The notes beneath the pieces were generated by a model, which saw only the letters and a list, made by a program, of their open reading frames with translations, made no database searches and was not told the DNA's origin. Below, piece by piece: positions 1 to 64,000 of a stretch of DNA of 64,000 nt. Origin of the DNA: Labilibacter marinus (lineage in GTDB: Bacteria > Bacteroidota > Bacteroidia > Bacteroidales > Marinilabiliaceae); assembly GCF_001659685.2 (NCBI RefSeq), contig NZ_LXYE02000008.1:1-64000 (forward strand), written 5' to 3'. How positions within the stretch are numbered: position 1 is the first letter of the stretch; the number at the start of each line of letters is the position of its first letter. A program made the translations under genes and the position numbers.

Positions 1-34
1 CAATAATTCTAATAAATAACTTAAACACATTAAC

Positions 35-475
35 ATGAGAAAAGCGTTTTTAATTACAGTAATTGCATTTTTTGCCATCAGTTATGTGCATGCACAAGAA
101 GTTGGTCTTCGTTTTGGAGATGTATCTGGAGGCAATGTGGCTATAGATGGTGTTTTTAGTACAGGAAACTTTAGCCGAATTCATGCAGATGTTTCATTTG
201 GTAATGGCGGTATGGGTATTGATGCGCTTTGGGACTTTTTGTATATGCCACTGGGTAAAGAAGCTTTTAACTGGTATGTAGGAGCAGGACCCTATGCCTT
301 TATTGGTAATGATTTTGCTCTTGGGGCAGTGGGAGAAATTGGACTTGAATATCAGTTTAAAGAAGTTCCATTGGTTGTAGGAGCTGATTGGAGACCAGGA
401 CTCCAAATTATTGATAATACTAATTTATTTGCTGGTGGCTTTGGTTTAAACGTGCGTTGGGTATTTGGTAAATAA
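35..475 (+). CDS. small secreted outer-membrane beta-barrel-like protein
   Basis: A 146-residue protein. Residues 1-20 form a Sec signal peptide (hydrophobic core, cleavage expected after ALA/HA before QEVGL). The rest is made of alternating hydrophobic/polar stretches rich in Gly, Phe and Trp, and it ends in ...VRWVFGK, which resembles the amphipathic final strand of small outer-membrane barrels. No catalytic motif is visible and no family is recognised with certainty. It stands alone, with an A-rich leader before the ATG and a strong hairpin terminator about 75 bp after the stop. It may be a structural porin-like barrel or an OmpW/PorT-type small barrel; that is an inference from composition only. 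Confidence 0.7.
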   Translation: MRKAFLITVIAFFAISYVHAQEVGLRFGDVSGGNVAIDGVFSTGNFSRIHADVSFGNGGMGIDALWDFLYMPLGKEAFNWYVGAGPYAFIGNDFALGAVGEIGLEYQFKEVPLVVGADWRPGLQIIDNTNLFAGGFGLNVRWVFGK

Positions 476-549
476 ATCGCTTTAATTAATTAGTAGGGTA
501 ACAATTCATAGTTGTAGCCCTAACTAAAAACAAAAGTATTAAATATGTT

Positions 550-597
550 AAGTTCAAGAGTATTTCCATTTATGGATTCATTCTTGAACTTTTTTAT
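550..597 (+). terminator. Rho-independent terminator
   Basis: A perfect 10-bp stem, AAGTTCAAGA (550-559) with TCTTGAACTT (582-591), is followed by a run of T. An inner TCCA/TGGA pair extends the hairpin. It ends the transcript of the barrel-like gene at 35-475. Confidence 0.8.
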
Positions 598-695
598 TTC
601 TATATGCACACAATACATTATCAATAACCCAAAGAAATGGGAAGAGGATAGGTTTAGTCATGGTTAATTTAACAATATTATTTTCTATATTTGGG

Positions 696-717
696 ATAAC
701 ATGTAGTTTCATGTTAT
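696..717. repeat. inverted repeat upstream of decayed lipoprotein gene
   Basis: ATAACATG (696-703) and CATGTTAT (710-717) form a perfect 8-bp inverted repeat with a 6-base spacer, 50 bp before the start of the broken lipoprotein gene. It may be a hairpin or an operator; nothing further decides it. Confidence 0.4.
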
Positions 718-766
718 TTATAAGTTGTACACCATTTAAATAGCATTGTGCAAATTGAGAATCAAC

Positions 767-1231
767 ATGATTAAGAATATAACAAACATTATTTCATTTT
801 TATCAATGCTCGTATTGATAAGTTCATGTTGTGGCTTGCATACCGAGATTGATTACAAATTCAACGATGTGAATATTAAAAGAGTTGATATTTGCGGAAA
901 ATCAACGTTTTATTACAATAAGATTGGTCAAGAGAAAATTGATGGACAGATATGGGCGGAATACTCGTGAATAAATGACGGATTTAGAGGATATTTAGTT
1001 TTTCAAGATAATGGAAAAGTTCTTCTACTATCTGGAGATGGTTACTTTCAATCAGAAAGAGTTGATTCGACACTTTTTGAATATAAACGAATTACTGCAA
1101 TTAATAGACCTGATTTGAAAGAAAATACTTATTTGATAATGTTATCAACGAGATATGAGAAAGAATTCAATGATACAACAGTTACAAAAGTGAAAGCTAC
1201 ATATAACATTGATGACAATGAGTGGTGGTAG
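767..1231 (+). pseudogene. small lipoprotein gene interrupted by an in-frame TGA
   Basis: From ATG 767 the reading frame encodes a lipoprotein signal (hydrophobic core then LISSCC) and about 67 residues, then meets TGA at 968-970. The same frame is open again for 86 codons up to TAG at 1229-1231 with protein-like composition (for example GYLVFQDNGKVLLLSGDGYF). A single base change at one codon therefore separates the two halves: no indel, no frame change. The simplest reading is a recent nonsense mutation or a sequencing error in an otherwise intact gene of about 154 codons. Recoding of TGA is possible but no supporting element is seen. An upstream in-frame ATG at 746 exists, but 767 fits the lipoprotein signal better. 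Function unknown. Confidence 0.7.
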
Positions 1232-1274
1232 AAACATTCTTTTTCATTAGTACATTCAGATAAGAGATTAAACA

Positions 1275-1550
1275 ATGAAAGATAAACTGTTAATCGACTC
1301 GGAATTTTTATCAATTTGTGAGCAAATTCAGAATGAGAATCTTGATTTAGAAGGTTGGAGTTTGCTTGAGAGTAGTGACCAATTTCAGATCGATGATTTT
1401 TGTGGAGGATTTGATGCGACTGAAGAAGAATTTTGTTTCAGCTACTATGACGAAAATAGGATTGAATACTGGTTTCAATTTCCTTTAACTGATATTGATA
1501 AATTTGTAAGTGGAGAAATTAAAGAGATAGAAATAAAAAAAGCAGAATAA
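1275..1550 (+). CDS. small acidic hypothetical protein
   Basis: A 91-residue soluble protein without signal peptide, very acidic and rich in aromatic residues (EEEFCFSYYDENRIEYWFQF), with a lysine-rich tail. No family recognised. It follows the broken lipoprotein gene by 43 bp and is followed by a long imperfect palindrome that resembles an integron-type recombination site. The context suggests a mobile cassette cargo gene (immunity-like or stress-related small proteins are typical), but the function cannot be read from the sequence. Confidence 0.6.
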   Translation: MKDKLLIDSEFLSICEQIQNENLDLEGWSLLESSDQFQIDDFCGGFDATEEEFCFSYYDENRIEYWFQFPLTDIDKFVSGEIKEIEIKKAE

Positions 1551-1554
1551 AAAC

Positions 1555-1691
1555 GGTGTACAACACGCGGTCATAAAACATTGCGCGGATAGTGCGATAT
1601 TTGAATTAAATAACACTTAATTAGCGGCTTAGTAGTTTGATAGTTTTGTGCTTCGAAATGTGTAACGTTTCATGCCGCCATCGTTACGGGC
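1555..1691 (+). repeat. attC-like imperfect palindrome between small genes
   Basis: The spacer after the 1275-1550 gene has ends that fold on each other. CGCGGTCATAAAACATT (1566-1582) pairs imperfectly with AACGTTTCATGCCGC (1664-1678), flanked by ACAAC (1560-1564) on the left and CGTTACGG (1682-1689) on the right. This AAC...GTT layout over about 130 bp is what attC sites and related cassette spacers in Bacteroidota look like. The core heptamers do not match the classical consensus exactly and no integrase is in the window, so the call is by shape and by my memory of similar spacers in this phylum. Confidence 0.4.
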
Positions 1692-1717
1692 AATTACTTA
1701 AAATGAATGCAATTAAA

Positions 1718-2023
1718 ATGAATATGAGACTTTACTCTTTATTTGGATTACTGATGATTGTATCAATATCTTATGGGCAGACTATTACCAAAGATCTTAA
1801 AGTAGTATCCAAATACTATGAAATTGAAGTTCTTTCTAACACTTCTCTTTCCTTTGCAAATTTTTATTCTGTACAGCCATTTAAAAATGAGTCAGAAGCA
1901 ATGATTTACTATAAAAATATTGTTGATCTTTTAAATATATCATTCACTCCTTTATCTGATAAATTGGCAGCTGATAGAAAAAAATATGAGTTTTCTTTAG
2001 ACTATGAAAATAAATACAACTGA
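1718..2023 (+). CDS. small secreted hypothetical protein
   Basis: About 101 residues from ATG 1718. The frame is open from 1637, but its first 22 codons lie inside the palindromic spacer, so a start at 1703, 1718 or 1724 is more likely. The start at 1718 gives a compact Sec signal (RLYSLFGLLMIVSISYGQ) with cleavage before or after the Gln. The mature part is short, mixed alpha/beta in character and has no Cys. No family recognised. The length suggests a complete but minimal secreted protein, or the N-terminal remnant of a longer one. Confidence 0.5.
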   Translation: MNMRLYSLFGLLMIVSISYGQTITKDLKVVSKYYEIEVLSNTSLSFANFYSVQPFKNESEAMIYYKNIVDLLNISFTPLSDKLAADRKKYEFSLDYENKYN

Positions 2024-2104
2024 TAGAATGACAGCTGCTAAGGCAGTAAATATAATATAAGTAAATTAGTGGTTACGGATTTTTTTGCACATTTAATCAG
2101 CTCC

Positions 2105-2123
2105 GCCAAATTTTTGATTTGGC
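2105..2123 (+). repeat. hairpin in second cassette-like spacer
   Basis: GCCAAAT (2105-2111) and ATTTGGC (2117-2123) form a perfect 7-bp stem with a TTTTG loop inside the 172-bp spacer 2024-2195. The surrounding sequence (GCTCCGCCAAAT..., later TTCGTTAG and CTACGTT) resembles the second common type of palindromic spacer between small cassette-borne genes in Bacteroidota. That comparison is from memory and unverified. Confidence 0.4.
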
Positions 2124-2195
2124 TTAGTTAAGTTTTAGTTCGTTAGATGGTCATACGCATATACCTAGCCTACGTTCTTTAGAATCAACAATACC

Positions 2196-2687
2196 ATGCA
2201 AATCAAAAAAATAAACTTCAGTAGTCATATTAGGAATTTTAAAAATACTTTAATATCAATATTTATTGGTGTTGTAATATCAGCTATTTATTATTTTATA
2301 AATGATGGTGATACTAAGGTGATATACATTTTTGGAGTTGCTTATATACTAGCCTTGATACCTGTGCTTTTAATACACGTAAACTACAATAAGATTGATA
2401 AAAACAAACAGATATCTGTAAATATAAATCTCCATTCTATCGAAATACATGAGAATGGCAAAAGAACTAAAATTGAAGTTAAAGATATTCTGAGCATCAT
2501 TTTAACGACAGGGCTAGAGAGAAGTGCAAGTTCTCTTTGGAGTAACTATTACTTCTATCAAATAGATTTAAAAAATGGAAAAACAATTTTAATTACTTCA
2601 TTATTATTAAAACAAAAAGAGTTCCCTTTTGTAGTTGATACTAAGCAAAATATAGCTTTCCCCTTTGCTAAAAAATTAAGCGCTTAA
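2196..2687 (+). CDS. two-helix membrane protein with small C-terminal soluble domain
   Basis: A 163-residue protein with two adjacent transmembrane helices (about residues 17-36 and 44-63) followed by a roughly 95-residue domain of short strands. The pattern (ISVNINLHSIEIHENGKRTKIEVKDILSIIL ... YYFYQIDLKNGKTILITSLL) resembles bacterial PH-like domains that sit behind a membrane hairpin. No catalytic residues. Probably an inner-membrane accessory protein; function unknown. It is the last of the run of small unrelated genes at the left end of the window. Low-complexity, Lys/Ile-rich codon use matches its neighbours. Confidence 0.6.
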   Translation: MQIKKINFSSHIRNFKNTLISIFIGVVISAIYYFINDGDTKVIYIFGVAYILALIPVLLIHVNYNKIDKNKQISVNINLHSIEIHENGKRTKIEVKDILSIILTTGLERSASSLWSNYYFYQIDLKNGKTILITSLLLKQKEFPFVVDTKQNIAFPFAKKLSA

Positions 2688-2739
2688 TAAGGAAAAATGT
2701 AATTATTAAGATAGTCTTTCTCTTCAATTTTGTCTTTTT

Positions 2740-2841
2740 TTCGCCTTTTCTTCGAGCCCGCTTCGCAACTCCTTCGCAAAAGCTTCGCATTTCTTCGCAG
2801 TCTGTTCGCAAACGGTTCGGAAAAGCTTCGCCGTAGCGGCG
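2740..2841. repeat. degenerate 11-bp tandem repeat (TTCGCA-nnnn-C)
   Basis: TTCG begins at 2740, 2751, 2762, 2773, 2784, 2794, 2805, 2816 and 2827: nine units with steps of 11 bp except one of 10. Unit consensus is TTCGCAnnnnC; the last unit runs into a perfect CGCCG-TAG-CGGCG hairpin (2829-2841). The tract is GC-richer than its surroundings. It occupies the 320-bp gap between the membrane protein and trhO, which holds no other gene that I can see. Confidence 0.7.
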
Positions 2842-2980
2842 TGAATATGCTGTGGAGCTACTGTGAAAAAAGTGTAGTGATGACTTGGAGTTAGATAAGA
2901 GTTGTATGATTCTTAATAGTTCTTTCTCTTTTTTGAACTTAAAATCTCTTAAATCTATTTTAAGACCTTTATATCTTTAT

Positions 2981-2988
2981 TATATTTG
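2981..2988 (+). promoter_or_regulatory. TAnnTTTG promoter element of trhO
   Basis: TATATTTG matches the Bacteroidota sigma-ABfr -7 consensus TAnnTTTG and lies 20 bp before the trhO start codon, a usual distance. The -33 side is only T-rich, without a clear TTG. Confidence 0.6.
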
Positions 2989-3007
2989 CACAAATTTTTA
3001 AGCACAT

Positions 3008-4033
3008 ATGGATCCGAATAAAGGTAGAACCGATTTAATTAACAGACTAAGCCCCGAAGAACTTCAACGTAAGTTAGATAATGAAACGTTTACACGAAAA
3101 ACGGTTTCGTTTTATAGATATGTGATGGTTGAAAATCCGGGTGAGTTAAGAAATCAGTTATTTAAAGCTTGGAAAGAGTTGGATTGTTTGGGTAGGATAT
3201 ATGTGGCGAACGAGGGCATTAACGCACAAATGAATGTACCAGCGCATAACTGGGATCAGTTTGTCGCCTTTATTCAAAGTCACGAATACCTAAAAGATAT
3301 TCCTTTTAAAATTGCGGTGGAGGATGATGGAAAATCCTTTTTAAAGTTGCAGATAAAAGTCCGCCAAAAGATTGTGGCCGATGGTTTAAACGATGATGAG
3401 TTTGATGTAACCAATGTAGGAAACCATTTGGATGCCAAAGAATGGAACCAGGCCATGGATCAAGGAGCTTTGGTAGTAGATATGCGTAATCATTACGAGA
3501 GCGAGGTAGGTAAATTTGAAGGTGCAATAACACCTAAAGCAGAGACTTTTTCGGAGGAACTGCCCGAAGTACTGGAAATATTAAAAGGCAAGCAAGATGA
3601 AAAGGTATTGTTGTACTGTACAGGTGGTGTGCGATGCGAGAAGACCAGTGCCTTTTTAAAGCATCATGGTTTTAAAGATGTTAACCAGTTGCTAGGTGGC
3701 ATTATCGATTATAAACGCCAGGTAGACCAAACCCAGGAAGAGAATAAGTTTCAAGGTAAAAACTTTGTGTTTGATAATCGATTAGGAGAACGTATTAGCG
3801 ATGAGGTTATCAGCACCTGCCATCAATGTGGAGAAACTTGTGATACCCATGTTAATTGTTCTAACGTGCGATGCAATTTGCTGTTTATCCAGTGTAATAA
3901 TTGTGGCACTACCAATCATGGTGCATGTTCCGATTCGTGTAAAGAGTACATTTTAGCAACGCCCGAAAGAAAAATTGAACTGGAAAATATACATCAGTAT
4001 AAACCCAATAAACGTTATTTTAAAATGGCGTAA
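3008..4033 (+). CDS. trhO: tRNA uridine(34) hydroxylase TrhO (YceA family, rhodanese-type)
   Basis: A 341-residue cytoplasmic protein of the UPF0176/YceA family, which hydroxylates U34 of tRNAs to ho5U as the first step of wobble uridine modification. The N-terminal acylphosphatase-like domain (about 30-130) contains the family signature around GRIYVANEGINAQ. The central rhodanese domain (about 140-250) carries the active loop CTGGVRCEK with Cys204. The C-terminal Cys-rich part (CHQCGETCDTHVNCSNVRC, later CNNCGTTNHGACSDSC) looks like a zinc-binding ribbon, as usual in the longer members. It is monocistronic, with a good promoter upstream and a large nested inverted repeat right after the stop. 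Length is normal for the family. Confidence 0.93.
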   Translation: MDPNKGRTDLINRLSPEELQRKLDNETFTRKTVSFYRYVMVENPGELRNQLFKAWKELDCLGRIYVANEGINAQMNVPAHNWDQFVAFIQSHEYLKDIPFKIAVEDDGKSFLKLQIKVRQKIVADGLNDDEFDVTNVGNHLDAKEWNQAMDQGALVVDMRNHYESEVGKFEGAITPKAETFSEELPEVLEILKGKQDEKVLLYCTGGVRCEKTSAFLKHHGFKDVNQLLGGIIDYKRQVDQTQEENKFQGKNFVFDNRLGERISDEVISTCHQCGETCDTHVNCSNVRCNLLFIQCNNCGTTNHGACSDSCKEYILATPERKIELENIHQYKPNKRYFKMA

Positions 4034-4035
4034 AT

Positions 4036-4111
4036 GGGAGGGAAGTTATTCAGTTGTGTTGTGATATCGTGATGCAAGGTAAGCGCGAAATCACGATACA
4101 ACGAAACTCCC
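4036..4111 (+). terminator. nested inverted repeat at the 3' end of trhO
   Basis: GGGAG (4036-4040) pairs with CTCCC (4107-4111), and inside this TATCGTGAT (4065-4073) pairs with ATCACGATA (4090-4098). The structure begins 3 bp after the trhO stop. There is no T-run, so it may act as a 3' end stabiliser rather than a classical terminator. Confidence 0.4.
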
Positions 4112-4146
4112 CTTAAACCCTTGCAGTCACACCCAGAAGACTTTTG

Positions 4147-4251
4147 TCCTCACCTCTTTGCCCTCATCTCTCACCCTTTAGCTCTCATCCCTTAGCTCAC
4201 TTCCTTTCTCCGTTTTCCCTTCTCCTTTTTCCGTTCTCCCTTCTCCGCCCT
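4147..4251. repeat. pyrimidine-strand heptamer tandem repeat, 15 units
   Basis: The tract can be read as 15 consecutive 7-bp units without a phase break: TCCTCAC, CTCTTTG, CCCTCAT, CTCTCAC, CCTTTAG, CTCTCAT, CCCTTAG, CTCACTT, CCTTTCT, CCGTTTT, CCCTTCT, CCTTTTT, CCGTTCT, CCCTTCT, CCGCCCT. The strand is almost free of A and G except at fixed unit positions. It lies in the 358-bp gap between trhO and the AOR gene. A 7-bp period does not fit a coding function. Confidence 0.7.
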
Positions 4252-4300
4252 TGGGCTTATTTCAGATAAAATAATGCCATGATGTGTTAAAATCCGTTGA

Positions 4301-4388
4301 GTCTAATTTGTGGGTTTCAATTTACTTTGAAAAATCAGAAAATGTGCAGTTTAAAAGCTGCTCCCCACAAACAAATTAAAACTTAGAC
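4301..4388 (+). promoter_or_regulatory. structured leader of the AOR gene (candidate cis-regulatory RNA)
   Basis: Three paired elements nest in the 90 bases before the start codon: GTCTAA (4301-4306) with TTAGAC (4383-4388), TTTGTGGG (4307-4314) with CCCACAAA (4364-4371), and an inner hairpin GCAG...CTGC (4346-4361). The outermost stem ends 3 bases before the ATG at 4392, so folding would cover the ribosome binding region. Part of the left arm, TAATTTG, also resembles a -7 promoter element; if transcription starts there, the left arm would not be in the RNA. Confidence 0.4.
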
Positions 4389-4391
4389 GAA

Positions 4392-6308
4392 ATGACATCT
4401 GGATGTAGAAACAAGATTCTTAGAATTAATCTAAGCAATGGAAGTATCACTACCGAACAACCTGGAGAAGCCTTTTTTAGAAAATACATGGGAGGTAAAG
4501 CCTTGGCCGCTTACTATCTGAATAAAGAGGTAAGTGGAGAATGCGATGCCCTGAGCCCTGAAAATAAATTAATAGTAGCACCCAGTGTTATTACAGGTTC
4601 TCCCATTGCAGGAACTTCCAGGTTTACGGTGGCAGCTAAGTCGCCCTTATCAGATGCTTTTGGAAATTCGGAAGCGGGTGGTTTTTGGGGACCTGAATTA
4701 AAGTTTGCAGGTTACGATGCAGTTATTGTTGAAGGTAAAGCGGCTGAGCCATGTTATATCAGTATTAATAACGATAAAATAGAAATTAAAAAGGCAGACC
4801 ATCTTTGGGGTAAAGAAACAGGGCCCGTTCAGGATGCCATCAGAGAAGAGATGGGGAATAAAAGAGTAAAAGTATTGCAGACTGGTCCCGCTGGCGAAAA
4901 AATGGTACGCGTGGCTGCTATCAGTAATAACCTAAACCATTGGAATGGCCGTTGTGGATTGGGAGCGGTGTTTGGTTCTAAAAACTTGCGTGCTATTGCC
5001 GTTATTGGCGATAACAAAGAGTTTATGAAAGAGGCCGACAAAATTAAAGAATATGCCAAGTGGTTTGGTAGTAATATGGAGCGCGCAGGACTTAAGGAAT
5101 ATGGCGATTCAGGTACATTCTCTATTGTTTCTATATTGAGTAACATGGGTATTTTGCCAACTAAAAACTTTCAGTTTGGTGAGTTTGAACATGCCGATGC
5201 CATTGATGGTAACCTTATGAAAGAGCAGTTGCGCGTAAAAAGAGAATCATGTTTTGCTTGTCCTGTCCGCTGTAAGCAAGTGGTTAAACACGAGTCGGAA
5301 GACGAAACGCGCAATGTAGATCCGCAATATGGTGGGCCAGAGTACGAATCGATTGGTGCTTTGGGTTCAAACTGCGGTGTGGCGGATGTAATTGCAGTTT
5401 GTAAGGCCAACGAGATGGTTACACGTTTTGGTATGGATTCTATTGGAACAGGTATGACCATTGCTTTTGCCATGGAGTGTTTCGAAAAAGGCATCATCAC
5501 AAAAGAAGATACGGGTGGTATAGAGCTAACTTTTGGTAATCATGAAGCCTTGATTCAAATGATTGAGCAGATGGCTTACCGTAAAGGTTTTGGTGATGTA
5601 CTGGCCGAAGGAACGTATAGAGCCGCTCAAAAAATTGGTAATGGAGCCGAGAAATTAGCCATTACTTCTAAAAAGACTGAGTTTGCAGCGCATGAGCCGC
5701 GTGGTAAATGGAATGTAGGTTTAGGATATGCTGTTTCACCTAATGGTGCCGACCATATTGTAGTGGAACATGATCACTGTTTTATGGGGGAGCCTAATAC
5801 CGATCCAGATGCATTGGGGCCTGGCGATTTATTTCCGATTTTCCGTTATGGTATCCGCGAGCCTTTTGAGCCTATGTCATTAGATGGAAATAAGCTAAGA
5901 GCTTTTGTGGTGTTACAACGTTTATGGAGTATCATGGATACCTTGGATATCTGTATTTTTGTGGCAGAACCAAGTCGTAGAATGATAACCCTTGAAAAAC
6001 TGCCGGAGCTGGTGAGTCAAATTACAGGATGGGATGTAACGCTAGAGGAATTGGTCGCAGTATCGGAAAGAGGAATTGTTTTATCCAGGTTGTTTAACGC
6101 CAAGTGTGGTATTACGAGTAAGGACGAAACTTTACCCGAAAGAATGTTTGAACCACTAGGCAATGGTGCCATTGAAGGAGCTAAAATTCCAAGAGATGAG
6201 TTTGAAGAAGCCAAAAAATTTTATTACCAAATGACAGGTATGGACGAAGAAGGAGCTCCGTTACCAGGTAAATTATTAGAGATGAAGTTAGAAGAGTTTA
6301 TGGCATAA
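4392..6308 (+). CDS. aor: aldehyde:ferredoxin oxidoreductase (tungsten/molybdenum bis-pterin enzyme)
   Basis: A 638-residue cytoplasmic enzyme oxidising aldehydes to carboxylic acids with ferredoxin as electron partner. The N-terminal pterin-binding domain (about 5-210) starts with the typical NKILRINLSNGSI and contains GGKALAAYYL and TGSPIAGTSRFTVAAKSPLSD. The C-terminal domains (about 215-630) carry the [4Fe-4S] ligands C287, C290 and C294 (CFACPVRC) and C521 (DTLDICIF), matching the CxxCxxxC plus distal Cys pattern of this family. All key residues are present and the length is normal. It is a single gene between a structured leader and a strong terminator. The metal is probably tungsten, but Mo cannot be excluded. 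No ferredoxin or cofactor gene is adjacent. Confidence 0.93.
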   Translation: MTSGCRNKILRINLSNGSITTEQPGEAFFRKYMGGKALAAYYLNKEVSGECDALSPENKLIVAPSVITGSPIAGTSRFTVAAKSPLSDAFGNSEAGGFWGPELKFAGYDAVIVEGKAAEPCYISINNDKIEIKKADHLWGKETGPVQDAIREEMGNKRVKVLQTGPAGEKMVRVAAISNNLNHWNGRCGLGAVFGSKNLRAIAVIGDNKEFMKEADKIKEYAKWFGSNMERAGLKEYGDSGTFSIVSILSNMGILPTKNFQFGEFEHADAIDGNLMKEQLRVKRESCFACPVRCKQVVKHESEDETRNVDPQYGGPEYESIGALGSNCGVADVIAVCKANEMVTRFGMDSIGTGMTIAFAMECFEKGIITKEDTGGIELTFGNHEALIQMIEQMAYRKGFGDVLAEGTYRAAQKIGNGAEKLAITSKKTEFAAHEPRGKWNVGLGYAVSPNGADHIVVEHDHCFMGEPNTDPDALGPGDLFPIFRYGIREPFEPMSLDGNKLRAFVVLQRLWSIMDTLDICIFVAEPSRRMITLEKLPELVSQITGWDVTLEELVAVSERGIVLSRLFNAKCGITSKDETLPERMFEPLGNGAIEGAKIPRDEFEEAKKFYYQMTGMDEEGAPLPGKLLEMKLEEFMA

Positions 6309-6335
6309 TCTATAACGATTATATAGTTAGCTAAT

Positions 6336-6375
6336 AGGCTTAACAGAGGAAACGTTCTTTGTTAAGCCTTTTCTC
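6336..6375 (+). terminator. Rho-independent terminator of the AOR gene
   Basis: AGGCTTAACA (6336-6345) pairs perfectly with TGTTAAGCCT (6360-6369), extended by GAG/CTT, followed by TTTCTCGTTTT. Confidence 0.8.
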
Positions 6376-6514
6376 GTTTTAAGATTTCTTCTTTCTGGGT
6401 CTTTCGATACGATTACTATAAATGCACTAAGCTTGTTCTTTGAAGTAAACTCCGTGAATTTCAAATAACAGCCTCGAATGTTTGCACTATTCCATGCTAT
6501 TTTAAATTATTGTA

Positions 6515-6522
6515 TACATTTG
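6515..6522 (+). promoter_or_regulatory. TAnnTTTG promoter element
   Basis: TACATTTG fits the -7 consensus and lies 20 bp before ATG 6543. It overlaps the start of the longer open frame (ATG 6510), which argues that 6543 is the real start of the downstream gene. Confidence 0.6.
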
Positions 6523-6542
6523 TTGTTCATTTAAATATATGC

Positions 6543-7004
6543 ATGAGCCAATTATTAGAAATAAAAAAGCAACTAAGCGCCAAGGTGGTGGAAATTTTAG
6601 ATGAGAAAATTGACACCTTGAATACTCAATTATCTTCGGCTAAAGAATCGCGCGATAGTGATACTAAAAGTAGCGTTGGCGATAAGTACGAAACCAGTCG
6701 TGCTATGATGCATATTGAGATAGCGAAGAACGAAGCTCAGCTAAGTAATTTTCTCAAGCTGAAGAATCAGGTATCTAAGATAAATGTAAGTCAAGCAAAT
6801 AGTGAAGTTGGTTTTGGAACAGTTGTGATTACCAATAAAGGCAATTATTTTGTTTCAGTAGCTATTGGTAAACTTTCGATTGAGGCAGGTGAGTTCTATT
6901 CCATTTCTATGGTATCACCCATTGGTAAAAAAATGGCTGGACTCAAAGCAGGAGATAAATTTACATTTCAGGAGCAAACCATAGTGATTAAGGATATTGT
7001 TTAA
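6543..7004 (+). CDS. GreA/GreB-like transcript cleavage factor family protein
   Basis: A 153-residue cytoplasmic protein. Residues 1-80 form a charged helical hairpin (coiled-coil type), and the last 65 residues have the FKBP-like fold signature of GreA/GreB C-termini, with SPIGKKMAGLKAGDKFTF in the place of the SPLGKALLGKKVGD motif. It would bind RNA polymerase near the secondary channel; the acidic tip needed for transcript cleavage is not obvious, so it may be a regulatory paralogue (Rnk/DksA-like use) rather than a true Gre factor. Such proteins in Bacteroidota are often mis-named 3-oxoacyl-ACP synthase. The upstream promoter supports the chosen start. It converges with the RNase H gene. 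Confidence 0.7.
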   Translation: MSQLLEIKKQLSAKVVEILDEKIDTLNTQLSSAKESRDSDTKSSVGDKYETSRAMMHIEIAKNEAQLSNFLKLKNQVSKINVSQANSEVGFGTVVITNKGNYFVSVAIGKLSIEAGEFYSISMVSPIGKKMAGLKAGDKFTFQEQTIVIKDIV

Positions 7005-7058
7005 GCATTTAGTAGAATTATTGTTCGTTGGAATTACTTTTAACATTCTACATTATAA

Positions 7059-7562
7059 CTAAATAAACTCTTTACCCTGATTACGCTTAATCTCACTTCT
7101 TAAGGCCTTCCTCGAAGCTTTATCAACTAGTGTAAAGAGCTTGTCAAGGCTTGTTTTGTCGCTAGATTTTTGATGCCCTTTTATCTTAATGAATTCAATA
7201 TTGAGCCCATCAATCAACTGATAAAACTGCTGGTATAACTCGGTATTGATTACTTTTTTACCACTCGCTGTTAAATACTTATTCTTCTCCAATTTTTCGC
7301 GACGTGAGAGTAAGGATAGAATATTCTGAGAATCGGTATAAGCCGAAATATTACCTTTATAATCCTTTAAGTTTTCAAGCGCAAAAAGCAATATCTGTAA
7401 TTCTAATTTGGTAGATGAGGTATCTATAAATTGCTTGATACATAAGCTTTGTTTAGCATCCTCAATAGAACTATTCAAATCTTCTACAATTAAAGATGCA
7501 CCAAAGCCAAGCTTAGTTTGTGTATGAACACTTCCATCCGTAAAAAGGTAAATCTGCTTCAT
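7059..7562 (-). CDS. ribonuclease H family protein
   Basis: A 167-residue protein from the start MKQIYLFTDGS; a longer frame upstream adds 23 residues without homologous character. The RNase H fold is clear: D9 (FTDGS), E54 (TKLELQ), D77 (YTDSQ) and D147 (LVDKASR) supply the DEDD metal-binding set, and KGHQK before the last Asp is also typical. It would cleave RNA of RNA/DNA hybrids. It is shorter and more divergent than E. coli RNase HI and has no hybrid-binding N-terminal domain, so it is probably a second RNase H-like enzyme. It is transcribed divergently from acs. Confidence 0.85.
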   Translation of the reverse strand: MKQIYLFTDGSVHTQTKLGFGASLIVEDLNSSIEDAKQSLCIKQFIDTSSTKLELQILLFALENLKDYKGNISAYTDSQNILSLLSRREKLEKNKYLTASGKKVINTELYQQFYQLIDGLNIEFIKIKGHQKSSDKTSLDKLFTLVDKASRKALRSEIKRNQGKEFI

Positions 7563-7738
7563 GAAATAAATTGAACGACTAAGGTAACTTTTAGATTGAA
7601 TATACACGAGAATAGATTTTATAATTCTCATTTTCCTATTGATATAAAAGGTTTTATATGAAAACTATCTCAACAAAATAAGCTGACAATGTGTTGTTTA
7701 AGAGAATGATTTCTTTCTAATCTTATAAAACCAGTTCT

Positions 7739-9682
7739 ATGGAAAATGAAACCTACAAACCAGTACCAGAAAACTTTCCCAAGGCAGCAATCTCCAACAT
7801 GGATGAATACCATTCAATGTATAACAAGAGTATTCAGAATAATGAAGAATTTTGGGAGACACAAGCCAGAAAGGTACTTCAATGGCAGCACGATTTTGAT
7901 TCGGTAAGTAATTGTGAATTTGAAGAAGGCATGATTGCCTGGTTTTTGGGAGGGAAGCTGAATGCCTGCGAAAATTGTGTAGATCGTCATGCTAAAACTC
8001 AAGGTGATAAGGTGGCTTTAATTTGGGAGTCGGATGAACCTGGTGTGGGTAAAAAGATTACATATAAAGAACTACTGAGAGAGGTTTCGAAAATGGCCAA
8101 TGTGTTGCGTCATCATGGAATAAGAAAAGGGGATAGAGTGGCTTTGTATATGCCCATGATACCCGAGGCGGTATATGCTATGTTGGCTTGTGCCAGAATA
8201 GGAGCAGTACATTCAGTAGTGTTTGCTGGCTTTAGTGCCGAGGCTTTACGCGATAGAATTAACGACTCAAAATGTAAAGCGGTTATTACGGCCAATGAAG
8301 GTATACGTGGAAAAAGAATCATTCCCTTGAAGCGAATAGTGGATGAGGCGGTGATGGCTTGTCCCTCGGTTCAGCATGTATTTGTAGCAGAAAGAACAGT
8401 AAATAAAGTACCCTTTTATGAGCCACGCGATGTTTGGTTAAATGATGCAATGGATGCCGAAAGGCCGTATTGTCCTACCGAACATATGGATGCAGAGGAT
8501 ACCTTGTTTTTATTATATACTTCGGGTAGTACAGGAAAACCCAAAGGTTTGGCGCATACAACAGCGGGTTATTTATTATATGCTGCTCTAACCCAAAAAT
8601 ATATTTTCGATTATCAGCCTGATGATATTTTTGCTTGTGTAGCTGATATTGGTTGGGTTACGGGACATACCTACGTGGTTTACGGACCCCTGATGAATGG
8701 TGGTACTACCGTTATTTTTGAGAGTACGCCTAATTATCCCGATTCAGGGAGATATTGGGAAATGGTAGAGCGATTAAAGATTACGCAGTTTTATACAGCT
8801 CCAACGGCCATTAGAGCTATTCAGCGCGATGGAGATGAGTTTGTAAAGAAGTATGATCGCAGTAGCCTTCGTGTATTGGGTACGGTAGGAGAACCTATCA
8901 ATCCAGATACCTGGAAATGGTATTACGAAGTGGTGGGCGAAGGACGATGTTCTATTGTAGATACTTGGTGGCAGACGGAAACAGGAGGTATATTAATTGC
9001 ACCCTTGCCAGGAGCTACACCAACTAAACCGGGTTCTGCAACCTTGCCTTTCTTTGGCATTGAGCCCGTTTTGCTAACGCCCGAAGGAGAAGAAATAGAA
9101 GGGAATGATGTTTCGGGATTGTTGGCCATTAAAAAACCATGGCCTAGTATGGCTCGAACTATTCAAGGCGATCATCAGCGATTTTTAAAAACGTATTTAA
9201 ACGATTATAAAGGATATTACCTAACAGGAGATGGAGCGCATCGCGATAAGGATGGATATTACTGGTTGACGGGTAGAGTAGATGATGTGATGAATGTTTC
9301 TGGTCATAGAATTGGTTCCGCAGAAATTGAAGGAGCCTTGGTTTCACATCCTTTCTGTGCCGAAGCAGCCGTGGTTGGTTTTCCACATGAGATTAAGGGA
9401 GAAGGTATTTTTGCTTATGTGCTATTGCGTGAAGGGTATAGTTATGATGAAGAATTAATAGGAGAACTGAAAAATGAAGTCAGGCATCATATTGGTCCTA
9501 TTGCAACTCCCGACCAAATTATTATTGCACCAGGTTTACCCAAAACACGTTCCGGAAAAATCATGCGTCGCATCTTACGTAAGATAGCAGCTAATAAAAC
9601 AGAGGAACTAGGAGATACTTCTACTTTAGCAGATCCAAGTGTGGTGGATAGTCTTATAGAATTGAGAGCCAAATTGGAGTAG
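7739..9682 (+). CDS. acs: acetyl-CoA synthetase (acetate-CoA ligase, AMP-forming)
   Basis: A 647-residue enzyme that activates acetate to acetyl-CoA through acetyl-AMP. The N-terminal cap (about 20-80) precedes the AMP-binding core with the P-loop YTSGSTGKPKG from Y260, then DTWWQTETGG, and the C-terminal mobile domain with YYLTGDGAHRDKDGYYWLTGRVDD and the catalytic lysine K607 in KTRSGKIMRR, the residue acetylated for control in other bacteria. Length and motifs are those of Acs. It is a single gene with its own terminator. It fits a metabolism in which acetate made by fermentation or by the neighbouring aldehyde oxidoreductase can be re-used; that link is inference. Confidence 0.95.
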   Translation: MENETYKPVPENFPKAAISNMDEYHSMYNKSIQNNEEFWETQARKVLQWQHDFDSVSNCEFEEGMIAWFLGGKLNACENCVDRHAKTQGDKVALIWESDEPGVGKKITYKELLREVSKMANVLRHHGIRKGDRVALYMPMIPEAVYAMLACARIGAVHSVVFAGFSAEALRDRINDSKCKAVITANEGIRGKRIIPLKRIVDEAVMACPSVQHVFVAERTVNKVPFYEPRDVWLNDAMDAERPYCPTEHMDAEDTLFLLYTSGSTGKPKGLAHTTAGYLLYAALTQKYIFDYQPDDIFACVADIGWVTGHTYVVYGPLMNGGTTVIFESTPNYPDSGRYWEMVERLKITQFYTAPTAIRAIQRDGDEFVKKYDRSSLRVLGTVGEPINPDTWKWYYEVVGEGRCSIVDTWWQTETGGILIAPLPGATPTKPGSATLPFFGIEPVLLTPEGEEIEGNDVSGLLAIKKPWPSMARTIQGDHQRFLKTYLNDYKGYYLTGDGAHRDKDGYYWLTGRVDDVMNVSGHRIGSAEIEGALVSHPFCAEAAVVGFPHEIKGEGIFAYVLLREGYSYDEELIGELKNEVRHHIGPIATPDQIIIAPGLPKTRSGKIMRRILRKIAANKTEELGDTSTLADPSVVDSLIELRAKLE

Positions 9683-9714
9683 TTTAATATGGATGTTTGC
9701 TACCTATAAAGTTA

Positions 9715-9746
9715 AACGAACCCTTGGATACTTCCAGGGGTTTGTT
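9715..9746 (+). terminator. terminator hairpin after acs
   Basis: A 14-bp stem with one or two G-T pairs joins AACGAACCCTTGGA (9715-9728) and TCCAGGGGTTTGTT (9733-9746) around a 4-base loop. The following sequence is G/T-rich rather than a pure T-run. Confidence 0.65.
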
Positions 9747-9813
9747 GTTGTGATAAACCATGGTAGGTATATTTTAATTTACATCATTTTATAGGATATA
9801 TTTTCCTATTAGG

Positions 9814-9841
9814 TTCTCCGATTCCGATCTCCCATCTCTAA
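9814..9841. repeat. short heptamer-phased tract upstream of the Crp/Fnr gene
   Basis: Four 7-bp units (TTCTCCG, ATTCCGA, TCTCCCA, TCTCTAA) lie 36 bp before the start codon at 9877. They resemble the longer heptamer tract at 4147-4251, but four units are few and could be chance. Confidence 0.3.
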
Positions 9842-9876
9842 AAAATATTATCTTGCATGCCAAATCAAAAATAACC

Positions 9877-10515
9877 ATGACACAATCAGTAGAAGAAATA
9901 ATAAAGGCTAAGTTTCCTGTGTTATACGAGCCTGAACTAGTAACAGAGATTCAGAAATTTGGAAAGATTGTAAATTTTAATGCTGGCAGTAACTTGATAG
10001 AAATAGGTGCTTACATTAAACAGATGCCTTTGTTAATTGAAGGTACTTTAAAGATATCTCGCGAAGATTCAGAGGGTAATGAGTTACTGTTGTATTATTT
10101 AAATAGTGGCGAAACTTGTGCAATGAGTCTTACCTGCTGCATGGGCGATGTAAAGAGTAACATAAAAGCCTCTGCCATTGAAGATGCTGAGATTATTATG
10201 CTACCTACGCACAAAATGGATGAGTGGATGAAGAAGTTTGATTCATGGAAGAACTTTATCTTTAGAGCGTATCAAATTCGCTTTGATGAGATGTTACACA
10301 CCATCGATAGTATTGCTTTTATGAAGATGGATGAACGTTTGGAACGTTACCTCCTAGAAAGATCGAAGGAATTAAATGCAAAAATTTTAAATTTGACTCA
10401 TCAAGAAATAGCAAGCGACTTAAATACTTCTAGGGAGGTTATTTCCAGGCTTTTAAAGCAGTTGGAGAAGCTCGGGAGAATTAAACTCCATCGTTATAAA
10501 GTTGAATTAATTTAA
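9877..10515 (+). CDS. Crp/Fnr-family transcriptional regulator
   Basis: A 212-residue DNA-binding protein. The cyclic-nucleotide-binding-like beta roll spans about 10-125, and the C-terminal winged helix about 150-212, with the recognition region LTHQEIASDLNTSREVISRLLKQLEKLG. There is no N-terminal Fnr-type Cys cluster. Two adjacent Cys occur in the sensor domain (SLTCCMGD), a possible redox or metal site. Start 9877 is preferred over 9853 because it removes an odd extension. The gene sits directly before two rhodanese genes and a CoA-disulfide reductase, so it is the likely regulator of this sulfur/redox set; a palindromic GTGAC...GTTAC site lies 5 bp after its stop. Confidence 0.88.
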   Translation: MTQSVEEIIKAKFPVLYEPELVTEIQKFGKIVNFNAGSNLIEIGAYIKQMPLLIEGTLKISREDSEGNELLLYYLNSGETCAMSLTCCMGDVKSNIKASAIEDAEIIMLPTHKMDEWMKKFDSWKNFIFRAYQIRFDEMLHTIDSIAFMKMDERLERYLLERSKELNAKILNLTHQEIASDLNTSREVISRLLKQLEKLGRIKLHRYKVELI

Positions 10516-10520
10516 CCAAT

Positions 10521-10534
10521 GTGACAAAAGTTAC
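10521..10534 (+). promoter_or_regulatory. candidate Crp/Fnr operator
   Basis: GTGACAAAAGTTAC is a near-perfect dyad (GTgAC/GTtAC, 4-bp spacer) of Crp/Fnr type. It lies between the regulator gene and the first rhodanese, about 35 bp upstream of a -7-like element, a position suited to an activator. Confidence 0.5.
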
Positions 10535-10562
10535 TGTGCACTTTTATAGAAGGTTGTTTTTT

Positions 10563-10570
10563 TGCCTTTG
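10563..10570 (+). promoter_or_regulatory. -7-like promoter element of the first rhodanese gene
   Basis: TGCCTTTG differs from TAnnTTTG at one base and lies 24 bp before ATG 10594. Confidence 0.4.
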
Positions 10571-10593
10571 TAAAATTGAAAAAACAAAGAACA

Positions 10594-10842
10594 ATGGAAA
10601 ATAAAATCACAGTTATCGACGTACGCACTCCAATGGAATATGCGGGAGGCAAGGTAGAAGGATCAATCAATATTCCGGTTGATCAAATTGCACAAAGAAT
10701 AGAAGAAATTAGAGCTATCGAAGGGGATATCGTATTATGTTGCGCCTCAGGAATGCGCAGCTTTTCTGCACTACAGTTTCTAGAACAAAATGGCATGACC
10801 AACGTGAAAGACGGCGGTCCTTGGTATACCGTAGCCAATTAA
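10594..10842 (+). CDS. single-domain rhodanese-like sulfurtransferase
   Basis: An 82-residue rhodanese module: DVRTPMEYAGGKVEGSINIP is the conserved N-terminal part and CCASGMRS the active loop, with persulfide-forming Cys50. It has no signal peptide and so is cytoplasmic. It would carry sulfane sulfur or act on small thiols or polysulfide. The start at 10594 matches family length; an in-frame ATG at 10576 would add six basic residues. It follows the Crp/Fnr regulator and precedes a near-identical rhodanese, forming a redox cluster. The vicinal Cys49-Cys50 pair is shared with the next gene. Confidence 0.88.
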   Translation: MENKITVIDVRTPMEYAGGKVEGSINIPVDQIAQRIEEIRAIEGDIVLCCASGMRSFSALQFLEQNGMTNVKDGGPWYTVAN

Positions 10843-10886
10843 TTGCTCCATATTTTTTTATTTAAATCATTCAATTAATAATTATG

Positions 10887-10911
10887 GGCATTAGGTTTCA
10901 TACTTAATGCC
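10887..10911 (+). repeat. hairpin between the two rhodanese genes
   Basis: GGCATTA (10887-10893) and TAATGCC (10905-10911) form a perfect 7-bp stem with an 11-base loop. There is no T-run after it, so it is more likely an attenuator, processing site or operator than a full terminator. Confidence 0.5.
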
Positions 10912-10931
10912 GATAGCTAACAGCTACAATT

Positions 10932-11243
10932 ATGTCATTTTTTAGTCGATTATTCGGGGGAGGTAAAAATCCTCTATCAGAGATATTAGAAAATGGAGCT
11001 ACCATTATAGATGTGCGTACTCCTGGAGAATTTAGTATGGGACATGTTGATGGTTCAATCAATATTCCTTTAGATCAGATTCAGCATAAATTAAAGAAAA
11101 TAAAGAAGATGCCAACGCCATTAGTACTATGTTGCGCATCTGGTATCAGAAGTGCTAATGCTACAGCCATTTTGCAGCGAAACAGTGTACTGGATGTTCA
11201 TAATGGTGGCCGTTGGTCGAAAGTGGATAGACTTTTAGGGTAA
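10932..11243 (+). CDS. rhodanese-like sulfurtransferase with basic N-terminal extension
   Basis: A 103-residue protein. A short N-terminal segment (MSFFSRLFGGGKNP) precedes a rhodanese domain with DVRTPGEFSMGHVDGSINIP and the active loop CCASGIRS (Cys68). Very similar to the protein encoded at 10594-10842, so probably a tandem duplicate that has diverged. The amphipathic N-terminus with Phe/Leu and Arg could touch the membrane. Likely role is sulfane sulfur transfer in the cytoplasm, together with the CoA-disulfide-reductase/rhodanese that follows. Confidence 0.87.
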   Translation: MSFFSRLFGGGKNPLSEILENGATIIDVRTPGEFSMGHVDGSINIPLDQIQHKLKKIKKMPTPLVLCCASGIRSANATAILQRNSVLDVHNGGRWSKVDRLLG

Positions 11244-11390
11244 GGTGTTTAGAGGCCATTTTTCAGTTGGCAGTAAACGGTATAACTGTAATTGCTTAAG
11301 TGAAAACAGCTTGATATAATTCTTTTTACAATAAGGTCGGCTATTGTAGCCGTCAAACTTTAAATAAACAGACTTTCGTCTAATAAAAAT

Positions 11391-13046
11391 ATGGGAAAGA
11401 AAATAATCGTTATAGGTGGTCTATCTGCAGGACCATCGGCTGCTGCTAAGGCACGCAGACAAAATGAAGATGCAGAGATTGTATTGTTCGAAAAAACAAA
11501 AAATATAAGTTATGCTACTTGCGGAATTCCTTACGCATTATCTGGTGTAATTAACGATAGAGATAATTTAATGGTGGTGGAAGCCAATCTGCTTAGAGAA
11601 CGTTTTAATATTGATGTTCACCTACAAGAAGAGGTGCTTGATATTGATCCGGATAAGCATATTGTAAAAACTAACATAGCAGAATATAACTATGATAAGT
11701 TGGTGTATACAGCAGGAGCGAGCACATTTATTCCACCCGTAAAAAATATAGAGCAAGCCAAAAATTGGTCAGCTTGTCGTACGCTTGAAGATTTCGATCG
11801 TATCATGCAAAAAGATGTGATTGAAGACGCCAAGCATATCACCGTAATGGGAGCTGGATTAATTGGTGTTGAGGTAGCCGAAAATCTGCGTGAAGCAGGC
11901 AAGGAAGTTACACTGATTGAAGGTGGCGATGGCATCTTACCTATGTGGGAAGGAAAGTTCCGTCAGTTTGCTAAAACGACTATGGAGAAACATGGTATAA
12001 AAGTAGTTACTAATACTTTTGTTAAAGAGTTTGATGTAAACGAAGGGCAGATTACTGGTGTTCAATTAAGCGAAACTGAAACGCAGGCTACTGATTTTGT
12101 AATCATGAGTGTTGGAATTAAGCCTAACTCTCATTTGCTGACTTCAAAAGGAGCTGAATATATAGGTAATGGCGCAGTTAAGGTAAACGAGAAAATGGAA
12201 ACCACTTTGCCAGATATTTATGCGGCAGGGGATTGTGCTAGCATTAAAAATACGCAGACTGGAGAGTACGATTACCTTCCTTTAGGAACGCATTCGAATA
12301 AAGGTGGGCGTACCGCTGGGGTTAATGCTGCTGGTGGACAAGAGGAGTTTAAGGGCGGTTATAAAACGGCTATTGTTAAGGTGTTTGAAAATACCATGGG
12401 GCGCACAGGGATGGGCCCAGCATTTATGACTCAAAATAATATCGATTTTGCAGTGAACTTAATTGTGGCAGGTTCTACACCCGGGTATTATCCCGATCAA
12501 AAAGATATGATAGTGGAGACCTATTATAATCCTAAAGATGGAACAATATTGGGTTGCGAAGCATTTGGAGAAAAAGGGGTAGATAAACGTATTGATATTA
12601 TGAGTACGGCCATTTATGCTAAGCTTAAAATGAGCGATTTACCTAATCTTGATTTGGCTTATGCGCCGCCATATTCGCCTGCAAAGGATCCTGTGATTGT
12701 TTCAGGTTATGTAACATCAAATGTTTTAAATGGTCAGTATACCGAAGTGGATGCGGTTACTTTAAAGGATTTAATTGAAAATACTCCAGAGGGTGAGTAC
12801 AACCTTATTGATGTGCGAAATCCAAATGAGCTGCAGGCAAACGGAAAAATTGCTAATGCCATTAATATTCCGCTTGAACAGTTACGGGATAGTAGATTAG
12901 AAGGTATGGATGCTTCAAAACCAACCTATATTTATTGTGCCAAAGGACTACGAGGATATTTAGGTTATTTAATTTTAGCCGACAAAGGTTTTAAAAATAT
13001 TAAAAACCTATCTGGTGGATTTTTAATATGGAGTAAATTGAATTAA
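11391..13046 (+). CDS. CoA-disulfide reductase/persulfide reductase fused to rhodanese (CoADR-RHD)
   Basis: A 551-residue FAD- and NAD(P)H-dependent disulfide oxidoreductase. Residues 1-440 show the FAD-binding start (GKKIIVIGGLSAGPSAAAKARR), the single redox cysteine C44 in SYATCGIPYALSG as in CoA-disulfide reductases and NADH oxidases, the NAD-binding GAGLIGVEVAENL and the FAD motif DIYAAGDCA. Residues about 455-551 are a rhodanese domain with LIDVRNPNEL and active Cys516 (YCAKGLRG). The fusion is known to reduce CoA-persulfide or polysulfide. With the two free rhodaneses it forms a sulfane-sulfur handling pathway. A UUCG-looped terminator closes the cluster. Confidence 0.92.
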   Translation: MGKKIIVIGGLSAGPSAAAKARRQNEDAEIVLFEKTKNISYATCGIPYALSGVINDRDNLMVVEANLLRERFNIDVHLQEEVLDIDPDKHIVKTNIAEYNYDKLVYTAGASTFIPPVKNIEQAKNWSACRTLEDFDRIMQKDVIEDAKHITVMGAGLIGVEVAENLREAGKEVTLIEGGDGILPMWEGKFRQFAKTTMEKHGIKVVTNTFVKEFDVNEGQITGVQLSETETQATDFVIMSVGIKPNSHLLTSKGAEYIGNGAVKVNEKMETTLPDIYAAGDCASIKNTQTGEYDYLPLGTHSNKGGRTAGVNAAGGQEEFKGGYKTAIVKVFENTMGRTGMGPAFMTQNNIDFAVNLIVAGSTPGYYPDQKDMIVETYYNPKDGTILGCEAFGEKGVDKRIDIMSTAIYAKLKMSDLPNLDLAYAPPYSPAKDPVIVSGYVTSNVLNGQYTEVDAVTLKDLIENTPEGEYNLIDVRNPNELQANGKIANAINIPLEQLRDSRLEGMDASKPTYIYCAKGLRGYLGYLILADKGFKNIKNLSGGFLIWSKLN

Positions 13047-13092
13047 GATAGTTATAGTGATAGTTTAAGTAGTATTGGTTTGGGAATCAATG

Positions 13093-13127
13093 AGCGCATT
13101 AACCTTCGGGTGGATGCGCTTTTTTTA
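13093..13127 (+). terminator. strong Rho-independent terminator with TTCG loop
   Basis: AGCGCAT (13093-13099) pairs with ATGCGCT (13114-13120); the stem continues inward with one mismatch to ACC/GGT closed by a TTCG tetraloop. It is followed by seven T. It ends the CoADR-RHD transcript. Confidence 0.9.
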
Positions 13128-13223
13128 TTGATTAAAAACAAGTATTATCAATATGTTAATATTAATGTAGTGGGTTGGCATATTATTTGAAATAAACGAT
13201 ATTCGAATTTTAAAACTAATCCA

Positions 13224-13757
13224 ATGAAAAGTATGTTATCTCGATTGTTTATGGCAATCAGTTTAATTCTCATCATTTCTTCCTGCTCTAAGGAGGATGA
13301 TAACAAAATTCCTTTATTTCCAGAATCAAAAATGTCTGTAATCCATGGAGATGATGAAAGATCATGGCGAATAGTAGAGGTTATAGATAAATCAGTGGAT
13401 GCTAGTAGCGATACAAATATTGATTTGTCTTGCGTAGCGGATGATATTTATACTTTCTTCGCCAATCAGTCAGCAGGACTAATTGAACTGGGAGATCAAC
13501 TCTGTTTTCAGGAAATTGATGGTGATGTATTTAAAGCGGATATGGAGATTTTTGATTGTGAACTCATCTACATATCCGAATCTATTTATCTAAGATATTC
13601 TCGAGGCTACCAAAATGAAGAAGGTACAGCCTCAGGAATGCTTATCAGTTATTATGCTTTGGCGGAATTATCTGAAAATAAAATGGTGTTTTATAGAGAA
13701 GGTGGAAAATATGTAGGTGAGTTTAACGAGGCGCTAATTTTTGAAAGAGTTCAGTAA
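13224..13757 (+). CDS. lipoprotein, hypothetical
   Basis: A 177-residue lipoprotein. Hydrophobic signal then ISSC with lipid-attachment Cys21, followed by SKEDDNK, the acidic sequence typical of Bacteroidota lipoproteins exported to the outer surface. The mature part (RSWRIVEVIDK ... DIYTFFANQSAGLIELGDQLCFQEIDGDVFKADMEIFD ... RYSRGYQNEEG) resembles lipocalin-like lipoproteins of this phylum with a short WRI motif near the start, but I cannot assign a family. Two cysteines besides the lipid Cys may form a disulfide. It stands between a strong terminator and another lipoprotein gene. Confidence 0.65.
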   Translation: MKSMLSRLFMAISLILIISSCSKEDDNKIPLFPESKMSVIHGDDERSWRIVEVIDKSVDASSDTNIDLSCVADDIYTFFANQSAGLIELGDQLCFQEIDGDVFKADMEIFDCELIYISESIYLRYSRGYQNEEGTASGMLISYYALAELSENKMVFYREGGKYVGEFNEALIFERVQ

Positions 13758-13839
13758 GGAATAACTGTACATGATGTTTTTTATATCTTAAAAAGAAGTT
13801 TATGTACTCATTTAATATGCATGTTGACAAACTAATACT

Positions 13840-14436
13840 ATGACTAATAAAGTAATTTACTCGCTTGCTGTAATATTTGTATTACAAACAATCATTTCAG
13901 CTTGCGACCCATGTGATTGTGGAGATACTGGTAAATATGAAAAATATTATACAGGACTGGATTTAGAAGCTTGGGATACTTCTGGTTTTAGCCCAAAAAT
14001 AGTGAACGATGAAGTACGTAAGCATTCTTTTGGAATAACTTTTTCTGTGACGTCAGATTTGAAAAGAGTAGCCTCCTACAATAAAAATCATTCTAATTCT
14101 GCCTCATTTGGATTTGCACCTGCTATGGCTTGTGATTGCGTAGAGCCTGAATATATAACTGTTGATCTAATACATCAGATTGAAATTACTGTTATCAATG
14201 TTGAAAATGACGAAGAAATTGATGTTACTGATCATTTTTATTCAACAAGTTATGACGGAATAACAACGAGTATTACCGAAGTGTTTGAAGATTTAGGAAA
14301 GTGGCATGAAAGTTTCCATGTTGATTTGGAAAATTACTCGAATGTTCCAGATTCGGCTATTTTTACTGTAAAAATATTTCTAGAGTCTGGTCATGAGTTG
14401 TATGCACAAACTGATGTGATTGAGTTTGTTGAGTGA
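13840..14436 (+). CDS. Cys-rich lipoprotein, hypothetical
   Basis: A 198-residue lipoprotein with lipobox ISAC (Cys22) directly followed by DPCDCGDTG. A second Cys pair (ACDCVEPEY) lies near residue 104, so two disulfides or a metal site are possible. The mature region is beta-rich (TVDLIHQIEITVINVEND..., TDVIEFVE) and looks like a small all-beta domain on the periplasmic or outer surface. It resembles a Bacteroidota lipoprotein family of unknown function (DUF5034-like), a tentative memory-based match. No operon partner is evident; the next gene, tetR, has its own promoter. Confidence 0.6.
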   Translation: MTNKVIYSLAVIFVLQTIISACDPCDCGDTGKYEKYYTGLDLEAWDTSGFSPKIVNDEVRKHSFGITFSVTSDLKRVASYNKNHSNSASFGFAPAMACDCVEPEYITVDLIHQIEITVINVENDEEIDVTDHFYSTSYDGITTSITEVFEDLGKWHESFHVDLENYSNVPDSAIFTVKIFLESGHELYAQTDVIEFVE

Positions 14437-14508
14437 ATATTCTCATCTGTTAAGTGCAGGAGATAATTTAATAATGATATTAATTAATTGTTAAATGCTG
14501 AAATTTAT

Positions 14509-14528
14509 ATTGTAACAATCATTACAAT
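14509..14528 (+). promoter_or_regulatory. TetR operator O1 (tetR promoter)
   Basis: ATTGTAACAATCATTACAAT is a 20-bp near-palindrome ending 3 bp before the -7 element of the tetR-family gene. Two related sites occur at 15155-15174 and 16172-16191. The position between -33 and -7 fits autorepression. Confidence 0.7.
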
Positions 14529-14531
14529 ATT

Positions 14532-14539
14532 TATATTTG
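14532..14539 (+). promoter_or_regulatory. TAnnTTTG promoter element of the tetR-family gene
   Basis: TATATTTG matches the -7 consensus and lies 19 bp before ATG 14559. Confidence 0.65.
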
Positions 14540-14558
14540 TTGTGTAAAACAATTTAAG

Positions 14559-15140
14559 ATGGCAGGTAGACCAAAGCATTTTGAGAATGATGAATTAATT
14601 GATAAAGCTATTACAGTCTTTTGGAAGAAAGGGTATACAGCTTCTTCTGCCCAAGATTTATTAAAAGCGATGCAGATAGGTCAAGGTAGTTTCTATCGCT
14701 CTTTCCCTGGTGGTAAAAGGGAACTCTATCAAAAATCATTAAATCAGTTTTTACGTAAGGCGAATATTCTATTCAGTAGGGGATTGGAGGAAAGTAAAAG
14801 TGCAAAGTTATTTTTAAGTAAATTCTTTAATGCCATAGTTGATTCGCCTGCGGAACAGCGTAATAAAGGATGTTATTTAGGAAATGCTATTGTAGAATTG
14901 AGCAATGCGGATGAGGAAACCAAGGAATTATCAGTCAAGTTGCTATTAGAGCTTGAACAAGGTTTCGAAAAAGCAATTATAAAAGGTCAGAAAGAAGGCG
15001 AAATTGATAAGGATAAATCGCCAAAACAGTTAGCTATGTTTTTAATGAATTTATGGAATGGACTTAATATTACCGAGCGCATGTATAATGATGATGATAA
15101 ACTAAGAGCCTTGATAGATTTGAACTTACAGATGTTATAA
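14559..15140 (+). CDS. TetR/AcrR-family transcriptional repressor
   Basis: A 193-residue regulator. Residues 1-50 are the TetR helix-turn-helix domain (GRPKHFENDELIDKAITVFWKKGYTASSAQDLLKAMQIGQGSFYRSF), followed by an all-helical ligand-binding domain. The sequence SFYRSFPGGKRELYQKSL places it near the AcuR/YxaF-type subgroup. It is very likely autoregulated: a 20-bp palindrome overlaps its promoter and the same motif precedes and follows the alpha/beta hydrolase gene downstream. It therefore probably controls that hydrolase in response to a small reactive or halogenated compound, an inference from the pairing. Confidence 0.9.
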   Translation: MAGRPKHFENDELIDKAITVFWKKGYTASSAQDLLKAMQIGQGSFYRSFPGGKRELYQKSLNQFLRKANILFSRGLEESKSAKLFLSKFFNAIVDSPAEQRNKGCYLGNAIVELSNADEETKELSVKLLLELEQGFEKAIIKGQKEGEIDKDKSPKQLAMFLMNLWNGLNITERMYNDDDKLRALIDLNLQML

Positions 15141-15154
15141 AAAATTTGACCTAA

Positions 15155-15174
15155 AATGTAATGAACGTTACAAT
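15155..15174 (+). promoter_or_regulatory. TetR operator O2 (hydrolase promoter)
   Basis: AATGTAATGAACGTTACAAT has the same TGTAAY-n4-RTTACA plan as O1 and lies 15 bp after the tetR stop and 82 bp before the hydrolase start. Confidence 0.65.
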
Positions 15175-15256
15175 ATTGTATTGGATATAAATCAATTTAG
15201 TATTAACCGTTGACTTAATTAATGCAGATAAATGGAGTCAACACATAAACTCAATA

Positions 15257-16153
15257 ATGATGAATGAAAAAGAAGTATTAACAAAGGAAAATAAGATAGT
15301 AGTAAAACATCAATTGCTAGAAGTAGATGGAGTGTCTGTTTTTTACAGGGAAGCGGGTAGCCCTCAAAATGAAACCATATTAATGTTGCATGGTTTCCCG
15401 AGCTCTTCGCATATGTACAGAAAGGTTATTGAGGGATTAGCGAACGATTTTCATATTGTTGCCCCTGATTATCCGGGTTTCGGATTTAGTGATATCCCTA
15501 GTATTAATGATTTTGAATATACTTTTGATAATATAACTAAGTTAATGCAAAGCTTTATTCAAAAGTTAGGGTTGGATAGTTTTACGCTTATGATGCAGGA
15601 TTACGGTGGCCCGATAGGTTTCAGAATAGCCAAGCAAAACCCAGAAAAAATCAATGGTTTAATTATTCAAAATGCCAATGCTTATTTAGATGGTTTAGGT
15701 GAGTGGCCGCAGAAAATAGGAGCCTTTTGGGAGAAAAATGATTTAGAAGGATTAGGCAAATTCAAAGAGTGGCTTATGTCTAAGGAGGGAATAGAACAAA
15801 TGTATTTAAAAGGAGCCTCTGATACATCAGCAATTGATCCAATTTCGTACTTAACGGATGAGTCGTTTTTAAGGCGAGTAAATGTTAAAGAAGTACAGTC
15901 GGAATTATTTAGTAATTACGGGTCAAATTTTGCTCTTTACGAGGAATGGCAGAATTATTTTAGAGCGTATCAACCAGCGAGTTTGGTAATATGGGGTAGT
16001 AATGATCCTTTTTTTAGTAAACCTGGTGGCGAGGCTTATAGTCGTGATTTAACTAATATAGAAACTCATTTTTTTAACGGAGGTCACTTCATATTAGAAG
16101 AGTATCCGGAAGAGTCTATCGCATTAATACGTAATTTTTTAAAGAATAAGTGA
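15257..16153 (+). CDS. alpha/beta hydrolase with Asp nucleophile (haloalkane dehalogenase/epoxide hydrolase-like)
   Basis: A 298-residue alpha/beta hydrolase. The oxyanion HGFPSSS lies near residue 46, the nucleophile elbow is MMQDYGGP with Asp115, the acid is probably D250 (WGSNDPF) and the general base H277 (GGHF). An aspartate nucleophile points to dehalogenases or epoxide hydrolases rather than esterases. The Trp that follows the nucleophile and binds halide in haloalkane dehalogenases is Tyr here, so dehalogenase activity is uncertain. Cytoplasmic, no signal peptide. It is flanked by two copies of the putative TetR operator, so expression is probably induced by its substrate. ATG 15257 is followed at once by a second ATG at 15260; either may be used. 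Confidence 0.85.
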   Translation: MMNEKEVLTKENKIVVKHQLLEVDGVSVFYREAGSPQNETILMLHGFPSSSHMYRKVIEGLANDFHIVAPDYPGFGFSDIPSINDFEYTFDNITKLMQSFIQKLGLDSFTLMMQDYGGPIGFRIAKQNPEKINGLIIQNANAYLDGLGEWPQKIGAFWEKNDLEGLGKFKEWLMSKEGIEQMYLKGASDTSAIDPISYLTDESFLRRVNVKEVQSELFSNYGSNFALYEEWQNYFRAYQPASLVIWGSNDPFFSKPGGEAYSRDLTNIETHFFNGGHFILEEYPEESIALIRNFLKNK

Positions 16154-16163
16154 CTTTTTTTTT

Positions 16164-16199
16164 GAATCTAATTTGTAATGATTATTACAAATTAGATTC
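16164..16199. terminator. perfect 16-bp inverted repeat containing operator copy O3
   Basis: Two 16-bp arms (16164-16179 and 16184-16199) are exact reverse complements around GATT. The structure lies between the convergent hydrolase and sulfatase genes and could end transcription from both sides, but the T-run is upstream of the hairpin on the plus strand. Its centre, TTTGTAATGATTATTACAAA (16172-16191), matches the TetR operators O1 and O2. Confidence 0.6.
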
Positions 16200-16212
16200 A
16201 TTTCATTATCAA

Positions 16213-17748
16213 TTACCTCTTCACAGAGTATCCTTGTTCTCTATATTTATTTAATAAAGCATCCATTTCTTCTACTATTTTTGGATATTCATTGTATAAA
16301 TTAGTTCGTTGTTCTGGATCGTTTTCTAAATCAAATAACAAACCTTTAGTATCATACTTAGTAATTGGATAGTTACGGAGTGCCTTAAAAGAATCAGACA
16401 TTTTAGATACCTCACCTGTTGGTTTATTGATATAAAACCATTTACCTTTTCTTAGTCCATAATGGTTTTTATAAGTATTCTGCACGGTTGCTTCTCGCAG
16501 TGGGCTAGTGTATTTTTTTCCTTTTAATAAAGGAACTAAATTATAACTGTCTGGCGCTGCGTTTTGGGAGAGCTCTGATTGTGTGATGCTAGCTAAGGTT
16601 GCCATAATATCCACTTGCGATATCACTTCATCCGAAACGCTTCCTGCCTCAATTTGTCCAGGCCATTTAAAGATAAACGGAATGTGATGACCACCTTCCC
16701 ATACATCGCGTTTTAAACCTCGGAAATCACCCATGCTATAATGACCATAGTTTTCAGCTCTGGCCCAAGCATATTTCTCAGGGCCATTATCGGCACTAAA
16801 TATTACAATGGTGTTGTCTTCAAAACCTTTTTCCTTCAAAGCCTCTAGTACTTGTCCTGCTACCCAATCGGTTTGAAACATAAAATCGCCATAACCACCA
16901 GCTTCCGATTTTCCAATAAATTCTTTGTTAGGAATGATGGGAGCGTGAGGTGAGGGCAAAGCAAAATACAAAAAGAAAGGTTGGTCTTTTTTTTGCCTCT
17001 TTATCCAACTTACTGTTTTCTTAGTTAAGGTTGGCAAAACATCGTACGGTTCCCAGTCTTTAACCATTGGTCCAGGACGAAATTCCCAACTTCCTTCTTT
17101 GGTTTGTTTATTACCTACATCTGGAGTCATTACTTCTGTGGGTATCTCAATAATCTTATCATTCTCAACCCAAGCGTAGGGAGGAAAATTGATAGTGCCA
17201 TCACCAAAATAGTAATCAAAACCGCGATCTAAAGGACCACCCGTAATAGTACCTGTTAGTTTTACATCTTTAGGTAAGTAGTATTGTCGTAGTTTATTCC
17301 ATTGCATAACTTCACCACTGGGTTTATTATTGAATTCCCAATTCCAACCTAAATGCCATTTGCCAATACAAGCTGTAGAATAACCCGCATCTTTCAATAT
17401 TTGAGGAAGAGTGATGTCATTATCCTTAAAATAGGGTTGACCAAAGCTGTTGACAATACCGTGTCCTCTTCGCCAGTGGTACTGTCCTGTTAATAAAGCA
17501 AAACGACTGGGGGTGCATATTCCCGAAGAGCTATGTGCATCTGTAAATCGCATCCCTTCGCTAGCTAATTTGTCCAAGTGAGGGGTTGGAATTTTAGAAT
17601 TTGGATTCTGACAGTTTAAATCGCCATAACCCATATCATCGGCGTAAATAATTACAATGTTGGGTTTGCTTTTTTCTTTTTTAGGTGCAGTACTACAGGA
17701 GATGAGTAGTATTGTAACCAGACTTAATAAAAGTGTTTTTTGTATCAT
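16213..17748 (-). CDS. sulfatase, lipoprotein (formylglycine-dependent, S1 family)
   Basis: A 511-residue sulfatase exported as a lipoprotein (lipobox ISC, Cys18). The metal-site motif [14 protein letters not shown] is at the N-terminus, and the formylglycine motif CTPSR starts at C78, converted to formylglycine by a maturase not encoded here. GKWHLG supplies further active-site residues. It removes sulfate esters from glycans; arylsulfatase-like members of S1 act on algal galactans or glycosaminoglycans, but the exact subfamily cannot be read here. It probably forms an operon with the second minus-strand sulfatase (about 80 bp apart), divergent from the PUL regulator. Confidence 0.9.
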
Positions 17749-17830
17749 TATTTCGTATTTAGTACAATTCCTGAAAATTAAGAATCAAGATGTTTTTTAT
17801 TGGTTCTTTCTTTAAGAGAAGTAGATTTGC

Positions 17831-19258
17831 TTAGTAGTCGTTACCATTTAAACTATGAGAGACTGATTTCTTCCATTCCAATAAATCTTCTTTCATATGT
17901 TGAGCCAATTCTGAGTTATTCTGAATTATATTGTTTTGTTCCTTTTCATCATTTATCAAATCATATAGCTCAAATGTTTTACCAGCATCTTCGCTAATTA
18001 ATTTGTATTGATGTGTTACCCATGATATTCTATTATTAAACTGAAAACCCATTGGTTTTTCTCTTTGCATAGAGGAGTGTTGAATCAGCGGCATAATATC
18101 CATTCCATCTACCGGTCTATTATCGGGGTACTCAATATTTAAAATGTTGAGAATTGTAGGCATATAATCGCTTGTGTAAGCGGGGAAATCTAATCGTTGG
18201 TTTCCCGCTAGCTCTTTCTTCCATACCACAAAAGCAGGAGTGCGTAGTCCTCCTTCATACAGACTTCTTTTTCTGGCTCTGAATTTGCCTGCACTACCTG
18301 GCGTTCCATTTTCAGGGCCATTATCACTACAAAACCAAATCATGGTATTTTCTGCAAGGCCTAGTTCCTTCAGTTCCTGCCATAACCTACCTACCTGCTC
18401 GTCTAATGCAGTAATACAACCATAATATAGCTGTTCCTTGTTTGAAAGATGAGCGTATTTATTTTTGTAGTATTCGCTTGTAACAACTGGCAAGTGAGGG
18501 GTGTGTGGCCATACCGTTGTAAAAAAGGGCTTTTTATTAGAAACTGATTGGTGGATAAAAGGAATAACTTGGTCTACTATCAGTTTGGTATCATCGCCAG
18601 ATAAGTCATTGCTTGCTTTTTGTTCGTTATCCACCCAATAAAAAGTATTGTATGCTTCCGAACGTTCGCCTTTTGCGACGGCAGTCCAGCCATACTTCTT
18701 CGATTCTCCTTCTTTAAATGTAGTTGGATAAATCATGGGGTCGTAGGTTGGTACTTTGGATTCTGTGCAAAAGAACTCATCGTACCCATGCATGCTCGGT
18801 ATTGTAAAATGCTCAAAATGTTTCTCTTTTCCCCCTCGATTGGCATCCTTTACTTTTTTAGTAAGTGTACCTAAGTGCCACTTACCAAAATGGCCAGTGG
18901 CATAACCTTCTTTTCTTAATAGTTCGGCAATGGTAATTTCTTCTAATTTTAAATGCCCTGTATTGGCGCTGGGTATTCCCATTCTGTTTGGATTCCGTCC
19001 TGTCATTACACTGGCTCGTGTAGGAGAGCAAACGGAAGAAGCAGAATAAAAGCGATCGAATATTACACCTTGTTGAGCTAAGGCATCCAGATTAGGTGTT
19101 TGTATCATCTTATTACCATTAAAGCCAGCATCAAACCAACCTTGGTCATCTGTCATGATAAGGATAATATTAGGTCTTTCTTTTGCGCTTATTACAAACT
19201 TTGTAGTTGACAATAGAGTTATTGTTAAAATAAATCTGATTTTTGATGTTAGTTTCAT
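17831..19258 (-). CDS. secreted sulfatase (formylglycine-dependent, S1 family)
   Basis: A 475-residue sulfatase with an N-terminal Sec signal (FILTITLLSTTKFVISA, no lipobox). Motifs: NIILIMTDDQGW with the metal-binding Asp pair, CSPTR with the formylglycine precursor C77, then GHFGKWHLG and SDNGPENG. First gene of the minus-strand pair, so read before the sulfatase at 16213. It faces the regulator gene at 19448 across a 189-bp divergent region that carries 12-bp direct repeats. It probably desulfates oligosaccharides in the periplasm after SusCD import. Like the others it requires a formylglycine maturase that must be elsewhere in the genome. Confidence 0.9.
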   Translation of the reverse strand: MKLTSKIRFILTITLLSTTKFVISAKERPNIILIMTDDQGWFDAGFNGNKMIQTPNLDALAQQGVIFDRFYSASSVCSPTRASVMTGRNPNRMGIPSANTGHLKLEEITIAELLRKEGYATGHFGKWHLGTLTKKVKDANRGGKEKHFEHFTIPSMHGYDEFFCTESKVPTYDPMIYPTTFKEGESKKYGWTAVAKGERSEAYNTFYWVDNEQKASNDLSGDDTKLIVDQVIPFIHQSVSNKKPFFTTVWPHTPHLPVVTSEYYKNKYAHLSNKEQLYYGCITALDEQVGRLWQELKELGLAENTMIWFCSDNGPENGTPGSAGKFRARKRSLYEGGLRTPAFVVWKKELAGNQRLDFPAYTSDYMPTILNILNIEYPDNRPVDGMDIMPLIQHSSMQREKPMGFQFNNRISWVTHQYKLISEDAGKTFELYDLINDEKEQNNIIQNNSELAQHMKEDLLEWKKSVSHSLNGNDY

Positions 19259-19328
19259 AAGTTAAGTGTGAATATTTTTTTACTTCTCATACAAATATCA
19301 TGGTTCCAAAAGTGAAAACGAAAGAAAA

Positions 19329-19385
19329 TACCATAGCATTATCATAGCAATAGCTATTTTTATTAGTTTTAACTACCATAGCATT
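19329..19385. promoter_or_regulatory. 12-bp direct repeats in the divergent sulfatase/regulator promoter region
   Basis: TACCATAGCATT occurs exactly at 19329-19340 and again at 19374-19385, 45 bp apart start to start. A partial copy (ATCATAGCAAT) lies between them at 19341-19351. The right copy ends 14 bp before the -7 element of the regulator gene. Likely binding sites for the PUL regulator. Confidence 0.5.
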
Positions 19386-19398
19386 TTTAAGTATTTGT

Positions 19399-19406
19399 TA
19401 TTTTTG
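19399..19406 (+). promoter_or_regulatory. TAnnTTTG promoter element of the PUL regulator
   Basis: TATTTTTG matches the -7 consensus and lies 42 bp before ATG 19448. Confidence 0.5.
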
Positions 19407-19447
19407 AATCCAGTAAATCAGTGTTTTATATTTTTTAGCATCTTTCA

Positions 19448-21061
19448 ATGATTAAATTGGTCATCAGATTATTCTTACATATTGCATTATTAATAAATTC
19501 GTCTTCTTTGTGGGCTATAGAGCTGGATTCAGTAAATATTGAAGAGAGCTTAAGTCGTATCAGTGAGGTTTATTCTGAATCGTCGGATTCATCCATCAAC
19601 GAATTTCTAAAGAGTATTGCGTATTACAAAGAGCAGCAAGACACCTTAAAGATGATAGACATTAATTTGAAGTTGGTGACTGTATATACTGGTAATGGAC
19701 GGTATAGTGATGCATATGACCAAATATGGCATTTGCTTACCTTGGTTGAAGCTCCGAAATTTGCAGAACAGAAATTTGGTATACTTAACAAATTAATCGG
19801 TCTGTATTTACTGTACGAGCAACATGAAAAAGCAATTGAATGTTACCAACAACTTCCCGGTTTAGTTCAAACAGCATCCTTAACAGACGAAAAAAAAGTA
19901 AAATACCAAGGACGTATCTTTGGCTTAGGAGCATGGATTGAGTTAAAGACCACAAAGGATTTAAAAAGGGCAGAGAGATTGTGTTTAATGAGTATAGAGC
20001 AATATAAAAAAATAAAGAACAAACCTGGTTTTTTACATCATTCGCAAACACAGCTCGCACATATTTATATTTTAATGCAAAAAGCAGAAAAAGCATATGC
20101 TATATTAAAACAGCTAGAAAGCTATTATACCGGACCACTAAAAAGGGAGCATGCTTTATTGGGATATAGATTGGCACAGTATTATCAATTAGTAGATGAT
20201 GAGAAAAATGCAATTTCTTATTATAAAATAAGTTTGGCAGCTATCGATACCTTTAAAACATTGTTAGATAAAAAGCCAGAGTCCTATAAAAAGCTGGCAA
20301 GCATTTATTATAATCAAGGTGATTTTAAACAGGCTTTTGATTACCAACAAAAAGCAGTGGAGCTAAATAATCGTTTTTTTAGCGCCAGCCAGTCTCAAAA
20401 CAAGCAATTATTCGAAATAAAGAATAAATATCAAGAAGAGGTGCTCGCACAGGAAATGCAACTCATCAAAACTAAAAATCAAATTCTACAATTAAAGACT
20501 TATTTGATAGTATTAGGCTTTATAATCATGATAATAGTGCTCGTATTTTTGTTTAAACGAAAAGCACGTAAGGATATTCTAAGTCATAAACTGCAAAACC
20601 AAAAGCACCTGCTCGAAATAGAAAAACAAAGTGAAATACTCGAATTAAAAAACAAAGAGCTATTAAGTTCTGCCTTACAATTGTTAGAACAGGATAACTG
20701 GCAAGCGGATATTAAAAAACGTATAGCAAAACTAAAGCTTGAAGGTGCTAATGCTGAAATTATTCAGGATGTAAAAAGCTCGCTACAAGTGGATACTTCT
20801 AATAAATGGAAAGAGTTTGAAGCTAGGTTTGCGGCAGTAAACGATAGTTTTTTTGTAAAGCTGAAAGAATTATACCCGCGTTTAACTCCAACCGATTTAA
20901 AAATGTGCGCTTTCATTAAACTAGGCTTTAGTAGTAAAGATATGTCTCAAATAATGGGGATTACCGTCGAGGGTATTAATACTTCACGGAGCCGCCTGCG
21001 TAAGAAAATGGATCTGCAAAGAGAGGTCATCTTATCTGAATATTTACAAGCTTATAAATAG
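19448..21061 (+). CDS. membrane-anchored TPR regulator with C-terminal LuxR-type HTH
   Basis: A 537-residue sensor-regulator. An N-terminal signal/anchor (about 1-24) leads into a periplasmic region built of TPR-like helical repeats (about 60-320), then one transmembrane helix (about 353-371, IVLGFIIMIIVLVFLF) followed by a basic coiled coil and a C-terminal HTH (LTPTDLKMCAFIKLGFSSKDMSQIMGITVEGINTSRSRLRKKM). This places ligand sensing outside and DNA binding inside in one protein. Such TPR-TM-HTH proteins are common beside Bacteroidota PULs. It sits between the sulfatase pair and susC, so it is the probable local activator, perhaps through the 12-bp repeats in its own promoter region. Confidence 0.85.
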   Translation: MIKLVIRLFLHIALLINSSSLWAIELDSVNIEESLSRISEVYSESSDSSINEFLKSIAYYKEQQDTLKMIDINLKLVTVYTGNGRYSDAYDQIWHLLTLVEAPKFAEQKFGILNKLIGLYLLYEQHEKAIECYQQLPGLVQTASLTDEKKVKYQGRIFGLGAWIELKTTKDLKRAERLCLMSIEQYKKIKNKPGFLHHSQTQLAHIYILMQKAEKAYAILKQLESYYTGPLKREHALLGYRLAQYYQLVDDEKNAISYYKISLAAIDTFKTLLDKKPESYKKLASIYYNQGDFKQAFDYQQKAVELNNRFFSASQSQNKQLFEIKNKYQEEVLAQEMQLIKTKNQILQLKTYLIVLGFIIMIIVLVFLFKRKARKDILSHKLQNQKHLLEIEKQSEILELKNKELLSSALQLLEQDNWQADIKKRIAKLKLEGANAEIIQDVKSSLQVDTSNKWKEFEARFAAVNDSFFVKLKELYPRLTPTDLKMCAFIKLGFSSKDMSQIMGITVEGINTSRSRLRKKMDLQREVILSEYLQAYK

Positions 21062-21605
21062 TAAAACGTAATATCCATTTTCGTCACCCTATTTCCTTAA
21101 TAGAGCTTTTAGCATCTTTGAAATTTCTCCTTACAATTTGTTCAGATATTTATTTGAGCGTAATATTTTAATGTTGAAATAGGAGTAAGCCAAGTAAAAT
21201 ATCATTATAATATCCTTTAGTTATAGTGAGGTTTCGTCTTTAATTTAAAACTAACGAGGTACCCATATTCAACTAATTCATGGTAGTATTTTCCGTATTC
21301 ACTTTTCTTAAAATCTTAAATTTTAATCAAAATTACCATTTACACTTATTATTCAAAGACTGGCACTATTTTACCCTAGTATGTCTTTATGTGTAATTAA
21401 ACTGCAGTTTTATAGTGTTTTAGGTGTTGTTGTTCAGATCTGTCTATTTACGTTTCAGTACATACATATTGACGAATTAGGTCTAAAAAGATTTGATAAG
21501 TGTGAAAATTTGTAAACAGAAATTAGGAATGCGCATGCCAACTCTGATTATGGCAAGAGCATAAATAAGATTTTCAATTTTTATAACAACAAATAAAATG
21601 AGTCT
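21062..21605 (+). promoter_or_regulatory. 544-bp regulatory region before susC
   Basis: No gene is seen here. The region is A/T-rich and long enough for an extended leader. TACCAT occurs at 21334-21339, and the reverse complement ATGGTA at 21280-21285 within GGAAAATAC-TAC-CATGAATTA (minus strand), resembling the GAAAATACCATAGCATTA context at 19325. These may be extra regulator sites, but the match is weak. No convincing TAnnTTTG element was found close to susC. Confidence 0.35.
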
Positions 21606-24600
21606 ATGAAAAGTGAGTTATTTAACTTTCAAAAAAGAATGAGTCGGGTATTACTCATCTCTTTTATCGCTCTAATAGCTTTTAGTAGTGTAGCCATGGC
21701 ACAAGAGCTAAGAGTTAAAGGGGTAGTTACAAGTTCTGAGGATGGATTACCAATACCAGGTGTAAGTGTAGTTGTAAAGGGAACAACCAATGGAACCATT
21801 ACAGATATTGACGGTAAGTATGTAATCCGTGCCAACAAAGGAGAAATTGTTGTTTTTAGTTTTATTGGAATGAAAAGCCAGGAAGCTGAAGCCATAGGAG
21901 CTCCTTTAAACGTTAAACTAGAATCGGAGACGATTGGTTTAGATGAAGTAGTAGCCATTGGTTACGGTACGGTTAAAAAGAAAGAGTTAACTGGAGCTGT
22001 TGCTCAGGTTAAGTCTGAAGAGATTAGCAAAATTGTTACATCGGATGTGGGTAATGCTTTACAAGGATTAGTTGCTGGTGTTAATGTTACGGCTGCTTCT
22101 GGCCAGCCAGGAGAAAGTTCTAGTATTTTAATTCGTGGTGTAACTTCTATTAATGGTAGTAATACACCATTATATGTAGTTGATGGTGTTCCGATGGAAG
22201 GCGACCCACGTTTAAGTACTAACGAGATTGAAACCATCGATATTTTGAAAGATGCTGCATCGTGTGCTATTTATGGTACTAGAGGTGCTGCTGGTGTTAT
22301 CTTAATTACCACTAAACAAGGTAAGGCTGGTACAATGCGTGTTAGCTTAAATGCTAACTATGGTATTAGAGATATTCGTTCTGGTACGCCTTTAATGAAC
22401 TCGTCGGATCAGGTTTATGCTGATATCTTAGAGTTGAAACACAACTTTGAAGGTATTAATGATGATGAGTTACGTTTAAAAATGTTACGTAGCCCTTATT
22501 ACTTCCAAAATGAAACAGATTTAGGATCGCATGTATTTATTGATAATGCTGCAACGCAGGATTATAACTTAAACATGTCGGGTGGTTCTAAGGATATTTC
22601 TTACAACGTTACTGTAGGTTATTATAACCAAGAAGGTGTTGTGATAAATTCTGGTTTTGAACGTTTCAATACGCGTATCAATACGGTTTATAATCACAAT
22701 AAGTGGAGAATTAATGCAAGTGTTGGTGGATCGTTAGAAGAAACGGATCGTCCTCCAGGCGGAATTATTACACAAACCATTAAATATCACCCAACCAATA
22801 ACGATTTAGATTTTAATTCGGATGAGCCTATTTATGCTACAGGCGATCATGAAGCAAATAACGTAAATTGGGTATTCGATAGTTTTAGAAATACAGATGT
22901 TACTTCTCGTAACAATCAGTTTGCAAACTTAAATGTAAACTACAATGTAATGAAAGGGCTTAACATTAGTGCCAGAGCTGCGGTTAGAGGTGTTAATGAT
23001 TACAGACATAGTTTTAGTCCTTTTCAGGAAGTGTATGATGCAGAAGGTGATTTAACCAGTGACCCAGAGCGAGATAGTTATGTACGTATGACAGCTACTA
23101 AAAGTAGATCTACTACTTATAATATTGGAGCTACTTATCGTAAAAGCTTTAATAAGCACAATATGACCTTATATGCTGGTCAGTCAACAGAAAAATATAC
23201 TTTCGATAGTTTTGAAGCCAGTAGAGTAGGAGTAGTTAATAACAATGTTGATGTGTTGGATGGTGCGGTAGCAAACCCTGCGGCTTCTTCTATGGGTAAC
23301 GACTATGTAAACAAACTAATTGGTTATATCGGTCGTGTACAGTATAACTACAAAAGTAAATACTTACTTAGTGCCAGTGTTCGTCGCGATGGATCATCTA
23401 AATTTGCAGCAGAAAACAGATGGGGTACTTTCCCTTCAGCTTCGGCAGCATGGAATGTTTCTGATGAGCCATTCTTTTCTGCTGTTTCTAATGTAGTTAA
23501 TACCTTTAAGTTAAGAGGAAGTTACGGGCAAGTAGGTAACCAAAACTTTACGCCATATTCTTTTTCGGCCGGTGTTATTAATGGAGTAGATTATATTTTG
23601 GGTGGCGAGCAAAGCTATGGTAGTGCACAACAAAGTTATGCCAATGCCAATGTAAAATGGGAAACTTCTATTCAAAGTAACTACGGGGTTGATTTAGCCT
23701 TTTTAAATAACAAAATTACCTTAACGGCAGAGTATTATACTACGAGTAAAAAGGATATGTTAATGCCAATTGAAGTAGCACCTTCAAATGGTTCTCTTCC
23801 AACTTCTCAAATGGAAACACCTAAAAGTTCGGTAGTAATGCTTAATGTGGGCGATATGACCAACCAAGGTATTGAGTTAGCATTAGCCTATAAAGCTAAA
23901 ACAGGTAATGTAAAATGGGACTTAAGCGGAACATTTTCAACCAACGATAATGAGGTAACTAAAATCAATGGTTTAGGCGGATTTACTTTGTTAAACGATG
24001 GTGGACTTATTGCAGGAAGAAGAGCTCAGTCGCAGGTTACTGCTTTAGCTGAAGGATATGAAGCAGGTGCTTTCTTTATCTATAAAACAGAAGGTGTGAT
24101 TGATACGCATGCTAAATTAGCTGAGTATCAAAAAATAGATGCTACCGCTAAAATGGGAGATTTGATGTATGCAGATACATATAAAGATGGTGTGATAACT
24201 GATGCTGATAGAGTTTACGGAGGTAGTGGTTTACCAGAATTTGAAGTAGGTTTTAATGTAAAGGCCGATTATAAAAATATCGACTTTTCAATGAGCTGGT
24301 ATTCAGCAATTGGTCATGAAATTATGAACGGATCAAAAGCAACAGCTTATGCTTGGAACAGACATGCAGATATGACATCGCAATGGTCTGTGGAGAATCC
24401 AACTTCGCCAATTCCTGCTTATAGAGGTGAGCCTAACGCACACAAAAACTACCACGGAAATACCGATTTATGGTTAGAAGATGGTAGTTATATCAGATTA
24501 AGAAACGTAACACTGGGTTATACTTTGCCAACAAGTGCAGTATCTAAATTAAAACTAAGTAAGTGTAGGTTTTATGTAACAGCTCAAAACCCATTAACAT

Positions 24601-24719
24601 TTACAAACTACCAAGGGTACGATCCTGAAGTAGGAGGAAATGTTACCAATAGAGGTCTTGATAAAGGAAACTATCCTGTTACTTCTCTTTATTCAGTTGG
24701 TGTAAATCTTAACTTTTAA
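21606..24719 (+). CDS. susC: SusC-like TonB-dependent outer-membrane glycan importer
   Basis: A 1037-residue SusC/RagA protein. After the signal peptide (to about residue 32, SSVAMAQ) comes the carboxypeptidase-regulatory-like domain (VKGVVTSSEDGLPIPGVSVVVKGTTNGTITDIDGKYVI), the TonB box region (LDEVVAIGYGTVKKKELTGAV), the plug with LQGLVAGVNVT and IRGVTSINGSNTPLYVVDGVP, and a long barrel ending in ...YSVGVNLNF with terminal Phe. It imports oligosaccharides with the SusD lid encoded 10 bp downstream. Length and order are complete. First gene of the PUL surface operon (susC-susD-SGBP-lipoprotein) that ends at the terminator near 29.0 kb. Confidence 0.95.
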   Translation: MKSELFNFQKRMSRVLLISFIALIAFSSVAMAQELRVKGVVTSSEDGLPIPGVSVVVKGTTNGTITDIDGKYVIRANKGEIVVFSFIGMKSQEAEAIGAPLNVKLESETIGLDEVVAIGYGTVKKKELTGAVAQVKSEEISKIVTSDVGNALQGLVAGVNVTAASGQPGESSSILIRGVTSINGSNTPLYVVDGVPMEGDPRLSTNEIETIDILKDAASCAIYGTRGAAGVILITTKQGKAGTMRVSLNANYGIRDIRSGTPLMNSSDQVYADILELKHNFEGINDDELRLKMLRSPYYFQNETDLGSHVFIDNAATQDYNLNMSGGSKDISYNVTVGYYNQEGVVINSGFERFNTRINTVYNHNKWRINASVGGSLEETDRPPGGIITQTIKYHPTNNDLDFNSDEPIYATGDHEANNVNWVFDSFRNTDVTSRNNQFANLNVNYNVMKGLNISARAAVRGVNDYRHSFSPFQEVYDAEGDLTSDPERDSYVRMTATKSRSTTYNIGATYRKSFNKHNMTLYAGQSTEKYTFDSFEASRVGVVNNNVDVLDGAVANPAASSMGNDYVNKLIGYIGRVQYNYKSKYLLSASVRRDGSSKFAAENRWGTFPSASAAWNVSDEPFFSAVSNVVNTFKLRGSYGQVGNQNFTPYSFSAGVINGVDYILGGEQSYGSAQQSYANANVKWETSIQSNYGVDLAFLNNKITLTAEYYTTSKKDMLMPIEVAPSNGSLPTSQMETPKSSVVMLNVGDMTNQGIELALAYKAKTGNVKWDLSGTFSTNDNEVTKINGLGGFTLLNDGGLIAGRRAQSQVTALAEGYEAGAFFIYKTEGVIDTHAKLAEYQKIDATAKMGDLMYADTYKDGVITDADRVYGGSGLPEFEVGFNVKADYKNIDFSMSWYSAIGHEIMNGSKATAYAWNRHADMTSQWSVENPTSPIPAYRGEPNAHKNYHGNTDLWLEDGSYIRLRNVTLGYTLPTSAVSKLKLSKCRFYVTAQNPLTFTNYQGYDPEVGGNVTNRGLDKGNYPVTSLYSVGVNLNF

Positions 24720-24729
24720 TTAGACGAAA

Positions 24730-26517
24730 ATGAAAATATTAAAATATATAGCCTTAGGATTAGTTGTGGCACTATCTTCGTGTAGCGATTATCTAGAGGA
24801 AAGCAATCCTAACATGTCGGATAAAGACACGTACTGGACCAATTTGAATCAAACAAATTCAACTTTAACGGCTGCTTATGCCGCTATGGTTAGTGATTTT
24901 GCTTTAAACATTGCTTATGAAGCACCTCGTACCGACTTAGCTACACCAGGTTTTGGTCGTCCAACATATACTGGCGAAGGTGCGGTTTGGTATACCCATA
25001 GTTACGATAACTCTAATAATGGCGTTATTAAAAAGTGGGAAATTCTTTATATGGGTATCTTCCGTGCCAATCAGGTGATTGAAGCCTTACATAACATGGA
25101 GAATGTATCTAGTGAAGAAGCATGGACTGTACAAATGGCACAAGCTCGTTTTTTAAGAGGTTTATATCATTTTTATTTACACTCAACGTACAACAGAGGA
25201 TCTATTATCATTAAAGATAAAGTTCCGGGTAATCTAGAAGATTTTAACCAATCATTATCTACATCAGAAGAGGTAGTTGAATTCTTCAGAAAAGATTTAC
25301 AATACGCCTATAATAATCTTCCAGAGGTATATGCCGATTCAAAGGATCAGGGAAGAGCAACAAAAGGAGCTGCTGCTGCAATGTTAGGAACAAGTTATTT
25401 ATATCAAGGAACATTACCAGGGCCTGGTAATATTGATATGGTAGAAATTGATTCTGCTATAACTAAGTTCGAGTACATTATCGGTTCTAAAAATTACGAG
25501 TTGGTAGATGATATGGCTTTGCTATTTACTACGGCTGGCGAAATGAACAAAGAATCTATTTTTGAAATAGCTTTTTCTAATACCGTTAACCCAGAGTACA
25601 GTACTTGGGTAGAAGATAATGTAAGTAACCGTTTAGCTTTTACTTTTGATGGGAGAGGATCAAACTCAAGCAATGTATTTCCTTCGTTATGGGTAACCAA
25701 TGCTTACGTAAACGAAAAAATGGATCCGTTAGATTCTCGTAATATGGTAGAAGAACCAGAAGATCCTGGTGTATTTGTTCCTCGCCCTGTTTCTTTACGT
25801 ACATCTGCTATGATTGGTGTGGTACAAGATGAGTTTACCAAGTATTACGATGGATTAGTACACAATGCGGTTTCTTTCCCGAGTAACGATAAAAGAACAC
25901 AGAATGGATTTTCTAGGTATAAAATATTTAATAACCACGATATTTTAGATAGAGAGCAAGATAATCCAGGTGGTAATCAGCGTTCGGGTAAAAATGTTAC
26001 ATTAAGCAGATTAGGAGATATCTATATGATGCTAGCGGAGTGTTATATCTATAAAAATGATGTTACAGAAGCGCTTAGAAATATCAATATGGTGCGCCAG
26101 CGTTGGGCCTTAGAATTAATAGGACCAAGTAACGGAGATGCTTCTCATACTTATAATGAAGTAAACTATGATGCTACTACATTATTAACACGTTTGCAAA
26201 ATGTTGAAAAACCACTAGAAACTTCTATCGAAGGACACTGTATTCGTTGGTTCGACTTACGTAGATGGGGTATTTTAAAATCAAACTTTGATATGCATGC
26301 CAACGAAACTTTTTGGAGTGCACACTATACCGTAACACGAGGAGAAAATGCCAGAACTAAGTGGCACAGTACAATTACTGATACAGATCCTAATGATCCT
26401 ACGCTTATTTTATTAAAGGATTACGAGCAAGCTGCTTTAAATTTTAATTACCAAAAGCATGCTTGGTTACCTATTCCTTCAACTGAAACAGTAACGAATA
26501 CTGACATATTTAATTAG
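24730..26517 (+). CDS. susD: SusD/RagB-family glycan-binding lipoprotein
   Basis: A 595-residue outer-membrane lipoprotein with lipobox SSC (Cys18) followed by SDYLEESNP, the usual SusD beginning. The helical TPR-like scaffold is seen in ARFLRGLYHFYLHSTY and in the C-terminal LRNINMVRQRWAL and IRWFDLRRWG; it ends with KHAWLPIPSTE, the classic SusD C-terminal motif. It forms the lid over the SusC channel and binds the glycan. It starts 10 bp after susC and is followed 14 bp later by the surface glycan-binding protein gene. Confidence 0.95.
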   Translation: MKILKYIALGLVVALSSCSDYLEESNPNMSDKDTYWTNLNQTNSTLTAAYAAMVSDFALNIAYEAPRTDLATPGFGRPTYTGEGAVWYTHSYDNSNNGVIKKWEILYMGIFRANQVIEALHNMENVSSEEAWTVQMAQARFLRGLYHFYLHSTYNRGSIIIKDKVPGNLEDFNQSLSTSEEVVEFFRKDLQYAYNNLPEVYADSKDQGRATKGAAAAMLGTSYLYQGTLPGPGNIDMVEIDSAITKFEYIIGSKNYELVDDMALLFTTAGEMNKESIFEIAFSNTVNPEYSTWVEDNVSNRLAFTFDGRGSNSSNVFPSLWVTNAYVNEKMDPLDSRNMVEEPEDPGVFVPRPVSLRTSAMIGVVQDEFTKYYDGLVHNAVSFPSNDKRTQNGFSRYKIFNNHDILDREQDNPGGNQRSGKNVTLSRLGDIYMMLAECYIYKNDVTEALRNINMVRQRWALELIGPSNGDASHTYNEVNYDATTLLTRLQNVEKPLETSIEGHCIRWFDLRRWGILKSNFDMHANETFWSAHYTVTRGENARTKWHSTITDTDPNDPTLILLKDYEQAALNFNYQKHAWLPIPSTETVTNTDIFN

Positions 26518-26531
26518 CAAAATTTAGTAAG

Positions 26532-28301
26532 ATGAAGAATTTAAATATATACATACTATTAGTTGCATTACTTGGTTTTGTTGCCTGTGAGGATGATTAC
26601 GAGGCGCCATATCCAGTAAACGATGTTACTTGGTATACAAGTATGCCAAACGTAACTGAATATAGAATATTTCAAGAGGATATGATGGCTTTTATTGACG
26701 CTTCTCAAAACCCAATAAGTCACGAGTGGATCATTGAAGAAGGTAGCTACTTTTTAACTTCTGATGTGAAACAAGGAGACTCTCTACATTTATTTATTGA
26801 TGAGGCTCAAGGGTTAACAAGCGATGCTTCCGGAATTAATGTTTATTTTTCAGAATCAGGAAGAAAATCAGTTCGTTTAAGAAATACATTTACCGAGAAA
26901 GTAACTTATGATGGAGCGCGCAAGTTAGAGGCTAAACAAGAAGGTGATGTTTGGGTAATTGACACTACTTTTACAGTAGATGTTTATGGACCAATTTTAC
27001 CAGCCTATAAAGTTTGTAGAGTTGTTGTTAATCCAGATGGGTCAATATCAGATGGTGAGGTTTTATTAACCATTGGAGCTGATGATGAACCAAATATTGA
27101 GGAATCTGATACTTGGCCAAGTGTTGAAGTAGAGGTAGGAGAGCGTTTAAGGTTTGTTGATCTTACAGTAGATGAGCACCCTGAATTTATTCAGCCTGAT
27201 ACAAGAACTTGGACCATTAGAAATGGTAGCGACCCAGCTGTAACGACCGACTCTGCAGCTAATGTTTACTTTAGTACTTACCAATACGAAACGGTTGGTT
27301 TAGGAAATATCATTTCCAAAAGATCTGCATCTGAAGGGCGTTATGTACAAGCTCAAAAAATTATTCCACTAAAATTAAAAGTTGTTCAGTCGTCTCAACC
27401 ATTCTCATACGCTGATGGTGCTGTATGGACAGGTCAAACAGAGTTGGCCTTGAACGTTACCGGAGAGGTAGCTTCTTTAGGTACAAATCCTGAGGCTGGT
27501 TTTACTGTACATGTGGTGAATACTTCAAAAGGAGTAGATAAAGATATTGCTGTAACAGCTGTATCTGTAGATGCGAGCAACGCAACCAGAATGAACTTAA
27601 CATTGGCAGAGGCTATTTATGGTGATGACCAGATTACAGTAAGCTTTGATGCCACAGGAACTGATATTGTTTCTGTGGATGAAAGACCATTTGTTTCGTT
27701 TACTGATGCATCGGTAGAAATTCCTGTAGGAGGAGATAATGAGTTAACGGATAATGGTGCACACTCAGGATATGAAACGGGTGGAGCTGGTTTAAATAAG
27801 GCTTTCTGTCCGCAATATTGGGTAGGTGGCCAGGATGCAGTTAACCCAGAATGGGCGCGTGTTGAAAATATGCAATTCGAAGGTGAGGCTTCCATGAAAT
27901 ATAATGGCACACTTACACCTGTTAGACCAAACTTAGGTTGGATGCAAATGCAACAATCTGTTGATTTAGCACCAGGAGCTTATGAAGTTTCTCATAAAAT
28001 TTATATTGAGCCAGAATCTACCATTAAAACGATACGTAGTTATGTTTCTCCAAAAACAGGAAGTTGGCCAACTGAGGTGTCGTTTGTGTGGGATTTATCC
28101 AATGTACAACAAGGAGAGTGGGTTACTATTAAAAGTATAGCAAGTTTCCCTAATCAAATTGGAGGATCAAGTGCAGAACAATATAGATATCAGTTTACAG
28201 TTAGTGCAGCTGATAACCCTGGAGTTGTAGCTACTGATGTTCAAACCTTCTATTTAGATGACATGAGCATAGTAAAAATTGATGCAGGCATACGTCCATA
28301 A
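26532..28301 (+). CDS. surface glycan-binding lipoprotein (SGBP) with C-terminal CBM-like module
   Basis: A 589-residue lipoprotein (lipobox VAC, Cys19, then EDDYEAPYP, the acidic surface-export signal). Residues about 30-310 hold repeated PKD/Ig-like segments (SHEWIIEEGSYFLTSD..., RTWTIRNGSDPAVTTDSAANVYF). The C-terminal 150 residues form a beta-sandwich-like module with GAYEVSHKIYIEPEST and TFYLDDMSIVKI, which recurs in the secreted protein at 29605 and the GH16 at 31418. Placed right after susD, it should present glycan at the cell surface as SusE/F or SGBP proteins do. No catalytic residues. Confidence 0.85.
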   Translation: MKNLNIYILLVALLGFVACEDDYEAPYPVNDVTWYTSMPNVTEYRIFQEDMMAFIDASQNPISHEWIIEEGSYFLTSDVKQGDSLHLFIDEAQGLTSDASGINVYFSESGRKSVRLRNTFTEKVTYDGARKLEAKQEGDVWVIDTTFTVDVYGPILPAYKVCRVVVNPDGSISDGEVLLTIGADDEPNIEESDTWPSVEVEVGERLRFVDLTVDEHPEFIQPDTRTWTIRNGSDPAVTTDSAANVYFSTYQYETVGLGNIISKRSASEGRYVQAQKIIPLKLKVVQSSQPFSYADGAVWTGQTELALNVTGEVASLGTNPEAGFTVHVVNTSKGVDKDIAVTAVSVDASNATRMNLTLAEAIYGDDQITVSFDATGTDIVSVDERPFVSFTDASVEIPVGGDNELTDNGAHSGYETGGAGLNKAFCPQYWVGGQDAVNPEWARVENMQFEGEASMKYNGTLTPVRPNLGWMQMQQSVDLAPGAYEVSHKIYIEPESTIKTIRSYVSPKTGSWPTEVSFVWDLSNVQQGEWVTIKSIASFPNQIGGSSAEQYRYQFTVSAADNPGVVATDVQTFYLDDMSIVKIDAGIRP

Positions 28302-28313
28302 CAAAATATTTTA

Positions 28314-28339
28314 GCCCTCGCATTACATTGTGCGAGGGC
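28314..28339 (+). repeat. intercistronic hairpin in the susCD operon
   Basis: GCCCTCGCA (28314-28322) and TGCGAGGGC (28331-28339) form a perfect 9-bp GC-rich stem between the SGBP gene and the next lipoprotein gene. No T-run follows, so it may protect the upstream mRNA or attenuate the downstream gene. Confidence 0.65.
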
Positions 28340-28361
28340 CTAATAACTCAAAATTAAAACA

Positions 28362-28799
28362 ATGAAGAAATTTATAAATATATCATCACTTTTGGTATTC
28401 GTGCTTCTAGCTTTAGTAAGCTGCGAAGAATACGAGTGGAACGAATCAGATCTTGCAGAGGTGCCTGTTTATGCATTAACCAATATCGAAGGAGAAATGG
28501 CCTTACATGCTATTGAGGTATACCCACAGCAGTCTCTTACTATCGAATTTGAAAAGGCAAGTGCTTTAAAAAGTTTTGCTATAACTGATTATCAGGATGT
28601 GTCAACAGCTAGCGATTATGATATAAGTTACATGCTTACAAAAGGCGAAGGCGAAGCAATAGTGTTTTATGAGTATGTGTACACAGGTACTAAAGAGGAT
28701 AGTGCAGGAGTTTATACTATTTACGATGCCAGCGAAACAGAAAAAGTGCAAATAGCTACTGGAACAATGAAAATTTTTCCGGATACAAGATTGTATTAA
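28362..28799 (+). CDS. small PUL-associated lipoprotein
   Basis: A 145-residue lipoprotein (lipobox VSC, Cys21, followed by EEYEWNESDL, an acidic surface signal). The mature part is beta-rich (ALHAIEVYPQQSLTIEFEKASALKSFAITDY) and resembles short Ig-like domains. No known motif. It lies last in the susC-susD-SGBP operon, so it is probably an additional surface component; binding or structural role unknown. Confidence 0.65.
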   Translation: MKKFINISSLLVFVLLALVSCEEYEWNESDLAEVPVYALTNIEGEMALHAIEVYPQQSLTIEFEKASALKSFAITDYQDVSTASDYDISYMLTKGEGEAIVFYEYVYTGTKEDSAGVYTIYDASETEKVQIATGTMKIFPDTRLY

Positions 28800-28801
28800 T
28801 T

Positions 28802-28836
28802 AAGTAGTAAGACAAAAGTATAAAGACAAAAGACTT
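28802..28836. repeat. heptamer tandem repeat, 5 units
   Basis: AAGTAGT, AAGACAA, AAGTATA, AAGACAA and AAGACTT follow each other without a phase break directly after the stop codon of the lipoprotein gene. The reverse complement of AAGTATA/AAGACAA resembles the CTTGATA units upstream of the RND genes. Confidence 0.6.
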
Positions 28837-28992
28837 ACATCTTAATACTTTATGCTGACGGATTATAACTCATTAACTAAAATATTGGAAAGTTTAATGA
28901 ATGATATTGAGGAGGGCATTGATTTTTATTATGGTAATTGAAACAAATTTTTATAACCTCAATAACTTACGCTAGCACTTTTCAGGGCGACG

Positions 28993-29038
28993 GAACGGTT
29001 CTTTATCACATGGTGGTAATAAAGGACCGTTCTTTTTT
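28993..29038 (+). terminator. Rho-independent terminator of the susCD operon
   Basis: GAACGGTTCTTTAT (28993-29006) pairs with ATAAAGGACCGTTC (29019-29032) over 14 bp with one G-T pair, followed by a run of T. Confidence 0.85.
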
Positions 29039-29094
29039 ATATCATAGGCTTATTTACATTCTGCCAATCATTAAAGGCACTTAGTTATTCATTT

Positions 29095-29190
29095 GACAAA
29101 GATAGATGCTCATCCGACACACATAGATATAAATCTGACAAAGATAGATGAGCTTGGGTGCACTTAGAAAGAGATTTGACACACATAGCT
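29095..29190. promoter_or_regulatory. four phased copies of a GACAnAnATAG element
   Basis: GACAAAGATAGATG at 29095 and 29137 alternates with GACACACATAGAT at 29116 and GACACACATAGCT at 29178. Start-to-start distances are 21, 21 and 41 bp, so all sites lie on nearly the same face of the helix. They are in the roughly 570-bp gap between the susCD terminator and the secreted binding protein gene at 29605; no gene is seen there. This looks like a multi-site operator for a regulator. Confidence 0.65.
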
Positions 29191-29452
29191 GGTTTTTTTG
29201 AGGGAAAAGCCAAATAGCTAACACCGATTTTTGTTATGCTCCTAAACTCCCAAATAAGGATTTTAATGTCAATAGACTTGTATAAAAAATCATATTAAAA
29301 TGCATCTTACTTGTTAGGTCTACTGCTTCTTTTTCCTCCTTTATATTTCTATCCTTCATACTTGCGTTAAAACATCTTTATTTTATGTATTGGTAAGTCT
29401 ATTGGTATACGATATGGTCTTGTAAGTGATAGTTTATCAGTGGTTTAGGTTG

Positions 29453-29470
29453 ATGTACGAATGCGTACAT
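29453..29470. promoter_or_regulatory. perfect palindrome upstream of the secreted binding protein
   Basis: ATGTACG-AATG-CGTACAT is an exact 7-bp inverted repeat with a 4-bp spacer, 134 bp before ATG 29605. A likely operator for a dimeric regulator. Confidence 0.45.
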
Positions 29471-29604
29471 TAAATTAACGCAGTTGTACAGATTAAAGCC
29501 CATGCAACCATACTTTTAGTAGTGAAATTAAAAATGCCTTATACATTAGAGATTATAGAATATTGTATAAAGCAGCTATTAAAAACTATTTAATTTAAAA
29601 TCTT

Positions 29605-30495
29605 ATGAAAAAAAAATTACTCAAGTTTAGTGTATTGGTTATTTTGATGATTACATGTAGTTTTTCAAATGCCCAAAATTTATATTGGTCTGGAGATCAA
29701 GCTGATGTTTATTATGCAAGCTTTGAGCAGAATGCAGTTCTTTGGTTTACAAACCCAACTACTGTTGGTTTAGATGTTGAGTCTAGTACAGAAGCTTTTG
29801 TGCATGGACAAAGGTCTGCAAAGTTTTTTACGGATGATTTAGCAACGACTTCTGCTGCAACATCAGGTAATTCAACAGTTATTTTAGGAGGTACAAATGG
29901 TTATGTTGATGGAAATATAAATAATATTGAAGCAGGAGTTTATACTTTTAGTGCGAAAATATATATAGTTGAAAATCCACCAACAAATCTTTTAGTTTAT
30001 TTTCAAGAATCTAATGCTGGAGTAGCAGGAGCCGGATCAACGTTATTGTCTATTCCGCTTGCAGAAGTAACTGTTGGAGGTAGCCCTATAACTCAAGGAG
30101 GCTGGCAAGATATTCAAGGAGTAGTGTCATTACCTGATTATACAGCAATGAAGACAGGTGTTAGAACACGTCCTCAAGATTACCCTGATGCAACTGGAGC
30201 ATCAGCGATGTATGTAGATAATATGGTATTGGAACTAGGAAATACTACTGATCTTAAGCTTGAAACAAGTGTGGAAATGGATGTATATCCTAACCCTACA
30301 ACGAATGTCGTTAATATTAAAACACCATTTGGCAGTAAAGTAGAGTTATGTAATGTAGCAGGTATGGTAGTGAAAACATTTGTGTCTTCATCAGATGTAG
30401 AGAAAGTTGATGTAAGTCAATTAAATAAAGGTTTATATGTTGTTAAAGTTTCTAATAAGGGAACTATTAAAACGCAAAAGCTACTAGTTAAGTAA
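29605..30495 (+). CDS. secreted CBM-like protein with type IX secretion sorting domain
   Basis: A 296-residue protein with a Sec signal (about 1-23, SFSNAQ). Residues about 30-215 form one beta-sandwich-like module (GVYTFSAKIYIVENPP ... GGWQDIQGVVSLP ... YVDNMVLELG) closely similar to modules in the SGBP (26532) and the GH16 (31418). Residues about 222-296 are a type A T9SS C-terminal domain (MDVYPNPTTNVVNIKTP ... LNKGLYVVKVSNKGT). It has no catalytic domain, so it is probably a cell-surface or released glycan-binding protein. It lies between the susCD operon and the GH16/sulfatase operon, preceded by phased repeats and a palindrome. Confidence 0.8.
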   Translation: MKKKLLKFSVLVILMITCSFSNAQNLYWSGDQADVYYASFEQNAVLWFTNPTTVGLDVESSTEAFVHGQRSAKFFTDDLATTSAATSGNSTVILGGTNGYVDGNINNIEAGVYTFSAKIYIVENPPTNLLVYFQESNAGVAGAGSTLLSIPLAEVTVGGSPITQGGWQDIQGVVSLPDYTAMKTGVRTRPQDYPDATGASAMYVDNMVLELGNTTDLKLETSVEMDVYPNPTTNVVNIKTPFGSKVELCNVAGMVVKTFVSSSDVEKVDVSQLNKGLYVVKVSNKGTIKTQKLLVK

Positions 30496-30561
30496 ATGTA
30501 ATAATGAGGTAGAAGCATTGTGTCTTTTTCCTCAATTTTAATATTTAAAAATCAATAAAAT

Positions 30562-30915
30562 ATGAAGAAGTGGGTATTAACAATGGCAATGGTTGTAATA
30601 TGTTCCGTTGCATTTGCACAAGCATGGCAAGAGAAGAAGATTCAATATTTTGTTGATGAGGCTACTCTGGAATTTTCGTTAAACGAGGAGCAGCAAGAAC
30701 AGTTACTTAAGGAACGAACTGAATATGTAAGTCAGTTTTCTGATATTAATAAGAAAAGTAAAAATGGACAAATAACAGAGGAGGAAAAGAAAACTCAGGT
30801 AAAAACGATTAATAAAGCGTTTACTACTTATTTGTCAGGTATTACTGGTAAAACGAATAAAGAATTACAACCATTTTTAAAGAGGGTTAGAGAAGAATTA
30901 AAGTCTGTGAAATAG
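30562..30915 (+). CDS. small periplasmic helical protein (Spy/LTXXQ-like)
   Basis: A 117-residue protein with a Sec signal (CSVAFAQ, cleavage about residue 20). The mature part is helical and charged with the pattern ...FSLNEEQQEQLLKERTEYVSQF...ITEEEKKTQVKTINKAFTTYL, similar to Spy/CpxP-type periplasmic chaperone repeats. It has no metal-binding cluster. It follows the secreted CBM-like protein by 66 bp and is likely co-transcribed. A possible folding helper or sensor for secreted PUL proteins is inference. Confidence 0.6.
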   Translation: MKKWVLTMAMVVICSVAFAQAWQEKKIQYFVDEATLEFSLNEEQQEQLLKERTEYVSQFSDINKKSKNGQITEEEKKTQVKTINKAFTTYLSGITGKTNKELQPFLKRVREELKSVK

Positions 30916-30940
30916 ATAATAATCCGATTTTATTAGTTTA

Positions 30941-30980
30941 GGAATAGCCCTTCGGAAGTTAGAGAAGGGAGGGTTATTCC
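30941..30980 (+). terminator. terminator-like hairpin
   Basis: GGAATAGCCC (30941-30950) pairs with GGGTTATTCC (30971-30980) with one G-T pair; further CTTC/GAAG pairing extends it. It is followed by AATTCTT rather than a long T-run. Confidence 0.6.
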
Positions 30981-31026
30981 AATTCTTAATAAGCAATAGC
31001 ATCCTAAACGAGTTAATTAATATTTT

Positions 31027-31309
31027 TTGAGCGTCATGTTTTTGGCCTCTCTTTTAAAAAGCTTTTGTTTTAGCTAAGCGCTATAGTAAGACCGAATAGT
31101 TGAGAGCTTGCTCGAAAATCCTTCGGCCGCACTTAAGCGCTAGATAAATAAGAAAGATATTTAAAAAGCAGCCTTGAATTTTTGCGGTAAGAGAGCGCAG
31201 TATCAAGCTTGCTTGAATAATGCCGAACGGAGCAAAAATCATAAAGTAATTTTTTTGCTTCATTTTTTGTGTCAAGACATCGGGACAGTTAAGAATTGAG
31301 TATTCTTAA
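31027..31309. other. non-coding region, possible degenerate interspersed repeat
   Basis: The 502-bp gap 30916-31417 has no convincing gene. The part around 31075-31280 (AAGCGCT twice, GGTAAGAGAGCGCAG, GCAAAAAAATTACTTTATG-type sequence and TGTCTTGACAC on the minus strand) resembles the intergenic repeat family common in this phylum, from memory only. TTAAGAAT (31289-31296) and ATTCTTAA (31302-31309) form a perfect hairpin at its right edge. Confidence 0.25.
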
Positions 31310-31417
31310 TAGTTTCAGAATGAAGTCGGGTTTGGGCGAAGCGCCAAATTTGTTTAGGGTATTATCATTAATAACACATCATCGAATTTTATAGTTGGTT
31401 TTGGAAAACACGCAATT

Positions 31418-33121
31418 ATGTTGAGGATAAAAAAAATATTAAAAAATATAGGAGTATACGTTGTTCTGCTACATACTACAAGTTTAGTAGCACAAACATA
31501 TCCCTATTCAGATCTTTCTAATACTGGAAATTGGCAGCTGAATGAAGAGGTGAGTGATGAGTTTGATGCAGTACAACTCAACGAAGATAAATGGTGGGTT
31601 GTAGGCAAGTTGGTGGATGGCCAACCGGTTTACGAAGATCCAGATAATCCCGCTAAAAATGTATGGATTGGAAGAGCACCTTCGCAGTTCTCAGGCAATA
31701 ATTATAGGTTAGAGGATGGTAAACTTATATTAGAAACACGATGGGAACCAGATTTTCCTTTTAGTGAAACAGCCCAGAGTGATGGAATGGTGTACGAAAA
31801 TATTACTACACCATGTATCATTGGTCGTAAAATGTTCCAGTATGGATACATGGAAATTAAATCAAAGGCTGCTGATGCCGAAATAACTAGTTCTTTTTGG
31901 GCAACGGGTAATAACACTGAGTTTGACATGTTTGAGATGTTTGGAGATCACAGACAACCAAACAAATTGGATAAGAATAGAGAGCTTTGGTGGTCCATTC
32001 ACGATTGGAGCCCAGGCAAAGGAGGGGCTTCTGTTTATACAGAACATCACGACCTAGGCTTTAGAGTGGCCGACGATTTTCATATTTATGGTATTGAGTG
32101 GGACGAAACGGGCGTAAAATATTATGTGGATGGCGTATTGTTTACTCAAGCTACTGCCGAAGAAATAGATGCTTACGCCGAGGCTAAGGGGCACGATAAG
32201 GGATATGTAATTACCAAGTCCATTAAAATATGGTTAGATCAAGAAACATTTCCTTGGCACGGAATACCTGACAGTAAAGCAGACCTAGAATTAAACAGTC
32301 CTGCTGGTGAAAAAGAGGATGGTATCGTTGATTTTGAAATAGAATATGTTCGTGTATGGCAAAAAGAAGTAGAAGAATCCAGAAACCTTTTGGATGATGC
32401 GTTTTATAGTTTTGATGCACCTATTTCTATAGATGGGGCGAGCAAGAATTGGTATATTCCAGCAGCATCAACCAGTTATTTTACTATTCAAAACACAAAA
32501 GCAGCTACAGGTATTAATGCCTTAAAGTTTGCACATTCTACTACCTTAACAGAAACAGCAGTAGCCTTTGCTCCATTTAAATCTATGCAGTTAGAAACGG
32601 GGGAATTTACATTTTCAATGAAAGTGTGGTTAGAGCCTAATAGCGCCATCGACGAAATAGATGTTATTTTTGAAGATCCTTGGTTAATCAACTCCTTTGA
32701 TTTAACAGGTATTGAAACTGGAAAATGGGTTGTGTTAACGCGTAACTTTACACGAAATCAGGTTTCAGGAAGTAATGATAGAATCCGTCTGCGCATAGAA
32801 TCCGGTGATGTTTCAGGAACATCCAGTACATTATATATCGATGATATTTCTGTTGAATCAAGTACCACAACATCTATCCATAATAAATCGAATTTAAGTT
32901 ATTCTGTTTACCCCAACCCTTGTAACGATATTTTAAATATTGAAGCACCTCTAGTTAAGTATGTTTATATTTATAATCATATGGGTGCGTTGCTAAAAAA
33001 GGAAGAGAAAATAACAGAACCATGTGTTTTACCAATTGCTGATTTACAAAGTGGACTTTACCTGTTGGTTCTTGAATCGGATAACGACAAGGTAACAACA
33101 AAAATAAAAGTGAGGAATTAA
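31418..33121 (+). CDS. GH16 endo-glycanase with CBM-like module and T9SS sorting domain
   Basis: A 567-residue secreted enzyme. Signal peptide about 1-26. The GH16 domain (about 30-310) carries the catalytic box EFDMFE with nucleophile E168, D170 and acid/base E173, in the bulged ExDxxE form used by agarases, porphyranases and carrageenases. Residues about 320-480 repeat the beta-sandwich module also found in the SGBP and 29605 protein (GEFTFSMKVWLEPNS ... YIDDISVESS). Residues about 490-567 are a T9SS type A domain (YSVYPNPCNDILNIEA ... GLYLLVLES). It cuts galactan chains outside the cell. First gene of a tight GH16-sulfatase-GH16-sulfatase operon (14, 3 and 26 bp gaps). Confidence 0.9.
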   Translation: MLRIKKILKNIGVYVVLLHTTSLVAQTYPYSDLSNTGNWQLNEEVSDEFDAVQLNEDKWWVVGKLVDGQPVYEDPDNPAKNVWIGRAPSQFSGNNYRLEDGKLILETRWEPDFPFSETAQSDGMVYENITTPCIIGRKMFQYGYMEIKSKAADAEITSSFWATGNNTEFDMFEMFGDHRQPNKLDKNRELWWSIHDWSPGKGGASVYTEHHDLGFRVADDFHIYGIEWDETGVKYYVDGVLFTQATAEEIDAYAEAKGHDKGYVITKSIKIWLDQETFPWHGIPDSKADLELNSPAGEKEDGIVDFEIEYVRVWQKEVEESRNLLDDAFYSFDAPISIDGASKNWYIPAASTSYFTIQNTKAATGINALKFAHSTTLTETAVAFAPFKSMQLETGEFTFSMKVWLEPNSAIDEIDVIFEDPWLINSFDLTGIETGKWVVLTRNFTRNQVSGSNDRIRLRIESGDVSGTSSTLYIDDISVESSTTTSIHNKSNLSYSVYPNPCNDILNIEAPLVKYVYIYNHMGALLKKEEKITEPCVLPIADLQSGLYLLVLESDNDKVTTKIKVRN

Positions 33122-33135
33122 TTTATAATTAAGAT

Positions 33136-34602
33136 ATGCAACGAAATAGTATAATAAAAATAGCCTTTTTAGGCTTCTGCTCTTTACTTATTGGATGTGC
33201 TTCTCAAACCAAGCAAAAAAAAGAAGAAGTGGAGCGTCCAAATATTTTAGTCATCATGTGTGATGATTTAGGGTATGCCGATGTTGGTTTTAACGGATCG
33301 ACGGATATTATTACGCCTAACCTAGATAAGTTGGCTAAGGGTGGCACCATTTTAAAAGCGGGATATGTAACTCATCCTTTTTGTGGTCCAAGTCGTGCTG
33401 GATTTATGACGGGTAGATACCCTCATGCTATCGCGTCTCAGTTTAACCTACCGCCTAATACCGAGGGTGTTTTTTTAGATAAAGGAATTCCTCGTTCAGA
33501 AATATTCATGAGTAAGGTATTAAAAGATGCTGGTTATCACACAGGGGCTATTGGTAAATGGCATTTAGGTATTACTGATGAGTATCATCCTAATGCGCGT
33601 GGATTTGATGACTTTTATGGTTTCTTGGCTGGAGGTCATAATTACTTTCCTGAGCAATATAGAGCAGCCTACCAAAAGCAGAAAGCCAATGGTAACAAAG
33701 CTATTTTCGAATACTTACATCCTTTACAGCACAATGGTCAAGAGGTCAGTGAAACAGAATATATTACAGATGGTTTTTCCCGAGAGGCAGTTCGTTTTAT
33801 TAATGAATCGGCACAAACTGAAAAGCCTTTCTTTTTGTATTTAGGATATAACGCACCGCATACACCGTTAGAAGCCAAACCCGAAGATATGGCCATGTTT
33901 CCAGCTATTGAAGATGAGCATCGACGTACTTATGCAGGAATGGTTTACGCTGTAGATAGAGGAGTGAAACGAGTGGTGGATGCACTAAAAGAAAATAAAC
34001 AATTTGAGAATACACTTATCGTATTTTTAAGCGATAATGGAGGTAAGGTATCTAAAGGAGCCAATAATTACCCACTTCGCGAAGGCAAAGGAAGTACTTG
34101 TGAAGGAGGGTATAGAGTGCCTATGTTCTTTCACTGGCCTAAACAAATTCAGGGAGGTAGTATTTATGAGTATCCAGTATCGGCGCTTGACTTCTATCCA
34201 ACTTTTGCTCGTTTAGCGCAAGCTACAATTCCTACCGGAAAAATATTAGATGGTAAAGATATTTGGGATGATTTCTCTGCCCATAAAAATGCTCGTGCAG
34301 GCGAATATATTTTTGCCATGCGTCATCGCACTGGATATTCCGATGTGGGTGTACGTAAAGATCAATGGAAAGCTTTAAGGATACAACAGGAGCCTTGGAA
34401 GCTGTATAATATTAATGAAGATTTAGGCGAAACAAAGGATGTGAGTGCATTGCATCCAAAAGTGCTTAAAGAATTAGTTGCTCAAGCTGAAGTTTGGAGT
34501 ACTACCCATCAACAACCACAATGGTGGCATGATAAGCAAACAAGTATTGAGTGGAAAGAGATGGAAATGCCACATTTTGAAAAAACATTTAAGATAGATT
34601 AG
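33136..34602 (+). CDS. sulfatase, lipoprotein (S1 family)
   Basis: A 488-residue lipoprotein sulfatase (lipobox IGC, Cys21). NILVIMCDDLGYADVGF supplies the metal ligands, CGPSR carries the formylglycine precursor C83, and GAIGKWHLG and LSDNGGK complete the active site. The middle part (RGFDDFYGFLAGGHNYF) is typical of S1 sulfatases acting on algal galactans or similar polysaccharides. It is encoded between two GH16 genes with very short gaps, so it acts on the same substrate. Periplasmic or surface location depends on the lipid anchor; the sequence after Cys (ASQTKQKKEE) lacks a strong acidic surface signal, so periplasmic is more likely. Confidence 0.9.
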   Translation: MQRNSIIKIAFLGFCSLLIGCASQTKQKKEEVERPNILVIMCDDLGYADVGFNGSTDIITPNLDKLAKGGTILKAGYVTHPFCGPSRAGFMTGRYPHAIASQFNLPPNTEGVFLDKGIPRSEIFMSKVLKDAGYHTGAIGKWHLGITDEYHPNARGFDDFYGFLAGGHNYFPEQYRAAYQKQKANGNKAIFEYLHPLQHNGQEVSETEYITDGFSREAVRFINESAQTEKPFFLYLGYNAPHTPLEAKPEDMAMFPAIEDEHRRTYAGMVYAVDRGVKRVVDALKENKQFENTLIVFLSDNGGKVSKGANNYPLREGKGSTCEGGYRVPMFFHWPKQIQGGSIYEYPVSALDFYPTFARLAQATIPTGKILDGKDIWDDFSAHKNARAGEYIFAMRHRTGYSDVGVRKDQWKALRIQQEPWKLYNINEDLGETKDVSALHPKVLKELVAQAEVWSTTHQQPQWWHDKQTSIEWKEMEMPHFEKTFKID

Positions 34603-34605
34603 ATT

Positions 34606-36120
34606 ATGAAGAAGATTGAGTTGTTGGTGATAGCTGTTTTAATGTTGTGTGTGCCATTGGTAGCACAAGAAAAGCCTGTTTCGCATCCAGATATGATGTG
34701 GAACTTAAAAACAGATTATTCGGATGAGTTTAATGAAGGTACCTTGGATGTATCTAAATGGAACACCGATGTAAGAGATTGGGGAACATGGTCGTGGGAG
34801 CCTTCTAATGCATATGTAAAAGACAATGCCCTGACTTTACAAATGGTTCAGAAAGAGCATACGCGTAAGGTTTCGGGTGCCGATAAAAAGTTTTATTTTA
34901 CTTCGGGAATTGCTCAAATCAGTAAGGAGATTACTTACGGATATTTCGAAACCAGAATTAAAGCAAGTGCAAAGGGGCAGGGTACTTGTCCTGCATTTTG
35001 GCTATATAGTGTTGGCCAACCTACTCCAACGGAAGAAGGTGGAGTACAATACTGCGAGATAGATGCTATTGAGATTTTTCAAATAGCGAATCAACTAAAG
35101 CGATTAGAGATGAATCTGCATACGCGAATCATTGAAAATGGTGAGCTAACATGGAAACGTCCAGGGCAGGGGAATACAGAACTTTGCCATAATTCATGGG
35201 ATGCACCATGGGATCCTAGAGATGAATATCATACTTATGGCGTTTTAAATCGTCCAGATTCAATTTTTTGGTATGTGGATGGTATTGAACGCGGTAAAAA
35301 GAAAAACTACTATTGGCATCTGCCCATGCACGTAACGGTTTCAATGGGGTTAAGAACGCCCTACGAAAAATATATTAATGGTGTCCGTACGGTGATGGAG
35401 TATCCAGAATCATCGCCAGAACCTGGGTTTCCAACCGAAATGTATTGCGATTATGTAAGAGTATGGGAAGCGCCTGCACAAATTATTGTGGATAAAAATA
35501 AGTATGAAAACTCTAGCTTTAGTTTGGCTAATGGTTACCTCGACTTTGAGTATTATTTTGATGCGGGAAGTGGTTTTAAAGTATTGGCTGATGACTGGAG
35601 TGGATTAACGGTTAAACTAGTGGAGAAGAATGAGCAGGATGAAATTGTAAATACAGTTACTTCGGTTGATGCTTCTATTGTAAATCTATCAGCAGGTTAT
35701 TCTAAAGTAAATATTCCTTTATCCGGATTAACAGTGACCGAAGAATTACCAACGGGGCATTATTATGCTTTAATTCCTACTTTTAAAAGTTCAAAAGGCG
35801 GTGGAGTAGACGTTACATTAACTGAAGAGTTAAGAGACATAAAAATAGTTGAAAAAAACGTTAGTGTTGAAGATGAACTAGCATTGCAGAATGTAGTGGT
35901 TTATCCAAATCCAGCAACATCAGTGGTCTTTGTTCAAGGAGTTGATGCTGCATCTTACTCAGTTGATTTATTCGATTTAAATGGCATAAAACACCATAGT
36001 AAAGATGTAGTTGGTTTACAAGAATGTAAAATTAAAATCAATGAATTACCTACAGGTGTTTATCTGGCTTCAGTAAGAACTGGTACAGCAAAAAAAGTAC
36101 TTAAATTCTCGAAATTATAA
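34606..36120 (+). CDS. GH16 endo-glycanase (carrageenase-like) with T9SS sorting domain
   Basis: A 504-residue secreted enzyme. Signal about 1-20 (CVPLVAQ). The GH16 domain (about 30-295) has CEIDAIEIFQ with nucleophile E151, D153 and acid/base E156; the wording AFWLYSVGQ before it and the long insertions are closest, by eye, to kappa-carrageenase/furcellaranase-type GH16. A second beta domain (about 300-420) and a T9SS type A domain (VVVYPNPATSVVFVQG ... LPTGVYLASVRTG) follow. It starts 3 bp after the sulfatase stop, so is translationally coupled. It should complement the first GH16 on the same or a hybrid sulfated galactan. Subfamily assignment needs alignment. Confidence 0.88.
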   Translation: MKKIELLVIAVLMLCVPLVAQEKPVSHPDMMWNLKTDYSDEFNEGTLDVSKWNTDVRDWGTWSWEPSNAYVKDNALTLQMVQKEHTRKVSGADKKFYFTSGIAQISKEITYGYFETRIKASAKGQGTCPAFWLYSVGQPTPTEEGGVQYCEIDAIEIFQIANQLKRLEMNLHTRIIENGELTWKRPGQGNTELCHNSWDAPWDPRDEYHTYGVLNRPDSIFWYVDGIERGKKKNYYWHLPMHVTVSMGLRTPYEKYINGVRTVMEYPESSPEPGFPTEMYCDYVRVWEAPAQIIVDKNKYENSSFSLANGYLDFEYYFDAGSGFKVLADDWSGLTVKLVEKNEQDEIVNTVTSVDASIVNLSAGYSKVNIPLSGLTVTEELPTGHYYALIPTFKSSKGGGVDVTLTEELRDIKIVEKNVSVEDELALQNVVVYPNPATSVVFVQGVDAASYSVDLFDLNGIKHHSKDVVGLQECKIKINELPTGVYLASVRTGTAKKVLKFSKL

Positions 36121-36146
36121 AAAGAGAAAAACTAATTGATATAATC

Positions 36147-37784
36147 ATGAAAATATTACAGACCCTTGTATTGGGCGCAGTTGTTTTAACAGCTTTTGCT
36201 TGCAATACACCCCAAAAGCCAAAGGCTAAACCCAATATTTTATTTATTGCAGTGGATGATTTACGTCCTGAGTTAGGATGTTATGGTTCCGAAGTGGCTA
36301 TAACCCCTAATATTGATGCATTAGCAGCGGATGGACTTCTTTTTGAGAATGCTTATTGTCAGCAAGCTATTTGCAGTCCGTCACGTGCAAGTTTAATGAC
36401 AGGTGCACGTCCTGAAACCATTGGAGTAATTGAGAATTTTACTTATTTCAGAGATGCAAATCCAGATATTATTACCTTGCCGCAGCACTTTAAAGCCAAC
36501 GGTTATGAGGCAGTGTGTACGGGTAAAATATATCATGGGAAATATAACGACCCTGATTTATCATGGAGTAGAAAACCTTTAAAGCCCAAAGCAGAGAGAG
36601 CGTCAACTAAAGGTGGGTATGCCTTAAAAGAAAATCAGGATAACTGGAAAAAAAGTAGAGATGCCAGTGTGGCAAAATATGGACCTGATGCTACCAGAAA
36701 TGGTTTAGGGCAAGGGCCTGCTTACGAATGTGCCGATGTGCCAGATGCTACCTACGAAGATGGATATAATACCGTAGCAGCCATTGCAACCATGCAAGAT
36801 ATGATTAAAAACAATCCTGATAAACCATTTTTTTTAGGATTAGGGTTTAAAAAACCACACTTAAACTTTACGGCTCCTAAAAAGTATTGGGATTTTTACG
36901 AACGAGAAAATATTCCTTTAGCCACACAAACAGAAGGGCCTGAAAACGGTGCCGCAATGGGGTTACATCCTTCATTCGAGTTGCGCGCTCGTTATGGAAT
37001 TCCTAAAAAAGGAGAAATTTCGGATAGTTTAGCGCGTGTGTTAAAGCATGGTTACTTGGCGTGTGTGAGTTATGTAGATGCTCAGATAGGTATGATGATT
37101 AAGGCCTTGGAAGAGGCAGGAGTAAGAGATAACACCATCATCATATTTTGGACAGACCATGGATGGCACCTAGGTGATATGGGTATTTGGGGAAAGGCAA
37201 CCAATTATGAAATTTCTACTCGTGTGCCTATGATGATATGGACACCTGATATGGCTCAAGACAACAAGGGAGCTAAAACAAAAGCTTTGGTTGAATTAGT
37301 AGATATGTATCCAACTTTATGTGATTTAGCTGGAATAAGCCAGCCTGAGCATCTAGAAGGGCATAGCTTCGTACCTTTAATTAATAATCCAGAAACACCT
37401 TGGAAGAAAGCTGTATTTAGTCAATTCCCAAGTCCAGCTTTACGCGAATGGGCGGCCAATCCTTTATCTCAAGGAATGCGAGAAACGTATTTTGGTCCAT
37501 TAATCGAGGAGGTAGAAGAGCGTATTATAGCGCAACAAAAAGATAAGTGGGACAGAGAGCTTTTTGAAGAAAGATTGATGGGTTATGGTATGAGAACGGA
37601 AAATTACCGCTTGGTAGTTTGGAAGGATTATACCAAGCCAGCGTCAGAACCTGTATTTGTTGAATTATTTGACCATGTTAATGATCCAACAGAAACAGTC
37701 AATGTTGCAGACCAAAAGCCTGAATTAGTAGAACAACTGCTTGCGCAGTTTAATAAAGGTTGGAAAGGTAATTTACCTCAATAA
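36147..37784 (+). CDS. iduronate-2-sulfatase-like sulfatase, lipoprotein (S1 family)
   Basis: A 545-residue lipoprotein (lipobox FAC, Cys19). NILFIAVDDLRPELGCYG is the hallmark start of the iduronate-2-sulfatase-like group of S1. The formylglycine motif CSPSR begins at C76, followed by GKIYHGKYND and IIFWTDHGWHLGDMG. In marine PULs members of this group desulfate galactan oligosaccharides rather than glycosaminoglycans; which sulfate is removed cannot be said from the sequence. Last gene of the GH16/sulfatase operon, closed by a strong terminator. Confidence 0.9.
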   Translation: MKILQTLVLGAVVLTAFACNTPQKPKAKPNILFIAVDDLRPELGCYGSEVAITPNIDALAADGLLFENAYCQQAICSPSRASLMTGARPETIGVIENFTYFRDANPDIITLPQHFKANGYEAVCTGKIYHGKYNDPDLSWSRKPLKPKAERASTKGGYALKENQDNWKKSRDASVAKYGPDATRNGLGQGPAYECADVPDATYEDGYNTVAAIATMQDMIKNNPDKPFFLGLGFKKPHLNFTAPKKYWDFYERENIPLATQTEGPENGAAMGLHPSFELRARYGIPKKGEISDSLARVLKHGYLACVSYVDAQIGMMIKALEEAGVRDNTIIIFWTDHGWHLGDMGIWGKATNYEISTRVPMMIWTPDMAQDNKGAKTKALVELVDMYPTLCDLAGISQPEHLEGHSFVPLINNPETPWKKAVFSQFPSPALREWAANPLSQGMRETYFGPLIEEVEERIIAQQKDKWDRELFEERLMGYGMRTENYRLVVWKDYTKPASEPVFVELFDHVNDPTETVNVADQKPELVEQLLAQFNKGWKGNLPQ

Positions 37785-37811
37785 TTAATTTACTAGTCTA
37801 TTTTCATATAG

Positions 37812-37838
37812 AGGATATCCAATTGGGTATCCTTTTTT
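37812..37838 (+). terminator. Rho-independent terminator of the GH16/sulfatase operon
   Basis: AGGATATCC (37812-37820) pairs with GGGTATCCT (37825-37833) around AATT, followed by six T. Confidence 0.85.
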
Positions 37839-37847
37839 GTTTTTATC

Positions 37848-38124
37848 ATCTATTTTATTCTATTTATAGCTACAGGAACGACAGGAAAATATGCGCAAAA
37901 TACAGTTTTAAAAGTTCAACGAGTTTAGTCAGGGCCTTTACAAGGAGATGTTCAAATAGTAGATGGAATAGTAAAAGGCGTATTCTTTTTCAGAGATCCA
38001 TTAGTTAAACATGCACGAACCAGATATTAATATGTTAATACGTATTTGCAATATACATAATGTGCCTCTAGCTACTAACCCTGCTACAGCAGAGCTTGTT
38101 TTAAAAGGAATAGTTGTTGAATAA
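37848..38124 (+). pseudogene. mgsA: decayed C-terminal part of methylglyoxal synthase
   Basis: Translating around two lesions gives FIATGTTGKYAQN ... [24 protein letters not shown] and [29 protein letters not shown], the core of MgsA, which converts dihydroxyacetone phosphate to methylglyoxal. TAG at 37926-37928 replaces a codon just before SGPLQGD (CAG expected), and a 2-base loss near 38016 shifts the frame inside HAHEP. The N-terminal quarter of the enzyme is missing and the remnant begins right after the sulfatase operon terminator. It is therefore a dead, truncated copy, perhaps left by a rearrangement at the edge of the polysaccharide locus. No intact mgsA lies in the window. Confidence 0.85.
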
Positions 38125-38217
38125 CATATTTAGTAATGGTGACTAAAGAGTAACTTTTGTTGATGAAGTGCGTTTAATTGAGGATTAACTATAAATGCAA
38201 GTATAAAATATAAAATT

Positions 38218-38664
38218 ATGCGCACTACATTTACACTATTATTAATTGCCTTATTTATGGTAAACATCTCTGCTCAAAAAGGTAAAGATGTAACTATAAA
38301 AGAGTTTACAGCTGGTGTTGTAAACTTTGAAGAAGGAGAATTAAATCAGCATTCGCCTATCGCTAGTTTTAATAAAGTAGCCTATGCTCAAGCCACAAAA
38401 TCAGTGGTTATAACCAAAGAAAATATGGCTAGCTCGGTGGCAGAAATGACTAACTATAAAACATGCTTTATTACTGTAGGTACTCATACTATCGTTAAGG
38501 TATCAGACCTTAATAAGAAAGTGATGTCTGGTTCGTGGGGATGTAGAATTCCTTTTGGAGAAGGTTATATTCAAAAAGGTGAGTTGTTATTTAAGCAGGA
38601 CTATTTAAATAACATAATTGGAATCCCAGATTCGCAACGTAGAATGTTATTCATGTTTAAGTAA
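38218..38664 (+). CDS. small secreted hypothetical protein
   Basis: A 148-residue protein with a Sec signal (MVNISAQ, cleavage about residue 19). The mature part has a mixed alpha/beta pattern with two Cys (YKTCFITVG and GSWGCRIPFGEGY), which may bond. No family recognised. It stands alone between the decayed mgsA and a lipoprotein gene, and is closed by its own terminator at 38689-38720. Confidence 0.6.
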   Translation: MRTTFTLLLIALFMVNISAQKGKDVTIKEFTAGVVNFEEGELNQHSPIASFNKVAYAQATKSVVITKENMASSVAEMTNYKTCFITVGTHTIVKVSDLNKKVMSGSWGCRIPFGEGYIQKGELLFKQDYLNNIIGIPDSQRRMLFMFK

Positions 38665-38688
38665 GAAAATAGAACTACACATTATACG

Positions 38689-38720
38689 CCCAATTATATA
38701 TTTTATAGTTGGGTTTTTTT
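38689..38720 (+). terminator. Rho-independent terminator
   Basis: CCCAATTATA (38689-38698) pairs with TATAGTTGGG (38704-38713), followed by seven T. Confidence 0.85.
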
Positions 38721-38896
38721 ATGCTTCAAATTTCAATAAATGTAGCAAGACTAAGATCAATTTTATACGTGTTTATATCATTATATCTGTCATAATCTTG
38801 TTGAGGTTTTATTAGAAATCGTAATAATTTACCTTAATCAGAGAGGATGGTTTTTTGGGGGAATACCTTACATCAAATAAAACAAAGAATAAACGT

Positions 38897-39388
38897 ATGA
38901 AATTTATATACTTAGCCATATTGTTGATTTTTACATCTTGTGGTAAATCTATTTTAAGCGATATGGAAATAACAGATCCACAAGCCATCAAGGTAAAGGT
39001 TAAAATAGAACAAGGAGAGCCAGACGAGAAAGAAATACAGGTTTATATCAGAGACACTAAGAATCATCCTATTGAGATGTTGGATGGGAAAGTATTGGTG
39101 AATAATCAAAGATTATCTTTTGAAAGAGCAACTGTTAATGCGATGGGTGCTAGAGGTTATATGTATACGCCATTTGACGATGAAGATATTTTTGAGATTA
39201 CCATTTATTGGAATAGTCACGATAAACACACTTTTGTTCTTTCCCCTGCAACGGGTTGGCCGGGCTTTTATTCAAATGCAGATTGTGGATGTGTTCATGA
39301 TGGATATAAGGAACATGAAAGCTTTGAAATTAAACCTGCGCCATTTCATGATAAGCTAATAGAAGTAAGCTACAATATACTAAAGTAG
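38897..39388 (+). CDS. small lipoprotein, hypothetical
   Basis: A 163-residue lipoprotein from MKFIYLAILLIFTSCGK (lipobox TSC, Cys15); the open frame begins earlier at 38855, but those 14 residues are polar and precede the signal. The mature part looks like one beta-sandwich domain (IKVKVKIEQGEPDEKEIQVYIRDTKN...GKVLVNNQRLSF...FEITIYWNSHDKHTFVLS) with a CGC pair near the end. No known family. Monocistronic, function unknown. Confidence 0.6.
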   Translation: MKFIYLAILLIFTSCGKSILSDMEITDPQAIKVKVKIEQGEPDEKEIQVYIRDTKNHPIEMLDGKVLVNNQRLSFERATVNAMGARGYMYTPFDDEDIFEITIYWNSHDKHTFVLSPATGWPGFYSNADCGCVHDGYKEHESFEIKPAPFHDKLIEVSYNILK

Positions 39389-39554
39389 GTTTATTTACTA
39401 TGGCTTGGTTCATATTATAATAATAACGACTACACGAGGCAATGAATTATTAAAATCATGTGTTTATGAACAGGCACGTGTGCTTATTCTTTATCTTTTC
39501 ACCTATCTAGTTTTTTTTACCGATTGTAATTGTTTAATTTGTGGGTAATATTTC

Positions 39555-39566
39555 AAATACGTATTT
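39555..39566. promoter_or_regulatory. dyad before the Rrf2-family gene
   Basis: AAATACGTATTT is a perfect 12-bp palindrome, extended imperfectly on both sides (AATATTTC... and ...AAGTATT, 39547-39573), 27 bp before the start codon. Rrf2 proteins bind such dyads; autoregulation is likely. Confidence 0.45.
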
Positions 39567-39593
39567 AAGTATTCTATTAAAAACAATCGTATA

Positions 39594-39992
39594 ATGTCTA
39601 AAATTATAACGCTGTCCGAAGCGGCATCTATTGCTTTACATGGTATGGTTCTAATTGCTAAAACAGAGCAAAAATTGAATGTGAACCAAATTTCTGAAAT
39701 GATTGATAGCTCTAGGCATCATGTAGCTAAGGTGTTTCAGCGTTTAGCAAAAGAGAATTTTGTAGCTTCAAACAGAGGCCCTAGTGGTGGTTTTGTTATG
39801 AAAAAAGACCCCAAAGACATTAGCTTATTAGAATTATACGAGGTTATTGAGGGGCCTGTTGAAGTGCAAGGCTGCCCTGGTAGTAAAGAAAGATGCCCGT
39901 TTAATAAATGTTTGATGGGTGATTTAGCTGCTGCTTTAGCTTGTGAGTTTAGAGATTTTTTGAATCGTCAGACTTTAGCCGATTACGTTTAA
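39594..39992 (+). CDS. Rrf2-family transcriptional regulator
   Basis: A 132-residue regulator with the winged-helix start of Rrf2 (ITLSEAASIALHGMVLIA ... VNQISEMIDSSRHHVAKVFQRLAKENFV), the wing SNRGPSGGF, and three conserved Cys, C94, C101 and C106 (GCPGSKERCPFNKC), which hold a [2Fe-2S] cluster in IscR/NsrR-type members. It probably senses redox, nitric oxide or iron-sulfur status. Its stop codon abuts that of convergent rsmE with no spacer. Target genes are not evident nearby. Confidence 0.88.
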   Translation: MSKIITLSEAASIALHGMVLIAKTEQKLNVNQISEMIDSSRHHVAKVFQRLAKENFVASNRGPSGGFVMKKDPKDISLLELYEVIEGPVEVQGCPGSKERCPFNKCLMGDLAAALACEFRDFLNRQTLADYV

Positions 39993-40700
39993 TCAATCCA
40001 CTTGGTTAATTAAATTTAGGGTAGCACAACCCATTAATGCTGCCGTTTCTGTTCTTAGGCGCTCTTTCCCCAGGCTTATTTCCTGATATTTGTTTTCTAC
40101 TGCTTGTTTAATTTCCTGAGGTGAAAAATCTCCTTCGGGACCAATTAAAACAACTGCATTTGAGTTTTGCTGGTAAGCATTCTTAAGCAGCACTTTGGAT
40201 GACTCCTCACAATGTGCAATAAAACAGTTTGTATTTTCTTGTTCTCTAAAAATAAAATCTTTATAAGTAGTTAAGGGGTTTAAAGTTGGGATATACGATT
40301 TTAAAGATTGTTTGGCTGCAGATACAATCACCTTTTCTAAACGCTCGGGTTTAATCACCTTTCTTTCGGAATGATCACAAAGGATAGGCGTAACTTGTTC
40401 AATTCCAATTTCAGTTGCCTTCTCTAAAAACCACTCTAAGCGATCAATATTTTTAGTAGGAGCTACCACCATATGTATTGAAAATGGACGAGGTTTTTCT
40501 GTCTTGGTTTCAAGAACTTTGAGTACACATTTCTTTGGTGCAGCTTCGAGTATCTCTGCTTTGAATATAGAACCTTTCCCATCCATTACTGATATACAGT
40601 CGCCTACTTGATGACGCAAAACTTTAACACAATGTTTAGATTCATCTGGAGATAATATATGGCCATTGTTTGAAAAATTGCGCTCGTAAAATAAATACAT
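39993..40700 (-). CDS. rsmE: 16S rRNA (uracil(1498)-N3)-methyltransferase RsmE
   Basis: A 235-residue SPOUT methyltransferase. The N-terminal PUA-like part (MYLFYERNFSNNGHILSPDESKHCVKVLRHQVGD) is followed by the knotted domain with VVAPTKNIDRLEWFLEKATEIGI, LIGPEGDFSPQE and LGKERLRTETAALMG, the AdoMet-binding signatures of RsmE. It methylates U1498 of 16S rRNA at the decoding centre. Length is normal. It lies convergent to the Rrf2 gene with zero intergenic distance. Confidence 0.95.
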   Translation of the reverse strand: MYLFYERNFSNNGHILSPDESKHCVKVLRHQVGDCISVMDGKGSIFKAEILEAAPKKCVLKVLETKTEKPRPFSIHMVVAPTKNIDRLEWFLEKATEIGIEQVTPILCDHSERKVIKPERLEKVIVSAAKQSLKSYIPTLNPLTTYKDFIFREQENTNCFIAHCEESSKVLLKNAYQQNSNAVVLIGPEGDFSPQEIKQAVENKYQEISLGKERLRTETAALMGCATLNLINQVD

Positions 40701-40780
40701 ACCAATACTTGTTATAGGTGATTTTTTAGGAACACAAATATAATTGTTTAAAACAAAAACTTGTTGATGGGATAGAATTT

Positions 40781-43006
40781 CTAATAAACAGATTTAGAAG
40801 GAATATTAAATGTAAATTCAGACCCTTCTTCTAATTTCGATTTTACCGAAATATCTCCATCTAACAAGTGAATTAAGCTTTGCGTAATAGATAAACCTAA
40901 TCCTGTGCCTGATAATAATTTTTTAGTAGAGCTTTCTGCTTGCCTAAAGCGTTCAAAAATAATTTGTTGGTCTTCTTCTGATATGCCTTCGCCAGTATCC
41001 GTTACGTGAAAAACAAAGGAGTTATTGTGGTTTGTAAAGTTGACGTTTATACTTCCCTTATGAGTAAATTTTACTGCATTAGAAATTAAATTCAAGAATA
41101 TTTGCTCTAATCTAAAAGGATCGGAATAAATAAATTGCTCCCCATTTTCAGCTTTTTGAACAATAAACGAGATAGATTTCTTTCTTGCTTTAATCAATGT
41201 ATTACCTGCGTATTCTATGTTGGAAAGCAGTTTATTTAAATCAACTTTCTCCTTACGTATCATCAATTGACCAGATTCTATTTTAGAAATATCCACTATG
41301 TCATTGATGATATGTAATAAGTTTTCTCCACTATTTTTTATCTGAGATAGGTAAGTCTCCTTTTCTACTTTATTTAGCTCTTGGCAAAGAAGAATGTCTG
41401 AGAATCCTAAGATGGCATTCATCGGTGTTCTAATTTCGTGGCTCATATTAGCCAAGAATGAAGATTTAAGTCGGTCACTTTCTTCAGCTTTTTCTTTGGC
41501 TATTTTTAGTTGTGTTTCAAATTCTTTTTGTGCCGAAATATCCATAATTACACCAGTAACACGTATGGGCATTTCATTGGCATCACGCTCAGTTATTTTA
41601 CCATTAATCAGATAATAATTCAAGTCACCTGATTTAGTATATAGTTGTGTTTCTAGTTTAAAAATAGGAGATCTATCTTGTAAATGTAGGATAAATGTTT
41701 CTTTAAACTGCAATAAATCTTGGGGTCTAAACAAACCTCTCCAATTACAAAATGATATATCTAGTTCATCCGCATTCTCATATCCAAGAAGTGTTGCCAG
41801 GTTATTATTATAGATAATTTCCTTTCGTTTAAAATGGATATCCCATAATCCTTCGTTCGCACCGTTTAAAGCCAATTCAAGCCGTTTTTCGCTCTCAATT
41901 AGTTTAAGTTCTGTTTTTTTGCGTAGTATTATATTAGTCATTAAAAACAAGATGATAACTATTAAGACGATCAATGTGGTTAAAAAGTAAATCAATTGCT
42001 TTTTAAAGCGCACATAAAAGGGAATCTGTTTGTTTTCAAAGGTTGCAAATTCAGGGAGTGCTTTTTCGTTTAACTGATGCTTTTGAATTAAGTTATAATC
42101 GAAATGTAAATGATGCTTCGAGCTTTGTAAACTTGGAATAAGCACATTGGGATCATTCATCCTTTGTGCTAACACTTTTGCCGCATCAAAACCTTGATCA
42201 TAAGATGAAATTAAACTACCACCAGTGATTAAATTATCCATTAAGAAGAACCAAAAGCTGTATATAGGAATCTCAAGATCTCCCAAGAGTTCTTTTCCAA
42301 TGTCCTTCATCTCTACAGGTACATCATATTTATTCGAATACAAGCTTAGTAGTACTATGGCTTTATTTTGAGGCTTTATTTTTTTTATCTGATCTCGAAT
42401 ATTTTCATAATTCGATCCATCCATAATGATATAAGGCACATTAATATGTAAATGCTGATAATGGAACAAAAACTCACTTAAGAATATCTTTCCAGATAGA
42501 GTTTGATCAGAGATTAATATTAATGAATCGGTTTGTGGATTTAATTTAAATATACTCTTGATGGTATTGTCAACATCAATTTCTTCCTTAATAGCTTTTA
42601 TTCTTAATGTGTCGTAATCGTATTTCTGAATATCATTAACCCCACAAGCCGTAACAGGTATATCGGTATTCCATATACTATCCCCTTTATCCATGAAAAA
42701 TTCAAATGCATAATTATCTGCTAGAATTATTCCATCCAAATCAAGATCTTGGTATTTGTATTTATATAGGTTTTCGAGTTCGTAAAAAAAGCCTTTGTTT
42801 TGAAATCGTTTATAGTCCATATATTCCACAAAAACCCTAGTTTTATCGTGTGGTCCAATACCGTCTAATACGCCCTTGGTTAAGTCATCCGTCCATTGGT
42901 AACCTGTGTGGTATGAATTAAGGAGAAGTATTTCTTTAATATCTTTGGCACCAAGCTTTAGGCAAGAAATAAACAGAACCAATATTAATAAAAGGCTTAT
43001 TCGCAT
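40781..43006 (-). CDS. PAS-containing sensor histidine kinase with ABC-substrate-binding-like periplasmic domain
   Basis: A 741-residue membrane kinase. Signal or anchor 1-20, a periplasmic domain (about 22-330, ILLLNSYHTGYQWTDDLTKGVLDGI ...) of the ABC-type substrate-binding fold, one transmembrane helix (about 337-360), a PAS domain (about 370-495), HisKA with phosphorylated H523 (FLANMSHEIRTPMNAILGFSD) and HATPase_c with NLISNAVKFT, DTGEGI and GTGLGL. There is no receiver domain, so the partner regulator lies elsewhere. It senses a periplasmic small molecule. It is divergent from the ECF sigma operon; the 160 bp between them hold the sigma promoter motif. Confidence 0.9.
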   Translation of the reverse strand: MRISLLLILVLFISCLKLGAKDIKEILLLNSYHTGYQWTDDLTKGVLDGIGPHDKTRVFVEYMDYKRFQNKGFFYELENLYKYKYQDLDLDGIILADNYAFEFFMDKGDSIWNTDIPVTACGVNDIQKYDYDTLRIKAIKEEIDVDNTIKSIFKLNPQTDSLILISDQTLSGKIFLSEFLFHYQHLHINVPYIIMDGSNYENIRDQIKKIKPQNKAIVLLSLYSNKYDVPVEMKDIGKELLGDLEIPIYSFWFFLMDNLITGGSLISSYDQGFDAAKVLAQRMNDPNVLIPSLQSSKHHLHFDYNLIQKHQLNEKALPEFATFENKQIPFYVRFKKQLIYFLTTLIVLIVIILFLMTNIILRKKTELKLIESEKRLELALNGANEGLWDIHFKRKEIIYNNNLATLLGYENADELDISFCNWRGLFRPQDLLQFKETFILHLQDRSPIFKLETQLYTKSGDLNYYLINGKITERDANEMPIRVTGVIMDISAQKEFETQLKIAKEKAEESDRLKSSFLANMSHEIRTPMNAILGFSDILLCQELNKVEKETYLSQIKNSGENLLHIINDIVDISKIESGQLMIRKEKVDLNKLLSNIEYAGNTLIKARKKSISFIVQKAENGEQFIYSDPFRLEQIFLNLISNAVKFTHKGSINVNFTNHNNSFVFHVTDTGEGISEEDQQIIFERFRQAESSTKKLLSGTGLGLSITQSLIHLLDGDISVKSKLEEGSEFTFNIPSKSVY

Positions 43007-43114
43007 GTGTTTGTTATTCTATAGGGATTACACTGTATAAAGTTAAAAAAAAAGCAATACGAACATATTTTGAATGTTTCTAAATTTATAAACTGATAAT
43101 ATTTGTAAATTAAC

Positions 43115-43142
43115 GAGGGATTTAATTTCACTTAACGTCTAA
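43115..43142 (+). promoter_or_regulatory. candidate ECF-type promoter of the sigma gene
   Basis: AGGGATTTAA (43116-43125) and AACGTCTAA (43134-43142) lie 26 bp upstream of the sigma start. The same two blocks with exactly the same spacing recur at 43758-43785, upstream of the next gene. This fits -35 and -10 elements read by the sigma factor itself. Confidence 0.55.
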
Positions 43143-43167
43143 AGCATTAAATGACCTAAGTTTTAAA

Positions 43168-43749
43168 ATGGATCAGGTAAAGGAACTCGATATAATTAAT
43201 CAAATATTAGCAGGTAATATGCGTGAATTTGAATCGTTAGTAAACGATTATAAAGAACGTGTTATTAATATTTGCTATTCCTATACCAACGATATTGCTG
43301 ATGCAGAAGATATTTCGCAAGAGGTATTTATTGAGGTATATAAATCGTTGAAGAAGTTTAATGCTAAATCATCCATTTCTACCTGGATTTTCAGGATAGC
43401 TTCCAATAAATCATTGGATCATATTCGAAAACAGAAGAGGATAAAAAGGGGTGCCGATTTAACTTCTTATATCAGTGATTTTAAAAATAACGAGTGGAGT
43501 GTAGGTGCAGCGGAAGATCCTTCGGACATTTTAATACAAGAGCAGCGAAAGGAATTATTATATTACGCACTTAGTAGGTTGCAATCCCGACAAAAAGAAG
43601 CCTATGTATTAACGCAAATAGAAGGACTCTCGCAGCAAGTAGTGGGAGAGATAATGAATACTTCTGCTAAAAGTATAGAGTCACTATTGTTAAGAGCTAA
43701 AAAGAAACTCAAAAGCATACTCGAAAAGCAAATAAAAAACTATTTGTAA
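43168..43749 (+). CDS. ECF-family RNA polymerase sigma factor
   Basis: A 193-residue sigma-70-family protein with region 2 (MREFESLVNDYKERVINICYSYTNDIADAEDISQEVFIEVYKSLKKF ... STWIFRIASNKSLDHIRK) and region 4 (LSRLQSRQKEAYVLTQIEGLSQQVVGEIMNTSAKSIESLLLRAKKKLKSIL). It directs RNA polymerase to a small regulon. The following genes encode a small membrane protein in the usual anti-sigma place and two Spy/CpxP-like proteins, the layout of envelope-stress or metal-responsive ECF systems. Its upstream region shares a two-block motif with the next gene, suggesting autoregulation. Confidence 0.93.
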   Translation: MDQVKELDIINQILAGNMREFESLVNDYKERVINICYSYTNDIADAEDISQEVFIEVYKSLKKFNAKSSISTWIFRIASNKSLDHIRKQKRIKRGADLTSYISDFKNNEWSVGAAEDPSDILIQEQRKELLYYALSRLQSRQKEAYVLTQIEGLSQQVVGEIMNTSAKSIESLLLRAKKKLKSILEKQIKNYL

Positions 43750-43757
43750 AAAAAAGT

Positions 43758-43785
43758 AAGGGGTTTAAAAAACAACAACGTCTAA
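43758..43785 (+). promoter_or_regulatory. second copy of the candidate ECF promoter
   Basis: AGGGGTTTAA (43759-43768) and AACGTCTAA (43777-43785) match the element at 43115-43142 with identical spacing, 18 bp before ATG 43803. The 8 bases between the blocks differ, so only the blocks are conserved. Confidence 0.55.
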
Positions 43786-43802
43786 TATAGTAAAGGAGCA
43801 AG

Positions 43803-44144
43803 ATGATGAAGGATGTAAATAAAAATATAGAACGTGAGGTAAATCAAATTTTAGATAGTACTTCAGTAAAGGAGAGAGTAAGTACTTCGCCATTTTTTAC
43901 TACACGCATCATAGGTAAGGTAGAACAGTTAGAGGATAGCTCCGTGTTTTTTACCAGGTTAAGCGTAGCCTTGAAGCCAGTTTTAGTATTACTGGTTATT
44001 TTTAATGTGTTTAATTTTTACGTTTATAATAGTTCTAATGAGGTAGATGCTGAACAGTCTGATGGTTCTGAGATTGCCTTAAACTATTATTCAGCTTGGG
44101 ATAATGAGTTTATTTTATCGGATGAAATTATAGGTAACGAGTAA
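43803..44144 (+). CDS. small single-pass membrane protein, possible anti-sigma factor
   Basis: A 113-residue protein with an N-terminal charged cytoplasmic part (about 1-55), one transmembrane helix (about 58-75, LKPVLVLLVIFNVFNFYVY) and a short acidic periplasmic tail. There is no zinc-binding HxxxCxxC motif, so it is not a classical ZAS anti-sigma; topology and position directly after the sigma gene still suggest that role. ATG 43803 is followed by a second ATG; an AAGGAG ribosome site at 43793 fits. The 12-bp gap to the next gene shows an operon. Confidence 0.6.
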   Translation: MMKDVNKNIEREVNQILDSTSVKERVSTSPFFTTRIIGKVEQLEDSSVFFTRLSVALKPVLVLLVIFNVFNFYVYNSSNEVDAEQSDGSEIALNYYSAWDNEFILSDEIIGNE

Positions 44145-44156
44145 GGAGGAATTAAA

Positions 44157-44693
44157 ATGAATAAGAAGTTTTATATCATCATAATTGTAGTTTTAGTTAT
44201 ACTCAATATTTTTTCGTGGAGAATTTGGTGGGATGGACCAAAGCCCATGCTAAAACAACAACAGAAGGAAGGTGAATTCGAAAATAAGAGACGAGGTGGA
44301 GGGAAGAATTACTTTTTTAACAAACTAGAACTTAGCCAGCAACAAAAAAGTCAATTTGAGCAAAATAGTAAGCATTATTTTAAGCAAATAGAAGTGGTGA
44401 AGGATAGCATGAATGTGATACGTAGCAAGATGATGTTGAGTTTTAAAGAAGGAAATGATAGCGTGTTACAGCAAAGTATACTCAAAGAAATGGCTAACTA
44501 TAAACTTCAGTTAGAGGTATTAACCATGGAGCATTTTAATGGTTTACGAAATATTTGTAATGAGGAGCAGATAGAAGTGTTTGATAGCTTGTTAGTGCGT
44601 ATGGTAGAACATTCTCCAATGTTTAAGGACGGAATGAGAGGCAGAGGGAAGCACCACCAAGAGAGGGATGAGAAACGGAATCATCATCAGTAA
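44157..44693 (+). CDS. membrane-anchored Spy/CpxP-like periplasmic sensor protein
   Basis: A 178-residue protein with an uncleaved N-terminal anchor (about 4-22, FYIIIIVVLVILNIFSW) and a long helical periplasmic domain with LELSQQQKSQFEQNSKHYFKQIE ... LTMEHFNGLRNICNEEQIEVF, the LTxxQ-type repeats of Spy/CpxP/CnrX proteins. The C-terminus is His/Arg-rich (GRGKHHQERDEKRNHHQ), a possible metal-binding tail. A strong AAGGAGG ribosome site (44144-44150) precedes it, unusual in Bacteroidota. In the ECF operon it likely senses envelope damage or metal and signals to the small membrane protein. Confidence 0.75.
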   Translation: MNKKFYIIIIVVLVILNIFSWRIWWDGPKPMLKQQQKEGEFENKRRGGGKNYFFNKLELSQQQKSQFEQNSKHYFKQIEVVKDSMNVIRSKMMLSFKEGNDSVLQQSILKEMANYKLQLEVLTMEHFNGLRNICNEEQIEVFDSLLVRMVEHSPMFKDGMRGRGKHHQERDEKRNHHQ

Positions 44694-44737
44694 TTAAAAA
44701 TAGCTTAAGTATTTAAATATCAAAGTGAATTATAAAC

Positions 44738-44768
44738 GAGCGTTTGTGATAATAGGAAAAGTACGCTC
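44738..44768 (+). repeat. inverted repeat between the two Spy-like genes
   Basis: GAGCGT (44738-44743) and ACGCTC (44763-44768), followed by AAAATTTT. A weak terminator or attenuator; the long loop makes it uncertain. Confidence 0.3.
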
Positions 44769-44810
44769 AAAATTTTAGAAATAGAAGTTTAATTATTTAA
44801 AATTTGTGAT

Positions 44811-45365
44811 ATGAAGAAGGTAAGAGTATTTAGAGTGATGTTAGCAGTAGCTTTATTAGCAATATTAGTGGTTGGAACTGCAGCAGGGGTAAAAGATGGT
44901 CACAGAGCAAAAGGACCTAAAGGAGAATGTGGACCAAAACATGGTTTGAACCTATCAGATACGCAGAAAGAGGAAATGAAGGCACTTAGGTTAAGTTTTA
45001 CAAAGGAAATGACACCTTATAAAAATGACTTAGGAGTGAAAATGGCTGAGTTAAAAGCTGCTTCAACAGGTGATAATATTAATGAAAAAACAGTAAACAA
45101 TCTGTTAGATGAAATAGGTGATATTAAAACTTTAATGGCCAAAAAGAAATTTGCCAATAAGCAAAAGGTTAGAGCTTTATTAACAGATGATCAAAAAATA
45201 ATGTTCGACGCTCATACAGGTAAAGGTCATAAAAGAGGACATCAAGGTAAAGCTATGCGTCAAGGAAGAAAAGATGGAGATCGCCAATTTCATAAAGGAC
45301 AAAAAGGACATGGCGAAAGATTTAGTCAAGCAGAAGCTGAGAAAGAAATAGAAATTCAAGGATAA
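44811..45365 (+). CDS. Spy/CpxP-like periplasmic protein with basic, His-rich tail
   Basis: A 184-residue protein with a Sec signal (about 1-26, LAVALLAILVVGTAAG). The mature part has LNLSDTQKEEMKALRLSFTKEMTPYKNDLGVKMAELKAA and LLTDDQKIMFDAHTGKGHKRG, the two LTxxQ-like motifs of the Spy/CpxP chaperone family. The last 60 residues are rich in Gly, Lys and His (GHKRGHQGKAMRQG). It would act as an ATP-independent periplasmic chaperone or metal buffer. Last gene of the sigma operon, closed by a terminator. Confidence 0.75.
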   Translation: MKKVRVFRVMLAVALLAILVVGTAAGVKDGHRAKGPKGECGPKHGLNLSDTQKEEMKALRLSFTKEMTPYKNDLGVKMAELKAASTGDNINEKTVNNLLDEIGDIKTLMAKKKFANKQKVRALLTDDQKIMFDAHTGKGHKRGHQGKAMRQGRKDGDRQFHKGQKGHGERFSQAEAEKEIEIQG

Positions 45366-45381
45366 GGTTTGGTTAGGTGAG

Positions 45382-45431
45382 GTAGCTAGCGGATATTTTC
45401 AATAATATTCTGCTAGCTACTTGTGTTTTTT
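45382..45431 (+). terminator. Rho-independent terminator of the ECF operon
   Basis: GTAGCTAGC (45382-45390) pairs perfectly with GCTAGCTAC (45412-45420), followed by TTGTGTTTTTTG. It separates the sigma operon from the transporter genes. Confidence 0.75.
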
Positions 45432-45455
45432 GTATACATTGTAAACTAAATTATT

Positions 45456-45463
45456 TATATTTG
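45456..45463 (+). promoter_or_regulatory. TAnnTTTG promoter element of the transporter genes
   Basis: TATATTTG matches the housekeeping -7 consensus, 50 bp before the TTG start of the ABC ATPase. The transporter genes thus have their own promoter of ordinary type. Confidence 0.6.
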
Positions 45464-45470
45464 GGTACTT

Positions 45471-45512
45471 GTCTCTCATAGTCTGTCTTCTCATATTTTA
45501 AAGTCTACAACA
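45471..45512 (+). repeat. heptamer-phased leader before the ABC ATPase
   Basis: Six 7-base steps (GTCTCTC, ATAGTCT, GTCTTCT, CATATTT, TAAAGTC, TACAACA) fill the leader exactly to the TTG start. The first three units are alike, the rest weak. It fits the arrays before the two RND genes in place but less well in sequence. Confidence 0.3.
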
Positions 45513-46412
45513 TTGGATATTTCTATTCAAAACCTGAATAAGGTTTATAAAAATAATTATCAGGCACTTACTGATGTTAATTTAGATATTGAATCTGGCA
45601 TGTTTGGTTTATTAGGACCTAATGGTGCTGGAAAATCTACGTTAATGAAAATTCTGGTTACTTTATTAGAACCCTCAGGAGGTGATATTTTAGTAAACGG
45701 GAAGCCATTAAGTAAAAACAGGCAAGATGTACGATCTATGATTGGTTACCTGCCTCAGGATTTCCGTTTTTTTGCCAAGTTAAAAACCTATGAGTTTTTA
45801 GATTATGCCGCTTCCTTAGCAGGGATAAGTAGCCGGAAAGAACGACGAAATGAGGTGGAACGCCTACTGGAACAGGTAGGTTTGTATGAGGTTCGAAATA
45901 GATATGCCAACAAGTTATCTGGAGGTATGAAACGTCGTTTAGGTATTGCTCAGGCCATTGTTGGTGACCCCAAAATAGTTATCGTGGATGAACCAACTAC
46001 AGGTTTGGATCCCGAGGAAAGAATTCGATTCAGAAATATTTTAGCAGACCTAAGTCAGCGCGATGTAATTATTGTTCTCTCTACGCATATTGTTGGCGAC
46101 ATTTCGAGTACTTGTACACAGATGGCTTTATTAAACGAAGGAAAAATTGGTTTTACAGGTAGTCCTAACGATTTTCTGGAATTATCGCAAGGTAAAGTGT
46201 GGCGAACACATGTAAACTTCGATCAAATGGAAGTGTTCAAGCAAAAATATCCTGTTATTACTACCATACCTGATGCCAATGGATATGAAGTAGAGTTAAT
46301 TGCGCCTAGTGCGGATGATTTTGTAGGAGAAGCCATTGCTCCCAACTTGGAGCATGCTTATGTATATTTTATGGAGTACGAAACCAATAATAGTTTATCA
46401 AGTCATGAGTAA
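45513..46412 (+). CDS. ABC transporter ATP-binding protein (ABC-2 type)
   Basis: A 299-residue nucleotide-binding subunit. Walker A GPNGAGKST at 35-43, Q-loop YLPQDF, signature KLSGGMKRR, Walker B IVIVDEPTTGLDP and H-loop STHIV are all intact. The start codon is TTG; no ATG fits upstream. The C-terminal extension (GKIGFTGSPNDFLELSQGKVW ...) is shared with the ATPase part of the RND fusion protein at 55797, so the two are paralogues. It overlaps the permease gene by 8 bp and is thus coupled to it. It should power the large permease encoded next. Confidence 0.9.
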   Translation: MDISIQNLNKVYKNNYQALTDVNLDIESGMFGLLGPNGAGKSTLMKILVTLLEPSGGDILVNGKPLSKNRQDVRSMIGYLPQDFRFFAKLKTYEFLDYAASLAGISSRKERRNEVERLLEQVGLYEVRNRYANKLSGGMKRRLGIAQAIVGDPKIVIVDEPTTGLDPEERIRFRNILADLSQRDVIIVLSTHIVGDISSTCTQMALLNEGKIGFTGSPNDFLELSQGKVWRTHVNFDQMEVFKQKYPVITTIPDANGYEVELIAPSADDFVGEAIAPNLEHAYVYFMEYETNNSLSSHE

Positions 46413-49400
46413 CCCTTTATTTACTGTTGCACGTTTCGAAGTTAAAACTCTATTAAGGAGTTGGTTCTTTCGTATTTTCTCTCTCATCGTCATCATATTT
46501 ATTTTATTCTTTAATATTATGGCTTCTACCGAGGTAGGTAGAGCAGGATGGCCAGATAGAATGTTATTGGGAGGTTTACCTTACATGAACCTTTGGGTAT
46601 TAAACATTGTACAGGCCATCATCGCAGTTTTCTTATCTGCTGATTTCTTAGGACGAGATAAAAAGCTAGATACAACTGAGGTGATATACGTAAGGAATAT
46701 GTCAAACTTTCAGTATGTATTTGGAAAGACCTTAGGAATATTGATCGTTTTTGGAGGGCTTAATTTATTGGTTCTTTCATTTACATTCATCATTAATTTA
46801 ATAAGTCCAGATGCAGGATTCAGTTTATTGACTTATTTCCTGTATCCCTTTATTATTTCCTTTCCTACTTTAGTGTTTATTTTAGGATTATCCTTTTTTG
46901 TGATGCAGTTGGTGCGTAATCAGGCAGTCACTTTTATTTTGGTATTGGGTTATATTGCCACTTGCGTTTTTTATTTAAAAGGGCAACATTACGGAGCTTG
47001 GGATTTTATCTCCTTTAACACACCCATGGCGTATTCGGCCTACGTTGGTTTTACCAATATAGCTCAGTTGGTTTTAATTAGAGGTGGATACTTTCTGATA
47101 GGCTTATCTCTTATATTGTTTACGGTATATAAATTACCCAGATTATCACAAACTAACTTCGGTAAAAAAATAATTATTGTACCAGCTTATATATGTTTAT
47201 TAATAGCCTTGTCAGGAATGGCATATTATCTTATACAAAGTGTTGATCAGGAAGAACTTATTCAAAGACAAGCCAGAATAGAAAAGCAACTTCCTATTGA
47301 GGCGGGTTATCAGATTTCGGATTATAAAATACAGTTAGAACACATTGGAAGTACAATAAGCGGAACGGTAAATTTTAAGGTAGAGAATACGACCACTTCA
47401 TTTCCTAACAAGTTAAAATTCTTCTTTAATAATGGACTTATTGTTGAAGAAGTGAAAATTGAAGAAGAGGCATCTAGTTATGAGCAGGATTTAAATATGC
47501 TGTATGTAAGCAATAAACACCTTCAGAATGCATCATTAAATATTAGCTTAAAATTTAAGGGAACACCGAACGATAAACTGGCATATTTTGATTTAAGTAA
47601 AGAGACGCGTGAAGCCTTGCATCGTTTTGACCCCTTAGTAGCTGATAAACGAAGTTGCTTTGCCACATCCAACTACTTATTTTTAATTAAGGAAACCTTT
47701 TGGTATCCTGTGGTGGCGGAAAGAAATGCATTACGCGTTCAAAAGTTTTTTACCTACGAGTTAAAAGTGAAATCATCCAATCAACTCAACTATATATCGC
47801 AAGGTAAGCAAGGTGAAGATGGTGATTGGGTTCATTTTACAGGAGATAAGCCTTATTCTAAAATTAGTTTAGTAGGAGGCCAATATCAAAGTAAAAGCAT
47901 TGAAGTAGATAGTGTAAATTATTCTGTAACCGCCCGAGAAGATGGTTTTTACTTCGAAAAGTATTTCGAGAACCTAAGCGACACATTGCCTAATTTACTG
48001 AAAGATATTAAAAAGGATTACGAACGTAAATTAGGTGTTGAATATCCTTATAACAGATTTTCTATTGTTGAGGTTCCTGTACATTTTTATGCATATTTCA
48101 GAGGTTGGAGCATCAGTAATGACAATACCCAACCCGAAATGATTTTTATTCCTGAATCAGGTTTAGGTTTAAGAGATTTTAATTTGGCTAGCAGGTTTAA
48201 TAACGAAGAAAGGCGCGTAAAGAACGATAAACTAGAATTATTGCCTAAAGAAATAGAAACCAATGTTTTTATGAATTTAGTGGGTAATACTTTTGCACAA
48301 CCTGTGCAAGGACGCCGATTTTTTGGTGGGAATAATGATGTAGGAAGAACCTTAGATAATTGGAGTGCTTTTTCCATGTTTCCGTTGTATTATAATTATG
48401 CCTATTCACTCGAGGAAAAGGATTTGCCATTTTTTAATATGTGTTTAGAATCATATATGCTAAATAGGGTGCATAGTTCTACGGGCAGGTTCGGAAGAAT
48501 GAGTTCTACGGATAAATCTATTCTGTTCTTAAATAAAAGCAAGGGTAGTCTGAAAGAATTGGCCGATGAGGAGGATTTAGAAATCAGCATTGCAGATATA
48601 ATTGTTACCGTTGGTAATAATCAATTTGCTACTGCTCAATCACGCATAGGGTCCGATAAATTTAGCTCTTTTGTAGATAGCCTGTTACAGGCCAACGCCA
48701 TGCAACAAATCGATCAAGAGATTCTTAGTCAACTGATTTCTGACGATACAGAACATGGTAATACCATTGATTCGGATACTGATGTTGAATTGCCTTCCTT
48801 TTTATTTGGAGAGAGTAAGGTGTATGAGTTTAAAGATGGCAATAGAAAACGATTTTATGTGGGCTTGCAAGTAGCTAATAAGGGCAATGTAGATGGTATT
48901 GTAAAAGCTTCTATAATGGGTGGCCGTGGCGGAGGTGGCCCAAGAGGAGGTCGTGGTGGTGGAGGTCCAGGTGGCCCGCCAGGAGGAAGAGGAATGACAG
49001 CGAGTTATGAGGAAATATACCTGATTAAAAAAGGACAGCATGTAAACATTGGTATTGTATTGGACAAAGCTCCTCGCATGATGTCGGTACATACTTATTT
49101 ATCTAAAAATGTACCTTCAGATACACGTTTCCCTCTGGCCGATTTTGAAGAGGCGCCATCGAGTTTTATGCCTAGGATAGGAATAACTCCATTAAGCCGT
49201 AAAATTAAACTAGTTCAGGATAACGAGATTATTGTAGATAATGAGCATGAGGGATTTTCTGTAGTAAATACAACGGGTCGCAAAACATTAAAGGAATATA
49301 TTTTGGAAATGAAAGATGAAGAAAATGTTGAAAATGGTTCTGAGTATAAAACATTGTCCTTTTTTCGACCTGCTTCGCGCTGGACTCCAGTATTAAACTC

Positions 49401-49758
49401 CTTTGCTTTTGGTGAGTTTACCAAATCAATGTCTTATAAAAAAGCTGGCGATGGCAATGCGGTAGCACAGTTCAAAGGCCAACTATCCGAAACTGGAAGG
49501 TATAATGTTTATGCTATGGTTCCTTCAAAGCGCATGGGTAATTTCCGAAATCAAGATCCTAAAGATGCCACTTATACTTATAAGGTGTACCATGATGATG
49601 GGGAATCAGAGGTAAAGGTGCCCATCGATCAGGATGCCTCAGATTGGGCTTTCTTGGGTGAGTTTTATTTATCCGATGGGGAAGCAATTGTAGAACTATC
49701 TGATTTAACTACAAAAAGAGTGGTTATTGCAGATGCTGTTAAATGGGTTAAACTTTAA
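46405..49758 (+). CDS. giant ABC-2 permease with M1-peptidase-like and golvesin-like domains
   Basis: A 1117-residue protein. The start at 46405 overlaps the ATPase stop; a frame upstream (46336) is inside the ATPase gene. Residues 1-290 hold about six to seven transmembrane helices of ABC-2 type. A long extracytoplasmic region follows with M1-aminopeptidase-like features (DYERKLGVEYPYNRFSIVEVP), but no HExxH zinc motif is visible, so peptidase activity is unlikely. A Gly/Arg/Pro-rich linker (about 839-863) precedes a C-terminal golvesin-like beta domain (about 1015-1117, GRYNVYAMVPSKR ... VVIADAVKWVKL). It would pair with the ATPase at 45513. The extra domains suggest handling of a protein or large envelope substrate. 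Confidence 0.85.
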   Translation: MSNPLFTVARFEVKTLLRSWFFRIFSLIVIIFILFFNIMASTEVGRAGWPDRMLLGGLPYMNLWVLNIVQAIIAVFLSADFLGRDKKLDTTEVIYVRNMSNFQYVFGKTLGILIVFGGLNLLVLSFTFIINLISPDAGFSLLTYFLYPFIISFPTLVFILGLSFFVMQLVRNQAVTFILVLGYIATCVFYLKGQHYGAWDFISFNTPMAYSAYVGFTNIAQLVLIRGGYFLIGLSLILFTVYKLPRLSQTNFGKKIIIVPAYICLLIALSGMAYYLIQSVDQEELIQRQARIEKQLPIEAGYQISDYKIQLEHIGSTISGTVNFKVENTTTSFPNKLKFFFNNGLIVEEVKIEEEASSYEQDLNMLYVSNKHLQNASLNISLKFKGTPNDKLAYFDLSKETREALHRFDPLVADKRSCFATSNYLFLIKETFWYPVVAERNALRVQKFFTYELKVKSSNQLNYISQGKQGEDGDWVHFTGDKPYSKISLVGGQYQSKSIEVDSVNYSVTAREDGFYFEKYFENLSDTLPNLLKDIKKDYERKLGVEYPYNRFSIVEVPVHFYAYFRGWSISNDNTQPEMIFIPESGLGLRDFNLASRFNNEERRVKNDKLELLPKEIETNVFMNLVGNTFAQPVQGRRFFGGNNDVGRTLDNWSAFSMFPLYYNYAYSLEEKDLPFFNMCLESYMLNRVHSSTGRFGRMSSTDKSILFLNKSKGSLKELADEEDLEISIADIIVTVGNNQFATAQSRIGSDKFSSFVDSLLQANAMQQIDQEILSQLISDDTEHGNTIDSDTDVELPSFLFGESKVYEFKDGNRKRFYVGLQVANKGNVDGIVKASIMGGRGGGGPRGGRGGGGPGGPPGGRGMTASYEEIYLIKKGQHVNIGIVLDKAPRMMSVHTYLSKNVPSDTRFPLADFEEAPSSFMPRIGITPLSRKIKLVQDNEIIVDNEHEGFSVVNTTGRKTLKEYILEMKDEENVENGSEYKTLSFFRPASRWTPVLNSFAFGEFTKSMSYKKAGDGNAVAQFKGQLSETGRYNVYAMVPSKRMGNFRNQDPKDATYTYKVYHDDGESEVKVPIDQDASDWAFLGEFYLSDGEAIVELSDLTTKRVVIADAVKWVKL

Positions 49759-49776
49759 ATATCTAAACTTAAATAT

Positions 49777-51246
49777 ATGTTTATCAATAAAATAAAAATA
49801 CGCTTGATTTTAGGAGCTATTCTATTTTCATCAGGACTTTATGGCCAACGGATTTTGTCCTTACAGCAGTCCATTGAGCAAGCCATGAAAACCAGTCCGC
49901 GTATACAAGGTTCCAGACTGTCTTTGATACAAAGTGAAGAGAATCTAAAGGCGCAAAGAGCCACATTAAAATCTAACTTTAATTTAAATGTTAGGCCATT
50001 AGAGTATTCGCATGATAGAATTTTTAATGAACAGTTTTCTGAATGGTATACCGTAGAGAACTATAGTAGTTTGGGTAATTTTAGAGTATCACAACCAATT
50101 TTATGGACTGATGGGGTACTATCATTAAATAATTCATTACAATATCGTGAGAATTCAAGTACAGGAGGTAATTCTTCTGGTTTTAAGGGTTTCAGTAATA
50201 GTTTAGATTTAACACTTGAGCAACCTTTATTTACTTATAACAGAACTAAACTGGAATTAAAGGAACTTGAGTTAAGTTATGAAAATGCCACATTAAGTTA
50301 TGCTTTACAGGAATTAAGTGTGGAGAATATGGTGACACAAGCTTTCTTTAAAGTGTATCAAACTCAAATGGCTTTGAATACTTCTCGTGAGGAATATCAA
50401 AACCGTAAAGAGAGTTATGATATCATCAAAAATAAGGTAGATGCAGGACTAACAGCGAAAGAGGAACTTTATCAGGCGGAGCTTGATTTAATGACCAGTG
50501 AATCCTCTATGAAAGATAATGAAGTGGCCTTTGAAAATGACAAGGACAATTTTAAGCAGATGCTAGGAATACCCTTAGAAGAAGAAATTATGGTATTGGC
50601 CGATGTTTCTGTGTTGCCTGTAGATGTTCAGTTGAATATAGCCATTGAACAGGGTTTATCTAATAGAATGGAGCTGAGACAACGTCAAATAGCTATTGAA
50701 AACGGACAGTTTGATATTATTAAAACCAATGCTTTAAATGAGTTTAAAGGGGATTTAGTATTAAAATTTGGCTTAATTGGTGAGAATGAGGAATTTCAAA
50801 ATATGTTTAACGAACCTACCAATAACCAGCAAGTTTCATTAGGATTAATTATTCCTCTGTGGGATTGGGGAGAAAAGAAAGCCAGACTAAAGGCGGCTCA
50901 AGCGGCGTTAGAACAAACACAAAATGATTTACGAGACGAAGAGGTGGATATTAAATTAACCATTCGTCAGGTATTTAGAAGTTTAGAGAACAACCTACGC
51001 CAAATTAGTATTGCCCGAAAAAATCTAGAGAATGCTGAGTTGACCTACGAAATTAATTTAGAGAAATACAAAAATGGTGATTTAACCAGTATGGATCTAA
51101 ATCTGGTACAAAACCAATTGACCACAAAAAAGAATGGTTTAACCAATTCCATCATCAGTTATAAACTGGAATTACTGAATATGAAAATTCAGAGTATGTA
51201 CGACTTTGAAAATCAAGTTCCAGTAACACCTCAATTCAAAAAATAA
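49777..51246 (+). CDS. TolC-family outer-membrane efflux channel
   Basis: A 489-residue outer-membrane factor with a Sec signal (SSGLYGQ, cleavage about residue 23). Two repeats of long helices and strands are seen (LSLQQSIEQAMKTSPRIQGSRLSLIQSEENLKAQRATLKS and NLENAELTYEINLEKYKNGDLTSMDLNLVQNQL), the TolC/OEP plan. It forms the trimeric exit duct for the membrane fusion protein and RND pumps encoded downstream, and possibly for the ABC parts. It starts 18 bp after the giant permease. Confidence 0.93.
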   Translation: MFINKIKIRLILGAILFSSGLYGQRILSLQQSIEQAMKTSPRIQGSRLSLIQSEENLKAQRATLKSNFNLNVRPLEYSHDRIFNEQFSEWYTVENYSSLGNFRVSQPILWTDGVLSLNNSLQYRENSSTGGNSSGFKGFSNSLDLTLEQPLFTYNRTKLELKELELSYENATLSYALQELSVENMVTQAFFKVYQTQMALNTSREEYQNRKESYDIIKNKVDAGLTAKEELYQAELDLMTSESSMKDNEVAFENDKDNFKQMLGIPLEEEIMVLADVSVLPVDVQLNIAIEQGLSNRMELRQRQIAIENGQFDIIKTNALNEFKGDLVLKFGLIGENEEFQNMFNEPTNNQQVSLGLIIPLWDWGEKKARLKAAQAALEQTQNDLRDEEVDIKLTIRQVFRSLENNLRQISIARKNLENAELTYEINLEKYKNGDLTSMDLNLVQNQLTTKKNGLTNSIISYKLELLNMKIQSMYDFENQVPVTPQFKK

Positions 51247-51258
51247 AAATCTACTCTT

Positions 51259-52314
51259 ATGATTAAAAGATATATTCCCATCGCATTATTAGGTATGAGC
51301 TTAGTAGCTTGTAACGATCAACAAAATAAATTCTCTGCAGATATTTCGATACCAGTTACGGTAGAGGAGGTGAGTCGGGATAATATTCAGGAAGTATTTA
51401 CCGCTACAGGTACAATTGTATCGGAGTTTGAGAGCCTTCAAACCACCGAAGCTTCTGGAGAATACTATATACAAATCAATCCTCGTACGGGTAAAAAGTA
51501 CAAAATGGGGGATGAAGTAAAGAAAGGCGAAATTATTATTCGTATTGAAGATGAAGAATACGAAAACAACGTCAACATTGAAGGTGCTAAAATTGATTTG
51601 GATATTTCTGAGATGGAATACGAAAAGCAAAAAGCTCTTTACGAAAAAGGAGGTGTTACTCTACGTGAGAAAGTAACAGGAGAAAAGCAATTGGTTTCAG
51701 CACAAAAAACTTACGAAAATGCCATTATTCAATTGGATAAGATGAGGGTGTCCGCTCCATTTAACGGAGTGATCACTGATCTTCCATACTTTTCGCAAGG
51801 GGTTAAAGTGGAGCAAGGTAAAGAGGTGCTTCAAATAATGAGCTATAAAGAAATGGTGATGGATATGATGTTACCAGAAAGCCAAATCACGAAAGTATCC
51901 CTAAATCAACAAGCTTGGATTACGAATTACTCTTTACCAGAAGATACTTTGTTTGGCAAACTAAAAGAAATATCACCAGCCATTGATGTGGAGTCTAGAA
52001 CTTTTAAAGGACGACTAGCTATAAGTAATAACGAAGCCAAATTAAGGCCAGGTATGTTTGTGAAGGCAGATATTATTGTGGATCAAAAGGACAGTGTTGT
52101 AGTTATTCCTAAAGATGCCATTTTAGTGCGCACCGACGGTAAAGTAGTATTTATAGCACGAGACAAAACGGCCGCTGAAAGAAAAATAGTTACAGGGATG
52201 GAAAATAATGGTAAGGTCGAAATTCTTGAAGGACTAAAACCTGAAGAACGATTAATTATTAAAGGTTTCGAGACGCTTAAAGATCGTTCTAAAATTAAAG
52301 TTTTAAATAAATAG
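51259..52314 (+). CDS. RND-type membrane fusion protein (periplasmic adaptor), lipoprotein
   Basis: A 351-residue lipoprotein (lipobox VAC, Cys18). The adaptor plan is clear: beta strand and lipoyl half (GEYYIQINPRTGKKYKMGDEVKKGEIIIRIED), a helical hairpin (about 95-145), the second lipoyl half (VSAPFNGVITDLPYFSQGVKVEQGKEVLQI), beta barrel (KLRPGMFVKADIIV) and membrane-proximal domain. It links the TolC protein with an inner-membrane pump. Only one adaptor is encoded for two RND genes, so it may serve both. Confidence 0.93.
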   Translation: MIKRYIPIALLGMSLVACNDQQNKFSADISIPVTVEEVSRDNIQEVFTATGTIVSEFESLQTTEASGEYYIQINPRTGKKYKMGDEVKKGEIIIRIEDEEYENNVNIEGAKIDLDISEMEYEKQKALYEKGGVTLREKVTGEKQLVSAQKTYENAIIQLDKMRVSAPFNGVITDLPYFSQGVKVEQGKEVLQIMSYKEMVMDMMLPESQITKVSLNQQAWITNYSLPEDTLFGKLKEISPAIDVESRTFKGRLAISNNEAKLRPGMFVKADIIVDQKDSVVVIPKDAILVRTDGKVVFIARDKTAAERKIVTGMENNGKVEILEGLKPEERLIIKGFETLKDRSKIKVLNK

Positions 52315-52406
52315 GCAGTGTAAAAGTTTATAAAGTTGAAAGTAATATAACAATAAGCATCTGAAACTATCAGGATTAGCTATTGGGCTTAATGGCCGAT
52401 TATTAT

Positions 52407-52426
52407 AGACTTTTTAAAGTCTTTTA
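52407..52426 (+). terminator. weak terminator-like palindrome
   Basis: AGACTT (52407-52412) and AAGTCT (52417-52422) around TTTA, followed by TTTT. It lies in the 160-bp gap between adaptor and first RND gene; read-through is likely needed for the pump. Confidence 0.4.
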
Positions 52427-52433
52427 AATCAGT

Positions 52434-52468
52434 CTTATGTCTTGATACTTAAAACTTGATACTAATTA
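52434..52468 (+). repeat. heptamer tandem repeat before the first RND gene
   Basis: CTTATGT, CTTGATA, CTTAAAA, CTTGATA and CTAATTA follow one another in perfect 7-bp phase and end 6 bp before ATG 52475. The array occupies the ribosome binding region. Confidence 0.6.
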
Positions 52469-52474
52469 GAATAT

Positions 52475-55400
52475 ATGAAAAAACTTGCACAGTTTTCTGT
52501 CAATTATCCAGTTACGGTAGCCATGATTATTTTGGGTATTGTATTGCTCGGGTTTATATCATTTTCTCGTTTAGGTACCGATTTATTTCCGGATTTAAAT
52601 AACCCACGCATCGTGGTGGAGGTTCAGTCGGGTGAACGCCCCCCAGAGGAAATAGAAAAGCAATTTGTGGAACCCATGGAGGGAACCATTATTCGTCAAC
52701 GAGGCGTGGTTAACGTGGGCTCGTTAAGTAAGGTGGGCTCAGCGCAAATAACCGTTGAGTACAATTGGGATCAGGATATGGATGAGGCTTTCCTGGATTT
52801 ACAAAAGGCACTCACTACTTATAGTCAAAACGAAGATGTAGAAGAGTTAAATATCTATCGTAACGACCCCAATGCTTCTCCAGTTATGTTGGCGGCAGTT
52901 TCCAACGAAAATATTACCGATATGGATGAGCTGCGAAAGGTAGCTCAAAACTATATTCGTAACGAGTTAATTAGAGTAGATGGTATTGCTGATGTTCGTT
53001 TATCGGGTGACGAAAGTAAGGAGATTCTCATCGAGACAAATCCTTATTTATTGGAGTCGCATAATATTACTTCATCTACTATAGTTTCTAAAATTGAGAG
53101 TTTTAATCGCAATGTTTCTGGAGGCTCAATAGAGGAAGCAGGACAAAAATATATTATCAAAGGAGTCAGTATATATCAATCGCCAGAGGATTTAGGTAGA
53201 CTAGTGGTAGGCCGAACCTTGGAGCAAGATGAAAAAGGACAAACTAAAGAAGTTCCTTTGCTATTGAGCGATGTGGCCAATATCTCTTATAAAAATCAAG
53301 ACCCTGTAAATATTGTTCGATTAAACGGACAAAGGTGTATTGGATTGTCTATTTATAAAGAAACCAAATACAATACGGTAGCTGCCATTGAAGCACTTAA
53401 CGAAGGATTCGATCAAATAAAAAAAGGACTGCCTGGATACGAGATTACGGTCATTAAAAATCAGGGTAAGTTTATCGATGATGCTATTAGCGAAGTTGAG
53501 GATAGTGCTTTGATTGGTATATTGTTCGCAGTATTGGTTTTATTCTTATTCTTGCGCAGAATTGGAACTACTCTTGTGGTAAGTGCTGCTATTCCTATTT
53601 CTATTATTGCCACTTTTAACTTGATGTATTTTAATGGGCTTACGCTCAATATAATGACTTTAGGAGGTTTGGCGTTGGGAGCAGGTATGCTGGTGGATAA
53701 TGCCATAATTGTGGTAGAAAACATTTTTAGCATGCTAGAAAAGGGCAAGCCGCTCCGCGAGGCTGCCGTTGAAGGAACGGCAAAAGTAGGAGGAGCACTA
53801 GTGGCATCTACATTAACTACGATTGTTGTGTTCTTACCAATTGTTTATTTACATGGAGCATCTGGTGAATTATTTAAAGATCAAGCCTGGACGGTGGCGT
53901 TTTCTTTGCTTTCATCGCTATTTGTAGCCATCTTAATCATACCCATATTAAGTGTTTTGTTACTGGGTAAGCGACCCGAAAAATCTATCCGAAAAGAGAA
54001 AACTTATCCCAGGTATACTCAGTTTTTGAGCGGGATGATTGAGAAACGTTACTTGGTTATTTTGGCCTCTGTAGTTTTAGTTGTACTAAGCTATTTTTCT
54101 GTTTCGTATGTGGGAAGCGAATTTATGCCGCAGGCTAAAACCCGCGAGTTTTCCATTGATGTTACCTTACCTGCTGGTGTTGGTTTGCAACGTACGGCTT
54201 CTACCATACATGCCATGGAAGAGATGATTAGAGAAGGACTGGAGGAGCATGTTGAACATGTATACACGCATTCAGGGCCACAATCGGATTTATCGGGAAG
54301 TGATAAAAGTGTATTTGAAGGAGAGAATACTGGGTTTATTAAAGTTACCCTTAAAGAAGATACACCGTATTCTACTGATGATTTTATTCCTGTTTTAAGC
54401 GAATTGTTTGCAGGTATTCCTGATTTAGAGTTAGAATATATTCAGGATGAAACGGCCTTGGGTGAAATATTAGGTAATGATTCAGCACCCATTGTGATTG
54501 AGGTAATTGGCGATGACTTGGACAAGTTAGATAAGTTAACTGATGAGGTATATGCCTTACTGAAGCAGGAAGAGGAATTATATAACGTAAAAAGCTCTTT
54601 TGAGGATGGCGTTCCAGAAGTGAATGTGGTGATAGACCGTTATAGAGCAGGTATTTTTGATATTAATGCAACCAGCATCATTACTCAATTACAAGAGTTT
54701 TTAATGGGGAAAGATGCGGGAAGTATAGAGAGTGAAGGAGAGCTTACCGACATAACCCTAAAAATGCCGGATTACGAATTAAAAGAATTAGAGAATTTCG
54801 TGATAGAAAATGGTCAGGAGACCTACCGTTTAGGTGAGTTAGCACAAATTACAGTAGGTTCATCGGCTAAGGAGGTCATCAGAAATAATCAAAATAGGAT
54901 AGGAAGAATATCTGCTCATATGCGAGGGAATATGCCAGTCGATAAATTAGCTTTACGGATAGATGATACCATGAGTAAGATTGAATTCCCAACTGGTTAC
55001 CGCTATCAAATAAAAGGAGATGAAATGATGCGTAAAGAGTCTTTCGGAAGTCTTTCTTTTGCATTGCTTTTATCTATCATTTTAGTGTACATGGTTATGG
55101 CATCGCAATTTGAATCATTAATTCATCCATTTACCATTTTATTAACTATTCCATTGGCGGGAGTTGGTGCTATTGCTGCCTTTTTAATTCTCGGTAAGTC
55201 TTTAAACATTATGGCTTATATCGGTTTGGTAATGCTGGCTGGTATTGCAGTAAACGACTCCATTATTTTGGTAGATGCCATCAATCAATTTAAGAAAGAA
55301 GGTTTATTACTGAAGGATGCTATTATTGCTGCAGCCAATACTCGGTTGCGACCAATTTTTATGACTAGTCTAACCACTATTTTAGGCTTGTTACCTATGA

Positions 55401-55558
55401 CTATTGGATTGGGAGAAAGCGCAGCTATCCGTTCTTCAATGGCTATTGCTGTTATTGGGGGGCTGGTAACATCAACTTTATTAACATTGGTTGTAATTCC
55501 ATGTGTGTATTACATTTTCGATGGTGTTTTTAAAAGAGGAGAAAAGGTAGAAGGGTAA
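52475..55558 (+). CDS. RND efflux pump, inner-membrane subunit
   Basis: A 1027-residue pump with twelve transmembrane helices in two halves and two large periplasmic porter/docking loops, the AcrB plan. TM4 carries LVDNAIIVVEN with D408 followed by Asn, and TM10 IAVNDSIILVD with Asn where AcrB has the essential Lys. It thus belongs to the VDN clade rather than the classical VDD/K drug pumps, yet keeps one Asp for proton transfer. It exports hydrophobic or amphipathic molecules through the adaptor and TolC protein encoded just upstream. Preceded by a heptamer repeat next to the start codon. Confidence 0.93.
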   Translation: MKKLAQFSVNYPVTVAMIILGIVLLGFISFSRLGTDLFPDLNNPRIVVEVQSGERPPEEIEKQFVEPMEGTIIRQRGVVNVGSLSKVGSAQITVEYNWDQDMDEAFLDLQKALTTYSQNEDVEELNIYRNDPNASPVMLAAVSNENITDMDELRKVAQNYIRNELIRVDGIADVRLSGDESKEILIETNPYLLESHNITSSTIVSKIESFNRNVSGGSIEEAGQKYIIKGVSIYQSPEDLGRLVVGRTLEQDEKGQTKEVPLLLSDVANISYKNQDPVNIVRLNGQRCIGLSIYKETKYNTVAAIEALNEGFDQIKKGLPGYEITVIKNQGKFIDDAISEVEDSALIGILFAVLVLFLFLRRIGTTLVVSAAIPISIIATFNLMYFNGLTLNIMTLGGLALGAGMLVDNAIIVVENIFSMLEKGKPLREAAVEGTAKVGGALVASTLTTIVVFLPIVYLHGASGELFKDQAWTVAFSLLSSLFVAILIIPILSVLLLGKRPEKSIRKEKTYPRYTQFLSGMIEKRYLVILASVVLVVLSYFSVSYVGSEFMPQAKTREFSIDVTLPAGVGLQRTASTIHAMEEMIREGLEEHVEHVYTHSGPQSDLSGSDKSVFEGENTGFIKVTLKEDTPYSTDDFIPVLSELFAGIPDLELEYIQDETALGEILGNDSAPIVIEVIGDDLDKLDKLTDEVYALLKQEEELYNVKSSFEDGVPEVNVVIDRYRAGIFDINATSIITQLQEFLMGKDAGSIESEGELTDITLKMPDYELKELENFVIENGQETYRLGELAQITVGSSAKEVIRNNQNRIGRISAHMRGNMPVDKLALRIDDTMSKIEFPTGYRYQIKGDEMMRKESFGSLSFALLLSIILVYMVMASQFESLIHPFTILLTIPLAGVGAIAAFLILGKSLNIMAYIGLVMLAGIAVNDSIILVDAINQFKKEGLLLKDAIIAAANTRLRPIFMTSLTTILGLLPMTIGLGESAAIRSSMAIAVIGGLVTSTLLTLVVIPCVYYIFDGVFKRGEKVEG

Positions 55559-55569
55559 GAAGGAGAAAT

Positions 55570-55617
55570 GGTTTACAGGTTCAGGGGTGCAATGTTACAA
55601 AGGCTTAAAGGTACAGC
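55570..55617 (+). repeat. octamer tandem repeat, 6 units
   Basis: GGTTTACA, GGTTCAGG, GGTGCAAT, GTTACAAA, GGCTTAAA and GGTACAGC lie in perfect 8-bp phase, 12 bp after the first RND stop. A similar tract is found after the second RND gene (60520-60567). Confidence 0.55.
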
Positions 55618-55758
55618 ATTATGCCCCAAAGGGCCTAAAGCATTAGCCCAGAGCAACGCCCTGAAAATATGACGTAAAAAATACTCGTCGCATCACTATA
55701 TTGAGTGATTCGCAAACTGAATTTGCGATGAAATAAATATCAAACTAATAACAAGTGT

Positions 55759-55793
55759 CTTGTTACTTGATACTTGAATCTTGATACTTTGAA
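55759..55793 (+). repeat. heptamer tandem repeat before the RND-ABC fusion gene
   Basis: CTTGTTA, CTTGATA, CTTGAAT, CTTGATA and CTTTGAA are in perfect 7-bp phase and end 3 bp before ATG 55797. Same unit family and same position as the array before the first RND gene. Confidence 0.65.
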
Positions 55794-55796
55794 ATA

Positions 55797-58700
55797 ATGA
55801 ACTTTATTATACATAGAAAAGTACTCATCAGCATGCTGTTTATAGCACTATCCATGTTAGGAATAGTGTCCTATAATAACCTGTCTGTGGAGTTATATCC
55901 CGATACGGAGCTACCCATGCTTTTTGTGCAGATAGTGGGCGATACAGAATCTGACCCAAAATATGTAGAGCAAGAAGCGGTCATACCCATGGAAGGTGTG
56001 GTTGGTACTCTGGAAGGTATCGAGAAAATGGAATCGCGGGTTAACCCAGGCAGAGCGACTATTATTGTTTACCTGACCAAGGATGTGGATTTTAAATATG
56101 CTTATTTAAAATTGGCGGAAAAGATAAGTGCTTCCCAAAGTCTACTGCCAGAGGATTACAGAGCCACGGTCATTAAAATGGACATGCAGCAGTTTTCCAA
56201 TCAGTTTATGCAGCTGCAAGTATTGGGCGAAGGTGATGTAGATAGAGTACGGGCTATAACGGATGAGAGAATCAGCGATAAGCTTGAAAATATTGATGGT
56301 GTTGCAGGTATTGAGGTTTATGGAGGACGCGAAAAAACAGTAGAGATTACTTTAAATGAAGATAAACTGGAATCCTTAGGGTTAACCACATCTGAGGTAC
56401 GCAGGAAAATACTCAATAACGAAGGTCAAAAAGCTTTTGCGGGTAGAGTGGTTAACGAAGGGCAGTATTTATTTGTTAATGTTGAAGGTGAGTATAATAA
56501 AATACAGGATTTAGAAAATGTGGTTATTTCGGCAGATGGGCCTATTTTACTGAAAGATATTGCCCAAATCGTTTTCGGAGTAAAAGAACAAACATCTTAT
56601 AGCCGTGTAAATGCTAAAGAAGCGGTAACCATTCGTGTGGCACGCGAGTCTACCGTTAATCAAATTGAATTATCGGGCAGGATAAAGGATGAGGTAGAGC
56701 GCCTAAATGGCGAGCTTGGCTCTGAGGGAGTAGAAATAGCCATTACGTCCAATTCTGCCGAAACCATGGAAGAGAATATTGCTAGCATTATTGATCTAGC
56801 GCTTATTGGTAGCCTGCTGGCAGTGTTTATTTTATGGATATTCTTAAAAAACATACCATTGGTTTCTTTGGTGATGTTATCTATTCCTATTTCTGTTTTT
56901 TCTGCATTTAATATATTTTATGCCTTTGGTATTACCATCAACACCTTAACCTTAATAGGGATAGCGTTGGCAGTGGGTATGCTCATTGACAACAGTATTG
57001 TGGTGATGGAGAATATATATCGAGTCGCCTCGACAGAAAAGGATAGGGACAAGGCGGTGACTATGGGAACCAGAGAAGTATGGCGAGCTATTTTGGCAGC
57101 TACTTTAACTACTATCACGGTATTTTTACCCTTTGTATTTTCATCCAATATTTACTTTAAGTTAGTCGCCAAAAATATCAGTGTTTCTATTGTAGGTACA
57201 TTAATTATTTCGCTGGCGGTGGCACTCATGTTAATTCCTATGATGACACACAGTGTGTTGTGGTATGGAAAGACCAATGTGCAAAAGCGATTAAGACGAT
57301 TGCCTTTGCATAATCGCATGATTCAAGGCTATTTGGTGCTCTTGAAAAATGCACTTCGTTTACCTGCTCGAACCATCAATATGGCGGTGATAACCTTCTT
57401 TTTAACGATTGGTATTAGCTTGGTGGTGAGTTTGCAAGTGAGTAAAGAAGTGGAAACACCCGAATATATTATTGATATTGAAAGACCCTCAGGTTCTACT
57501 TTAGAAGCGACCGACGAAATGGTAAAGGAGCTAGAGGAGCGTTTGGCTAAGGTTGGCGAGCATGATAAAATCATCAGTCAGGTTTACGAAGAAAAAGCTA
57601 GCCTAATAGTTAAGCTAAAGGATGAATATAAAAAAGAGTCGGACCGTTCTCTGGGAGAAATTAAAGCTGATATTCAATCAAAATTATACGGTTATACCGA
57701 TTCTGAAATAAATCTAGAGCAAGGTGGAGGAACCTCAAATGGAGGTGGTTCTGGTTTTGGCGATAATCCAGGAATGGGTTTAATGGCCATGTTTGGAATT
57801 GGACAGCAGCAAGAGAGCGTGGTTATTAAAGGAGAAGATTTTGATAAGATGTTGCTGTTGGCCGAGGACATTAAATACATACTAGAAGATAATCTGGAAG
57901 AATTAAGGTCGGTGCGAGTAAGCGCGGGTTTTCCTCGTCCTGAAATGCATTTGGAGTTCGATCCTGGTTTGATGAGTATGTATGGCGTAACGCCGCAGAA
58001 TGTGCTTTCAGAGCTTTCTACATTCCGTAACGAGATACAATCAGGAGGAATGCTACGTGTTGACAATGAAGAGTACGACATTGTTATGAAGCAAGAAAAT
58101 CCTTATGATGATGATGAGATTCCGCCAAAAACGTATGAGGATTTAGAAGGTTTAAATGTTATCTCTAACTCAGGCTCTTTGGTAGCTTTAAACGATTTTT
58201 CTGATATTATATATTCCACAGGTCGTGCAGAAATATTGCGCGTTAACCAGCAAAAAGAAATCACGGTAAGATATTCTTTCAATGCAGAAATAAACGATTC
58301 AAAAAACTTGTTGGAACAAGCTCGTTTAGATGTTGACGAATTAATTGCCGAGGTAAACTTACCTTCAGGAACAGCCATTGAGGTGGTGCACGAAGAAGAC
58401 CAGTTTAGCGAGTTTTATTTTTTAATAGGAATGGCCTTTGTGCTTATTTTAATGATATTAGCTTCGGTATTTGAATCCTTTGTAACGCCTTTTGTGATGC
58501 TATTCTCCATTCCTTTGGCGGCAATAGGTTCATTTTTAGGGTTGATATTTACAGGGCATTCTTGGCTTAACTTAAATACGCTAATCGGCTTTTTAATCCT
58601 TTTGGGTATCGTAGTCAACAATGGAATTATTTTAATCGATTACGCCAATATTCTGCGAAAGCAAGGCATGCGGCATTCTCGCGCTTTATTGCAAGCAGGT

Positions 58701-60512
58701 ATATCGCGCGTTCGACCTATATTAATTACAGCCGCCACTACTATCATAGCAATGTTGCCTTTGGCCATGGGTAAATCGGAATACGTAGGTAGTTTGGGTG
58801 CTCCATTTGCCATTACTGTTGTTGGTGGTTTGTTGGTCAGTACTTTATTAACATTGGTGTTTATTCCTACGTTTAGTTTTGGTTTGGAAACTTCTATTCG
58901 ATGGATTAAATCATTAGATATCGTTTATAAACTCATTATATTTATTTCGTGGGTAGTGGGCATTGTCTTGATTCACTTTGTATTTAATCATTCCTTTGTT
59001 TGGATGCTGGTAGAATACTTTGCCTGTGTGGTAGGAGTACCTGCCGTGATGTTCTTTATTTTAACGAGTCTTCGTCAAGCACAAGCTGAGCTGATAAAAC
59101 CTGATGAGGCGATTACCATTCAACTGCAAAATGTAGTGAAGATTTACGATAGAGATAATCGTTTTATGCGTGAGTGGAAAACGGGTAAAAAGTACGGAGC
59201 AAAAGAACAATCGGAGAAAGGAGTAAAAAGTTATCTGGAAGGAATTATCTGGCAAATACCTTTAATGGGTTTTCTGGTTTGGATGACTTGGTTCTATTTA
59301 GAAACCTCACTTTGGACTTTTATATTTCTGTTTGTGAGTTACTTTATTTATTTATCGTATATAGCACATCTGCGCCAGTGGCCTGATGCAAAAGGTAGGT
59401 TTAAAAAGATTTTTGCACACAATGGTATTTTAAATCGTATTGTGTTATGGGCTTACCCTGCCATCAGTTTAGGGTTGTTTGCACATAAATTCAATAGCAT
59501 AGCATCTTCTATTGTTTGGGCTGGTTTATGGTATTTAGGTATTTATATTTCGGTAACAGGTAAAAAGCTTATTCGTGAAAATATTAATGTAGAAAGACTA
59601 AAAGGTCGTTTTTCTGGCATTCGCCGAACATGGTATATTTTAGTTCGTTCCATTCCACTTATAGGTAAACAAAAGGTGCCGTTTAAAGCTCTAAAGGGAG
59701 TTAGTTTAACCATGCAAAGTGGTATGATTGGTTTGCTGGGACCTAATGGTGCTGGTAAAACTACCATCATGCGTATCATTTGCGGAATCCTGGATCAAAG
59801 CTATGGTAAGATATTCGTGAATGGTTTAGATTCCTTAAAGTACCGTGAAGAGCTTCAGGGATTGATAGGTTATTTGCCGCAGGAGTTTGGTTCATATGAA
59901 AACATGAGTTCCTTTGAGTTTTTAGATTATATGGCATTGCTAAAAGGTTTAAGAAAAAAGGAAGTGCGCTTTGCCAGAGTGGAGTATGTGCTTAAGGCAG
60001 TGCATATGTGGGATAGAAAAGATGCGGCTATAGGTTCCTTTTCGGGAGGAATGAAACAGCGCATTGGTATTGCACAAATTATGCTTCACTTGCCGCGTAT
60101 ATTGGTAGTGGATGAACCAACAGCGGGACTAGACCCAAGAGAACGTATTCGTTTTCGTAACCTGTTGGTTGAGCTAAGTAGAGACCGAATTGTGATATTT
60201 TCTACACATATTATTGAGGATATTTCCAGCTCGTGTAATCAAGTGGCTGTGATGAAAAAAGGAGACCTAAAATATTGGGGTATTCCTTCTGAGCTTTCAA
60301 AAGTTACACAAGGTAAAGTATGGACTTTTGAAGTGCCCAAAGAAGAGTTTGAAACAGTGAACAAACAATTTCAAGTCGTTCATCATATTGGTACAGGAGC
60401 AACCGTACGGGTTCGTGTATTAAGCAACGATAAACCTGTAGAAGATGCAGAATCTGTTCACTCTAGTCTGGAAGATTCGTATCTATGGCTATTGAGAAAT
60501 GAAGTATCGTAG
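55797..60512 (+). CDS. RND efflux pump fused to an ABC ATPase (hybrid transporter subunit)
   Basis: A 1571-residue uninterrupted protein. Residues 1 to about 1035 are a full RND pump: twelve transmembrane helices, two porter regions, TM4 LIDNSIVVMEN (D398-N399) and TM10 VVNNGIILID, plus a Gly-rich loop near residue 650. Two more helices follow (about 1045-1090). Then AITIQLQNVVKIYD (1105-1118) looks like the first strand of an ABC ATPase; about 175 residues with four transmembrane helices (1150-1254) intervene; the ATPase resumes at FKALKGVSLTMQSG (1296), with Walker A GPNGAGKT (1315-1322), signature SGGMK (1416-1420), Walker B D1439/E1440 and H1471. All ATPase motifs are intact. A separate ABC-2 permease gene lies downstream. 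No stop or shift breaks the join. Confidence 0.9.
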   Translation: MNFIIHRKVLISMLFIALSMLGIVSYNNLSVELYPDTELPMLFVQIVGDTESDPKYVEQEAVIPMEGVVGTLEGIEKMESRVNPGRATIIVYLTKDVDFKYAYLKLAEKISASQSLLPEDYRATVIKMDMQQFSNQFMQLQVLGEGDVDRVRAITDERISDKLENIDGVAGIEVYGGREKTVEITLNEDKLESLGLTTSEVRRKILNNEGQKAFAGRVVNEGQYLFVNVEGEYNKIQDLENVVISADGPILLKDIAQIVFGVKEQTSYSRVNAKEAVTIRVARESTVNQIELSGRIKDEVERLNGELGSEGVEIAITSNSAETMEENIASIIDLALIGSLLAVFILWIFLKNIPLVSLVMLSIPISVFSAFNIFYAFGITINTLTLIGIALAVGMLIDNSIVVMENIYRVASTEKDRDKAVTMGTREVWRAILAATLTTITVFLPFVFSSNIYFKLVAKNISVSIVGTLIISLAVALMLIPMMTHSVLWYGKTNVQKRLRRLPLHNRMIQGYLVLLKNALRLPARTINMAVITFFLTIGISLVVSLQVSKEVETPEYIIDIERPSGSTLEATDEMVKELEERLAKVGEHDKIISQVYEEKASLIVKLKDEYKKESDRSLGEIKADIQSKLYGYTDSEINLEQGGGTSNGGGSGFGDNPGMGLMAMFGIGQQQESVVIKGEDFDKMLLLAEDIKYILEDNLEELRSVRVSAGFPRPEMHLEFDPGLMSMYGVTPQNVLSELSTFRNEIQSGGMLRVDNEEYDIVMKQENPYDDDEIPPKTYEDLEGLNVISNSGSLVALNDFSDIIYSTGRAEILRVNQQKEITVRYSFNAEINDSKNLLEQARLDVDELIAEVNLPSGTAIEVVHEEDQFSEFYFLIGMAFVLILMILASVFESFVTPFVMLFSIPLAAIGSFLGLIFTGHSWLNLNTLIGFLILLGIVVNNGIILIDYANILRKQGMRHSRALLQAGISRVRPILITAATTIIAMLPLAMGKSEYVGSLGAPFAITVVGGLLVSTLLTLVFIPTFSFGLETSIRWIKSLDIVYKLIIFISWVVGIVLIHFVFNHSFVWMLVEYFACVVGVPAVMFFILTSLRQAQAELIKPDEAITIQLQNVVKIYDRDNRFMREWKTGKKYGAKEQSEKGVKSYLEGIIWQIPLMGFLVWMTWFYLETSLWTFIFLFVSYFIYLSYIAHLRQWPDAKGRFKKIFAHNGILNRIVLWAYPAISLGLFAHKFNSIASSIVWAGLWYLGIYISVTGKKLIRENINVERLKGRFSGIRRTWYILVRSIPLIGKQKVPFKALKGVSLTMQSGMIGLLGPNGAGKTTIMRIICGILDQSYGKIFVNGLDSLKYREELQGLIGYLPQEFGSYENMSSFEFLDYMALLKGLRKKEVRFARVEYVLKAVHMWDRKDAAIGSFSGGMKQRIGIAQIMLHLPRILVVDEPTAGLDPRERIRFRNLLVELSRDRIVIFSTHIIEDISSSCNQVAVMKKGDLKYWGIPSELSKVTQGKVWTFEVPKEEFETVNKQFQVVHHIGTGATVRVRVLSNDKPVEDAESVHSSLEDSYLWLLRNEVS

Positions 60513-60519
60513 TGAAAAA

Positions 60520-60567
60520 GGTGCAAGGGGGTATAAGGTACAAGGGTACAAAGGCACAGGGTGCAAA
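60520..60567 (+). repeat. roughly octameric tandem repeat after the fusion gene
   Basis: GGTGCAAG, GGGGTATAA, GGTACAAG, GGTACAAA, GGCACAG and GGTGCAAA follow each other with lengths 8, 9, 8, 8, 7 and 8. It is related to the octamer array at 55570-55617 and starts 8 bp after the stop codon. Confidence 0.5.
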
Positions 60568-60666
60568 AAAAATAAAAGTATATCGGATTAAGTGCCTATT
60601 GTAACGCTATATCGCTAATACTGGTGTAATGTATAAAAAGTAATTAGAGCTCCTCGTTTTTAAGGA

Positions 60667-60686
60667 CTTGCCTACCGGCAGGCAAG
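60667..60686. repeat. 20-bp palindromic element
   Basis: CTTGCCTACCGGCAGGCAAG is a near-perfect palindrome (7-bp arms CTTGCCT/AGGCAAG) in the 247-bp spacer before the last ABC permease. It resembles short interspersed palindromes (CCTGCCGGCAGG type) common in Bacteroidota genomes, an unverified recollection. Confidence 0.5.
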
Positions 60687-60759
60687 GGAGTATCCTGAAT
60701 AATAAGGAGGAAGTGTTTTTTTAGCTCATCCAAATTGAAAATGGAATAAAGACATTAAT

Positions 60760-61452
60760 ATGAAAAATTTAGTAAACATCATAAAATATAACTTGAAGAT
60801 AATTTTCGGTAATCGCTTTGTTTATTTTTTGGGAGCGTCGCTTATATTTTATCTGCTAATAACTGGTATTGCCTTGTTCTCATCCGACTTAATCAGCGTG
60901 GGCGATGTATATTATCAGCTGATTTTTCCAGGAATATTATTGATGTTTTTTCCTACCGCTTTTGGAATTCAGAACGACGAAGACGCTCGTATTTTAGAAA
61001 TATTATTTGGGATACCTAACTACCGCTATAAAGTATGGTTGGTCAGGCTATGTATTATTTTTGCTATGGTATTTGTTATTGTCACCATCCTGGCCTTTTT
61101 TAATAATTACTTGTTGGTTGAACTTCCTTTTATGGAGATGGGTGCGCAGCTTATTGTAGTGCTTATTTTCTTTGGAACGCTTGGCTTCTTATTCAGTACC
61201 ATGGTTAAAAATGGCAACGGAACAGCGGTAGTTATGGTTGTGATAGGACTGGCATTATGGTTTCTTCATGCCTTTATTAGTGCTTCAAAATGGAATGTGT
61301 TTTTAAACCCATTTTCTACATCCGGCAGTATGAGTGAGTCGCTATATCAAACCATGTTATTTCAAAATAGGTTAATTATTATTTCGGTTTCGGTAGTGGC
61401 CATTTTATGGGGATTAATAAATTTGCAACGCAGAGAGAGGTTTATTAAGTAA
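60760..61452 (+). CDS. ABC-2-type transporter permease
   Basis: A 230-residue inner-membrane protein with six predicted transmembrane helices and no soluble domain (for example FVYFLGASLIFYLLITGIALF, YQLIFPGILLMFFPTAFGI, IIFAMVFVIVTILAFFNNYL, LIVVLIFFGTLGFLFSTM). The pattern FGIQNDEDARILEILFGIPN between helices 2 and 3 is typical of ABC-2 permeases. It has no separate ATPase gene beside it; the ATPase domain at the C-terminus of the RND fusion protein, encoded just upstream, is the natural partner. Last gene of the export locus. Confidence 0.85.
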   Translation: MKNLVNIIKYNLKIIFGNRFVYFLGASLIFYLLITGIALFSSDLISVGDVYYQLIFPGILLMFFPTAFGIQNDEDARILEILFGIPNYRYKVWLVRLCIIFAMVFVIVTILAFFNNYLLVELPFMEMGAQLIVVLIFFGTLGFLFSTMVKNGNGTAVVMVVIGLALWFLHAFISASKWNVFLNPFSTSGSMSESLYQTMLFQNRLIIISVSVVAILWGLINLQRRERFIK

Positions 61453-61477
61453 TATTGTAAATCAAATAAACCTATTT

Positions 61478-62077
61478 ATGAAAGAATTTGCATTATTGGT
61501 ATTTGTAGTGATTCTTAAAACATCTGCTTACTCGCAGTTGTTTAACAAAACTACTTATGTAAAAGCAGAAATTATTTCTTTATCAGATACCATTAAGTGT
61601 TATGTTATGCAAAAGGATTATTATAAAGGTAATATAAAATACAAGTTTGGAGTTGAGGATAAAAAGGTAGAAAGAATACATGAAAGTGTAGTTTTATCAA
61701 TAGATATGGGTGAAATTTTTTTTAACAGGATTTATGTTAGGAATACTCCTTATTTAATGAAATGTATTTGTAAAGGAAAAATCTCCATATACGAACACCT
61801 AATTTATAATTATAATTACAATTCATTAACAGTAACAGGAGGAGGTCTTGGAGGTGGGCCATCTAAAATAGAAACAAAGTATCTAGTAAAGCAAAGTAAA
61901 ACCTTTGAAATTAAACGAAGAAAGATTAATGATATACTAAATGAGTTAATGGCCGATGATAAAGAATTAGTAGAAAATGTTAAAAACTTTGATAGAAAGG
62001 ATATTATCTGGGATTTTAAACTTAAGCAATTAGTAAATCGATATAATAGAAATGCTAGGTATAACGATATACAATAA
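61478..62077 (+). CDS. secreted hypothetical protein
   Basis: A 199-residue protein with a Sec signal (about 1-19, KTSAYSQ). The mature part is beta-rich at first (YVKAEIISLSDTIKCYVMQKDYYKGNIKYKF) with a Gly-rich loop (GGGLGGGPSK) and a basic helical C-terminus. Similar small proteins of unknown function are common in this phylum. It starts 25 bp after the ABC permease, so may belong to the same transcript, but nothing links it to transport. Confidence 0.6.
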   Translation: MKEFALLVFVVILKTSAYSQLFNKTTYVKAEIISLSDTIKCYVMQKDYYKGNIKYKFGVEDKKVERIHESVVLSIDMGEIFFNRIYVRNTPYLMKCICKGKISIYEHLIYNYNYNSLTVTGGGLGGGPSKIETKYLVKQSKTFEIKRRKINDILNELMADDKELVENVKNFDRKDIIWDFKLKQLVNRYNRNARYNDIQ

Positions 62078-62157
62078 AGGTTTAAGTTACAATGAAACAG
62101 TTGAATAAAAGAAAAAAGATATCGATAATACCAGGCTATTGGGTAGCTTCCTTATTT

Positions 62158-62673
62158 TTACAACTCTTTTATTAGCTTTTTTGCTCTGCTTTTAAAACCT
62201 CCCGTACCAAGGCTTAGTTGATCTTGTAAGATAATCTTTAATTCAGGTTTAAGTTCTGGGTATTCCTCTGAAATATTAAAAGCCAGTTGCATAGCATGTA
62301 CTTTAATGGCCACAGGAGTTTGTGGGGAAATGATAAGATCGAAACATCTATTGATAAAATTACCATCTACTCTGTTGGTGATATCATGAAAGGATAACAG
62401 TTTTCCTGTAATTCTAAGTATACTGCCTGTAGAACTCTGGCTAAACATCGCCATCATATCATCTATGTACGGAGGTATTAGTGCATGATTTTCTTGATAT
62501 ACATGATCCAGAATCCAGGCAGCCTTCCAGTGTTTATGTTGTTTCATTTCAGCCATTAGCTGAATGAGTACGGTTATATGTTCAGGGTTTTTAGCAATGT
62601 AATCGCCTAAAAATAAAGCGCTATGCTTCGAGTTACATTCCTCAACTTTTATTACAATTTCTTCGTTGGTCAT
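62158..62673 (-). CDS. HEAT-like helical repeat protein, hypothetical
   Basis: A 171-residue soluble protein, all helical, without signal peptide. Repeating pairs of helices (HWKAAWILDHVYQENHALIPPYIDDMMAMF, STGSILRITGKLLSFHDI, PVAIKVHAMQLAFNISEEYPELKPELKIILQDQL) suggest HEAT/ARM-like repeats, a scaffold for protein binding. It ends with GGFKSRAKKLIKEL. Function unknown. It is convergent with the gene before and divergent from the TPR/propeller gene. Confidence 0.65.
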   Translation of the reverse strand: MTNEEIVIKVEECNSKHSALFLGDYIAKNPEHITVLIQLMAEMKQHKHWKAAWILDHVYQENHALIPPYIDDMMAMFSQSSTGSILRITGKLLSFHDITNRVDGNFINRCFDLIISPQTPVAIKVHAMQLAFNISEEYPELKPELKIILQDQLSLGTGGFKSRAKKLIKEL

Positions 62674-62791
62674 TTCTTGTCATTACGCCATTAATTGACT
62701 TTTAAGTCTTGCAGCAAATATATCCAAAAATCATTTAGTAATTTTCTTTTTCATTAATGACAATCTATAGTTACTGTTTCAGCAATTGTGT

Positions 62792-62799
62792 TATTTTTG
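62792..62799 (+). promoter_or_regulatory. TAnnTTTG promoter element
   Basis: TATTTTTG matches the -7 consensus and lies 30 bp before the GTG at 62829. Confidence 0.5.
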
Positions 62800-62828
62800 T
62801 TAGCAATACAAATTTTGGAAGAACTACA

Positions 62829-64000
62829 GTGAAGAAATTATTATATACCTATAGGCCTATTATGGTGTTTGTAATGCTATGTTTTGCGTTACAAGTGGAT
62901 GCTCAAAAGCTATCTACTCAATCTAAAAAGGCAGCAGGACTCTACGAAAAAGCCTTAAGCTATTATAGAGCTCGTAAAGTTGAGTCGGCTAAAGCTCCTT
63001 TGCAACAAGCCATCAAAAAAGACCCTAATTTTATAGAAGCGCATTTATTGATGTCGGAGTTGTATTTTGAGCAAAAAAAATATGAGAATCAGATTGAATA
63101 CTTGGAGAATGTGATAGAGATCGACTCTACTTACTCTGTGTTTAGCTACTATAATTTAGGTGTTGCCAGTTACGAAATAAAAAACTTTGATCAAGCAATT
63201 ATCTATTTTCAAAAGTACTATCATAAAACAAAAAATAGCAAAAAGAAAAAGGAAGTAGATGATTGGTTAAAGCGTATAGAGCTCGCCGAAACGGCTGAGG
63301 AAAAGCCTGTTTCTATTCATGCAAAAAATCTGGGACCTAATGTAAATAGTAAGTACAACGAGTATTGGCCAAGTATTACTGCCGATGAGCAGATATTGGT
63401 TTATACTGTTTTGGTCGATAGAGATTCTGCGGTAAGCAAACACCCGTATAAAATGGCTATATCTAATTTGTATCACGAAGATTTTTTTAGGTCGGTTAAA
63501 GATGAAACGGGGGAGTGGAGCAAAAGAGAGCAGTTGAAGCCGCCTTTAAATAGCGGAAGTAATGAAGGAGCTCAAGCCTTATCGATGGATGGTAATTGGA
63601 TGTTTTTTACGGCCTGTGGTCGTTCGGACAGCAAAGGGTCTTGCGACTTATATTTTAGTTATCGAACTGAGTATGGCTGGAGTGAGCCGAAGAATTTAGG
63701 TGCGCCTGTAAATACGCCCTATTGGGAATCGCAACCTTCGTTTTCGTCTGATGGACGTACTTTGTATTTTATCAGTAGCCGACCAGGAGGTGAGGGAGGA
63801 AACGATATTTGGCATGCTACTTTGTTAAGTATTAAGCCAGACGGAACACCATTTTTTGGGAGGCCTGTAAATCTTGGGCCTATGGTCAATACGCATCATA
63901 ACGAAGTTTCCCCGTTTATTCATCCTGATAACAGTACCTTATATTTTGCTTCGGAAGGGTGGCCAGGTATGGGAAAAGCCGATTTGTTTATGTCGCGTAT
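62829..64000 (+). CDS. TPR and beta-propeller (PD40) envelope protein, 3' end beyond window
   Basis: The frame is open from GTG 62829 to the window edge (over 390 codons). A signal sequence (VFVMLCFALQVDAQ) follows a basic N-terminus; ATG 62862 is the alternative start. Residues about 30-140 are TPR repeats (AAGLYEKALSYYRARKVESAKAPLQQAI, YYNLGVASYEIKNFDQAIIYFQKYY). From about 165 on come WD40-like/PD40 blades (YWPSITADEQILVYTV, EGAQALSMDGNWMFFTAC, ESQPSFSSDGRTLYFISSRPGG, EVSPFIHPDNSTLYFASEG). This order resembles OmpA-family proteins of Bacteroidota, including PorE of type IX secretion, which end in a peptidoglycan-binding OmpA domain; that part would be outside the window. Confidence 0.8.
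   Translation, partial: MKKLLYTYRPIMVFVMLCFALQVDAQKLSTQSKKAAGLYEKALSYYRARKVESAKAPLQQAIKKDPNFIEAHLLMSELYFEQKKYENQIEYLENVIEIDSTYSVFSYYNLGVASYEIKNFDQAIIYFQKYYHKTKNSKKKKEVDDWLKRIELAETAEEKPVSIHAKNLGPNVNSKYNEYWPSITADEQILVYTVLVDRDSAVSKHPYKMAISNLYHEDFFRSVKDETGEWSKREQLKPPLNSGSNEGAQALSMDGNWMFFTACGRSDSKGSCDLYFSYRTEYGWSEPKNLGAPVNTPYWESQPSFSSDGRTLYFISSRPGGEGGNDIWHATLLSIKPDGTPFFGRPVNLGPMVNTHHNEVSPFIHPDNSTLYFASEGWPGMGKADLFMSR

Follow-up and report, generated by a model that had tools for sequence, protein, structure and literature searches.

RND and ABC transporters are viewed as separate superfamilies with separate fuels, an ABC exporter requiring two ATPases and an RND pump three protomers. In CnrYXH-CnrCBA, an ECF sigma factor and a Metal_resist-type periplasmic protein adjoin an RND export operon, and we know of no ABC ATPase, ABC-2 permease or extra transmembrane helices in the RND system MdtABC. 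Mixed RND trimers have a precedent in MdtBC, which forms B2C according to PMC4338810. Among ABC transporters, MacB is an ATPase fused to its own permease, as described in PMC8277102.

The locus described here belongs to Labilibacter marinus and was analysed within a stretch of 64,000 nucleotides (contig NZ_LXYE02000008.1), referred to as the window. It places an RND pump and an ATP-driven motor on one chain. As this fused gene recurs in one and the same export operon across dozens of genomes, the protein appears to be a genuine composite exporter of a type apparently without earlier description. Elsewhere in the window, an aldehyde ferredoxin oxidoreductase gene (4392-6308) suggests anaerobic metabolism.

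The fused protein and its split ATPase

Gene F (55797..60512, +) is a single open frame of 1571 aa which starts with ATG and, according to ORF calling, is free of internal stops. Pfam recognises ACR_tran at residues 2-1026 (E 2.6e-165, profile positions 3-1016 of 1021) and ABC_tran at residues 1299-1443 (E 1.9e-25, profile positions 1-137 of 137), which bears out the claim of an earlier, sequence-only reading that an RND pump and all ABC motifs share one uninterrupted frame. The RND permease part (residues 1-1026, 55797..58874, +), delimited by Pfam, PDB and relay alignments, comprises the complete ACR_tran sequence profile; the PDB alignments agree, and its best PDB sequence match is MdtB (9lyq). 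The window's own genome yielded 58 matches to F, and both parts were covered solely by the self-match.

Between the two recognised domains, residues 1045-1295 gave no Pfam match. Family-averaged hydropathy and K+R counts place two extra transmembrane helices in residues 1027-1104 (58875..59108, +), with centres at about 1052 and 1080, followed by a segment (residues 1106-1118, 59112..59150, +) that carries the first strand and the A-loop of the ABC domain, detached from the rest and assigned by profile windows, conservation and AlphaFold. A membrane insertion then occupies residues 1119-1291 (59151..59669, +), and the remainder of the ABC ATPase, supported by Pfam, conservation, AlphaFold and Foldseek, extends over residues 1292-1571 (59670..60509, +). 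The sequence-only reading had proposed four transmembrane helices in an insertion of about 175 residues: hydropathy recovers these four, centred at about 1159, 1180, 1220 and 1244, and adds the two helices ahead of the strand, which had been missed. Loops predicted to be cytosolic are enriched in basic residues, judging from the same family-averaged hydropathy and K+R counts. Of 56 aligned fused proteins, 52 have an insertion of 162-186 residues; in the other four it measures 106 (two proteins), 205 and 222 residues. The two short insertions (L167, L168) contain about two hydrophobic segments each, those of L168 lying close together and being judged by eye. A hidden ABC-2 domain was also considered for the insertion and rejected, as it has no profile similarity to the neighbouring membrane proteins G or B and no Pfam match.

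From Y1117 to the resumption of the ATPase core near residue 1296, the chain runs for about 178 residues. The strand was located by setting 19-residue windows of the linker before the ATPase core in 20 proteins and scoring them with a profile built from 42 further ABC ATPases. In 19 of the 20, the highest gain in ATPase-profile score came from the window that ends at Y1117; in the remaining protein (L051), the top window overlaps the strand and ends earlier. Best-window gains were 6.7-11.9 bits, against 0.8-6.6 bits for the best window elsewhere, with a margin of merely 0.4 bits for the Y1117 window in L039. AlphaFold modelling of residues 1093-1571 used 54 alignment rows, 50 of which were ATPase cores lacking the detached strand, and returned a mean pLDDT of 85 and a pTM of 0.70. 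Residues 1108-1117 were predicted as a confident strand (block pLDDT 96 for 1103-1112 and 75 for 1113-1122) even though the 50 added rows lacked it, in agreement with the earlier assignment of the segment to the ATPase fold. Within the insertion, block pLDDT was 45-74 across residues 1123-1242. An earlier AlphaFold model of residues 996-1571, built from four rows of F proteins, had a mean pLDDT of 46 and was set aside. The separation of the first ATPase strand from the core by a membrane insertion is well supported; judging by confidence values rather than coordinates, strand 1108-1117 of the model probably pairs with the core.

Block pLDDT of 94-98 across residues 1303-1562 and the Foldseek search, whose best matches were ABC ATPases (top TM_1403, 4yer, E 8.4e-23), assign this part to the ABC ATPase fold. 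Walker A, Q-loop, signature, Walker B with the catalytic Glu, H-switch and A-loop aromatic are all present, and the motif sites listed in the sequence-only reading (Walker A 1315-1322, signature at 1416-1420, D1439/E1440 and H1471) were recovered, the signature as SGG at 1416-1418. In the alignment of 56 fused proteins, which represent 54 genomes once two known duplicates are merged, the Walker A lysine, Q1362, SGG, D1439, E1440 and H1471 are invariant (56/56), as are K1115 and Y1117 of the detached strand segment. The sole variation among the ATPase motif positions is T or S at residue 1322, the last Walker A position. Apparently, the A-loop of an ABC ATPase can accommodate a membrane domain with the catalytic residues still conserved. 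In NCBIfam, the ATPase part comes closest to the ABC models GldA and DrrA, in both cases under the cut-off. A defence-system library matched the ATPase part of F and not the fusion, and Rfam gave no match at gathering score.

Conservation of the fusion and its operon

A search of 71 genomes from the window's family for the linker (residues 1027-1301) gave matches in 35, of which 32 have it within one frame of 1555-1591 aa. The three exceptions are a frame of 882 aa cut by a contig start (G015), pieces on two contigs (G017) and a broken frame (G022). In the last, at locus L052 (6118-18841), the F frame is broken in its ATPase part and gene B is in three pieces, reflecting either decay or sequencing error. 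Within the window's genus, eight of nine genomes, the window's included, have the linker, the exception being G045. On a broader scale, a linker profile matched at least 51 of 393 genomes sampled from the order. For the class the count was at least 6 of 396, including two genomes that do not belong to the order, and for the phylum at least 4 of 296, including one that does not belong to the class; these samples overlap and include the window's genome, and the counts are minima because few candidates per genome were scored.

Searched alone (E <= 1e-140), the RND part has orthologues in 31 of the 247 order-level genomes sampled, and 28 of these lie inside fused frames of 1515-1640 aa. In two others (G084, G092) the RND frame reaches the contig end. 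In the third (G157, L204) homology ceases with about 224 bases of the contig left and a stop follows, the linker and ATPase being found at the start of another contig, which is compatible with a break in the assembly as well as with one in the gene itself. The sequence-only reading had named homologues with RND and ABC parts always in separate genes as evidence against the fusion; no such orthologue was found among the 31 order-level RND orthologues, of which those outside fused frames are all broken at or near contig ends, or in the other genomes of this non-exhaustive sample. Its concern about an assembly join is likewise excluded, because fused frames of the same length recur in dozens of independent assemblies.

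Two more groups of the phylum have fusions, as does one Gammaproteobacteria MAG, TMED1 (L115, G1081). The latter carries two near-identical full-length fusions on two contigs, 29% identical to F over residues 4-1567, with the strand LTVTHLHKKYG, an insertion of similar length and intact ATPase motifs. One copy (L187) reads A-B-D-E-F to the contig end and the other (L188) B-D-E-F-G, the twin operons reflecting either duplication or strain mixture. Across 229 sampled Gammaproteobacteria genomes, the full linker was present in the TMED1 MAG alone, the other 36 matches being confined to the ATPase end. Two further genomes, G1079 and G1080 (L205, L206, L207), hold a similar second subfamily with the gene order ABDEFGC, the TolC gene standing last, and three 35%-identical copies of E, each adjoining a fused F; the host of these copies is uncertain because contamination is 7 and 8%. 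For the TMED1, G1079 and G1080 copies, horizontal transfer or binning error is possible. Plasmids yielded RND-part matches in two records (E <= 1e-80) and no fusion. A pattern search of genome contigs with two generic ATPase patterns returned at least 80 loci and is uninformative on frequency. Among the matches listed, L059-L061 cover the fusion linker, and L065 and L115 contain the A gene of an operon with a fused F; the genome of L064 likewise has such an operon, its F being interrupted by contig ends.

F is part of a forward-strand operon. Gene A (45513..46412, +; start codon uncertain) encodes a separate ABC ATPase recognised by Pfam and 41% identical to the fused ATPase. It is overlapped by the ATG, at 46405, of gene B (46405..49758, +), a large membrane protein with a C-terminal Golvesin_C domain in Pfam. 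This domain was found in the window and in all six relatives scanned, including the gammaproteobacterial L187; in some relatives, B also has weak, below-cut-off ABC-2 and M1-peptidase-like Pfam matches. Next come C (49777..51246, +), a TolC-type outer-membrane factor (OEP, Pfam), D (51259..52314, +), a periplasmic adaptor (RND_mfp, HlyD_D23; Pfam and NCBIfam), and E (52475..55558, +), a second RND permease of 1027 aa identified by Pfam and neighbourhood. A tripartite set is encoded together, with C as OEP, D as RND_mfp and E and F as RND, and its order is kept in relatives. Downstream of F, gene G (60760..61452, +) encodes a short ABC-2-like permease of 230 aa with about six hydrophobic segments, assigned by neighbourhood, an alignment of 23 proteins and hydropathy.

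Gene order was compared across 59 loci with an F frame above 1300 aa, a set which excludes the window, includes L052 with its broken F and has mechanically placed ORF starts. The pairs L057/L059, L187/L188 and L205/L206 each represent one genome; L057 (G018) and L059, a Carboxylicivirga sp. MAG of the window's family, were counted as one because the alignment figures of their genes are identical. Counting recognised same-strand genes, the order is BCDEFG in 39 loci, ABCDEFG in eight, ABDEFGC in three and shorter or slightly longer in nine, and A precedes B in all 20 genomes whose upstream DNA was examined. E is the next recognised gene upstream of F in 58 of the 59 loci and G the next downstream in 57. 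L054 is without E in its 2.9 kb upstream, which hold one ORF without assignment, and the 551 bases between its F and the end of the contig contain no G, while L187 is without G in its last 209 bases and its twin L188 has it. Median gaps, measured from the last sense codon, are 16 bases for E-F and 13 for F-G, with stop-codon overlap in 19 of 58 and 12 of 57 cases, respectively. F-G gaps reach 1313 bases in some loci, with intervening ORFs without assignment in at least L040 and L047. The window itself has gaps of 238 bases between E and F (55559-55796) and 247 bases between F and G (60513-60759), against a median below 20 in relatives, and GGTACAAGGG-like repetitive tracts follow F there. E co-occurs with F: at >=50% identity it was present in 32 of 247 genomes, which comprise all 31 with F (equal draw) plus G345, which has a linker-profile match.

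G matches ABC-2 models weakly and below cut-off (PF12698 in two and PF12679 in one of the 23 aligned proteins, with a match also at L188), and it gave no PDB sequence match. E80, P86, Y88 and K91 are invariant in the alignment of 23, and we take them to resemble an ABC-2 coupling-helix motif. G is likely to be the partner permease of the fused ATPase.

Upstream of A, Pfam identifies an ECF sigma factor (43168) and two LTXXQ/Metal_resist-like proteins (44157, 44811) over 43168..45365 (+); the product of 44811 is above the Metal_resist and LTXXQ cut-offs, and the LTXXQ match of 44157 is below cut-off. Eight of 20 relatives have matches to all three genes upstream of A. A ninth (L218) has the sigma factor and one Metal_resist-like protein, below cut-off; in several others, the genes upstream of A are unrelated. 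These three genes are possible regulators of the operon and, by analogy with Cnr, the system may serve envelope or metal stress if such a neighbourhood is a guide. Of the components of CnrYXH-type regulation (ECF sigma factor, Metal_resist sensor and anti-sigma factor), the sigma and sensor-like genes were recovered here. On the opposite strand (39993-43006, -), a PAS histidine kinase gene (40781) stands beside an RsmE-like methyltransferase gene. The kinase lies near the operon in 10 of 20 relatives, with the RsmE-like gene adjoining in nine. A two-component pair beside the operon was rejected, the supposed response regulator at 39993-40700 being an RNA methyltransferase.

A proposed mechanism and its rivals

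F is probably an RND subunit bearing the ATPase of an ABC-2-type exporter, with G as the membrane half and E, D and C completing a composite trans-envelope exporter. For this arrangement we infer the pairing of F with G, the mixed trimer, the direction, the energy coupling and the substrate. The fused ATPase would lie on the cytosolic C-terminus of the RND permease of F, held at the membrane by the helical insertion in its beta1-beta2 loop. E and F would make the RND part, most simply as a mixed trimer, with D as adaptor and C as TolC-type duct. ATP hydrolysis by F would power G, which would extract or flip the substrate at the inner membrane. Since the ATPase and F share one chain, release is proposed to occur beside the RND-adaptor-TolC conduit, and the RND part would then move the substrate outward. 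A trimer of two F and one E would supply exactly two ATPases, that is, one ABC dimer, and A together with B may constitute another ABC unit within the system. The sequence-only reading had offered two ideas. The first, a coupling of ATP to RND transport, is possible. The second was that the fusion ties an ATPase serving a separate ABC permease to the tripartite exit path; on gene content this appears to fit best, because G is the next recognised gene downstream in nearly all loci. A bolder and less probable version is a new class of dual-energy transporter in which the ATPase of F would be mechanically coupled to the RND cycle, the ABC-2 permease and an E1F2 trimer with its one ATPase dimer forming one machine from the inner membrane to the outside.

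The fuel of the RND part bears on these readings. Relay positions were mapped via an alignment to MdtB and carry what we take to be the AcrB numbering (D407, D408, K940, R971). In AcrB, these residues constitute the proton relay (PMC8277102). F keeps the D407 position and the R971-type R.RP motif in 55 of 55 proteins, with Asn at the K940 position in all 55 and at the D408 position in 51; E has Asn at the D408 position in 51 of 51 and at the K940 position in 50 of 51. Proton drive of E and F is uncertain because the D408/K940 pair of AcrB is absent from both. Four other RND loci examined in the window's genome comprise one of DD/K type (L004), one of DN/N type (L008) and two untypable by pattern (L006, L007). 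The suggestion that ATP replaces a lost proton relay was weakened, since the DN/N pattern also occurs in L008 and in E, a protein without an ATPase, and is then no sign of ATP replacement.

Direct driving or gating of the RND trimer by the ATPase of F, replacing or supplementing protons with G only loosely linked, is unlikely. It draws on the presence of RND and ATPase on one chain in 28 of the 31 order-level orthologues, the others being broken at or near contig ends, and on the Asn at two of three AcrB relay positions in F; however, that relay pattern is shared with E and L008, and a G following F in 57 of 59 loci is expected for an ordinary ATPase-permease pair. The fusion could instead be a device setting stoichiometry or location, the ABC transporter (F ATPase and G) and the RND pump being energetically independent, each with its own substrates. 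We regard this as unlikely: each module looks complete alone and the insertion varies in sequence and in length (106-222 residues in 56 proteins), but the usual gene order provides a single adaptor and a single TolC for both, and G, with its 230 aa, is presumably too short for a large adaptor-docking periplasmic domain.

The ATPase might also be a regulatory domain which senses the energy state or gates pump assembly and performs no transport work, given that the separate ATPase A could serve G as well. Little probability attaches to this, as the residues of hydrolysis are invariant in 56 of 56 proteins, whereas some loss might be expected in a purely regulatory domain. An artefact, by assembly join or by read-through across two genes, is hardly credible: although the F frame is broken in two relatives (L052 of G022, and G157 near a contig end), same-length fused frames occur in dozens of assemblies and the fusion is found in a second, more distant subfamily.

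Comparison with known transporters

The sequence-only reading had claimed that no characterised protein joins RND and ABC domains, and neither such a protein nor a description of an RND-ABC fusion was found in the open-access papers searched. The conserved RND-ABC protein makes the coupling of ATP and protons in one export machine directly testable, as well as the idea that ABC stoichiometry is set by a mixed RND trimer.

The Cnr system controls a plain RND pump, while the operon described here encodes an RND-ABC hybrid, and the three regulator-like genes are matched together in only 8 of the 20 relatives, the sigma factor in nine. A likeness to MacAB-TolC lies in the combination of an ABC transporter with an adaptor and TolC (PMC5985334); unlike the present operon, MacAB-TolC has no RND component. 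MdtABC resembles it in having two adjoining RND genes and one adaptor, although MdtB carries DD and K at the relay positions and F carries DN and N. The ATPase is close to those of ABC-2 systems (NosDFY, ABCA, GldA/DrrA), the Foldseek list including NosDFY(L) chains and ABCA proteins. In contrast to ABC-2 exporters, the ATPase of F is joined to an RND pump and has a membrane insertion in its beta1-beta2 loop. The component families are known, and their combination in a single chain, the split ATPase and the fixed operon are apparently new.
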